37,857 bases of DNA. Origin: a virus. The stretch is taken from positions 1-37,857 of IMG/VR virus record IMGVR_UViG_3300032092_005293. One strand, 5' to 3'. The notes below the pieces were generated by a model. That model ran no database searches. It saw only the letters and a list, made by a program, of their open reading frames with translations, and had not been told where the DNA came from. Below are positions 1-37,857 of the stretch, piece by piece (position 1 is the stretch's first letter; each line of letters opens with the position of its first letter). A program made the translations under genes and the position numbers.

Positions 1-740
1 ATGGCACTTTACCTGGGGAACCATGAAACGGCCATCCGGCGTGCCGTGAAGCTCTTCTGGACCGGGATGGAAGCCGCGCGGGTGCGCCAGCGGGATGCGG
101 GTAAATCGGACCAGGGCGAGCGTGCCGCAGTGACGGCAGGCAAAAACATGAATGGCTTCATTGAACTGATGGCGGACGTCGTGCGCGGCAATGGGCTCAA
201 GTCTGCGCAGATTCATCTCCAGCGCCGTCTCCTGACACTGCCGGGATTTTTCCGGCCGACTAAGCTGTGGGACATGCTCGTGATGAATGACGGGAAACTG
301 ATCGCCGCGCTGGAATTCAAGTCCCAGGTCGGGCCATCATTCGGAACAACTGCAACAACCGAGCCGAGGAGGCGATTGGGAATGCACACGACTTCTGGAC
401 AGCGTATCGGGAGAATGCGTTCGGTGCCGTGCCGAGACCATTTCTCGGCTGGCTCATGCTGGCGGAGGATGCTCCGGCATCACGCGAGCCGGTGAAATCG
501 CTCTCGCCGCACTTTCCCGTCTTCCCGGAGTTTCAGAGCGCGTCGTATCTGGAGCGCTACCGCCTGCTCTGCGGCAGGCTCATGAAGGAACAGCTCTACA
601 CGGCCGCCTGCGCGATCGCGTCGCCGCGCTCCGGTGCCACCAGTGGCAAATGCAGCTCGCTCGATGAACTGAGCGGGGCCTCCAGTTTCCTGGCGACCTT
701 CGCCGGTCACATCGCTGCCGCTGCTTGCCGGAACAGGTGA
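1..740 (+). pseudogene. XhoI/PaeR7I-type type II restriction endonuclease, frameshifted
   Basis: The first 115 codons (frame of position 1) and then the frame that ends with TGA at 738-740 together give about 246 residues, the usual length of the XhoI/PaeR7I family, which cuts CTCGAG. The frames join at 343-345, where one base appears to be missing between GPSF and [12 protein letters not shown]. The PD-(D/E)xK-like core is visible as PTKLWD (D91) followed by [12 protein letters not shown] (E105, K107). The second frame continues with family-like blocks [29 protein letters not shown] and RYRLLCGRL. The start may lie upstream of the window. No partner methyltransferase is visible; it could be upstream. 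The break is either a real inactivating mutation or a sequencing error. The family assignment comes from recognised motifs, not a search. Confidence 0.85.
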
Positions 741-912
741 GGTGTTTCGTGGAGGCAGAGCGCGCCGCCGGTTTGGTCTGCCTGCGGTCCAGTGCGGCAC
801 GGTTCTCAAGCGAACGGCCGGGCAGTCGCCCCATATTTCTTCCTCCCCTCTCCGTGAAAGCCCCCTGTGCCTGCGCTGGACTGGCGGGGTGGGCTGGGCA
901 TGGGTTGCAGGG

Positions 913-3600
<2,688 letters not shown>

Positions 3601-3732
3601 CACGCCCTTCCTTCGTCCTCCTACTCGTCCTCGTTCTCGTCCTCGAATCCCTCCGACCAAGCCCCCTTCGGATTTCTGATTTCGGCTTTCGGATTTCTCC
3701 CCCCTCAAACCCCTCCGCACCCGATCGGGAAC

Positions 3733-4040
3733 GGCCCTCTCCGTTTTCGGTGTCGGCCCTCTCCTCGGCAGGTGACGGCCCTCTCCTCGGCAGGTGACGG
3801 CCCTCTCCTCGGCAGGTGGCTGGCTTCCAGTGGGCAGGGAACGCGCGTTCCCCGGGAAGGTGAGGCCATCCCCTTCGCAGAGGACGGGCATCTCCTGGGT
3901 GGGGAAAGTGGTTTTCCATGGGAAGGTGAAGGCCATCCCCTTGGGAGGGACCGGCCATCCCCTGGGTAGGGAAAACGATTTTCCCGGGGAAGGGAGCGGC
4001 CATCCCCTTGGGAGGGACCGGGCGTCCCCTGCGGTAACGC
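3733..4040. repeat. Intergenic array of about 14 degenerate 22-nt units
   Basis: The 3' flank of the helicase gene has a clear 22-nt period. Units at 3755, 3777 and 3799 are almost identical (ggccctctcctcggcagg core), with a weaker one at 3733. From about 3821 the same period continues with diverged units of imperfect dyad form, such as TCCCCTTGGGAGGGA at 3936 and 4003 and CCTGGGTAGGG at 3961. Two more units lie beyond the prophage at 37267-37310, so the array was one locus before insertion. There are no unique spacers between conserved repeats, so this is not CRISPR. It is a host intergenic repeat family of unknown role. The helicase trailer before it (3601-3732) is a C/T-rich tract without a recognisable gene. 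Confidence 0.8.
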
Positions 4041-4051
4041 GCGAAATTTCC

Positions 4052-4118
4052 TGAACACCCCTCAGGAAAACAGTAAAAGGGTCGTCACCTCGCCACTCGC
4101 CAAAACCCAAAAGGGTCA
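4052..4118. other. Prophage left end with two putative transposase-binding sites
   Basis: On the minus strand the outer site (4084 to 4064) reads CGACCCTTTTACTGTTTTCC and the inner site (4118 to 4109) reads TGACCCTTTT. Their starts are 34 bp apart. The outer site matches the right-end outer site at 19 of 21 positions. The inner site contains the TGA stop codon of the methyltransferase gene (4118-4116). The terminus itself is probably TGAACA at 4052, preceded by host-like TTTCC. The role as transposase site is inferred from inverted symmetry and position. Confidence 0.8.
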
Positions 4119-4844
4119 GGCCGCGGCGTCCAATTCCGCGGCAGTCCCGCGCTCCTTCCGCAGACGGTTCGCGGCGAGGCGGCAATACTCGAAATCACGC
4201 TCGATCCCGATGGCCCGGATGCCAGCCCGGCGCGCTGCCACCAGCGTGGCCGCAGATCCCGCGAAAGGGTCAATCACTGTCTGGCAGCCCTTCACTTTGG
4301 ACAGGCACCATTCGAGGAGCGCCACCGGCTTCTGAGTAGGGTGAATGCGTTCTTCCCGGTCAATCACTGGCAGCGACGCATTGACCCGGCGGCGGAAAAC
4401 CCGTGTGGCTTTGGCCGGCAGATTGGTCCAGGCGATTTCGGCCTGACTGAAGCTCATACCATCGTTGCACTTGTCCCAGACCAGCGAGCACGTCGCACGG
4501 CCCAGACCGATATAGGTGCCGCCCCAGACGATGGCACTTTTGGCCCGGGTGATGGCCATTTGCATTAGCCACAGCGGCGGCGGCTCAGCGTCCCAGTTTT
4601 TAGGCGTGTGGGCTTTTCCGTTCCCGATCCGGCCGCGGGCCGCGATTCCGATGCCGTAGGGCGGGTCAGTGAGCAGCAGATCTGCTACCGCGAGAAGGGG
4701 CAGAATCTGCTCTGCACACCCATGATACAGCGTGATCAGCGCATCTTTGTAAAAGGGTTTCGGCAGCGCCGGCGGCACCGGTAGAGTGAAGGACAGGAGT
4801 TGCATACCAGAGGGACATTCAGACCCGCGCCGGCGTTCAATCAT
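4116..4844 (-). CDS. Phage N4/N6-type DNA methyltransferase
   Basis: Predicted 242-residue site-specific DNA methyltransferase using S-adenosylmethionine. Catalytic motif IV TDPPYG (D60-Y63) precedes a target-recognition region. HPTQKPVALLEW and the AdoMet-binding motif DPFAGSAAT (from about residue 192) follow, an order typical of beta-class N4-cytosine or N6-adenine enzymes. It is the last gene of the leftward structural operon and starts 4 nt after the stop of the preceding gene, so coupled translation is likely. An internal ATG at 4805 (MQLLSF) is an alternative start. Its TGA stop forms part of the inner transposase site. A phage methyltransferase usually protects the phage DNA from host restriction. 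The target sequence cannot be read from the sequence, and protection at CTCGAG is only a guess. Confidence 0.9.
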   Translation of the reverse strand: MIERRRGSECPSGMQLLSFTLPVPPALPKPFYKDALITLYHGCAEQILPLLAVADLLLTDPPYGIGIAARGRIGNGKAHTPKNWDAEPPPLWLMQMAITRAKSAIVWGGTYIGLGRATCSLVWDKCNDGMSFSQAEIAWTNLPAKATRVFRRRVNASLPVIDREERIHPTQKPVALLEWCLSKVKGCQTVIDPFAGSAATLVAARRAGIRAIGIERDFEYCRLAANRLRKERGTAAELDAAA

Positions 4845-4847
4845 ACC

Positions 4848-5522
4848 TCAAGGAACCTCAGGCCAGAAAAGGGTGTAGGTCTGGCGCTTGCCATACAAAC
4901 CGCCAAACACGGACTCGCCTTCGATCTCATCAGCCTGGAGATCCGTCATCCCCCATCCACCGATAGCGATGGCTGTGGGTGAAGTGGTAGTGCCTCCGAG
5001 CACATTTGTAGTCGGCACGTAACTCCCCCAGAACCTCCACGGGCCGGTTGATGCAGGCACAGGCCACGAGAGTCCGGCGGGAGGATTCACCGCCTTTGCC
5101 CCCAGTTCGGAATACGGCGGCGCTACGGCATCGTAGATGTGCGCGGTGAAGGTCGGAGTGACATCGAGGACGGAAGCCTTGGCTACTGTTGTGGACGATC
5201 CTATTTTCAGATCTTCCATTTGTCGGGTAGCTACAGATGCGCCCGGTTCACCCCATACCTTCCGCGCAAACAACCCGCGATACAAAAGGGTCGCACGGTT
5301 CAGCCCAGCGCCGGCATGACTGAAATCGAAGTCTTCGAGGTAGAACCCCAGGCCTTTGTTGAGCTTGTGCCCCATCGGAAATTTCGCCCGCAGCTGAGCC
5401 TCTGTCAGCGGCGCTTCCACGACGATGCTGTATTCGTCCCAGCCTTTGCGGCGAGGCGCTGGCTCTTGAGAGACCACCCGGAGGCCGCCGGTTGGAATGG
5501 TAGTCAGTAGGAATCCCTTCAT
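4848..5522 (-). CDS. Phage protein downstream of tape measure, possible distal tail component
   Basis: This 224-residue protein has no family I recognise. It starts 3 bp after the tape-measure stop, and in siphophages genes directly after the tape measure encode the distal tail and tip. It has no signal peptide or membrane segment. It is rich in Gly, Thr, Pro and aromatic residues in the second half (GLSWPVPASTGPWRFWGSYV), as expected for a beta-rich structural protein. It is the only candidate tail-tip gene on this arm. A structural role is inference from position. Confidence 0.75.
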   Translation of the reverse strand: MKGFLLTTIPTGGLRVVSQEPAPRRKGWDEYSIVVEAPLTEAQLRAKFPMGHKLNKGLGFYLEDFDFSHAGAGLNRATLLYRGLFARKVWGEPGASVATRQMEDLKIGSSTTVAKASVLDVTPTFTAHIYDAVAPPYSELGAKAVNPPAGLSWPVPASTGPWRFWGSYVPTTNVLGGTTTSPTAIAIGGWGMTDLQADEIEGESVFGGLYGKRQTYTLFWPEVP

Positions 5523-5525
5523 GGC

Positions 5526-7343
5526 TTATTTCTTGGCGTTTCCAGAGTTTTGCTTTCTCAGCTCCTTGTACATGTCGCCCAGGACTTTGAGCATGGCCGT
5601 CTCGCCTTTGGTGAGCTGCGTTTCACCGGCTGGCTTGCCCCGGGCGGCAATCCGGGGATCACGGGTGTCGTCTGCGGCGCGCTGCCCCATAGCAAACACC
5701 CGGCCGGTCCGGTCCCGCTGGTAACTATCGCGGCTGATCGCCCCACGAATGCGGCCGCCCCGGGATCTTCCGCGGGCACTCCGCGGCGCATCCTCGTCTT
5801 CTTCATTATCGTCGGACTCAGCATTTCCAAGGATGGAATCCCTCAGGCGAAATCCCCACCCCGGCTGGCGAGTGTCCACCCCGCGCTTTTGCGCCTCCTC
5901 TTTCAAGGATGCAGTTTGCTTCTCCTTCGCCGCCTTCTCAGCTTCCTGCGCAGCCCGTTGATTGTCCGGATGAAACCGGGAGTCCAGCTGTCGGCGCATT
6001 ACCGCATCACTTTCCTGCCTGCGCTGCTCTGCGGCGCGCTCCGCTTCCTGATCCAGCGTCCGCTGAGTGCGCATGTCCCCGAGTTGATTGCGCCGGCCCT
6101 GTAGCTCCTTCTCGCGTTCCACACGGCGCAGTTCGGTCTGATCGCCTTCCAGCGCCCCGCGCCCGGAGTCCAGTCGAGTCTTCTCCGCCTGGATCAGACC
6201 GGGCAGCTGTGCCATACGGCGCTTTTCCGTCTCGCGGCGTTCATCCTCAGGCTTGATCTCGATGTCGCGCTTCTCCCGTTCCAGGGCGCGCAGCTTCGCT
6301 TCGTCCTTATGACGGTCCCCGGTCAGGCCGGTCAGACGTTTGGTATTCTCCACCCGCTCAGCATAGAACCGGCGCTCCAGCTCCAGCTTCTCCGCGGCCT
6401 GATGCTTCTCCAGTTCATTGAGGGCTTTGGCCTTCTCGGCCGGGGCGAGCCCTGCGAGCTTTTCCCGGGCAATCTGGTGATCCAGCTCCAGCTCTTTCTT
6501 TTTCTGTTCAAACCGTTCCTGATCCGCCTTTCTGGTGCGATCTTCGATGCCGGCCACATCCGCAGCATCATTGGCCGCGCGCGCCCCGCTCTGCCCGGCC
6601 TCGCCGCGCAGTCTGGCCAGCATACGATCATGCTGCTCAATCATCTCTTCATTGCGCTGCTTCAGCTTCTCGTAGGCGGTGTTCCCCACCATATCGTCCC
6701 AGGCCTTTTTATACTTGGTGACGATGACCTCAGCCAACCCGGCAAAGGCAATGGTCGCCACCTGCACAGCCCCGGCCAGTCCGGCAGAGCCACCAAAGCT
6801 CATCACCAGCCCCGGGATGTTATTCATAATGCCCCGCAGACCGTATTGCGCATCGTCCAGCGTCTGGCTGAGCATCAGCATTCCCATGCCCGCGTTGCTG
6901 AATCCAGTCTTCGCCTCCGCACCCAGCCCCGGAATCTGCCGCATGTATTCAGCCAGTGTCCTCACCTTCGGCATGTGTGCGGCGGCTTCCTTACCCATGG
7001 AGGAAACGCCAGAGGCCGCACCATTCACCGCCTCGCCAGCTCCCTTCTGAGCGGCCAGATCCGCGAGAAACTGAGCAAAGCCCTTCACTGGAGGGCCGAA
7101 CGATGATGCTGCCGCGCCGGTATTCCTCACAGCAGCGCCCACGCTTGCTGTTACTTCAGCGGCCGACTTGGCCGCCGTAGTCCACGGATTCACCGCAGCG
7201 GTCATTTCCTTGATCGCCGCGGCGCTCTCTTTGGAGCCCGTGACGATGGAGTTCGTCATCTTCTCCTCTGCCGTCTCCGCAGCCTTAGCCCCGCCAATAA
7301 ATGGCTCGGCATTCAGGCCAAGGGTATATTCAAAGTCAGCCAT
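5526..7343 (-). CDS. Tail tape measure protein
   Basis: A 605-residue protein that would set tail length and fill the tail tube. The N-terminus (MADFEYTLGLNAEPFIGGAKAA) is typical of tape measures. The block QTLDDAQYGLRGIMNNIPGL (about 160-179) leads into a hydrophobic Gly/Ala segment (about 176-207), and a long charged coiled-coil region (about 215-450) follows. The C-terminus is basic and Arg/Gly-rich (around SARGRSRGGRIRGAIS). At 605 residues it is short for a tape measure and predicts a short tail. It follows the frameshifted chaperone pair by 12 nt, the standard siphovirus position. No Shine-Dalgarno sequence is visible. Confidence 0.87.
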   Translation of the reverse strand: MADFEYTLGLNAEPFIGGAKAAETAEEKMTNSIVTGSKESAAAIKEMTAAVNPWTTAAKSAAEVTASVGAAVRNTGAAASSFGPPVKGFAQFLADLAAQKGAGEAVNGAASGVSSMGKEAAAHMPKVRTLAEYMRQIPGLGAEAKTGFSNAGMGMLMLSQTLDDAQYGLRGIMNNIPGLVMSFGGSAGLAGAVQVATIAFAGLAEVIVTKYKKAWDDMVGNTAYEKLKQRNEEMIEQHDRMLARLRGEAGQSGARAANDAADVAGIEDRTRKADQERFEQKKKELELDHQIAREKLAGLAPAEKAKALNELEKHQAAEKLELERRFYAERVENTKRLTGLTGDRHKDEAKLRALEREKRDIEIKPEDERRETEKRRMAQLPGLIQAEKTRLDSGRGALEGDQTELRRVEREKELQGRRNQLGDMRTQRTLDQEAERAAEQRRQESDAVMRRQLDSRFHPDNQRAAQEAEKAAKEKQTASLKEEAQKRGVDTRQPGWGFRLRDSILGNAESDDNEEDEDAPRSARGRSRGGRIRGAISRDSYQRDRTGRVFAMGQRAADDTRDPRIAARGKPAGETQLTKGETAMLKVLGDMYKELRKQNSGNAKK

Positions 7344-7355
7344 CGAGGTGAGAGA

Positions 7356-8272
7356 TTAGGAATTGCCAGCCATCACGCGGGCCGCGGCCGCAGAGGCATA
7401 TTCCTCCGCGTAGGTCGGACCTTTGATTTCCATGTCCTGAGCTTCCCAGATCGCAGGCATCTGGCGCATCGCGATGCTGAGGGGAAACCGGTGCATGGCG
7501 TCAAAATGGTTCAGCCGCCACTGAGTCACGATCACCTGATAGATGGTCGAGATCCAGCCGGCATGGCTCAGGCGGCGGCTTCCTCCACCTTCGCTGGATC
7601 CAAAGGGCTGGCACCCTCGCTTTCCGCAGCGCGTTCTGGAAACATCTGCCGCATCTGCTCACCGGCATGGCGCATCAGCCGCGGCACATCCGCGGCCCCT
7701 ACGCGGCCCCCTACATCCCGCAGCAGTTTGGAGAGCGTCCCGGGATCGCTGATCTGAGGGCAGAAGTCATCGTTGAACTTCACACAGCCCGCAGCGTCCT
7801 CAGGGCAGACGACAGCCAGCGCGAGGAACAGCAGATCCGCCGGCGTCGGATTCCCGCCGGTCACAAAGGGGCTGCCCACTGCTTCGAGGAACACATACCC
7901 GCTGAGGCTCAGCGGCCGCATCACCAGCCCGCAGGGCAGCGTCTGTTCACCGGGCTGCATCAGGGCGTTGAGATTGGCCGGGCTGGCACCGGCGGCTTCC
8001 GCTCTGGCCCGCGCGGCATCGTAGGCGTCCTGACTGTCCAGCCACTTCTCCTGCTCAGATCTGGCAGCCGGCTGGGGGGAATTCAGGGTATGGGCCACAA
8101 TCGCGGCCGCGACAGCCGGCGGCGGGACGCGATGCACGGCGCAGATTATCTGCTGCATCGCCGGAGTCACCAGGAGGCGGCCGGCTTTGAATTCGTCGAG
8201 CTGCTCGGCGGTGAGTTGCTGGGCAGCAGCAATCAGCACGGCTGTTTCATCGGTGAGGGCGGGAGTAGTCAT
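7356..8272 (-). CDS. Tail assembly chaperone GT fusion made by -1 frameshifting
   Basis: Slippage at 7607-7601 would move ribosomes from the 234-residue frame into the -1 frame. That frame stays open for 81 further codons to TAA at 7358-7356 (ending AAARVMAGNS), giving about 305 residues. The extension contains HAGWISTIYQVIVTQWRLNHFDAMHRFPLSIAMRQMP. This copies the lambda G/GT layout: two overlapping frames directly before the tape measure, with the longer form made by -1 slippage. The GT form would bind the tape measure while G recruits tube subunits. Position, frame and slippery site all agree; the efficiency is unknown. Confidence 0.8.
7568..8272 (-). CDS. Tail assembly chaperone, short (G-like) form
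   Basis: The unshifted product is 234 residues and ends VEEAAA with TGA at 7570-7568. It is Ala-rich, mostly alpha-helical in appearance, and has no signal peptide. Near the C-terminus are SDPGTLSKLLRDVGGRVGAADVPRLMRHAGEQMRQMF. I recognise no named family from sequence alone. The role follows from its place before the tape measure and from the frameshift site near its end. It is longer than the lambda G protein (about 140 residues). Confidence 0.75.
   Translation of the reverse strand: MTTPALTDETAVLIAAAQQLTAEQLDEFKAGRLLVTPAMQQIICAVHRVPPPAVAAAIVAHTLNSPQPAARSEQEKWLDSQDAYDAARARAEAAGASPANLNALMQPGEQTLPCGLVMRPLSLSGYVFLEAVGSPFVTGGNPTPADLLFLALAVVCPEDAAGCVKFNDDFCPQISDPGTLSKLLRDVGGRVGAADVPRLMRHAGEQMRQMFPERAAESEGASPLDPAKVEEAAA
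7601..7607 (-). promoter_or_regulatory. Slippery heptamer CCCTTTG for -1 frameshifting
   Basis: Read on the minus strand the site is CCCTTTG in the frame AGC CCT TTG GAT, matching the X XXY YYZ rule exactly (XXX=CCC, YYY=TTT, Z=G). It sits ten codons before the zero-frame stop. The -1 frame downstream is open for 81 codons. No clear pseudoknot was identified by eye downstream, although the following sequence is GC-rich. Confidence 0.78.
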
Positions 8273-8293
8273 AGAGTAAGAAGTTGAGTTGAA

Positions 8294-8875
8294 TTAAGAA
8301 AACAGGCTGATGATGTCCTGAGGGACTTCGAGGTCATCCACCTCGCGCGGCACTGCGTTGGGCATGTCGGCGTAGTGACGCGCGGGCACATCCACCAGGC
8401 GGATGCCATTCTTGCTCCATCGCTCAGTCACTCCGGACCAGACGGTGAAGGTGAGACTCTCGCCACGCACGGCGAACTGGAACTGCTCGCCCTTCTCCGG
8501 CATCTTCCGGTCTGAGGGCATCCGGATCGCCAGTTGCAGCCGGTAAACAGTGGTGGCCACACCGGCCGCATAGATCTTAGCGTGCCCATCCGCTTTCTCG
8601 AACTCCGCGCCGCTGTCCGCGAGTTGCGCCTCCTCGATCACGCCCCACTCATCCGGCATCAGCCCATAGGTGCCCCGCTTATACCTCGCCTTGTCTCCGG
8701 CCGTATGAGTCAGCCCGGTGATGACACGGCTGGGCATGGCATCCTGCACGCTCAGGCGGGTCGCTGTCACCATGATCGCCGCGGCACACGTCCAGGCGGC
8801 GGCCACGGTAAAAGGCGGCGGCGGCACAGCAGCGGCCGGGATGTCAGTCAGCGCTGTCCAGTCGGCGGTAGGCAT
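8294..8875 (-). CDS. Phage tail-region protein, unknown function
   Basis: A 193-residue protein between the putative tube genes and the chaperones. No family is recognised. The N-terminus is hydrophobic and Ala/Pro-rich (PAAAVPPPPFTVAAAWTCAAAIM) but without a charged signal-peptide start. The rest is mixed alpha/beta with VYRLQLAIRMPS and LTFTVWSGVTERW. The position suggests a tail or head-tail joining component. It is separated by 6 nt from the upstream 271-residue gene, so the two are probably co-translated from one mRNA. Confidence 0.7.
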   Translation of the reverse strand: MPTADWTALTDIPAAAVPPPPFTVAAAWTCAAAIMVTATRLSVQDAMPSRVITGLTHTAGDKARYKRGTYGLMPDEWGVIEEAQLADSGAEFEKADGHAKIYAAGVATTVYRLQLAIRMPSDRKMPEKGEQFQFAVRGESLTFTVWSGVTERWSKNGIRLVDVPARHYADMPNAVPREVDDLEVPQDIISLFS

Positions 8876-8881
8876 GAGACC

Positions 8882-9697
8882 TTAGGCGGCGTTGAGGGTG
8901 AAATGGATCGCCCCGGCGGCGATGGTCGCCGTATTGCCCGCGGCAATAGTGGCCCCGCCTCCAATGGTGCTGGTCTTCAGCAGGAAGGCTGTCCCCCCGG
9001 CAATGCGCAGCGTCGTGTATTCCCATGTCCAGCCGCCGGAGGGCGCTGCCGCACTCACGATGGCGTTGGCATTCTCCATCTCCGCGGGCGGGCCGGGAGT
9101 GTAAGTCCACTCGGTATTGTCCCTCGCCACGGCGATGGAGGTGAACGGAGAGCCGTGCGCCACATGCAGTGGATCGTGATCCCACAGTTCCACCACGAAT
9201 CCCGAGGCGCTCCGGATCTCATTGGTCCCGCCATAGGCATGAACGATAATGACCGCTGCTGCCTTCACATGGGGCACCGCGCCGCTGCCGCTATCGCCCT
9301 GAGGCCAGCTCAGGATAGAGCCCAGCGCTGCGGCCGGCATGTTCACGAAATAACCCTCAGGCACTGTCAGGGTGCCACCGGCCATGGCCGACTTGCACAC
9401 CGGCACCTCACTGCCCGCATCGCCAGCCAACACGCGCACATGCGTTGCGCTCCAGCCGCCACTGCCGGCAGGCCCCAGGCTGATCACGGCAGGATTGTCC
9501 CCGCGGGCACTGTAGTTGTCACTCAGCACTGTCACCAGCCATGGGAGCGAGATCCGTTCCTCCACCAGCAAATCCCCGGCGGCGTCCGGATCGCCATCCC
9601 ACACCTGCACAGTCAATGCGTCGGAGGCCGGGAGGTTGGTCTCCTTGTAGAAGACATCCTTCAGGAGACCACCGGCAGCAGCAGGATAGACAGGCAT
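8882..9697 (-). CDS. Tail-region protein with internal duplication
   Basis: A 271-residue protein, rich in Gly, Ala, Val and Thr and without charged helices, so probably beta-rich and structural. The two halves look alike. LTVQVWDGDPDAAGDLLVEERI in the first half matches FVVELWDHDPLHVAHGSPFTSI in the second. GGWSATHVRVLAGDAG in the first half matches GGWTWEYTTLRIAGGT in the second. This points to a duplicated domain of about 130 residues. It could be a tail tube accessory, decoration or Ig-like protein. I recognise no family. Confidence 0.7.
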   Translation of the reverse strand: MPVYPAAAGGLLKDVFYKETNLPASDALTVQVWDGDPDAAGDLLVEERISLPWLVTVLSDNYSARGDNPAVISLGPAGSGGWSATHVRVLAGDAGSEVPVCKSAMAGGTLTVPEGYFVNMPAAALGSILSWPQGDSGSGAVPHVKAAAVIIVHAYGGTNEIRSASGFVVELWDHDPLHVAHGSPFTSIAVARDNTEWTYTPGPPAEMENANAIVSAAAPSGGWTWEYTTLRIAGGTAFLLKTSTIGGGATIAAGNTATIAAGAIHFTLNAA

Positions 9698-9735
9698 GGC
9701 TCAGCTCTGATTGGGGTATGGGCTCAGGCCGCGGC

Positions 9736-10326
9736 TCAGGCTCCAGGATCGGTCTCGCCCTCGACAGGCACCGCGTCACCAAAACCGCCAGTCGGGAAGG
9801 CGCTCGTGCTCTGCGCCGCAGAGCTGTCATCCGGGCGCAGGCGGACAGTCACCAGCGATTCACGCAGCATGCTCGCATGGATCTTACCGCTGAAGGAAAT
9901 CTTCCGGATCTGCCCCATGGCCCACTTCACCTGTGGCTCTCCGTCCACCACAAAACGCAGCGCCGCATTCTCGGCACTGCCCTCCGGCATTTTCAGGAAA
10001 AAGACCTCGCCGATGCGGGGCATCGCATCGCCGCGGCGGAAGCGGGCGGTCAGTTGCACCTTCCAGCCCAGCTTCCAAAAGTCATACGCTTCCACGCCGT
10101 GCGCCCCATCATCCAGCTCTTCATTTCCTCCGGCCATTTCACTGAAGGAGCAGTCCTCAATCCGGCCCACTGTCGGGAAGCCGGTCTCGGTTTGGCCCAG
10201 TTCGATGGTTCCGCGGATATAGCGCGCCGCGAGGTCATCACCGGAGCCGGTCCAGTGGGTTGTGCTGTTTGGTGCCACCAGCGTCCGGCTGTTGGCGATA
10301 TTGTCAGAGGCATTGGTATTGGGCAT
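9736..10326 (-). CDS. Candidate major tail tube protein
   Basis: A 196-residue protein between the putative tail terminator and the tape-measure block, where siphophages place the major tail protein. It has no signal peptide and is mixed beta in appearance (KLGWKVQLTARFRRGD, ALRFVVDGEPQVKWAMGQIRKISFSGKI). The C-terminal 35 residues are low-complexity and acidic. The length fits a tube subunit. The assignment rests on position; a sequence family was not recognised. Confidence 0.65.
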   Translation of the reverse strand: MPNTNASDNIANSRTLVAPNSTTHWTGSGDDLAARYIRGTIELGQTETGFPTVGRIEDCSFSEMAGGNEELDDGAHGVEAYDFWKLGWKVQLTARFRRGDAMPRIGEVFFLKMPEGSAENAALRFVVDGEPQVKWAMGQIRKISFSGKIHASMLRESLVTVRLRPDDSSAAQSTSAFPTGGFGDAVPVEGETDPGA

Positions 10327-10357
10327 GGCTCAGAAGGAGTGGAGGTTGGAAAGGAGA

Positions 10358-10876
10358 TCAGGCCGGGACTTCCAGCGGATGCCCGGCAGGCAGGTCGAGA
10401 GAGATGACGCACTGGAACGTCAGTTCCCGGCTGCGCAGGCCGCGCCGGGCGTCGGGGCTGTAGCGGCGGTCGCTGAGGAAGCGGAAGCCAAACTCATTGT
10501 CGAAATCGGTGCGGGCGGTGAAAAGCACCCGCTGGATCAACAGCCGCACCCAGGTGCTCAGCCGCAGCAGCGAGACATTCTCCACCGGTGCCGTCGATCC
10601 TGTGATCTCACCGGCCGCCCGTTTGATCTGAAAATCCTTAGGAGTTTGAACGATGGCCCGGATGCTGACCCGGGCGATGCCGGATTCCTGATCGACTTCC
10701 GCCGCCGCCATGGCCACATCGCCCGCCAGCAGGCAGAGACGGGCCTTCTCCGGCCCCAGAGCCAGCAGCTCCAGCGCATCGTCTTCATCCTCGTGTGGAC
10801 TGAGGATCACATTCATCTGCGCCAGCGGCGCTGTCAGCACCGTCACCAGACCGTTGATGATGTCTTCCGGAGTCAT
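10358..10876 (-). CDS. Putative tail terminator / gp37-like neck protein
   Basis: A 172-residue protein whose start overlaps the end of the gp36-like gene by 4 nt, matching the Mu-like order gpT, gp36-like, gp37-like. It begins MTPEDIINGLVTVLTAPLAQMNVIL, has an acidic stretch (EDEDDALELLALGPEKARL), and ends with LRSRELTFQCVISLDLPAG. These features suit a small tail-completion protein that sits between connector and tube. The call depends largely on gene order. Confidence 0.65.
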   Translation of the reverse strand: MTPEDIINGLVTVLTAPLAQMNVILSPHEDEDDALELLALGPEKARLCLLAGDVAMAAAEVDQESGIARVSIRAIVQTPKDFQIKRAAGEITGSTAPVENVSLLRLSTWVRLLIQRVLFTARTDFDNEFGFRFLSDRRYSPDARRGLRSRELTFQCVISLDLPAGHPLEVPA

Positions 10877-11292
10877 GGCTGGCGGCTGAATTTGGCAGGC
10901 TCGGAGATCACTCTCACGCCGCGTTTGGGCGGCGGGCTGGGTGTCGAGGGCGCGAGATCGCGCTTCTGACCGATGCTCCGCAGGTTCTTCAGGTGTTCCG
11001 CAGCTTCCTCCCAGAGGGCTTCATCATAGACCCGCCGGCGTTCAAAGACTGTTTTCCTGGCCAGCACGCGCGCGGCTGCCCGCACGGCAAAGAGCACCGG
11101 ATCATTGTCCGGATAGGGCGGCACATACTTGGGGGCCAGTGCCCCATGGATGGCGTCATTCACCGCGCTCATGATCTCCGCCCACACCTCTTCAGCAGTC
11201 ATCCCGCTGCTGGCACCATCGTCCAGAGCCTGTTGCAGGAATCCGGCCGGCAGTGAGTTCGCGAGCTGAGTTTGCGTGATGTAGTCGGCCAT
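10873..11292 (-). CDS. Mu gp36-like head-tail connector protein (DUF1320-type)
   Basis: A 139-residue protein starting MADYITQTQLANSLPAGFLQQALDD, followed by EEVWAEIMSAVNDAIHGALAPKYVPPYP and a helical block (AVRAAARVLARKTVFERRR). This N-terminal pattern is the one seen in Mu gp36-like proteins, which lie directly after the capsid gene and join head to tail. It overlaps the next gene by 4 nt. The C-terminal Pro/Ser-rich tail is probably disordered. Confidence 0.8.
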   Translation of the reverse strand: MADYITQTQLANSLPAGFLQQALDDGASSGMTAEEVWAEIMSAVNDAIHGALAPKYVPPYPDNDPVLFAVRAAARVLARKTVFERRRVYDEALWEEAAEHLKNLRSIGQKRDLAPSTPSPPPKRGVRVISEPAKFSRQP

Positions 11293-11391
11293 GGCTGCGG
11301 TTCGGGGAAAAGATCAGCCGGGCAGTGCCAACAGAGGAAAGACCAAAAAACCCCTGCCGCGGAATGCGGCGCACTGCCCGGCCAAAGATCA

Positions 11392-12291
11392 TCAGGCATC
11401 CGCGCCGGTGGATCCCCACGCGAGCTGAGGAACGCCGAAGTCCACGCGGTGAATGCCGTAGGACTTGTACTCGAAGGCCTCTTTCTTGAAGACGTTGTCG
11501 CTCTGCGGATCAGTGCGCGCCGTGAAGGTCACAGGCTCTTCATCCACATAGACCAGAGGCTGCATCTCCAGACCGTTATTCAGGAGGAACCACTGGCTGC
11601 CAGTGATCAGCGGCGTCACGATCAGCTTGGCGCGCTGGTAGTATTTGTTCTTCCCGCCGGTGCTGAGGGTGTCCACCATCACGATGTCCTCAGCGGCGCT
11701 GCGGTTGTCTTCACCCACGATCAGCGTGAGATCCATGAACGGACTGAACGGCGTGCCGTCCGGTGCCAGAATCTTGCCCAGACCGGCGATAGCCTGGCCG
11801 AAGTATGTCGGATTCAGCACCTTCGTGCTCTTGTTGGTGAACTTGTTTTTGCCCACGCCCGGCGCGTGTTCTTTGGCCGTGTCGAAGAAGTTCTTTCCGG
11901 TGTAGTCCTTCCGGGTGAATCCGTTCACCAGCATATCCATGGCCAGCATGTCCGGATGGATCGCGGCATTCAACCCGTTCTGGGCGAACATCGTGGCATA
12001 TTGTCCGAACTGATCGTTCTTGATGTCACGGCGGGGGATGCTCCAGCCGATGCCGAACGGATCAGGCGTCACCTCCCACTTCACAGAAGCGAGGTTGGCG
12101 TATTCCAGCTCTTTGCCGAAGGGCTTCAGGCCAGGTGTAGCCCCCAGCCAGCCAAACACTGCCTTGCCTCCAGCTGCACCGGATTTAGCCGCGATGCGGC
12201 CGATGTGCGGAGTGTAGCGCCCCCGGCCGCGATTCCACACCGTGACAGCAGTGCGGTTCAGTTGATTGATGTTGGTTGGATTGATGTCCAT
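11392..12291 (-). CDS. Mu gpT-like major capsid protein
   Basis: A 299-residue protein with the hallmarks of Mu-type major head subunits. These are FGWLGATPGLKPFG near residue 47, IPRRDIKNDQFGQYATMFAQNG (about 85-106), HPDMLAMDMLVNGF and a conserved C-terminal region (SQWFLLNN, PLVYVDEEPV, FKKEAFEYKSYGIHRV). It lies between the decoration protein and the connector genes, as in Mu. About 50 nt separate it from the upstream decoration gene and about 100 nt from the downstream one; these gaps hold no further gene that I can see. Confidence 0.93.
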   Translation of the reverse strand: MDINPTNINQLNRTAVTVWNRGRGRYTPHIGRIAAKSGAAGGKAVFGWLGATPGLKPFGKELEYANLASVKWEVTPDPFGIGWSIPRRDIKNDQFGQYATMFAQNGLNAAIHPDMLAMDMLVNGFTRKDYTGKNFFDTAKEHAPGVGKNKFTNKSTKVLNPTYFGQAIAGLGKILAPDGTPFSPFMDLTLIVGEDNRSAAEDIVMVDTLSTGGKNKYYQRAKLIVTPLITGSQWFLLNNGLEMQPLVYVDEEPVTFTARTDPQSDNVFKKEAFEYKSYGIHRVDFGVPQLAWGSTGADA

Positions 12292-12344
12292 GTCGTGAGT
12301 AGGTCAGGAATTAAAGGGAGTCAGTTGGTGAAGGTTGGCAGGGT

Positions 12345-12782
12345 TTAGGGGAACTCGATCCACACGCCCGCGGCATCGCCATGCACGGTATCGGCCGCCA
12401 CGATCTCAGTGAGGATGCCACCGGCCTCAGTGCCAGTGTCGGAAGCATTCGCCGCCGTGTTGTCATCACTCCATTCGACGGCGGCGAGCAGGCCGCAGAG
12501 GTGCGCTGCCGTCAGGGCATTCGTGGCGTCATTGTTGAAGAAGAACTCGCCGCGCATCACGTTCACCTTGAGGTCACCGGCGCTGCCGCCGGAATTATCC
12601 TTGGTTTCCGCGAAGACGCCGATGGCCTTGCTGTAGGTGGAGGACACCGGCCCTACCACTCCGGCAGAGCTGATGCCGGCCACGCCACCGGCAAAGCACT
12701 TGCCGGCATAGAGGCTCAGGTTGTTGAAGAACTTGATTTCGCCGCGGCAGCGGGTGTCACGGGGAGCTGTGAGATTAGGCAT
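12345..12782 (-). CDS. Capsid decoration protein (Mu gp35/DUF2190-like)
   Basis: A 145-residue, Gly/Ala/Thr-rich protein between the protease/scaffold and the capsid. It has beta-type segments (AGKCFAGGVAGISSAGVVG, DLKVNVMRGEFFFNND) and ends ADTVHGDAAGVWIEFP. Small proteins of this composition at this place decorate the capsid surface. The family link is by composition and gene order; sequence support is moderate. Confidence 0.72.
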   Translation of the reverse strand: MPNLTAPRDTRCRGEIKFFNNLSLYAGKCFAGGVAGISSAGVVGPVSSTYSKAIGVFAETKDNSGGSAGDLKVNVMRGEFFFNNDATNALTAAHLCGLLAAVEWSDDNTAANASDTGTEAGGILTEIVAADTVHGDAAGVWIEFP

Positions 12783-12830
12783 AAGTCAGATCAGTTTGAA
12801 TGAATGGAGAGGGATGCGAAGGACGGCGGG

Positions 12831-13946
12831 TTATTGGCCGGAGGCGTATTTCTCGACTTCCTCCTGAGTGACGCCCATCATGTCATTGATGCGCTGTTCA
12901 TCGGCGCTCAGCTGGCGCTTCACCTCGACGACCTTGTCGCCCTGCGCAGGCCGGGCACCGCCAGCCTTGAGCGGCACAGTCGGCTGGAGATTGCGGTAGA
13001 TGGCCTCCAGCGCGCTCAGGGCGATGGCGGTTTCCCCGTTGCGGCCGTAGATCTGGTCATCGGTCAGCGGGATCACCTTGCCCTCAGCTGAGCAGAGCCG
13101 CACGATTTCATCCTTGCGGGCCTTCTCCGCCGCCGCGGTCTGGGCATTCACAGAGCCCTCCAGGGCTTTCAAACGGCGGTCGAGCGCGCTGAGCATTTCC
13201 GGCGATTCCTCGCGTTCGGAGGGCTTTTCTTCTTTGCCCGCATACTCCGCAGCAGCGGCGGTCAGGGCGGCTTCGTATTCGGTGTCAGTCATTTCGCCCT
13301 TATCAGGAACGGTGACACCGGCTTTCTTCAGCATGGAGAGGAGCACTTGGATCATGGCTTCGTAGGATACAGATTTGAGGTAGGTGTTAGGTGGTGGTGG
13401 AGAGGCATCGGCAGAGCACAGCGTGGGCAGTTCCAGTTCGCCATCCGGGCACAGGCCCACGGAATCCAGCTCCACCATCAGGCTGTCCTTCTTGCGGGCG
13501 AGGAATGCCGGGGATGGATCAGGCAGAGCTTTCCAGATCTTGAGCGCACGGTCCGTCCAGGTGGCGTTGCAGAGATAGAGACCATCCCCGGGCACGGCTT
13601 CCAGATCGGCATAGCCGAGAATGTCTTCAGGATTCATGTCCGCTGCGGACTTGAAAGCAGTCTTGTGCGCCACGTCGATGCGCACCCGGTCATGCCGCCT
13701 GGCAGCCATCCGCCGGCGGATCTCCGTCACACCGTCTTCACGGGTCAGCACCGCGCCGCCGCGGAACTCTTCACGGCCCCAGTTGGCAATCTTGAACCGG
13801 TCCGGAGGGCCATCGCCCGTCCGCGATTCCTTCGCGGCAATCCCGCGAAGCATAAACCGCTCCTCAGCCTCTCCGCTCCCGACTGGGGAACGGCTGGCAT
13901 TGCAAAGGTAGCGGATTTCGGCGGGATTCATGACGCCGCCGATCAT
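12831..13946 (-). CDS. Mu gpI-like prohead protease with scaffold domain
   Basis: A 371-residue protein with two parts. The first (about 1-200) has the gpI-like protease pattern (RFKIANWGREEFRGGAVLTREDG, RVRIDVAHKT, DILGYADLEAVPGDGLYLCNATWTDRA). The second (about 205-371) is charged and helical (EMLSALDRRLKALEGSVNAQTAAAEKARKDE), as expected for an internal scaffold. In Mu the scaffold is also made separately from an internal start; the Met at SYEAMIQVLLSMLKKAG could serve here. Starts at 13946 or 13931 are both possible. It is preceded by the inverted terminator repeat instead of by gpG, which is its usual neighbour. Confidence 0.85.
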   Translation of the reverse strand: MIGGVMNPAEIRYLCNASRSPVGSGEAEERFMLRGIAAKESRTGDGPPDRFKIANWGREEFRGGAVLTREDGVTEIRRRMAARRHDRVRIDVAHKTAFKSAADMNPEDILGYADLEAVPGDGLYLCNATWTDRALKIWKALPDPSPAFLARKKDSLMVELDSVGLCPDGELELPTLCSADASPPPPNTYLKSVSYEAMIQVLLSMLKKAGVTVPDKGEMTDTEYEAALTAAAAEYAGKEEKPSEREESPEMLSALDRRLKALEGSVNAQTAAAEKARKDEIVRLCSAEGKVIPLTDDQIYGRNGETAIALSALEAIYRNLQPTVPLKAGGARPAQGDKVVEVKRQLSADEQRINDMMGVTQEEVEKYASGQ

Positions 13947-13976
13947 GCACCGCTCTTCTCACCGCTCCACGCCCGC

Positions 13977-14005
13977 TGGTGCCCGTGGGCACCCTTTTCA
14001 GTTTT
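13977..14005 (+). terminator. Intrinsic terminator in a 29-bp inverted repeat (left copy)
   Basis: Read on the plus strand, a perfect hairpin GGTGCCC-GT-GGGCACC (13978-13993) is followed by CTTTTCAGTTTTT, a typical intrinsic terminator. Its direction is opposite to the leftward genes around it, so it would stop antisense transcription coming from the left. The whole 29 bp is repeated exactly, inverted, at 29971-29999. The minus-strand half also supplies the TGA stop (14000-13998) of the 62-residue gene. Confidence 0.75.
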
Positions 14006-14186
14006 TATCCTCTGCGGCCGCCTCCCGCCCGGCCTCCATCCGCAGCCGATCCCCCAGACACACAATGCAAAACCATTCCTGCTCAGGCCTCAGCACCGGC
14101 GTGGACCAGGTCTTGTACTTCGGGCAGCGCTTCCGCACCGGCTTGGCGTTCCCGGTGTCGATGGTCGAGCGGGATTTAAGACTCAT
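13998..14186 (-). CDS. Small Cys-containing phage protein
   Basis: A 62-residue basic protein, MSLKSRSTIDTGNAKPVRKR at the start, with three cysteines (RCPKYKTW and WFCIVCLGD) that could form a small metal site. Its ATG overlaps the stop of the lipoprotein gene (ATGA), supporting coupled translation. Its last codon AAC and TGA stop lie in the 29-bp inverted repeat, in the same frame and position as the end of gpG. No family recognised. Confidence 0.6.
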   Translation of the reverse strand: MSLKSRSTIDTGNAKPVRKRCPKYKTWSTPVLRPEQEWFCIVCLGDRLRMEAGREAAAEDKN

Positions 14187-14488
14187 GGCTCTTCCAAATG
14201 GATGTAAGGCTCTCCAAAGTGTGCCTCCGCATGTTCAATGCGGTGCGTCAACTTTTCCACCGCCGCCCGCAGTTCTGCTGTTTTGCCTGAGCCATTCGGC
14301 GAGACCAATTCGTCTGCGGCGACCGCGCCTTGCGCAGCAGCTCTTTGCAGTTTCAGTTCTTTAATAAAACGCGCATCATACACGGGCATCTGTGGCGCTC
14401 GTTCTGTTGCGCTGTGCTGCTCGCTTGATGCTGTCGGTTTATCGCAGGCCGCCAGCGCACACATCAAAATGAGAACGGGGCTTTTCAT
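14183..14488 (-). CDS. Small lipoprotein
   Basis: A 101-residue predicted lipoprotein starting MKSPVLILMCALAAC with a lipobox LAAC and the modified Cys at residue 15. The rest is helical and hydrophilic (ELRAAVEKLTHRIEHAEAHFG). The open frame extends upstream, but the ATG at 14488 overlaps the stop of the GYF gene (ATGA) and gives a clean lipoprotein signal. It could be an Rz1-like spanin or a surface-exclusion protein. It lies in a cluster with two other membrane or secreted proteins, next to the repressor, which suits lysogenic expression. Confidence 0.7.
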   Translation of the reverse strand: MKSPVLILMCALAACDKPTASSEQHSATERAPQMPVYDARFIKELKLQRAAAQGAVAADELVSPNGSGKTAELRAAVEKLTHRIEHAEAHFGEPYIHLEEP

Positions 14489-14916
14489 TTCCGGGACGTC
14501 AGCTTGAGACCCACGATGAACCAGACCACACCCAGCGCGATCAGTGGCAGCGCGTAAGCCACTGAGCCTGCGAGCAGCAGATTGGCCCCCCAGAGGATTC
14601 CACCCGCCGCCCATAGAAAGCAGAGCACGCCAAACACGATCTTCCATACTGGCGTTGGCTCCCGAATCAGTGCCGGATGCACCGCGCCGCCACTCAGGCT
14701 GGCGTAGGCTGAGTAGGATGGAGCCGGGGCCGGCTTCGGCGGCATCACATCGTCCCAGTAATCATCCAGCGTCAACCAGTCGGCATCGCCTTCCTGACAC
14801 ATCGGAGATCCTCCAACAATTTCACCGGCCTCGAAAAGCCTCCTCACAGCACCGGCAGGAAGCGGCCCCCGGGGTTGCTCCTCACCGTCGATCTGGACAA
14901 AGTAGCGGACGCTCAT
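14485..14916 (-). CDS. GYF_2-domain membrane protein
   Basis: A 143-residue protein with an N-terminal GYF-2 type domain (about 1-55: RYFVQIDGEEQPRGPLP and SPMCQEGDADWLTLDDYW), a Pro/Ala linker, and two membrane segments (about 91-110 and 112-137). Such domains are common in bacterial membrane proteins, including those of Verrucomicrobiota and Planctomycetota, and are thought to bind peptides. It is probably anchored in the inner membrane with the GYF domain in the cytoplasm. It is unusual as a phage gene; a lysogenic-conversion role is inference. Confidence 0.78.
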   Translation of the reverse strand: MSVRYFVQIDGEEQPRGPLPAGAVRRLFEAGEIVGGSPMCQEGDADWLTLDDYWDDVMPPKPAPAPSYSAYASLSGGAVHPALIREPTPVWKIVFGVLCFLWAAGGILWGANLLLAGSVAYALPLIALGVVWFIVGLKLTSRK

Positions 14917-14922
14917 GACGGT

Positions 14923-15708
14923 TTACCATTGAAATTTCGGGGGCGTTCCGAGCCCGCCTTCATGCAGTGTCCGTCCGACTACCCACAGTTGCGGGAATGG
15001 CCACTGGTTTTCTGCCTCCACTCTTACCCAAAAGAGCATCGTGCCCTTTGTGCCCCGCAGCAGAGTCCGCATTTTGGCCACCCCTTCCACGGGGAATCCA
15101 ATGAACTCCCAGTTGCTGTCTTTCTTGAAGACACTGCCAGCAAACATGCGGCAGCTGTCGGCGTCGATGGCTTCAATCTGACTGGCACTGTTCACGATGA
15201 CTTCCACCCGGATGATTTTTCCATTCAGCTCGTGCATCCGCTGTTGTACTTCAGCGATGCCAAAGGTCTTGCCTTTCACCGCGAGTTTCGGATCAGGCGG
15301 TATGTTTTCCCAGCCCTCCGGATCAGGCTGCCCACCACCGGCGGGCTTCGCTTCCGCGGCTTTATCAGGAGCAGCTGCAGCCGGTTCACCCGCTGGCTTT
15401 CCGGCGGGCTTCTCAACCGGCTTCATGGCCTCGGCCGCTTTCGCATCTGCTGCCTTGGCATCAGCGGCTTTCTTCTCCCGGAAAGCCTTGGCTTTCGCTG
15501 GATCAAACTGATACTTGGCCGCCAGATCCGGAGGCAGCTTCTCCATCGGGATCTTTGTAATGCCGTCGGAGTGCTCTATTTTAAGCCCGTCTGGCTCCAC
15601 TTTTAGCACGCTCCACTTTTTATATGTGGCATCGCCTATAGTGAGATCATCGGCCATCAGCAGCGGCGCGCTCAGGCCACAAAGCAGAATGAATGCAGGT
15701 AGTTTCAT
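14923..15708 (-). CDS. Secreted protein with a verrucomicrobial-type KIP domain
   Basis: A 261-residue predicted exported protein. The signal peptide MKLPAFILLCGLSAPLLMA is followed by DDLTIGDATYKKW, then KVEPDGLKIEHSDGITKIP and EKLPPDLAAKYQFDPAKA. This small domain recurs in many secreted proteins of Verrucomicrobiota. A Lys/Ala/Pro-rich linker (about 85-140) leads to a C-terminal domain (FIGFPVEGVAKMRTLLRG). The open frame extends to 15744, but the ATG at 15708 gives the signal peptide. It looks host-derived and sits between repressor and capsid genes, as a typical accessory gene would. Confidence 0.75.
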   Translation of the reverse strand: MKLPAFILLCGLSAPLLMADDLTIGDATYKKWSVLKVEPDGLKIEHSDGITKIPMEKLPPDLAAKYQFDPAKAKAFREKKAADAKAADAKAAEAMKPVEKPAGKPAGEPAAAAPDKAAEAKPAGGGQPDPEGWENIPPDPKLAVKGKTFGIAEVQQRMHELNGKIIRVEVIVNSASQIEAIDADSCRMFAGSVFKKDSNWEFIGFPVEGVAKMRTLLRGTKGTMLFWVRVEAENQWPFPQLWVVGRTLHEGGLGTPPKFQW

Positions 15709-15709
15709 G

Positions 15710-16105
15710 CTAGAGTTGGGTTTTGGGTTTCCAGTCGGGATCAATTTCGCAGGCGATCTTCACCAGCTCGCGGGCCAGGCGCAGCGGGAGATCCGCATCC
15801 GCCTTTTGAGGCGGGGCGCTCTCGCCGGCCATGCGATCGAGAATGCACTCCAGCCAGGAGCCGCGCACGGGCTTGCCGCTGCTGGCCACGATGCTCAGGG
15901 CCTTGTCTATCACATCCTGACGGCTGTCACTCCACCGGTCCCATGCCGCGGTAATCGTGTGATGTGTCCGCGCCAGTACTGCATACCGCAGCGTGCCGCG
16001 GCCCGCCCCGGCTAACTTGGCATAGCCCCAGTCTTCAAACGAGGCCTCTACGGCACTCTTCAGATCATGGGAAAGCCTCAGGCTTGTCGTCGTCGTGCCG
16101 GCCAT
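15710..16105 (-). CDS. Small protein with possible ribbon-helix-helix N-terminus
   Basis: A 131-residue protein, first gene of the leftward block. The N-terminus MAGTTTTSLRLSHDLKSAVEASFEDWGY resembles a ribbon-helix-helix segment (one strand, then helix), so DNA binding is possible. The middle is helical (RYAVLARTHHTITAAWDRW) and the C-terminus is basic. The stop codon precedes the next ATG by 1 nt. An activator or regulator of the leftward operon is one option; I am not sure of the fold. Confidence 0.68.
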   Translation of the reverse strand: MAGTTTTSLRLSHDLKSAVEASFEDWGYAKLAGAGRGTLRYAVLARTHHTITAAWDRWSDSRQDVIDKALSIVASSGKPVRGSWLECILDRMAGESAPPQKADADLPLRLARELVKIACEIDPDWKPKTQL

Positions 16106-16128
16106 CGGTTAAGCAGGGTTGATGGTTT

Positions 16129-16155
16129 GTACTACAGGCGAACACACTGTACCAC
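16129..16155. promoter_or_regulatory. Inverted repeat upstream of the leftward operon
   Basis: GTACTACAG (16129-16137) and CTGTACCAC (16147-16155) form an imperfect inverted repeat (7 of 9) with a 9-bp spacer, 24 bp upstream of the first leftward gene (ATG at 16105). It lies in the 113-bp gap between that gene and the repressor gene, where the leftward structural promoter or its activator site is expected. No convincing -10/-35 pair was seen. Function is inferred from position. Confidence 0.45.
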
Positions 16156-16218
16156 AGCGGGAAATTTGAACACAGGGAAGGGTCTGCATATCTGTCATGG
16201 CATGAACATCACGACTCG

Positions 16219-16659
16219 TCATTTTAACACGCCGCGACTCCTTAGCGCAACTTCCAATGCGCGGCGCACATCCGGTAGCGTAGCGCCCTTGCCTGTATCG
16301 TCCATGCGCGAAGCGGCATCGTGGAACAATAGCGCAGCCAACCCTGTGATTTCTGCATCACTGGCCGGCCGCAGTTGAGGCGGAGGACTTAAATCCGCAT
16401 CATCCTGCTGAACATCCGTTCGCTCCTGATCAGCATCTTGCAGCCCGTAGATATGCCGGTTCTTACTGAAGCCAGAGGAGTTTTCCAACTGAGCCAGTGA
16501 GTTCCAAAACCTCTCTGTAGGGGGTAATTTCCCGGTTTCGATAGAATACAGCTGTGTGCGGCTATAGCCCAGCCGCTGAGCCAAATCCTCCTTCTTTTTG
16601 ATGCCAAGATGCATCATGAGCCCGCGAAGGCGGATGGGCAAATGTTCTATCGTGTTCAT
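16219..16659 (-). CDS. Immunity repressor, XRE-type HTH
   Basis: A 146-residue protein with a helix-turn-helix of the XRE/HTH_3 type at about residues 22-45 (KKEDLAQRLGYSRTQLYSIETGKLPP). The rest is acidic and then helical (PASDAEITGLAALLFHDAASRM), probably an oligomerisation domain. It faces away from the Cro/Ner-like gene with the operator palindrome between them, the classical layout of a phage switch. It should hold the prophage silent by blocking the rightward early promoter. Confidence 0.82.
   Translation of the reverse strand: MNTIEHLPIRLRGLMMHLGIKKKEDLAQRLGYSRTQLYSIETGKLPPTERFWNSLAQLENSSGFSKNRHIYGLQDADQERTDVQQDDADLSPPPQLRPASDAEITGLAALLFHDAASRMDDTGKGATLPDVRRALEVALRSRGVLK
16408..16423. 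promoter_or_regulatory. Near-copy of the operator inside the repressor gene
   Basis: CTGAACATCCGTTCGC differs from the operator CTGAACATTCGTTCAG (16696-16711) at three positions. It is about 290 bp away, inside the repressor coding sequence. It may be a secondary repressor site for looping or autoregulation, or a chance match. Confidence 0.3.
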
Positions 16660-16666
16660 TTTTTAC

Positions 16667-16711
16667 TTGCCAAAAGTTCGGAATCACCCTAATTGCTGAA
16701 CATTCGTTCAG
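16667..16711 (+). promoter_or_regulatory. Early rightward promoter and operator palindrome
   Basis: The 54-bp divergent region holds a perfect inverted repeat CTGAAC-ATTC-GTTCAG (16696-16711), ending 2 bp before the ATG at 16714. Upstream are TTGCCA (16667-16672) and, after 17 bp, TAATTG (16690-16695), a fair -35 and a weak -10. The palindrome would then cover the transcription start, so a bound repressor would block initiation. The start codon is so near that the mRNA leader would be very short. Confidence 0.6.
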
Positions 16712-16713
16712 TT

Positions 16714-16923
16714 ATGACCACCGTAGCCCACTCCAGTCAACGCGTCAAGATCCAGCGTGAGTTTAAGGCCAAAGTATTGGCCGCGCTGGTTACTCGCGGC
16801 TGGCGGCAGGTGGACTTGGCACGGGCGATCCGAAAAGGCCGCACGGCTGTGAGCCAGTGCATCAATGCCGGGAAGTTCCCCCGCGTCAGAGAAGCCATCG
16901 AATCCCAACTCAACCTGAACTGA
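16714..16923 (+). CDS. Cro/Ner-like HTH regulator
   Basis: A 69-residue protein with a helix-turn-helix at about residues 31-52 (RQVDLARAIRKGRTAVSQCINAG), the first gene of the rightward early operon. Size, orientation and place across the operator from the repressor fit a Ner or Cro protein that shuts down repressor or early transcription. The open frame reaches a TTG at 16693, but that lies upstream of the operator; the ATG at 16714 just after the operator is preferred. Confidence 0.78.
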   Translation: MTTVAHSSQRVKIQREFKAKVLAALVTRGWRQVDLARAIRKGRTAVSQCINAGKFPRVREAIESQLNLN

Positions 16924-16927
16924 ACCA

Positions 16928-17170
16928 ATGCACACCGACACTGAACATACTGCCGATTGCCTGCGACTCGTCGCCCGCGTCGTGACCGAATCCGCAAAGA
17001 GCCTCCCAGCCTCACAACAGTTGATGGCGTTCACCGGCTTGGCCGCGGCACTCAAAACTTCACTGCCGGCCGAAGCCAAAGCCGCAGCTCAAATCGCCGA
17101 AGCTCTGGAAAGCGCTGAGGCCCGGCAACTCCAACTCTTTGAAATCCTGAGTCAGGACTCCGCCGAATGA
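16928..17170 (+). CDS. Small early protein, unknown
   Basis: An 80-residue, Ala-rich, helical protein (AKSLPASQQLMAFTGLAAALK, EAKAAAQIAEALESAEARQL) starting 4 nt after the Cro-like gene and ending in an ATGA overlap with the next gene. No family recognised. Position marks it as an early gene under the switch promoter. Confidence 0.65.
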   Translation: MHTDTEHTADCLRLVARVVTESAKSLPASQQLMAFTGLAAALKTSLPAEAKAAAQIAEALESAEARQLQLFEILSQDSAE

Positions 17171-17382
17171 TTACAACGATCACCATACGGCAACTTGTCC
17201 CAACAAAGCGCAACCCCGTGCGCTTCTCCGTTCGATCCGCCGGGCTTGCCCCCCGGTATTTCACGCAAGCCTCAGAGGCCCTTCGCGATGCCTCCTATCG
17301 GGAGAGTCGTTATCCGGCCTCAACCATCCGCCTGGCACTGCTCAACCAGCCGGAAGTCACCATCCCAACCAGTCAGCCATGA
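17167..17382 (+). CDS. Small basic early protein, unknown
   Basis: A 71-residue basic protein with a beta-type N-terminus (MITTITIRQLVPTKRNPVRFSVR) followed by a short helix. It overlaps both neighbours by 4 nt (ATGA at each end), good evidence for coupled translation of the early cluster. No family recognised. Confidence 0.62.
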   Translation: MITTITIRQLVPTKRNPVRFSVRSAGLAPRYFTQASEALRDASYRESRYPASTIRLALLNQPEVTIPTSQP

Positions 17383-17483
17383 AGATGACCACGCTGATCG
17401 CGATCATGCTGATCCACAGCACACCCAACCTCAGCCCGGCCTGGTATCTCGCGGTCTTCATCCTCTGCCTCGACGGCAAATAA
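17379..17483 (+). CDS. 34-residue hydrophobic micropeptide
   Basis: An ATG overlapping the previous stop (ATGA) opens a 34-codon frame: MKMTTLIAIMLIHSTP, then a hydrophobic half (LSPAWYLAVFILCLDGK) and TAA. Two short hydrophobic stretches suggest a small membrane peptide. The overlap with the upstream gene is the main support for its being real. A role in superinfection or membrane signalling is speculation. Confidence 0.5.
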   Translation: MKMTTLIAIMLIHSTPNLSPAWYLAVFILCLDGK

Positions 17484-17510
17484 CCCCAAACCCACACCCC
17501 AAACCACGCC

Positions 17511-18035
17511 ATGAAAGAAGCCAAATCCCAAGCCACAGTTGAGACTTACCATGCCTACGTATGGCAAACCGGCCTGATTGAAATCGGCCGGCGCTGTCCG
17601 GAGGGCGCGATATGCATCGCTTCCGGGGGGCGCGCTGCTCTGCGCAGCGCCATCAACAGGCGAGCACGCCTGAGTTATAAAGGCAAACCGCTTGTGCCCG
17701 GGATACCTGAGGCAGCCACACCACAGGGCGCGATAGAAGCGCTGCGCGATTTCTCTACCCAGATCAAAGGCATCCTGGCAGGCAAAACAGCCTTCCGCGT
17801 GCTGACACCGGGATTCAATCGTCTGCAAACCGCCATGTCGGCACCGGCGGGACATCGTCCTCGCTCCATTCGATCTGTAACCCGCGCTGCTGAAAGTGCA
17901 TTGCGAGAGCAAAACGATCGCCCTCGCACATGGAAGGCCAATTCATCAGACCGAGATCATTCAGGTTCTGAATGTTCGGCGAGTCGGAGCGCCTCTCCAC
18001 ATAGGCCGCAGCGGACTGCCAAACAGAAGGCATAA
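17511..18035 (+). CDS. Early protein, unknown, with doubtful C-terminus
   Basis: The open frame gives 174 residues. The first 105 look protein-like (TYHAYVWQTGLIEIGRRCPEG, AICIASGGRAALRSAINRRA, GAIEALRDFSTQIKGILAG). The last 65 are Arg/Ser-rich and overlap the minus-strand gene at 17815-18303, so the C-terminus may be read-through of sequence belonging to that gene. A CA-rich leader without Shine-Dalgarno (17484-17510) precedes the ATG. No family recognised. Confidence 0.5.
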   Translation: MKEAKSQATVETYHAYVWQTGLIEIGRRCPEGAICIASGGRAALRSAINRRARLSYKGKPLVPGIPEAATPQGAIEALRDFSTQIKGILAGKTAFRVLTPGFNRLQTAMSAPAGHRPRSIRSVTRAAESALREQNDRPRTWKANSSDRDHSGSECSASRSASPHRPQRTAKQKA

Positions 18036-18303
18036 CCACAACACCTACTTTCGGCGTGCCATGTTTGTCAAAGACCCCGTCAAAAGCCTCAATCACTTCC
18101 GCAGCAGTTATTGCGCCGGGAGGCCTCGGCAACGGCTTCACTCCTATAAAGCAGCCGGACTCAACATCCACAACGCTAAGCATCTGGCAGCCCAATTTGG
18201 GCGGCGTGTCCAGTGTTTGGTAGGGCTGAGTAACAACCAGCCCCAGAGCAAACCACTCCCGGTGACTATGGCGGTCAAAAATCTCCTGATTGGTGAGCTG
18301 CAT
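17815..18303 (-). CDS. Antisense transposase-like protein lacking catalytic residues
   Basis: A 162-residue frame on the strand opposite to the early operon. Its sequence resembles the catalytic domain of the prophage transposase. SVVDVESGCF corresponds to AAYDTFTGGW. FDKHGTPKVGVVVMPSVWQSAA corresponds to MESHGTKPQLIIFEKGRWASDA. LGLMNWPSMCEGDRF corresponds to CGVIVHHAADSNGKAEIEGAF. The acidic residues of the transposase are replaced at the matching places (by Ala/Leu, Met and Ala/Leu). It starts at ATG 18303, with an in-frame stop two codons upstream. It is either a decayed transposase fragment or a retained inactive paralog. The similarity was judged by eye. Confidence 0.55.
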   Translation of the reverse strand: MQLTNQEIFDRHSHREWFALGLVVTQPYQTLDTPPKLGCQMLSVVDVESGCFIGVKPLPRPPGAITAAEVIEAFDGVFDKHGTPKVGVVVMPSVWQSAAAYVERRSDSPNIQNLNDLGLMNWPSMCEGDRFALAMHFQQRGLQIEWSEDDVPPVPTWRFADD

Positions 18304-18356
18304 CGGTCACAAAACCGCCACTGCCAGGAATTGTAAACCCCAAACCCCAACACCCC

Positions 18357-18641
18357 ATGCCCGCGACCATCGTCCGCTACGAACTCACCGCCAAGCGCTG
18401 CCGCCTGTCGATCCCTCAAGGCGCTATCGTGCTGAATGCCATGCTCACCCCGCAGCTCAACTGCGTGAGCCTGCATGTCCTCTGCGATCTGGCCGCCCCC
18501 AGCGAAGAACGGTTCTTCGCCTTCTACGCCACCGGCGAGGAGCTGCCGCAGCACATCTGGGACAGCGTGCCGGTGCAGAGCCTGCCCAATGGCACGCACC
18601 TCTTCGAGATCCCGGAGCGGTTCCTCGCCACCCCCGCCTGA
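18357..18641 (+). CDS. Small phage protein (resembles DUF7352-type)
   Basis: A 94-residue protein with a compact beta-rich look: IVRYELTAKRCRLSIPQGAIVLNAMLTP, LHVLCDLAAPSEERFFAFYATGEELP and a C-terminal GTHLFEIPERF. The pattern of a Y/W strand, P-x-GA-x-xL, a short strand with FxxYxTGE, then a terminal FE-type strand is found in small phage proteins of the DUF7352 kind. The function is unknown. A CA-rich leader lies before the ATG. Confidence 0.65.
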   Translation: MPATIVRYELTAKRCRLSIPQGAIVLNAMLTPQLNCVSLHVLCDLAAPSEERFFAFYATGEELPQHIWDSVPVQSLPNGTHLFEIPERFLATPA

Positions 18642-18668
18642 TTTCTTCACCCCAACTACTGCATCCAC

Positions 18669-19721
18669 ATGACCGCCACACCACCAGTCACCGTCATTAA
18701 GCCCGAGACCCCGGAAGAATGGGAACGCCAAAATTGCCGCGAAACCCGGGAAGCCGCCGCTGCCGACTCCTTCCTTGCCGACAATCCGGAGGGCACACCG
18801 CCGCCGCCGCGAGTCCTCATCAAAGTCGGCGACTCCTACTATCCGGCCCGCCTTTCGGAGGGCTATGCGCTGATCGGCGACTGGCGCGAGACGCCTGAGT
18901 TTGACCGGCTGGTTGGCAGCGCCATCCGTGACGGCAAATTCCAGCAAGCCGTCCTCGGCCGACTGGTCAAAGATGAGGTCACCGGCTTTGAAGTCTTCGA
19001 GATCGAAGACGGCCGCCACCGCTTCTGGGCCGCTCAGGCCGGGAGCCTGCATCACATCGAGGGGGCCATCACGGCCATGCCTTTCAATGAACTGGCCGTC
19101 CGCAGCCTCTGTGAGCGCCTGCACATGCCCAAGGGAGCCCGCGCCTACCTCGTCTGGCCTCTCCTCGCCCCCCAGATTGAGGCCAACAAAGCGGCTCGCA
19201 AGGCCCGCGGCATTGAGGTTTTGAAGCAGGTAAACGCTAAGAAGCGGAAGGGTGAGGCCACGGAAAGTGGATTGAATCAACTTTCCGTGCCGGAGACCCT
19301 TTCGGACATCCTTGAAGGCGAAATTTCCGAAGCGGATGAAAAATCGCTCGTCAAACTGGCCGCCGAATACGGAATTGAGCGCACCCTTTTGGATCAGGCC
19401 CGCCGGGTGCATGAAATCTTTGCCCGCCGCAAGGATCTGAAGGCCGAAAACGAGCCGCTGATTCTGGCTGGTGATCTGGGAATGGGAGCCTTTCTGGCCG
19501 GCTGTGCCGGGAAAGAGGCCACGGCCGGCAAAGAGCGCAAAGACGCGCCGCCCGCCACGCTGCTTGCCCGCTCCTTCAAAGACCTCTCCATCCGTTTTGC
19601 CCCGGACCGCTGGAACGCCATCCCGGAGCCTGAACGCCCGGTCGTGGCCGGTCAATTCGTCGAGACCGTCCTCGCCCTCCCGGAGGATGTCCGCACCCGC
19701 CTCAAACTCGCGCTCACCTGA
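18669..19721 (+). CDS. ParB-like nuclease-fold protein
   Basis: A 350-residue protein with a ParB-like motif region: FQQAVLGRLVKDEVTGFEVF followed by EIEDGRHRFWAAQ (D114-R118 as DGRHR), the usual signature of ParB/Srx-fold domains. A helical region follows (RARAYLVW to QIEANKAARKARG) and then a long charged C-terminal half. It precedes an HTH gene and the transposase, so a role in phage transposition, replication or partition-like DNA binding is plausible. ParB-like proteins occur in the early regions of several transposable phages. Confidence 0.7.
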   Translation: MTATPPVTVIKPETPEEWERQNCRETREAAAADSFLADNPEGTPPPPRVLIKVGDSYYPARLSEGYALIGDWRETPEFDRLVGSAIRDGKFQQAVLGRLVKDEVTGFEVFEIEDGRHRFWAAQAGSLHHIEGAITAMPFNELAVRSLCERLHMPKGARAYLVWPLLAPQIEANKAARKARGIEVLKQVNAKKRKGEATESGLNQLSVPETLSDILEGEISEADEKSLVKLAAEYGIERTLLDQARRVHEIFARRKDLKAENEPLILAGDLGMGAFLAGCAGKEATAGKERKDAPPATLLARSFKDLSIRFAPDRWNAIPEPERPVVAGQFVETVLALPEDVRTRLKLALT

Positions 19722-19725
19722 GATC

Positions 19726-20064
19726 ATGAGCATGACCGCCGCAGGCCTCAATCTGACCCGCCGCCCCGTGCATCCGCGCGCCGCCGTGTCTGTCCGCAGC
19801 CGGGACTTTGCCTTCCATGTCTGGACAGGCTGCCGCCGGGCACTGGAGACGGCTGCCACTCAGCAGGGCTGGAACCTCACCGCCCTCAGCGAGAGCACCG
19901 GCCTCCACACCACCACCATTCACCGCGCCATGCGCGGTCAGGACCGGCTCAGCGTGGAGACCTTCACCCAGCTCACTGCCGCCCTCGGGCTGGATCCTGT
20001 GCGCGTGCTCAGCGCCGCCATGCAGTCCGCCGCCGATACCGTCGCCAATCCCACAGTTCTCTAA
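19726..20064 (+). CDS. HTH DNA-binding protein upstream of transposase
   Basis: A 112-residue protein with an XRE-type HTH at about residues 51-73 (LTALSESTGLHTTTIHRAMRGQ) and LSVETFTQLTAALGLDPVRVL after it. The ATG at 19726 lies 4 nt after the stop of the previous gene; the frame extends further upstream but overlaps that gene. It may control the transposase operon or assist the transposase, which lies 12 nt downstream. Confidence 0.75.
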   Translation: MSMTAAGLNLTRRPVHPRAAVSVRSRDFAFHVWTGCRRALETAATQQGWNLTALSESTGLHTTTIHRAMRGQDRLSVETFTQLTAALGLDPVRVLSAAMQSAADTVANPTVL

Positions 20065-20076
20065 CCATCCGCCGCC

Positions 20077-22026
20077 GTGCCCAGTTCCGACTACGCCACC
20101 CGCCTGTTTATCGCCCGCCAGCTGCGCGACCTCACCGCCAATGGAGCCAGTCTGCGCGCTGCCTGTGCGCGACTGAATGTCGCTCTGGCCACGGGCAAGC
20201 TGTGGCTCGACAAGCTGGCCTCCGGCGCAGATCTCGCGGATGCCCGGCGGGAACGCAGCGGACGCAAGCCGGTATGCCCGCTGACAGAGCGCGAGGCCGC
20301 GGCGCTGCGCAGCCTGGTGATGGAAAGGCGCATGACAGAGGACAGCGCCATCCGGGCCTTCATCAAGCATCCGGCGTGCCGGCCTGAGACCCGGGAGTTT
20401 ATCACCCGCCGCCTCCACGCCAGCCACAGCGCGCCGCGGCACACGGCAAAGAAGGAGCGCTGGCCTGATTCCCTGCGCCGCGCCATGCACGTGACGGCCG
20501 GCGACAAGGCGCGCTACTATGGCAAGGATGCCACCCGCAAGGCTAACATCCATGCCGTGCGCAACATGGACATCGTCATGCCGGATGGCCGCACCGTCCA
20601 GCTGCGCCCGCACATGATGTGGCAGTTTGACGACTACTCGACCAATAAGCCCTACTATCTGGAATATGCGGAAGGCCAGTTCCGCTGCTGCCGTCAGGTG
20701 CTGGCAGCCTACGATACATTCACCGGAGGCTGGCTCTGTTTCCTGCACGTCGGGAAGGAGCGCGATCAATATACCGGCGGGGACTGTCTCCGCGTGGCTC
20801 ATCTGGCGATGGAAAGCCACGGCACCAAGCCGCAGCTGATTATCTTTGAGAAAGGCCGCTGGGCATCGGATGCCGTTCAGGGGCTCGCCATCCCCGGCAC
20901 CAGCCGCCGCTGGGGAGCGCTCAGCGAATGCGGTGTCATCGTCCACCATGCCGCCGACTCCAATGGCAAGGCTGAGATCGAAGGGGCCTTCCGCACGCTT
21001 CAGACTGAACTGGCCGGCGGGGCCGACATCGGCCACACCCGCGGCCTGCACGAGCTGGAGAGCGACAACTACCAGCTGGTGAACAAAGGCCGGCGCGATC
21101 CACGGCACTGCGGATTCCTCTCGCTGTCGGACAGCGAGGAGGAACACTACCGCGCCGCCGCGCTGCTCAACTCCCGCCGCCGGGAGCGCCGCTGCCTTGG
21201 GTATGCCAGTGCAGACGAACTCTTCGCAGAATTCCCCGTAGAGAAGAACCCGCTCAAGCCTGAAGAGCGCTGGCTTTTCCTGCCCCACAAGCAGGAGGCT
21301 ACCGTAGGCAGCATCAGCAGCGGGCTGGTAGGCTGCAAAGTGAACGACCGCCGCTACCTCTTTGTGGTGAATGGCATCGCCCCGGGCGTCCACCTGGACA
21401 ACGGGCACCGCGTCTTCATCGCCTTCGATCCGGAGCGCCCGTGGATGGGATGCGCGGTAGGCAATGCGGACACCAGCACCAAAAACCGTGACGAGCACCG
21501 TCTGGGCGCACTGCTGCTGGGTGGCACCGCGCCGATGGCCCCGGCATGGGATGACATCCCGCGGCTGGATCTCCGCAGCCCGGAGGAAAAGCGGAAAGAG
21601 GACAATCAGCACTGGAAGCTCAGGAAAGGGGCCATCACGGCCGCAGACAGCTCCTTCCGCGCCATCCTGCCCGGCGGGAAACGCGGCCTCCGCGCCGTCT
21701 CCCGCAAGACCCGCTCCGGGGATGTCAGAGATGCCGTAATCGGCAGCGAACATGACGACTCGAATGCCGCCGCGGAACTGACGCAACACTACCGCGGGGA
21801 AGCCCCTGGAATGCCCGGCCATTCATCGCCCTCGCCAGAGTCCGCGGAAATGCCTCCGCGGCCGCCGCGGAATGGCCTTCCGGCGCGCGGGAGCGATTCC
21901 AGCGGCATCCAGAGCCAAAACCGGGCCATGCGGCCAGAGCGCATTTCTGAGGCGGTGCCCTCAGACACCGAACTCGAAGCCCTGGAGGCCGCTGCCATGC
22001 GCGCCGCCGGGCTCGTGATTTCCTGA
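20077..22026 (+). CDS. MuA-like DDE transposase
   Basis: A 649-residue transposase for integration and replicative transposition of the phage. The N-terminal part (about 1-140) has helical DNA-binding regions (SLRAACARLNVALATGKLWLDKLASG). The catalytic domain has WQFDDYSTNKPYYLE (D185/D186), YDTFTGGW (D213), LIIFEKGRWASDA (E258 where MuA-like enzymes usually have the second Asp) and NGKAEIEGAF (E302). A beta-barrel-like region (HLDNGHRVFIAFDPERPWMG) follows. The C-terminal 100 residues are low-complexity and end TELEALEAAAMRAAGL, a place where MuA binds MuB. The start is GTG at 20077, 12 nt after the HTH gene. The Glu at the second position is unusual. Confidence 0.88.
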   Translation: MPSSDYATRLFIARQLRDLTANGASLRAACARLNVALATGKLWLDKLASGADLADARRERSGRKPVCPLTEREAAALRSLVMERRMTEDSAIRAFIKHPACRPETREFITRRLHASHSAPRHTAKKERWPDSLRRAMHVTAGDKARYYGKDATRKANIHAVRNMDIVMPDGRTVQLRPHMMWQFDDYSTNKPYYLEYAEGQFRCCRQVLAAYDTFTGGWLCFLHVGKERDQYTGGDCLRVAHLAMESHGTKPQLIIFEKGRWASDAVQGLAIPGTSRRWGALSECGVIVHHAADSNGKAEIEGAFRTLQTELAGGADIGHTRGLHELESDNYQLVNKGRRDPRHCGFLSLSDSEEEHYRAAALLNSRRRERRCLGYASADELFAEFPVEKNPLKPEERWLFLPHKQEATVGSISSGLVGCKVNDRRYLFVVNGIAPGVHLDNGHRVFIAFDPERPWMGCAVGNADTSTKNRDEHRLGALLLGGTAPMAPAWDDIPRLDLRSPEEKRKEDNQHWKLRKGAITAADSSFRAILPGGKRGLRAVSRKTRSGDVRDAVIGSEHDDSNAAAELTQHYRGEAPGMPGHSSPSPESAEMPPRPPRNGLPARGSDSSGIQSQNRAMRPERISEAVPSDTELEALEAAAMRAAGLVIS

Positions 22027-22058
22027 CACACCCCAACCAACCAACCAAGACCAGACAC

Positions 22059-23126
22059 ATGAGCAACAACCCCACTACACCGCCCTCACCGGACGCCACG
22101 GCGATCATGATCCGGAGGCAAACAGAGCAGGCCCTCGCCGGGCTGGCCAATCAAATCGCTGCCTGGTGGCACCGGCAGATGGAGGCGGACTCCAAACTCC
22201 GCAAAGGTGAGCTGCTGCGGCGCTATCCGGCGCTCGGCACCGACAAGACCTTCAACCGCTTTGTGAAAAGCGACTTCAGCGACACGGCCTCCACGCTGGA
22301 TACATGGCTCAGCGATTACCGCACGGTCTGGCAGCAGATCGAAGAGCTGTCCGTAAGGCAGGCCAATACCGGCACCAAAACAACGCTGACGGAATTCTCC
22401 GGCGTGAAGCGTGTCCGCACTGCCGTGGCCGCGCTCACCGGCGAGATCAGCACCCGGCGCATCCTGCTAGTCACTGGCGAGAGCGGCACCGGCAAGAGCT
22501 GCTGTGTCAGCGTCCTCAAGGATCTCTGGGGCGCGCGCGTGGTTTCTGTAGAGGTGATGAACGTCTGGGCCGACAAGCCCAACCGGCTGCTCACCGCCAT
22601 CTGTGAAGCCGTGGACATGAAGACGGAAGGCCTGCCCGCCGGCGCTGCGGACAAGATGCCGCTGCTCATCAAGCATCTGAATGCCACCCGCACCTGTCTG
22701 GTATTGGAGGAAGGCCACCACATGGGGCCGCAGATGCTCAACACGCTCAAGACGCTGGTGAACCAGACGCCCGGCGAATTTGTCATCATCGCCATCCCCA
22801 CGCTGCTGCGCAGGCTTCAGACTGCCGCCTATGAAGAGGCACGCCAGATCTTCGCCTCGCACCGCCTCGCTGAGCGCATCGACCTCAAAGTCACCGCTGG
22901 TGATACGGCACTGCTGCTTACGCACCGCTTTGGCCCATCCAACTCCATCCAGCCCTCTGCCATCTGGCTCACCGATCCGATGCGCGCTCCCAAGCACGGC
23001 AACTTCGGATTCATCCGCGATGTCGCCAACGAAGTCGAGGCGCAGCGCAAACGCGAGGGCACCAGCGGCCCGCTCTGTGCCGATGAAATCACCGCCGCCG
23101 CCGCCGCCGTCATCAACAAACGCTAA
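22059..23126 (+). CDS. MuB-like AAA+ ATPase for target capture
   Basis: A 355-residue ATPase that would bind target DNA, prevent self-integration and activate the transposase. Walker A is VTGESGTGKSCC (G140-S147) and Walker B-like LVLEEGHHMG has E217/E218. FVIIAIPTLLRR probably forms sensor 1 and HRLAERIDL the arginine finger region. Its N-terminal part (about 1-125) is helical (KLRKGELLRRYPALGTDKTF). It follows the transposase by 32 nt, with a CA-rich leader before ATG. The gene pair A-B is the mark of Mu-like transposable phages. Confidence 0.88.
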   Translation: MSNNPTTPPSPDATAIMIRRQTEQALAGLANQIAAWWHRQMEADSKLRKGELLRRYPALGTDKTFNRFVKSDFSDTASTLDTWLSDYRTVWQQIEELSVRQANTGTKTTLTEFSGVKRVRTAVAALTGEISTRRILLVTGESGTGKSCCVSVLKDLWGARVVSVEVMNVWADKPNRLLTAICEAVDMKTEGLPAGAADKMPLLIKHLNATRTCLVLEEGHHMGPQMLNTLKTLVNQTPGEFVIIAIPTLLRRLQTAAYEEARQIFASHRLAERIDLKVTAGDTALLLTHRFGPSNSIQPSAIWLTDPMRAPKHGNFGFIRDVANEVEAQRKREGTSGPLCADEITAAAAAVINKR

Positions 23127-23130
23127 CCAT

Positions 23131-23442
23131 ATGTCTCAGCAAGCACTTATAACAGTAGGGCGTCTGGGACTCCGCATCCTGACTCCTAGCGTCAAGGCAG
23201 GGAGCGATCTAATGGCCATGCTTAGCAAATGCACGGAGGTGGAATTGGATTACCCCCGGGACAACGATGGCACAAGGCTCTGGGATTCTCCGGTCTATAA
23301 ACAAAACACTCTCAAGCTGGAGATGACGATTCTCGAACTTCAGCCGTTGCCGAAGTCCACGCCCAAAGCCGCTGCCCCGCGCCGTGTGAGGGCACTGCCA
23401 CCGACCGGCCCTGTCATCCTCGAACTGCCCTACAGCCCATGA
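23131..23442 (+). CDS. Small phage protein, unknown
   Basis: A 103-residue protein starting at ATG 23131, 4 nt after the ATPase gene stop. It reads MSQQALITVGRLGLRILTPSVKAGSDL, then DYPRDNDGTRLWDSPVY and a Pro-rich, basic C-terminus. No family recognised. Its stop overlaps a following ATG (ATGA) at 23439. Confidence 0.65.
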   Translation: MSQQALITVGRLGLRILTPSVKAGSDLMAMLSKCTEVELDYPRDNDGTRLWDSPVYKQNTLKLEMTILELQPLPKSTPKAAAPRRVRALPPTGPVILELPYSP

Positions 23443-23528
23443 AGCCTGATCTCCTCGCCGCCAGCGGCGCACTCATGCGCTGCCGTCTCAACCTCAATCC
23501 ACCCCAACCTCAAACCAACCCGCTCACC

Positions 23529-23834
23529 ATGTTCGCACTTACCCGCCGCACTATCACTATCATCCACCGCGCCGCGGTGGGCATTGCCACCGCCAACGCC
23601 TGCATTGCCGGATTCATGATCGGCCTGCTCGCCCATCCGGATGGAGGCACCGCCATGCAGCTCGTGTTCTGCATCGCCGCCATCTTCTGGACGCTCGTGG
23701 CACTCCTCGTGGCCATGAAGACCCGCCAGCATCCCCGCGGCTTTATCCCCCTGCAACGCAACGTCGAGCCGGATGCCTTTGGCGACCTGCGGTTCATCAC
23801 CAGCGACGGCACCGCCAGCCGTGATGAGGACTAA
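23529..23834 (+). CDS. Small membrane protein
   Basis: A 101-residue protein with two membrane segments (about 14-35 and 43-63) and a basic cytoplasmic tail (KTRQHPRGFIPLQRN). The ATG at 23529 follows a CA-rich leader like those before other genes here. The frame is open from 23439, where an ATGA overlap with the previous gene offers an alternative, longer start. No family is known; a role in superinfection exclusion or lysis timing would be a guess. Confidence 0.65.
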   Translation: MFALTRRTITIIHRAAVGIATANACIAGFMIGLLAHPDGGTAMQLVFCIAAIFWTLVALLVAMKTRQHPRGFIPLQRNVEPDAFGDLRFITSDGTASRDED

Positions 23835-23860
23835 TCATTCAATTCCCACTCTAACACGCT

Positions 23861-24139
23861 ATGAAAGCACAGAAGCCCCTGAGTCCCGCCGCCGCCCTCC
23901 GCAATGAACTCCGCACCCTCGAACGGGCGCAGGATAAAGTCGTGGGCGATGCCGCCAAAGAAGACCGCCGCCTGATCCGCAGCTACAACGCCGGCCGCAA
24001 GAAACTCGACCAACAGCTGAGGAAGCTGGACGCCGATTTCAATCAGAAGACCCGCATCCTGAATCGCAACGTGGACCGCACGTTGAAGAACATCAGCAGC
24101 CGCATCGCGAAGCTCAACTCCCGCCTCGCGGCTCTCTAA
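23861..24139 (+). CDS. Coiled-coil early protein
   Basis: A 92-residue, highly charged, helical protein (LRNELRTLERAQDKVVGDAAKEDRRL, KKLDQQLRKLDADFNQKTRIL) with heptad-type spacing along most of its length. It is basic overall and could bind DNA or form a fibre. In Mu-like phages, helical early proteins near A-B include Gam, a DNA-end protector, but I see no Gam signature. Confidence 0.65.
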   Translation: MKAQKPLSPAAALRNELRTLERAQDKVVGDAAKEDRRLIRSYNAGRKKLDQQLRKLDADFNQKTRILNRNVDRTLKNISSRIAKLNSRLAAL

Positions 24140-24165
24140 TCCGTAAACCCTGCGCATCCACGATT

Positions 24166-24663
24166 ATGAAACCCGCTCAACTCTCCGCTCTCGTTGACGA
24201 GGGCATCACACTCCGCCTCGAAATCGACACCCGCGAGAAACGCCTCAAGGAAATCGAAAAGCAGCTGAAGGCCCATGCCGAAGCCAATCCGGAAGATCAC
24301 GTCCCCCTCAAGGATGAAGAACGCGAAGGCACCCGCCTCCTGTGCGCCGGCAGCCGCGGCATCGTGCCGGTCATCTTCACCAGTGATCTCCTGATGCAAA
24401 GCATTCCCGAGGGCTCAGACAAGCTGGAAGAACTCACGGCGCTGGCTGGTGAAACACTCGGCCAGTTCTATGTCCGCTCCGTCGCCTACACCGCCGCGCA
24501 TACCAAAGCCGGCAAGTTCGACGGCAAGGCCTTCCGCGCCGCAGCCCGCGAGCTGCTGCCAGATCCGGAGCGCTTCATCGCCGCCTGTGTGCGCCGCAAC
24601 AGAGACGGCATCCCTGTCAGTCAAACCAAGGTCGCATGGGATGAAGTGACGACCGCAGCCTGA
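24166..24663 (+). CDS. Early phage protein, unknown (Gam analogue possible)
   Basis: A 165-residue protein. The N-terminus is a coiled coil (ITLRLEIDTREKRLKEIEKQLKAHA). The middle is compact with LLCAGSRGIVPVIFTSDLLMQSIP, and the C-terminus is basic and helical (FDGKAFRAAARELLPDPERFIAACVRRN). Length and coiled-coil start resemble Mu Gam (about 174 residues) only loosely. I have no firm family. Confidence 0.65.
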   Translation: MKPAQLSALVDEGITLRLEIDTREKRLKEIEKQLKAHAEANPEDHVPLKDEEREGTRLLCAGSRGIVPVIFTSDLLMQSIPEGSDKLEELTALAGETLGQFYVRSVAYTAAHTKAGKFDGKAFRAAARELLPDPERFIAACVRRNRDGIPVSQTKVAWDEVTTAA

Positions 24664-24673
24664 TTCCGCCGCC

Positions 24674-24883
24674 ATGACGCCAGCCGTTTCCCAGACTGAC
24701 CTCATTCTCGCGGCCCTCCGGGCTGGAGAGAAGCTCACCCAGGGCGAGGCTCTGGAACGGTTTGGCTGCATGAGGCTGCCCAGCCGCATCGACGAACTCC
24801 ATAAGCGCGGCATCCGCACGCACCGTGAGATGATCAAGCTGCCCAACGGAAAGCACGTCGCTCAATATTCACTCGCTGACTGA
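24674..24883 (+). CDS. Small winged-helix protein (HTH_39-type)
   Basis: A 69-residue protein: TDLILAALRAGEKLTQGEALERFGCMRLPSRIDELHKRG, then HREMIKLPNGKHVAQYSL. The layout of helix, helix-turn-helix with xxGCxRLxxRIxEL and a C-terminal two-strand wing is typical of the small phage HTH_39-type domain. Probably a DNA-binding regulator. It starts 10 nt after the previous stop. Confidence 0.75.
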   Translation: MTPAVSQTDLILAALRAGEKLTQGEALERFGCMRLPSRIDELHKRGIRTHREMIKLPNGKHVAQYSLAD

Positions 24884-24887
24884 TCGC

Positions 24888-25073
24888 ATGAAAACCAAAT
24901 GCCCCGGCTGCTCAGGCGAGCGCCGCAAAAACCAGATCGTCTGCATCGCGTGTTGGAGGCGGCTTCCGGACGCGCTGCGGAATGACTTCCGCCACGCCAG
25001 CGGCCTGGAGGCGAAGCGCACCGCGGTGCGAGGCATCCTCGATCACTTCAACGGCACACCCTCATTCCTCTGA
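24888..25073 (+). CDS. Small zinc-ribbon protein
   Basis: A 61-residue protein with two CxxC pairs (CPGC at residues 5-8 and CIAC at 19-22), a clear zinc ribbon, followed by a helix (RRLPDALRNDFRHASGLEAKR). It starts 4 nt after the HTH gene. Probably DNA or protein binding. Such small zinc ribbons are common in phage early regions. Confidence 0.72.
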   Translation: MKTKCPGCSGERRKNQIVCIACWRRLPDALRNDFRHASGLEAKRTAVRGILDHFNGTPSFL

Positions 25074-25074
25074 G

Positions 25075-25314
25075 ATGAAGGCTGAAGAAGTCATCCGCGG
25101 CCGGAAGGTATTCTGGGCAGGCCTCACCTGGCATAAAGGCCAGCCGACGCCCTATCTCCGCGAGGGCATCATCATCGGCACCCGCTGGAACAAAGTGGAG
25201 GTGCAGTGCCCGGATGGCAGCGTGTTCCTCAAGAAGCGCGAGAAGCTCCACACCGATCTCAAGCAGGCACAGGCCCAACTCCAAAAGCTCACCGCGCAAA
25301 TGCAGCGCCACTAA
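25075..25314 (+). CDS. Small phage protein, unknown
   Basis: A 79-residue protein from ATG 25075, just after the previous TGA. The first part is beta-like (VIRGRKVFWAGLTWHKGQPTP, NKVEVQCPDGSVFLKKREKL) and the C-terminus is a coiled helix (DLKQAQAQLQKLTAQMQ). No family recognised. Confidence 0.62.
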   Translation: MKAEEVIRGRKVFWAGLTWHKGQPTPYLREGIIIGTRWNKVEVQCPDGSVFLKKREKLHTDLKQAQAQLQKLTAQMQRH

Positions 25315-25315
25315 G

Positions 25316-26032
25316 ATGACCTATCAACTGCTTGGATCCTCCATTCCCCGCCAGGCGGCCCCGGCAGCCGCGGCCCCGGCAGCCGCGGCCACGCCGGCAG
25401 CAACTGCCCCGGCACCAGCACTGGCACCGCGGCAGCGCTGGACTCACAAGCCCCTGTCGGCTGATCAGCGCTCTACCATTGGCCGTCTGGGATCGCAGGC
25501 CTACAAAGCAGAGGCAGAGCGCGGCATCGTGACCGTGCCGGCCACGGGCAAGGACGCCGCCGCTCAGCAGTGGCGGCATGAGGAATACTTCAAAGTCACC
25601 GGCCATCATGACCTTGATGCCTGCCATCAGGGCCACTTCCGCGGTCTCTGTGCTCACTTCCGGGCATTGATCGGCACGCCCGCGGCGGCCGCGCGGAGCT
25701 TCCGCGATTCCATGCGCACCGGCCGGGTCAAAAGCAGCGGCGATGCCAATGATACTCACGAGGCCCGCGAGATGTGGCGCAACCTCATCAACCAGGAGTT
25801 GGATGAACTGGGATGGAAGCCCGGCTATGCCTACGTCATCTGCGAACAGAAGTTTAAGTGCAAACTCAACGCCGCCACCGCGGCCACGCTGGAGAAGGTG
25901 TTCTACCAGATCCGCAGCAACGCACAGGCGAAGCGCAAGAAAGGCGAGCTGCCACCACCTGGCACGCCCTCGCCACGCCTCAAGATCATCAAGCCCGGCG
26001 ATCTCGACGAGATGCCGGACATCCCCTTTTAA
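25316..26032 (+). CDS. Middle-region phage protein, unknown
   Basis: A 238-residue protein from ATG 25316, directly after the previous stop. The N-terminal 40 residues are an Ala/Pro linker encoded by a short repeat of gccgcggccccggca type. The body has TIGRLGSQAYKAEAERGIV, HDLDACHQGHFRGLCAHFRALIG, DTHEAREMWRNLINQELDELGW and a basic C-terminus ending DEMPDIPF. It is not a recognisable GemA/gp16 or Mor protein, although the position between B and the head genes is where those lie in Mu. Confidence 0.68.
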   Translation: MTYQLLGSSIPRQAAPAAAAPAAAATPAATAPAPALAPRQRWTHKPLSADQRSTIGRLGSQAYKAEAERGIVTVPATGKDAAAQQWRHEEYFKVTGHHDLDACHQGHFRGLCAHFRALIGTPAAAARSFRDSMRTGRVKSSGDANDTHEAREMWRNLINQELDELGWKPGYAYVICEQKFKCKLNAATAATLEKVFYQIRSNAQAKRKKGELPPPGTPSPRLKIIKPGDLDEMPDIPF

Positions 26033-26044
26033 CCGCCGACTGCT

Positions 26045-26533
26045 ATGCCCGAACACACCCCAAAAAAAGGCACGCTCACCTTTGTCGATGCCATCGACGG
26101 CCAGACCAAAGTCTATGACCACATGGTCGAGATCGCCCCTGGCGTCTGGGCTGGAGCGATCCCGCCTGAAGACATCCCGCCTGTGGGCTTTCACAGCTGG
26201 ATTCCGCTCAACGATGGCTCTGGAGCTTACCGCCCGGTAGTGCGCACGTTCCAGCAGCGGCTTCAGCTCACCAAAGACATCGGCAAATACCTCGGCGTAG
26301 GTCTCCCGGACACTAAAGAGACCCGTGCCGTCTATATGACGATCCGCCGTCTCATCATGAGCGGATTCGTGAAGGCCCGCCAGATCGGGCCGGGCAGCAT
26401 TGAGGTCGATCTGCTCAGCTTTTGGCAGCACTACCAGCGCGCCGGGCAGCCGGGATTCTGGAACAAGGAAAACCGCCGCCGCTATCACCAGCGCACCCGC
26501 GGCACCATCCTGCCCACGGAGGACGATGTATGA
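26045..26533 (+). CDS. Phage protein, unknown
   Basis: A 162-residue protein. The first part is beta-rich (GTLTFVDAIDGQTKVYDHMVEIAPGVW). The later part may be winged-helix-like (TKETRAVYMTIRRLIMSGFVKARQIGPGSIEVDL), suggesting DNA binding, and it ends with a basic tail. It overlaps the next gene by 4 nt (ATGA). No family recognised. Confidence 0.65.
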   Translation: MPEHTPKKGTLTFVDAIDGQTKVYDHMVEIAPGVWAGAIPPEDIPPVGFHSWIPLNDGSGAYRPVVRTFQQRLQLTKDIGKYLGVGLPDTKETRAVYMTIRRLIMSGFVKARQIGPGSIEVDLLSFWQHYQRAGQPGFWNKENRRRYHQRTRGTILPTEDDV

Positions 26534-26937
26534 AATCCATCCGCACAGCCTATCCGGTCACAGCGATGCAGCTGGCGCTGCGCGGCACACTGCGCAAAGT
26601 TTGGGAACGTCACTTCCCACCAGCCTACAGCAGCAAGCGTGGCAAGGTGAAGCGCTGGACGCCCGATGCCGCCGAAAAGCGCTCCCTTTATTCCTGGGGC
26701 ATCCGCGGACGCTCCGCGTGCCTCCTTCGCATCGAGCCGATTAGTGCCCGGTCGAATCTGTGTCGCTACCGCGCCTATGGCACTTACCACCAAATGGAAC
26801 TGCTGCGCACTACTGCCCTGAGCATATGGCAGGAACTCCCCGGCGGGCAGGAAATCGAAACGCTCTTCGACAGAATGTTTCCAAAGGAGATCCAGCTCGA
26901 AGTCACTCCGACCATCGACAGGACAACACTTGAATAA
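26530..26937 (+). CDS. Basic phage protein, unknown
   Basis: A 135-residue basic protein from ATG 26530, overlapping the previous stop. It has a helical N-terminus (AMQLALRGTLRKVWERHFPPAY), a strongly basic loop (SSKRGKVKRW) and an acidic C-terminus. It lies just before the MuF-like head gene, at the change from early to head genes, so a late-gene regulator is possible but not shown. Confidence 0.62.
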   Translation: MKSIRTAYPVTAMQLALRGTLRKVWERHFPPAYSSKRGKVKRWTPDAAEKRSLYSWGIRGRSACLLRIEPISARSNLCRYRAYGTYHQMELLRTTALSIWQELPGGQEIETLFDRMFPKEIQLEVTPTIDRTTLE

Positions 26938-26938
26938 C

Positions 26939-28552
26939 ATGCCTGAAGTAAGATCCAGCTTTGTCGCCTCGCCTGATCAGGAAGCCGTGAACTTCCTGAC
27001 ATCCCTTCCGGTATTGGAGCGGGAAGTCTGGTCGGAGCTGATGCCGGAAATGCGCGCCGTGAGTTTCACGATCAAGCTCACTCAGCAGACGGATGCGGCG
27101 ATCTCGAAGGCGGAGATGCTGGCGGTGATGGAGCGCGCCAAGCTGCTGATCGCCACCATCCCCGCCGGGGGCGACGCCCGGAAGGTGGAAAAGCAGATCG
27201 CGCAGATGCTGAGCCCCTACTTTCCAACACCGGCACAGGCCGCGCGCCGGGCGACTTTGCTGGTACGCCACTGGGCCGGAGTGGCGCGTCAGGCGGCATG
27301 GTATCGCCAGCTGGACCGCCAGCGGGATCTCTACCCCTACTGGAAGTATCTGACGTTCGGTGATGACCGTGTGCGCGATTCACACCGCGCGCTCCACGGC
27401 AAGATCATTCCCGCGTCCTCGCCGTTTTGGGACACGCACTTCCCGCCCTGGGCTCCTATGTGCCGCTGCCGTGTCGTGGGCATCTCGCAGCGTGAGTATG
27501 ACGAAATCAAGGCCCGCGAGGCGGACCTGCCATTTGAGCAGCGCACGATCATCGAAGGCCCGCAGCTGGAGGCACTGGAGAAGAGCAACAGCCTGATCAC
27601 TGCGCTGCGGTATCCGCAGAAAGACGGCAGCGTCCGGTTTGGCCCGGTAACTCCCATCAGCGTGGCTCCAGAGCCCAACTGGAATGGCTGGAACCCCCGG
27701 GACATTCGCATCGGGTATGACACGCTGAAGGAGCGCTACAAAGACGCCCCCAACGAGCTGACCAATCTCATGAAGCAGGCCGATGCCCGCGAGATCTCGC
27801 CCGGCCTCACGCTAGGCGATTACATCCGCGGCAAGGGCCGCCTGCCAGCCATCCCGCTGGTGGAACACCCGCGGATTTCCTTCCCGGCCGCGATGCGGCG
27901 GGAAGGCATGTGGCCGCCGCCGGCAAAGATCGAGGACGCTGCCCCGCTGAAACGCGTGTTTGAGCGCATGAAGGAGGAGAACCCGCGGACTCACCGCACA
28001 ATCCTCACACGCACGGTGCCACGCGACATCCCAGGTGCTGAGACCATCGTCAAAGCTATCGACGATTTCCTCTCCTTCACGCCTGTGGCTCACGTGGACA
28101 GACTGCCGCGCATCAAGCTGGCCATCCACGATGGACTCAACCCCAATAACCGGAACATTCAGGCCAGCTACAATGCGGAATCCACGACACTCAGGCTGTG
28201 GCTGCAATCCTTGGGAATGCACCAGAATGAAGAGCTGCGGAAGGCGATTTTCCATGAATTGGCGCACTGGCTTTACACCCTGCCCGGAGAGGCAGCAGAC
28301 CAGTGGCGGCAGCGCGTAGCCAATCACTGGGCAGAGCACATCAAAAAGCACGACCTTATAGTTGGGCCGCGCTACGATTATTACCCGGGCTGGATCAGTG
28401 ATTACGCCGGCGCGGTCGGGGGACACGAGCTGATCCCCAGCTACCTCGAACTGCTGTCCGATCCGTGGGCATTTGCGGCCGCCATGCGGAAAGTGCCCGC
28501 CGACGAATTCGTTGAAACCTTCAAGATCGTAAGCTCTATTCTAGCCGTATGA
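26939..28552 (+). CDS. MuF-type head protein fused to a predicted metallopeptidase
   Basis: A 537-residue minor head protein. The MuF domain (about 75-200) is clear: YLTFGDDRVRDSHRALHGKI, SPFWDTHFPPWAPMCRCRV (C175, C177) and a linker. The C-terminal part (about 340-537) is extra. It has a zinc-peptidase motif IFHELAHWLY (H439, E440, H443) and GHELIPSYLE (E497 or E504 as possible third ligand). MuF proteins with C-terminal enzyme domains are known as phage-encoded polymorphic toxins carried in or near the capsid. The TTG at 26930 is an alternative start. It overlaps the next gene by 4 nt. Toxicity and zinc binding are inference. Confidence 0.82.
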   Translation: MPEVRSSFVASPDQEAVNFLTSLPVLEREVWSELMPEMRAVSFTIKLTQQTDAAISKAEMLAVMERAKLLIATIPAGGDARKVEKQIAQMLSPYFPTPAQAARRATLLVRHWAGVARQAAWYRQLDRQRDLYPYWKYLTFGDDRVRDSHRALHGKIIPASSPFWDTHFPPWAPMCRCRVVGISQREYDEIKAREADLPFEQRTIIEGPQLEALEKSNSLITALRYPQKDGSVRFGPVTPISVAPEPNWNGWNPRDIRIGYDTLKERYKDAPNELTNLMKQADAREISPGLTLGDYIRGKGRLPAIPLVEHPRISFPAAMRREGMWPPPAKIEDAAPLKRVFERMKEENPRTHRTILTRTVPRDIPGAETIVKAIDDFLSFTPVAHVDRLPRIKLAIHDGLNPNNRNIQASYNAESTTLRLWLQSLGMHQNEELRKAIFHELAHWLYTLPGEAADQWRQRVANHWAEHIKKHDLIVGPRYDYYPGWISDYAGAVGGHELIPSYLELLSDPWAFAAAMRKVPADEFVETFKIVSSILAV

Positions 28553-28785
28553 AGACTGTCACTCTCACATTTTCCGGCGGTGCAGTCGCCCACCTGGTTT
28601 ACCATCACGCCGACAGTCCGGAGAGCCTGAAGTTTGAAGGATCCAGCACGCCGCAGTATTTTCGGGAGATCCTGTTGAGAACTGAATCAGGGGCGGCCGG
28701 CCGGGTAGCCGCCTCACTGGCCGCTGATCTGGGCCAAACAGTGACCGTCACTGAAGAAGGCACCGCGCCACAACCGATCCGCTGA
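28549..28785 (+). CDS. Small protein after MuF-peptidase, possible immunity or chaperone
   Basis: A 78-residue protein whose ATG overlaps the MuF gene stop (ATGA). It has a beta-type N-terminus (MKTVTLTFSGGAVAHLVYHH) and TPQYFREILLRTESG later. No family recognised. A small gene tightly coupled to a toxin-like gene often encodes its immunity protein; here this is only a positional hint. Confidence 0.6.
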   Translation: MKTVTLTFSGGAVAHLVYHHADSPESLKFEGSSTPQYFREILLRTESGAAGRVAASLAADLGQTVTVTEEGTAPQPIR

Positions 28786-29496
28786 ATGATCCCTGAGATC
28801 CCAGAACTGCGGCCAGTGCGCCGGCTTGGCGGGCAATGGGGCGCGTGGCTCTGCGAAGTGCCCGGCACACCCCGCCGCTGGGTCAAAAAGTTTGGCATGA
28901 ATGATGCGCACACGAGGGAAGAATGCCTGGCCGATGAACTCTACCGGATCGGCGGCGTCGCTGTACCTCCATCCGGCTGCAAATTTGACGGGGAAGGCCG
29001 GGCTTGGCGTGTATCGCTGTTCATTGATGGCCCCACACTCGACCAGTATGCCCGGAGCCACACTCCGGCGGACATGGAGCGAATCTGTTTCCAGATGCGG
29101 GCCGGGCTGCCGCTCGATCTGCTGTTTGGGAATGACGATGTCATCGGCGCTTTTGGTCAGAACGTCGTGATTGACGCGATGGGAGTGGCCTGGCGGGTGG
29201 ATAACGGATCTGCCCTGCGCTGGACTGCGGTGCATGGGCCTAAGCCCGGAGGACTGAGCAGGGCCGTGCCGGAATGCACCTCCTGGAGCCGCACCGGAGC
29301 CAATGGCTTTGCCTTTGGCTCAGTGACAGCAGCGATCCTGAAGCAACACCTCGCGTCATTGACCCGGGACGGCAGCCTGGAGCGTGTCCTCAACGCAGCC
29401 CCGCGGGATCTCCGCGAGATCCTCGCGGCGCGCCTCGGTAGGATGCTGGCGCAAACGGGCATCCGGTGTGAATCATTGGAAACGGCACAGTTATGA
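28786..29496 (+). CDS. HipA/PI3K-like kinase-fold protein
   Basis: A 236-residue protein with a kinase-like core: RRWVKKFGMNDAHTREECLADELY as a possible Lys/Glu ATP site, LPLDLLFGNDDVIG (D117/D118, catalytic loop-like) and VVIDAMGVAWRVDNGSALRW (D139, metal-binding DNG). This layout recurs in kinase-like domains associated with MuF and polymorphic toxin proteins. It starts right after the small gene and overlaps gpG by 4 nt, inside the head operon. It might modify a host or phage protein, or pair with the MuF-peptidase. Kinase activity is inferred. Confidence 0.72.
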   Translation: MIPEIPELRPVRRLGGQWGAWLCEVPGTPRRWVKKFGMNDAHTREECLADELYRIGGVAVPPSGCKFDGEGRAWRVSLFIDGPTLDQYARSHTPADMERICFQMRAGLPLDLLFGNDDVIGAFGQNVVIDAMGVAWRVDNGSALRWTAVHGPKPGGLSRAVPECTSWSRTGANGFAFGSVTAAILKQHLASLTRDGSLERVLNAAPRDLREILAARLGRMLAQTGIRCESLETAQL

Positions 29497-29978
29497 CCTT
29501 CACTTTTCAGCAAACCAAGGGCGGCAGTCTTGGGGCTGAGATCAGCGATCTCATCCGCCGGGCGGAGGATCCTGCGTTGATGGAGAAGATCGGCACGGCA
29601 TTGGCCAACCTGACGCGCCGGGCCTTTGAGGAACCAGCATTGCGGCCCTCACCGTGGCCGGCGCGGAAGGACAAAAAGGAGCATCCGCTGATGATGCTCA
29701 CCGGTGAACTGTCGAAGAGCCCGCGCGTGGATTCGTGGACGGCCAGTACTGTGACCGTCAAGAGTGACCGCCCGTATTTCGCCATCCATCAATTCGGCGG
29801 CCCGGTGAAAACGTCGCACACTGGCTACCGGTTCGACCTCGATGCCGCGCCCAAAAAGAGCTACTTCCAGATGCCGGCGCGCCCCATGTTCCCCATCCTG
29901 CCAGATGGCAGCCTGACACCCCGGGGCAAAGAGGAGGTGCAGACGGCGGTGGACGTTTGGTTTTCCGGGCAAAACTGA
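29493..29978 (+). CDS. Mu gpG-like virion morphogenesis protein
   Basis: A 161-residue protein of the virion morphogenesis family, which acts at tail completion or head-tail joining in Mu-like phages. Clear blocks are TRRAFEEPALRPSPWPAR, HPLMMLTGELSKSP and YFAIHQFGGPV, followed by PARPMFPI. In Mu-like phages this gene is followed by the protease gpI. Here it is followed by the terminator repeat and the lysis genes. Its last codon AAC and TGA stop lie within the 29-bp inverted repeat. Confidence 0.85.
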   Translation: MTFTFQQTKGGSLGAEISDLIRRAEDPALMEKIGTALANLTRRAFEEPALRPSPWPARKDKKEHPLMMLTGELSKSPRVDSWTASTVTVKSDRPYFAIHQFGGPVKTSHTGYRFDLDAAPKKSYFQMPARPMFPILPDGSLTPRGKEEVQTAVDVWFSGQN

Positions 29979-29999
29979 AAAGGGTGCCCACGGGCACCA
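29971..29999 (-). terminator. Intrinsic terminator in a 29-bp inverted repeat (right copy)
   Basis: An exact inverted copy of 13977-14005. The hairpin GGTGCCC-AC-GGGCACC lies at 29983-29998. On the minus strand it is followed by CTTTTCAGTTTT, so it acts against the rightward genes and would stop antisense transcription entering from the right. It overlaps the gpG stop (29976-29978). The rest of the 77-bp gap up to 30055 has no gene. Confidence 0.75.
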
Positions 30000-30055
30000 C
30001 CAGGCGTCGCTGGAAAGCGGGGGCGGGATAAAGAGTCGGCACCATTCCCGCCGAC

Positions 30056-30421
30056 ATGCTGCTCAATCTTCTCGCCAGTTTTCCGCTCACCGATTCCGAG
30101 GTCACATTCATCAAGTTCCTTGGCTACCTTCTACCGCTTCTGTGGGCATGGTATCTCGGGAAGGAAATCTTCTTGGGGCACAAGCCAGATCCGGCCATTG
30201 CCGCGCTGATGTCCTCGCAAATGGAGCTGACTAAAGCCGTGACCACAGCGACGGCAGAGGGCACCTTCACCAAGGCCCGTATCGAGGAACTGAGGCAGAT
30301 GCAGATCCGGGACACCGATGCCATTTTTAAGCGGCTCGACGATATGCAGGCCTCATTCATTGATGCTCTGCGCGAACACGATTCCAAACTAGGCAAGCTG
30401 GAGGGGGCCAGCAAAAAGTAG
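30056..30421 (+). CDS. Small membrane protein with coiled coil, candidate lysis gene
   Basis: A 121-residue protein with one membrane segment near the N-terminus (about 17-36: FIKFLGYLLPLLWAWYLGKE) and a helical, charged C-terminal part (RIEELRQMQIRDTDAIFKRLDDM). It is first in the lysis-like block. It could be a holin-type or inner-membrane spanin subunit (an Rz-like layout of TM plus coiled coil). The exact role is unsure. Confidence 0.65.
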   Translation: MLLNLLASFPLTDSEVTFIKFLGYLLPLLWAWYLGKEIFLGHKPDPAIAALMSSQMELTKAVTTATAEGTFTKARIEELRQMQIRDTDAIFKRLDDMQASFIDALREHDSKLGKLEGASKK

Positions 30422-30423
30422 CC

Positions 30424-30681
30424 ATGACACGCGAAGAGGACATCTGCCACACCCTCGGGCGCATTCTGGAAAAGACCCGGGCCATTCTGATCCCCGCAGA
30501 ACGGGTAACGCAGCTGCTCAGGGAGTTCATTCCTGACGCTACAGAAGCGGAAACGGTGACCGAGCTGCAATTCCTGATTGGCAGGGGCTGGGTCCAATCC
30601 GTGCCGGACTCCTGCGGTGGCACGCTTCGCTATCAACTCACCGCAGAGGGTATCCTCGCCCGCCGGCGAAATGAACTGTGA
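30424..30681 (+). CDS. Small phage protein, possibly winged-helix
   Basis: An 85-residue soluble protein: EDICHTLGRILEKTRAILIPAERV, VTELQFLIGRGWVQSVPD, then GTLRYQLTAEGILARRR. The order of helices followed by a two-strand wing-like end suggests a winged-helix fold. It lies between two membrane protein genes, 2 nt after the first. Function unknown. Confidence 0.6.
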   Translation: MTREEDICHTLGRILEKTRAILIPAERVTQLLREFIPDATEAETVTELQFLIGRGWVQSVPDSCGGTLRYQLTAEGILARRRNEL

Positions 30682-30705
30682 AACTCCGCACCGCCAAACA
30701 CCGCC

Positions 30706-30912
30706 ATGAAACTCAACATCGTCATTCCCGTCTTCGCCGCACTCGCCGCCCTCACCGGCTGTGTCACCGATCCCGCTACTAGCCGGCAGAAACTCTCCCC
30801 CGAGATGCAGGCCGCAGTGAACCGCGTGGGAGTAACGGCCATCACAGCCGCGGAGGCCGCACTCGTTCACAAGATCAATCAGCAGCTGAAGCCGGACACA
30901 TCCGGCAAATAG
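30706..30912 (+). CDS. Small lipoprotein, candidate outer-membrane spanin
   Basis: A 68-residue predicted lipoprotein: MKLNIVIPVFAALAALTGC, lipobox LTGC with Cys19. A short hydrophilic tail contains VGVTAITAAEAALVHKINQQL. Small lipoproteins in lysis cassettes often act as outer-membrane spanins (Rz1-like), paired with a membrane-anchored coiled-coil protein such as the one at 30056. The pairing is inference. Confidence 0.72.
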   Translation: MKLNIVIPVFAALAALTGCVTDPATSRQKLSPEMQAAVNRVGVTAITAAEAALVHKINQQLKPDTSGK

Positions 30913-30959
30913 CCCGGCGCATTTTTCACCCCCACACCAACCGCCAACCCTCCGCTCCC

Positions 30960-31316
30960 ATGCTCTTCACCTGGATCAAAAACCACCTCCGCGAACTCTT
31001 CATCGTCATTCTGGCCATGCTGGCGCTGCTTTACTCGCCGGCACTCATCCGCCTCCACGATCCGACTGCCGGTGAGCTGGACGGCTCAGTATTCCAGATC
31101 CTCGCCTATGCCGGGCTGCTGTTCTTTGGCGTGTTGCTTTGGTTCTGGGTAGCGCTCAGCGCCTTCTTTCCCACGATCTCCAAGCATGTGGACAGCAAGT
31201 TCCGCAGTGACTGGACTGTGTTGCAGCCAGCGCAGCGCGCATGGCTGACCGTGGCTGTCCTCTTTCTCTTCACCATCCTCGCCAGCGTATGCCTTCTCGC
31301 GAGTCACCTCCTCTGA
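30960..31316 (+). CDS. Three-TM membrane protein, candidate holin
   Basis: A 118-residue protein with three predicted membrane segments (about 12-30, 46-69 and 94-116). It lies directly upstream of the endolysin gene, so it fits a holin-type protein that releases or activates the endolysin. The 47-bp leader is CA-rich and lacks a Shine-Dalgarno. I recognise no specific holin family. Confidence 0.68.
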   Translation: MLFTWIKNHLRELFIVILAMLALLYSPALIRLHDPTAGELDGSVFQILAYAGLLFFGVLLWFWVALSAFFPTISKHVDSKFRSDWTVLQPAQRAWLTVAVLFLFTILASVCLLASHLL

Positions 31317-31372
31317 GGCCGCAGCCCTGGCTTCACTCGACCATCGAATTCATCCTCGATCATCCCCGCCTT

Positions 31373-31936
31373 ATGAAGACGTTTTGTGCGATGCTGACTG
31401 CCGTGGTGGCCTGGGGTATTGGGGTGCCTCAGCCCGCCGTCAAAAGCGGCAGTCAGCCATCCGCCCTTTCTGACCGGGAGCGTGTCCTAGCCGTGGCTGC
31501 TGCGGAAATCGGGACTACCGAGAAAACCGGCCGCAACGAAGGTGAAGTCGAGAAATACCTGCGCAGTGTGGGCCTGAAGAAAGGCGATCCCTACTGTGCC
31601 GCATTCGTCCACTGGTGTGGGCAGCAGGCACTGGGCAGCCGCAATCCATTCCCCCGCTCGGGCTGGAGTCCCGACATGGTCACCCGCCCGGACTACATCC
31701 GCGGGAAAGGCCGCCAGCCTGAAGCTGGGGACACCTTTGGCATCTACTTCACCAGCAAAGGCCGTGTGGCGCACACGGGCTTTGTGGCAGGCCGCAAAGG
31801 CAACTCCATCATCACCATCGAAGCGAATACCAGCCCGCAGGCCGCAACCGGCGAGGCCGACCGCAATGGCGACGGGGTATGGCGCAAGATCCGCCCGCTC
31901 TCGACCATCCATTCCACTAAACGCTGGCTCCCATGA
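31373..31936 (+). CDS. CHAP-domain endolysin with signal sequence
   Basis: A 187-residue predicted peptidoglycan hydrolase. The N-terminal segment MKTFCAMLTAVVAWGIGVPQ is a signal peptide or signal anchor. The CHAP-type domain has Cys75 in DPYCAAFVHWCGQQAL and His134 in GRVAHTGFVAG, then SIITIEANTSP. The open frame reaches 31241, but the ATG at 31373 gives the signal sequence; ATG 31286 is another option. The export signal suggests holin-independent passage with membrane-potential release. It overlaps the next gene by 4 nt. Confidence 0.83.
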   Translation: MKTFCAMLTAVVAWGIGVPQPAVKSGSQPSALSDRERVLAVAAAEIGTTEKTGRNEGEVEKYLRSVGLKKGDPYCAAFVHWCGQQALGSRNPFPRSGWSPDMVTRPDYIRGKGRQPEAGDTFGIYFTSKGRVAHTGFVAGRKGNSIITIEANTSPQAATGEADRNGDGVWRKIRPLSTIHSTKRWLP

Positions 31937-32202
31937 AACGCACTTTGATTCTCCTAGCCTCCTGGGCACTTCGCACAGCGCTCTATGCCTCCCGCCAGCT
32001 CTGGGCCGATCTGCGCCGCAACATCCGCAATGCAGATTCCGCCCGGGATCTCGACGGCAAAGCCTTCTCAGACGCTGCCAAACACGCCGCAGTAGATGAG
32101 TGGCTCTCCGGGCAGGCAGGCTTCGCTGAATTCCCCGAAGCCCGTAAACGACTCATTCAGGCCGCCGTCCTCAGCATCCGGCTGGAGGCCTATTTCCAGT
32201 AA
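31933..32202 (+). CDS. Small phage protein, unknown
   Basis: An 89-residue protein with a short hydrophobic N-terminus (MKRTLILLASWALRTALYAS) and a helical body (AARDLDGKAFSDAAKHAAVDEWL-like, charged). It overlaps the endolysin stop (ATGA), so it may be a lysis accessory or an inhibitor, but nothing in the sequence shows this. Confidence 0.62.
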   Translation: MKRTLILLASWALRTALYASRQLWADLRRNIRNADSARDLDGKAFSDAAKHAAVDEWLSGQAGFAEFPEARKRLIQAAVLSIRLEAYFQ

Positions 32203-32210
32203 TCACCGCT

Positions 32211-32522
32211 ATGCCGCTCATCGCCAATCAAATGCCTTCCAGTGCGTCGCTGGAGCCCGTGACCATCACGCCCTACTCTGTGGCCGGATCTCCGCTGACC
32301 GTGGATCCATTCGCCATCGACATCGCCGTCATCGTGCCGGCCGGGACCGTGGCTCAAATCCAAACTGCGTATGGGGTCAGTTTCCAGACAGGTGCCAACA
32401 TCACGCTCAACTGCAACAACCGCCCTCTGAGCAATACTTTCATCATTAGCCGAGCCAGCGGCACTGGCACCATCACCGCGCTCGTATCCCGTGTCACAGG
32501 CCGCCCGGCCACCAATGCCTGA
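32211..32522 (+). CDS. Small beta-rich phage protein
   Basis: A 103-residue protein without signal peptide. It is Thr/Val/Ile/Ala-rich with few charges (LEPVTITPYSVAGSPLTVDPF, ANITLNCNNRPLSNTFIISRA), suggesting a beta structural protein. It stands 8 nt after the previous gene and 3 nt before a larger beta-rich gene, and the two may form one structure such as a fibre or head decoration. Confidence 0.65.
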   Translation: MPLIANQMPSSASLEPVTITPYSVAGSPLTVDPFAIDIAVIVPAGTVAQIQTAYGVSFQTGANITLNCNNRPLSNTFIISRASGTGTITALVSRVTGRPATNA

Positions 32523-32525
32523 GCC

Positions 32526-33311
32526 ATGATTCACCTGCACTCCATTCCCGCCGCCGGCATCTCGGACAGCACACCTCTGGGTAGAGCCAATCTCACCAGC
32601 TCACGCGCTGTGGATACGCTCCTGCGCCAGCACTGCGGCCGCCGCATCATCATGCCGGCTGGATGGGTTACGGGCGTCATCAGTGGCACGGTAGCGGTAA
32701 GCAACGCCGCGGCCACCCAAAACACCTACTTTCACCGCATCGCCGCATCTACCGCCGGCGTCGGGCGTCTGAATAGCTTCAATGCCGGCCAAACTTACCC
32801 CTACGCCATTTTTCCCGGCACAGCTCAAGTCATCAACTGGGACATGCCGTGGCTCTTGGAGTGGACGGCGGAAGTGAAGACAGGTAACGCCGGAGGCGCG
32901 GTCCGTCTCCTTGTCGGCAAAGCTGGCGCTGCATTCAACACCAACGATGAAACCCTGACATCGAAAGGGCTCGGAGTGGAATGGCTCGGCGCTGCCGGCA
33001 CGGTGCAAACGTGCGGCCTCATCGGATGGGACAGCGCCCTGCGCACGGCCGCCACTACCGGCACCCAGCACAACACCGCCGGTGCCCCCATCGGCTACCA
33101 GCTCCTTTGGCTGCCCGGCGTGGGAGCCTTCCTTTATGCGGACACCACGCTGATCTCCTCGCTCACCGGCACGATCCCCAGCGGCTCCGGAGTGTCCGGA
33201 GATTCCTGCATTCAGACCATTGTGAAGAACACCGCCGGCAACGCCAACGTGGTGGAAGCCGGACACGGCTACCCCATCCTCACGCATCTCAACCCTGCAT
33301 GGAACGCCTAA
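32526..33311 (+). CDS. Candidate receptor-binding or fibre protein
   Basis: A 261-residue protein with Gly, Ala and Thr repeats and aromatic pairs, no membrane segment and few helices (AGWVTGVISGTVAVSNAAATQ, PWLLEWTAEVKTGNAGGAVRLLVG). The central part has a lectin or jelly-roll look (DMPWLLEWTAEV, YQLLWLPGVGAFLYADTTL). It is the only plausible adhesin in a phage that lacks tail-fibre genes at the usual place. It may also be a head fibre. The family is unknown. Confidence 0.6.
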   Translation: MIHLHSIPAAGISDSTPLGRANLTSSRAVDTLLRQHCGRRIIMPAGWVTGVISGTVAVSNAAATQNTYFHRIAASTAGVGRLNSFNAGQTYPYAIFPGTAQVINWDMPWLLEWTAEVKTGNAGGAVRLLVGKAGAAFNTNDETLTSKGLGVEWLGAAGTVQTCGLIGWDSALRTAATTGTQHNTAGAPIGYQLLWLPGVGAFLYADTTLISSLTGTIPSGSGVSGDSCIQTIVKNTAGNANVVEAGHGYPILTHLNPAWNA

Positions 33312-33550
33312 TGGAAACGCCCGCTAATCCCAAAGTCATCAAACTGCGGTGCAAGCTGCCGATCCGGATGGATCAGGAGGAAATCCGCGCGAACTGTCAG
33401 GCACTCGGCCTGACCTACGTCCGCCACACGGCTGATGTCCACTGGATCGTGGTGGAAGTGGCCGAGGACATGGACGCCGCGAAGCGCAAGACAGTGACCG
33501 AGACCATGCTTCAGCAAACGCTGGCAACGCTCATCACCCTCGAATACTAA
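33311..33550 (+). CDS. Small phage protein, unknown
   Basis: A 79-residue protein whose ATG overlaps the previous stop (TAATG). It reads NPKVIKLRCKLPIRMDQEEI, LGLTYVRHTADVHWIVVEVAED, then a helix (TVTETMLQQTLATLI). It lies before the small terminase-like gene. No family recognised. Confidence 0.65.
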   Translation: METPANPKVIKLRCKLPIRMDQEEIRANCQALGLTYVRHTADVHWIVVEVAEDMDAAKRKTVTETMLQQTLATLITLEY

Positions 33551-33552
33551 CC

Positions 33553-34293
33553 GTGGCCAGAACCGGAAAGATCGCATGTCTCCCGCGCACCATCCGTGAA
33601 GAGCTGAATCAAAGGCTCCACGATGGCCAGACGGGCGCGCAGATCCTTCCCTGGCTCAATGAACAGGCAGAACAGCACCTCGCGAACCACCCGCGGTGGG
33701 GCGCAGATACCACCATCAATGACAATGCGCTGAGCAACTGGCGGAATGGCGGGTATGTCGATTGGTGCAAGGATCTGGCGAAGCTCGATGTCATCGAGCG
33801 GAAAGTCGATCTGGCCGCCCGCATCGCCAGCATCTCCGGCGGCGACATCTTCAGCGCGTCTGGACAGGTAGCCGCGGGCGATTTGCTGGAACTGTTTGAT
33901 GCCGAGAGCGGCACTGTGACCGGCGGCCCGGACGATGGTGCTGAAGTCCAGGGACCGGACAAGATCGGGCTGGCACTGGCAGTGGCCAAACTGCTGGACG
34001 CCTCCGCTAAGAAGCAGGCAGCCGGCATTCTACAGGAGAAGCTCCACCTCGACCGCGACAAGGCCGAGAGGGAGAAGGACAAAGCTCTGCGTGAGAAGGA
34101 AAAGATTGCTCAGTCCCGCTCGAAACTGAAGCTCGAATGGCAGAAGTTCGCTTCCAACTTCCTCAACTGGTACGAAGATAAGCGCACTCGGGAGATCGCA
34201 GATCAGGCTGGCAGCAGCCGGGCGCAAAAGATCGCTGCGCTGGCAGACCTCTTCGGCGAAATGCCAGACGGCATCGGGCCGGCTAACCTCTGA
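33553..34293 (+). CDS. Mu gp27-like (DUF3486) terminase small subunit
   Basis: A 246-residue protein from GTG 33553. The N-terminus (KIACLPRTIREELNQRLHDGQTGAQILPWLNE) and INDNALSNWRNGGYVDWCKD are typical of Mu gp27-like proteins. In these phages they lie before the large terminase and act in packaging start recognition. A long coiled-coil (LHLDRDKAEREKDKALREKEKI) follows and the end has GDLFGE-type helices (IAALADLFGEMPDGIG). It ends 8 nt before the large subunit. Confidence 0.82.
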   Translation: MARTGKIACLPRTIREELNQRLHDGQTGAQILPWLNEQAEQHLANHPRWGADTTINDNALSNWRNGGYVDWCKDLAKLDVIERKVDLAARIASISGGDIFSASGQVAAGDLLELFDAESGTVTGGPDDGAEVQGPDKIGLALAVAKLLDASAKKQAAGILQEKLHLDRDKAEREKDKALREKEKIAQSRSKLKLEWQKFASNFLNWYEDKRTREIADQAGSSRAQKIAALADLFGEMPDGIGPANL

Positions 34294-34301
34294 GACTTGC
34301 C

Positions 34302-35888
34302 ATGAATCGCCGCGTTTATCAGGATCAACTGTTCTGGGCGCGGAAGCGTCTGGGCCGGTATCTCGCGCTCTGGCCGCGGCAGGGCGGCAAGACGACCACG
34401 ATGGCAGAGCAGGGCCTTCACGAGATGGTCGAAACCCCCGGCAAGCTCGTGATCTTCGGATCTGCCAGCCTCAACATCGGCAGTGAATATACCGAGAAGG
34501 AGGTCGTAGCCTGGAATAAACTGCTGAAGAGCTTTGCCTCTCCGAAGCACAAACTGGAAATCGGGGAACGGCGCGGGGAGAACGATTTCAAGGCCATCCC
34601 GGATTTGAAGCCGGATGACATGGCCGATCTTTTCGATAAATCGAAATTCGAGGTTCGGATCTGGCATTCCAACACCATTTGCAGCCGCACCAAAGTCATC
34701 GCAGCCAACCTCGCCACTTTCCGCAGCTGGTCTGGATCGGTCAAAATGGACGAAGTCGCGTTCCTCAAGGATCTGCGGATCATGCTTCAGGAGGCGGAGC
34801 CGATGTTCAGCACCGACCCTTCATTCAGCATGGTCCTCGCGACCACCCTGCCGGATGACTACGCGCACTACTCCTACGAGCTGACCACCCCGGACGATTA
34901 CCGGGAGGAATGGCCCACCGATGCCAAGGGCCATTGGTTCAAATCCCGGGCCGGGCTCTGGGTGCATCGTGTGACGGCGGATGATGCCTACGCCGCCGGC
35001 CGGAAATACTACAACCCTGAGTCCCGGAAGGAGGAAACTCCGGACGAGAACCGGGAAAGCTCACTGGATAAGGAGGGATGGGACCGCTCCAACCGGCATA
35101 AGCGGCCGGCAGTAGGCACCTCCGCGCTCAACCCCATCGACGTGGAGAATGCGCAGCGCCGCGGGGCTGGCAACTGTGTGGCCTGCGAGGGCGATCCGCC
35201 CGCGGGCTGGCTGGATCTCTTCGGCGAAGGGGAAATCTGTGCCGGACTCGACCTCGCCAGCACCGAGGGCAAGAAGAGCAACCCGACCTCGCTGACATTG
35301 ACTCAGAAGCATGGTGGCAGGTTTAAGGCGAGGCTGATCCTGTGGTGGAAGACCGCAAATCCCAAAGTGACGGAGGACCGGCTGAAGGCTGTCTTCACTG
35401 CCCTGATGCTGGCCGGCAAAAAGGTGAGGGTGTTGAACGTGGACTCCACGAATGACGCGCTCTACGTCAAGACACTCGCCGCGGCGCTCAAGGGGCTTGT
35501 GACCGTGCAGGGCATCGTATCGGGCCAGAATGTGACTTACCGGGGGCTGGAGAAGAGCGCACGGACAGTGAGCTGGACCATTTTGCGCGAGACAGTGGAG
35601 GAAAACTGCATCGACCTGGCACCCGGGCGATACATCGCCCTGGACTTCATGCGCACCAAACGCGCGCCCGGAGATCTCTACGTCGCCAGTGTGGGACCGA
35701 ACGGCGAGCACGCTGATACAGCAGACAGCACCCGCCTGAGCCTGATGGGGCACATCATTGGCGGGGGCGAGGTGCAGATCCGGGCAGTGCAGACTGGCAC
35801 CGGCCTCGGGGCTGCCCGGAAACCCAAGCCCGGCCGCCTCGCTGCATTTTACCGCGCCGTGAAAGGCGAAATCCTCTCCAAGTCATGA
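34302..35888 (+). CDS. Terminase large subunit (Mu gp28-like)
   Basis: A 528-residue packaging motor. Walker A is ALWPRQGGKTTT (K30), close to the N-terminus as in Mu-type terminases. SGSVKMDEVAFLKD holds the Walker B acidic pair. The C-terminal nuclease region has CAGLDLAS (D317), VLNVDSTNDALY (D381) and a late Asp in HADTADSTRLSLMGH. It overlaps the portal gene by 4 nt. In Mu the order is gp27, gp28, gp29, as here. Confidence 0.9.
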   Translation: MNRRVYQDQLFWARKRLGRYLALWPRQGGKTTTMAEQGLHEMVETPGKLVIFGSASLNIGSEYTEKEVVAWNKLLKSFASPKHKLEIGERRGENDFKAIPDLKPDDMADLFDKSKFEVRIWHSNTICSRTKVIAANLATFRSWSGSVKMDEVAFLKDLRIMLQEAEPMFSTDPSFSMVLATTLPDDYAHYSYELTTPDDYREEWPTDAKGHWFKSRAGLWVHRVTADDAYAAGRKYYNPESRKEETPDENRESSLDKEGWDRSNRHKRPAVGTSALNPIDVENAQRRGAGNCVACEGDPPAGWLDLFGEGEICAGLDLASTEGKKSNPTSLTLTQKHGGRFKARLILWWKTANPKVTEDRLKAVFTALMLAGKKVRVLNVDSTNDALYVKTLAAALKGLVTVQGIVSGQNVTYRGLEKSARTVSWTILRETVEENCIDLAPGRYIALDFMRTKRAPGDLYVASVGPNGEHADTADSTRLSLMGHIIGGGEVQIRAVQTGTGLGAARKPKPGRLAAFYRAVKGEILSKS

Positions 35889-37195
35889 CCCCAATTCAAA
35901 AGCTCCTCAGCCTCATCATTCCAGTCAAACGGAAGTCCGACTACAACCGGCGGTTTGATCCGCCCTCGAACAACGAGCCGGACATTGATGCCGTCTCCAA
36001 TGCCATCACGTCCGCAGAATCCGGGAACATGCGTCCGTTTGTGCAGCTGGTGAAGCAGATGCTCTCGGCAGATGGCCACATTCAAACGGAGACAGCCAAG
36101 CGCAAACTGGCCCTTTTGGGAGATCCGATGACCATGCTGCCGGCCTCAAAATCCGCAGTGGATGTCGCCGCGGCCAAATACTGCAAAGCCTGGGCAGATG
36201 ATTATTCAGGATTCACCGATGCGATGCTGTGGGCGCTCGACGGCCAGGTCTGGCCGCAGTCAACTTCAGAGAAGCACTTTGTCCCGGGCACGAACGGCCG
36301 GCGCTTTGATCTGGAGCTGTCGCCGGTCGATCCGGCGCTCTGGGATTATACCGAGGGGGATTTCCGCATTCAGGACGTGGCTGGCGATGGTTCGCCGACT
36401 GGCTCTGCGACCCTTCCAGACCCGGCGCAATACTGGACCTACAGGGGGCACCTCAGCACCCTTTCGGATCAGCGCGGAGGCCCGGCCCGGCCGCTGCTGT
36501 TTCTGCACTTCATGAGCCACTGCTCATGGCACTGGTGGGGGCGGTTCCTGGAGCGGTTTGGCGCACCCTTTATGGTGGGGAAGGTCGATAACATGGACTC
36601 CGACGAAACCGACCGGCTGGAGGCTGCATTCAGCCAGGCCACCCGGGTTTTCGGCGTAGTGGTCTCCCGCAACACGGAGCTGGAGCTGCTGGAGGGTAAA
36701 GCTACGGACGGCAGCCGCGCCTACGAGGCTTCCATGCAATGGTGCCAGCGCGAGAAGAGTAAAATCATCCTTGGGCAGTATGGCACTACTGAGGGCGTCG
36801 CTTCCGGCCTCAACGGCGACACGGCCAGCAAGCTCGACAAAGTGCGCGGGGAATTCCGCGCGTGGGACAACTTCCGCCTCGGGGCCAGTCTGCGCTCCAA
36901 TGTCCTTCGCCAATTCATGCGGGTGAATGGCATTCCCGGATCTCCGCCCACACCCTTCTGGGGCGACATCGGCGCGGACCAGAATGCCGTAGCCGGAGAT
37001 CTGCTCGTCAATCTTGCCAAGATCGGCATCCTGCCAGCCGAGGGCGCTGTAGAGACCCTCAGCCAGGCCGTGGGCATTCCGTTGCGCTGGGCACCCGCGG
37101 ATTCCCCGCGGACGGATCGCGGCGAGCTTGATGCCGAGATTATCCGCCAGATGTCAGCTGACCCTTTTCCTTGGACACTGCTTCGGAGAAACTGA
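35885..37195 (+). CDS. Portal protein (Mu gp29-like, DUF935)
   Basis: A 436-residue portal that forms the DNA entry ring of the head. Diagnostic blocks are WALDGQVWPQSTSEKHF, FLHFMSHCSWHWWGRFLERFGAPFMVGK, AFSQATRVFGVVVSRNTELELLEG and ASKLDKVRGEFRAWDNFRL. It is the last gene of the right arm. Its TGA stop (37193-37195) is the start of the outer right transposase site, and the inner site lies inside its last 12 codons. In Mu the portal is followed by F and G; here these genes lie about 6-9 kb upstream on the same strand. Confidence 0.93.
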   Translation: MTPIQKLLSLIIPVKRKSDYNRRFDPPSNNEPDIDAVSNAITSAESGNMRPFVQLVKQMLSADGHIQTETAKRKLALLGDPMTMLPASKSAVDVAAAKYCKAWADDYSGFTDAMLWALDGQVWPQSTSEKHFVPGTNGRRFDLELSPVDPALWDYTEGDFRIQDVAGDGSPTGSATLPDPAQYWTYRGHLSTLSDQRGGPARPLLFLHFMSHCSWHWWGRFLERFGAPFMVGKVDNMDSDETDRLEAAFSQATRVFGVVVSRNTELELLEGKATDGSRAYEASMQWCQREKSKIILGQYGTTEGVASGLNGDTASKLDKVRGEFRAWDNFRLGASLRSNVLRQFMRVNGIPGSPPTPFWGDIGADQNAVAGDLLVNLAKIGILPAEGAVETLSQAVGIPLRWAPADSPRTDRGELDAEIIRQMSADPFPWTLLRRN

Positions 37196-37252
37196 CCCTT
37201 TCACTGTTTTCCTCGTCTGATCCTTCAGCCCGGTTCAGCCCTGTTCAGTGTA
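37159..37252. other. Prophage right end with two putative transposase-binding sites
   Basis: The inner site TGACCCTTTT (37159-37168) and the outer site TGACCCTTTCACTGTTTTCC (37193-37212) are 34 bp apart, the same spacing as on the left and inverted relative to it. Beyond them are three TTCAG units 10 bp apart (37224, 37234, 37244), then GTGTATTTCCTG. An end at 37246 (TGTTCA, inverse of the left terminus TGAACA) has no matching 5-bp target duplication. An end at 37252 is flanked by TTTCC as on the left. Confidence 0.75.
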
Positions 37253-37266
37253 TTTCCTGCTTTTTC

Positions 37267-37310
37267 GCCTGGGTAGGGCAAGGCCATTGCCTGGGTAGGG
37301 GAAGGCCTTC
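37267..37310. repeat. Two tandem 22-nt host repeat units right of the prophage
   Basis: Units 37267-37288 and 37289-37310 share GCCTGGGTAGGG at their start and differ at four positions. The same CCTGGGTAGGG core occurs at 3961 in the left array. They show that both flanks belong to one host repeat locus. Confidence 0.75.
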
Positions 37311-37678
37311 CCGAGTGAAAATAGTGCCATTTTGGCCCAACCGGAGGCCGGAAACACTCCTTATTGCGACCGGCGCACCCGTTATTGAGAATACCGCCCG
37401 GTGCCGCGCCGCCACGACGACCAGCCGCCTCAGCGCCCGCCGGAGCCCCCCGGCAACCCGGCCGGATGGGCCCTGTGCCGTTCCTATCCCACACCGCCAT
37501 TTTATCCGTCTGGAGAGGGAATATCTTGCAGTCCCGCCGGTTTTCCCGCACCAATCCCCCGCCAAACCGCCCCGCTCGCGCCCCATGCCTTACTGCTCCG
37601 ACACTTCTGTCAACGATAGCGTCCATGAGGAACTGGCAGTTCTGTCGGTCTTCAACTAGTTCGGCAAAGGAGAATGAC
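37311..37678. other. Host intergenic stretch without a recognised gene
   Basis: These 368 bp are GC-rich and hold open frames on both strands without protein-like composition. I see no tRNA, rRNA, CRISPR or clear terminator. A good Shine-Dalgarno (AAGGAG, about 37667) belongs to the next gene. Confidence 0.5.
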
Positions 37679-37857
37679 ATGGGCATCAGAATCATAGAGA
37701 AACCGATAGCCATAGGCCGAGATGCTGTGGTCAGGCACTGGGTCCTGGCAGGTTTATTGGGATTTGGTCCATTGGTTGGTCTGTTTCTTATCAATTCGGA
37801 TGACATTTCAAACCATCCAGTCTTGAACAAGACTCTCATTGTTGCCGCGTGCATCAT
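37679..37857 (+). CDS. Host membrane protein, partial
   Basis: From ATG 37679 a frame runs off the window after 59 residues: MGIRIIEKPIAIGRDAVVRH, then a hydrophobic segment (WVLAGLLGFGPLVGLFLI), then SDDISNHPVLNKTLIVAACI. A clear Shine-Dalgarno (AAGGAG, 6 nt upstream) precedes it, unlike most genes of the prophage. It has lower GC than its surroundings. Product unknown; likely a small membrane protein. Confidence 0.6.
   Translation, partial: MGIRIIEKPIAIGRDAVVRHWVLAGLLGFGPLVGLFLINSDDISNHPVLNKTLIVAACI

Follow-up and report, generated by a model that had tools for sequence, protein, structure and literature searches.

A Verrucomicrobiota lineage of Mu-like prophages with divergent late arms, both headed by a phage-specific paired element

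Introduction

How can a transposable phage make its capsid and its packaging proteins together when the two gene sets lie on divergent arms around a central switch? The question is raised by a 37,857-base IMG/VR record, a single metagenomic contig which was analysed over its whole length and is called the window here. In an initial annotation of this DNA, a repressor and a Cro-like gene were placed at the centre, and it was supposed that a lineage so arranged must have some other means of expressing its two late sets together. Here we describe the prophage, its relatives and a repeated element upstream of both late operons.

A complete prophage with an internal switch

The window contains one complete transposable Mu-like prophage of 33.2 kb (about 4052-37252, given a putative 5-bp target duplication, TTTCC, at its ends), which is integrated in Verrucomicrobiaceae DNA. 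The left host gene and the two phage ends are the following.

742..3600, + strand: host gene for a SWIM/SNF2-type helicase, left host flank (62% identity over residues 48-952, Verrucomicrobiaceae MAG)
4052..4119, + strand: left phage end, with TGAACA at its start, GGAAAACAGT, and AAAGGGTC at 4076 and 4110 (34 bp apart)
37158..37252, - strand: right phage end, with AAAGGGTC at 37160 and 37194 (34 bp apart), GGAAAACAGT and the terminal TACA

The ends are inverted copies of each other, in which GGAAAACAGT is followed by a pair of AAAGGGTC (4076/4110 and 37194/37160) resembling transposase sites. Inverted ends with repeated transposase sites and a short target duplication, which is putative here, are what characterises a saltovirus (Mu-like transposable phage). 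A 22-bp host repeat family is also present on both sides of the phage, at 3.73-4.05 kb on the left and at 37.27-37.31 kb on the right. Because the inverted ends match and are flanked by host DNA, the prophage is complete at both ends and its switch is truly internal. A circularly permuted or end-truncated contig is ruled out by the host DNA and the matching inverted ends on both sides, and a two-arm map produced as a contig-end artefact by the host helicase DNA on the left and the host repeat family on both sides. The 34-bp spacing also occurs at the portal end of two relatives (G083 and G132), and TACA starts the portal-side ends of the window, G083, G132, G742 and G732.

We divided the prophage into three modules. 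The hub (E) consists of the repressor, Ner, A, B, the GemA-like gene, o162, F and G, and its features are listed below.

16219..16659, - strand: lysogeny repressor, 146 aa, Cro/C1-type HTH (HTH_31 5.7e-9, HTH_3 7.7e-5)
16693..16923, + strand: Ner/Cro-like protein, 76 aa, divergent from the repressor (weak repressor match, phrog_1468, 0.0064)
17511..18035, + strand: Gam-like host nuclease inhibitor (phrog_1518, 7.9e-20)
20077..22026, + strand: transposase A (position; alignment with relatives, catalytic-type D/D/E by eye)
22059..23126, + strand: transposition ATPase B, AAA ATPase (phrog_296, DNA transposition protein)
25214..26032, + strand: GemA-like gene (named by position)
26045..26533, + strand: o162, winged-helix-like, in the Mor position, candidate late activator (position, conservation, predicted structure)
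26930..28552, + strand: F-like minor head protein with C-terminal HExxH domain (PF04233, 2.4e-18)
29493..29978, + strand: G-like virion morphogenesis protein (PF05069, 7.6e-11)

The HTH repressor (16219-16659, - strand) and the Ner-like gene (16693-16923, + strand) form a switch 37% into the prophage, and the central position given to them in the initial annotation holds. A profile seeded on the 76-aa Ner-like protein found a homologue in the same place, adjoining the repressor, in several relatives. An A/B transposition pair near a Ner-like gene and a repressor is also typical of saltoviruses; A is recognised here through alignment with relatives only, since it has no match in the domain and profile libraries. 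No library match was obtained for the GemA-like gene (25214..26032), and tblastn with A, TerL and B gave no match among 50,697 phage records. The F-like protein is extended at its C-terminus by a long stretch containing an HExxH motif (HELAHW), which relatives have as well. Between F and G lies a 236-aa protein (28786-29496) that looks kinase-like by eye (HipA style motifs) and has no Pfam match.

The capsid and tail module (C), from protease to tail, runs leftward in the window; the other genes of this arm are listed with it.

4116..4844, - strand: DNA methyltransferase at the distal end of the left arm (PF01555, 6.7e-15)
4848..10876, - strand: tail-region genes o224, tape-measure-like gene (5526-7343), o234, o193, o271, o196 and o172 (position, operon)
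10873..11292, - strand: gp36-like head-tail adaptor (PF07030 4.7e-4, below cut-off; homologues in 25 contigs)
11392..12291, - strand: major capsid protein, Mu gpT-like (PF10124, 4.8e-38)
12345..12782, - strand: decoration-like protein (homologues adjoin the MCP in relatives)
12831..13946, - strand: Mu I-like protease, first gene of the left late operon (PF10123, 1.5e-13)
14183..16105, - strand: moron-like genes lying between repressor and late element, among them a GYF_2 protein (2e-5, slightly short of the cut-off) and a secreted-like protein (position)

The packaging and lysis module (T) comprises o121, lysis, terminase and portal (o121 to portal) and runs rightward.

30056..30681, + strand: o121 and o85, first genes of the packaging/lysis operon (homologues in 22 and 24 contigs)
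31241..31936, + strand: CHAP endolysin (library match)
33553..34293, + strand: terminase small subunit (phrog_426 0.0017, weak; position and homologues)
34302..35888, + strand: terminase large subunit (library match; TerL profile)
35885..37195, + strand: Mu-type portal, last gene before the right end (PF06074, 2.6e-42)

It turned out that the gene contents assigned to the arms in the initial annotation were correct for transposition, packaging and lysis on the right and for capsid and tail on the left, where the capsid genes are those for protease, scaffold/decoration and major capsid; the minor-head genes F and G belong to the right arm. Mu-type gpT, I, F and portal proteins (4.8e-38, 1.5e-13, 2.4e-18 and 2.6e-42, respectively) again place the prophage among the saltoviruses, and its capsid protein shows a 24-31% match to those of distant Mu-like phages. 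In the tail region, recognisable homologues in relatives were found for o224 and o172 only. A left arm consisting of foreign DNA or a second phage is ruled out, as relatives pair the same C module with the same hub. The GYF_2-domain and secreted-looking genes at 14183-16105 lie on the repressor strand and are possibly lysogenic conversion genes. TerL is one frame in the window, and in many relatives it is split into two adjacent or slightly overlapping frames for the ATPase and nuclease parts (G083, G189, G470, G420, G746, G752, G755, G757, G760, G761, G763, G768 and G772; for example L103:16956-18592).

Gene order among relatives

Relatives were found with TerL and F profiles and the capsid protein in Verrucomicrobiales, other genomes of the phylum and IMG/VR; single-protein searches of viral contigs yielded almost nothing, and profiles were required, of which that of B proved too divergent for searching. 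We mapped the records with profiles built from the window genes and classed them by the arrangement of E, C and T. T on the left with E and C on the right was scored in 26 records, or 25 without the doubtful G764, whose F lies on the opposite arm (G189 and G761, both counted in the 25, are nearly the same phage). In these 25 relatives, the switch is central, and the terminase-portal arm is encoded on the strand opposite to that of the arm with E and capsid genes. The window's order, with capsid genes on the repressor side and packaging genes after the early genes (C left, E and T right), is a minority form, which G747 shows in full and L218, G758 and G194 show in part; G132, which had been placed in this class via a spurious B match, was left out. 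Other arrangements are T and C both on the left (G083), the Mu order on one strand (G751, G756, G759 and G762) and a B3-like order (G039).

The supposition that this lineage puts packaging and capsid genes on divergent arms is thus borne out by 25 relatives, the window and G747, and the comparison does not show relatives in the usual order with the window as a lone rearrangement. It is extremely improbable that the divergent order is a lone rearrangement or an assembly error: the record is indeed a single metagenomic contig, but its order recurs in G747 and partly in L218, G758 and G194, both prophage ends match as inverted repeats, and sequencing reads are longer than the largest repeat at the joints (29 bp).

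The window's order is a derived minority state within the lineage, which arose at least 2-3 times. On the module trees it changes at least two to three times among phages with the common order, so arm swapping is recurrent. The most economical account of the window's order is one inversion of the common order, but the module trees give the window different partners, and AU tests fit either way. Since the window's C and T group with different partners, module exchange was probably also involved (the AU tests leave both fits). For E, the AU test separates the window from G083, which are not sisters (p 0.005). A literature search found no published description of this Verrucomicrobiota lineage, and the lineage, the recurrent swapping of C and T between arms and the phage-specific paired elements described below appear to be new.

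A paired element at both hub joints

The same 29 bp occur upstream of the first gene of each late operon.

13977..14005, - strand: late element copy 1, AAAACTGAAAAGGGTGCCCACGGGCACCA, perfect 29-bp repeat, 30 bp upstream of the protease start
29971..29999, + strand: late element copy 2, identical 29 bp, perfect repeat, 56 bp upstream of o121

A terminator-like match in a scan led to the discovery of this repeat. It is the longest inverted repeat of the window (the next is 16 bp) and is located exactly at both hub joints, and both copies are in sense orientation for the downstream gene. As in the late regulon of Mu, one sequence element heads both the lysis/packaging and the protease operons. 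Relatives have different sequences at the same two places (29 bp in G189, 25 bp in G349 and 20 bp in G470). Sigma-70 promoter and terminator scans of the window gave nothing above shuffles, and no -35/-10 consensus was found; an enrichment of TAnnGT near the late starts is a post hoc observation.

We compared the protease-upstream with the o121-upstream sequence for own and swapped pairs (score cut-off of at least 13), in 15 phages and then in 18 phages fetched afterwards. Own pairs reached the cut-off in 10 of 15 and 10 of 18 phages (20 of 33), against 1 of 210 and 3 of 306 swapped pairs (4 of 516), and none of 20000 permutations in either set reached the observed own-pair sum; the two sets share one phage, since G761 hardly differs from G189. 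No convincing pair was obtained for about 13 of the 33 phages (including G109, G742, G732, G632, G750 and G756), so some use longer or degenerate sites or another scheme. When the same comparison was run on Mu as a control, the lys/I match ranked first (12 vs 8), with the position inexact because Mu's matching stretch lies inside annotated gene I. The Mu lys and I promoters are known to share a 10-bp match, and activator C binds and drives the lys, I, P and mom promoters (PMC4461284).

Could the element be chiefly a recombination site, where a crossover flips the 16-kb hub and interconverts the orders T left/E and C right and C left/E and T right? Both copies lie exactly at the two breakpoints that such an inversion requires, each of the two orders is represented, and among the relatives the swap took place at least 2-3 times. 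However, G083, whose operons are both on the same strand, carries direct copies at -49 and -50 and a third copy before another gene, and G759, with the Mu order on one strand, has both copies as direct repeats, which would yield no inversion. These two phages indicate that the element goes with the operons and is more than an inversion scar. Extra copies are also found upstream of third or fourth genes in G734, G743 and G752, a length of 15-29 bp is short for homologous recombination, and the module trees give the window's C and T different partners (AU tests fit either way). We therefore regard this reading as unlikely.

It is likewise improbable that the element is not a promoter operator but a part of the mRNA leader, where it would serve both late operons as a translational or antitermination signal. 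Its distance of 20-60 bp from the start codons and its sense orientation would suit such a role, as would the hairpin-capable dyads in the window, G749, G754, G759 and G763; yet most phages have no dyad, and the Mu equivalents are promoters bound by C (PMC4461284).

A near-matching dyad, ATTTTCGnnCnGCCGAAAAGC, was also noticed in B3 (L210; ~19834-19855 and 11565-11586), before the protease and upstream of the holin, and is a candidate paired late site.

A candidate late activator

The gene o162 follows the GemA-like gene in most hub-carrying relatives, just as Mor follows GemA in Mu, and it is conserved with the hub (18 contigs of the first set). AlphaFold predicts a helix-helix-hairpin-helix in its C-terminal part, where most pLDDT values exceed 90. 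Neither structural nor Pfam comparison gave a significant relative for o162, no library match names it, and Pfam Mor was over cut-off in 0 of 17 records. It was undetected in G759, which carries the element pair and whose record starts inside A. By analogy with Mu and by its predicted fold, o162 is possibly the late activator and the best candidate for it, the step being a weak one. In the clade of G109, G741, G742 and G732, o162 is a tandem duplication of the DNA-binding-like domain; three of these four (G109, G742 and G732) have no convincing paired late element.

Proposed late control

We think it likely that the prophage is made of three portable blocks, and that the phage's activator fires a phage-specific late control element at the head of C and a second copy at the head of T. 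C and T would each carry their own copy of a late promoter, some 20-60 bp ahead of the first start codon, in a position that corresponds to that of the C-activated PI (protease gene I) and Plys of Mu. An activator encoded in the E operon, for which o162 with its Mor-like position is a possibility, would act on the two copies at the same time, and the divergent arms would therefore still give capsid and packaging proteins simultaneously. Promoter activity, the activator's identity and simultaneous expression of both late sets are the steps that we infer. With an autonomous late promoter making each module portable, arms could be swapped or flipped without breaking regulation. The separate route of late expression called for in the initial annotation would thus be supplied by a phage-specific element heading both operons, in an arrangement that Mu already has (Plys and PI); with a promoter on each late module that answers to a phage-specific activator, divergent arms would not require any new principle.

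A broader version of this proposal seems decidedly unlikely. In it, the twin elements would be co-regulated late promoters and crossover sites as well, the 16-kb hub would be invertible in populations, late modules would be exchangeable between arms and phages, and the activator (o162) would represent a new non-Mor family.

Under the preferred proposal of two co-fired late elements, the rearrangeable gene order of transposable phages would have a concrete reason, namely that each late block brings its matching control site. Since the sites differ between phages and match within a phage, late regulons can be predicted from them, and the pairs offer a handle for seeking a new activator family in phages of a bacterial phylum that has been little studied.

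Comparison with known phages

A central switch with divergent arms is already known from B3 and from Leptospira prophages. The initial annotation had contrasted this prophage with B3 as a phage with its switch near the left end and most of its late genes on one strand; the repressor of B3 lies at 9.9 kb of 38.4 kb, with early genes to the left and late genes to the right, so the switch is internal, the arms diverge and the contrast was wrong. B3 (Pseudomonas, Beetrevirus) and the window both have two divergent arms with the regulators between them, a repressor off the ends, an early arm with HTH, transposase, ATPase and GemA opposite a late arm, and Mu-type head genes. In B3, all late genes are on one arm (lysis, terminase, portal, F, G, protease, capsid and tail), whereas in the window C is alone on the repressor side, T is on the early arm, and F and G are in the E operon. 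The early arm of B3 ends with Mor, while the lineage here has no Mor over cut-off.

Mu has homologous head genes (I, T, F, G, gp36 and portal), late operons with separate promoters (Plys and PI) under one activator, and GemA followed by a small regulator. Unlike the window, it carries the switch at its left end, and almost all of its genes point rightward; the window has no Mor/C, and its transposase and TerL have diverged too far for searches of the phage collection to find a match.

Transposable prophages of Leptospira are described as having two opposite arms split by regulatory genes, no Mor/C and a variable head-gene position, with a TerS-TerL-portal block apart from the other structural genes in group TG1 and TA ends in one group (PMC8705779). 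As far as that description goes, they share with the window the divergent arms, the regulators between them, the lack of Mor/C and the separated packaging block; they differ in their hosts, and a repeated late element is unreported in what is described there. In Burkholderia phage KS10, the head module is reported to be broken up by early genes, and compared with Mu the left region appears to be inverted (PMC2628397). The window resembles KS10, so far as the latter is described, in a head module interrupted by early genes; the two differ in module composition and in the repeated element, which that description of KS10 does not include and which in the window heads both late arms.
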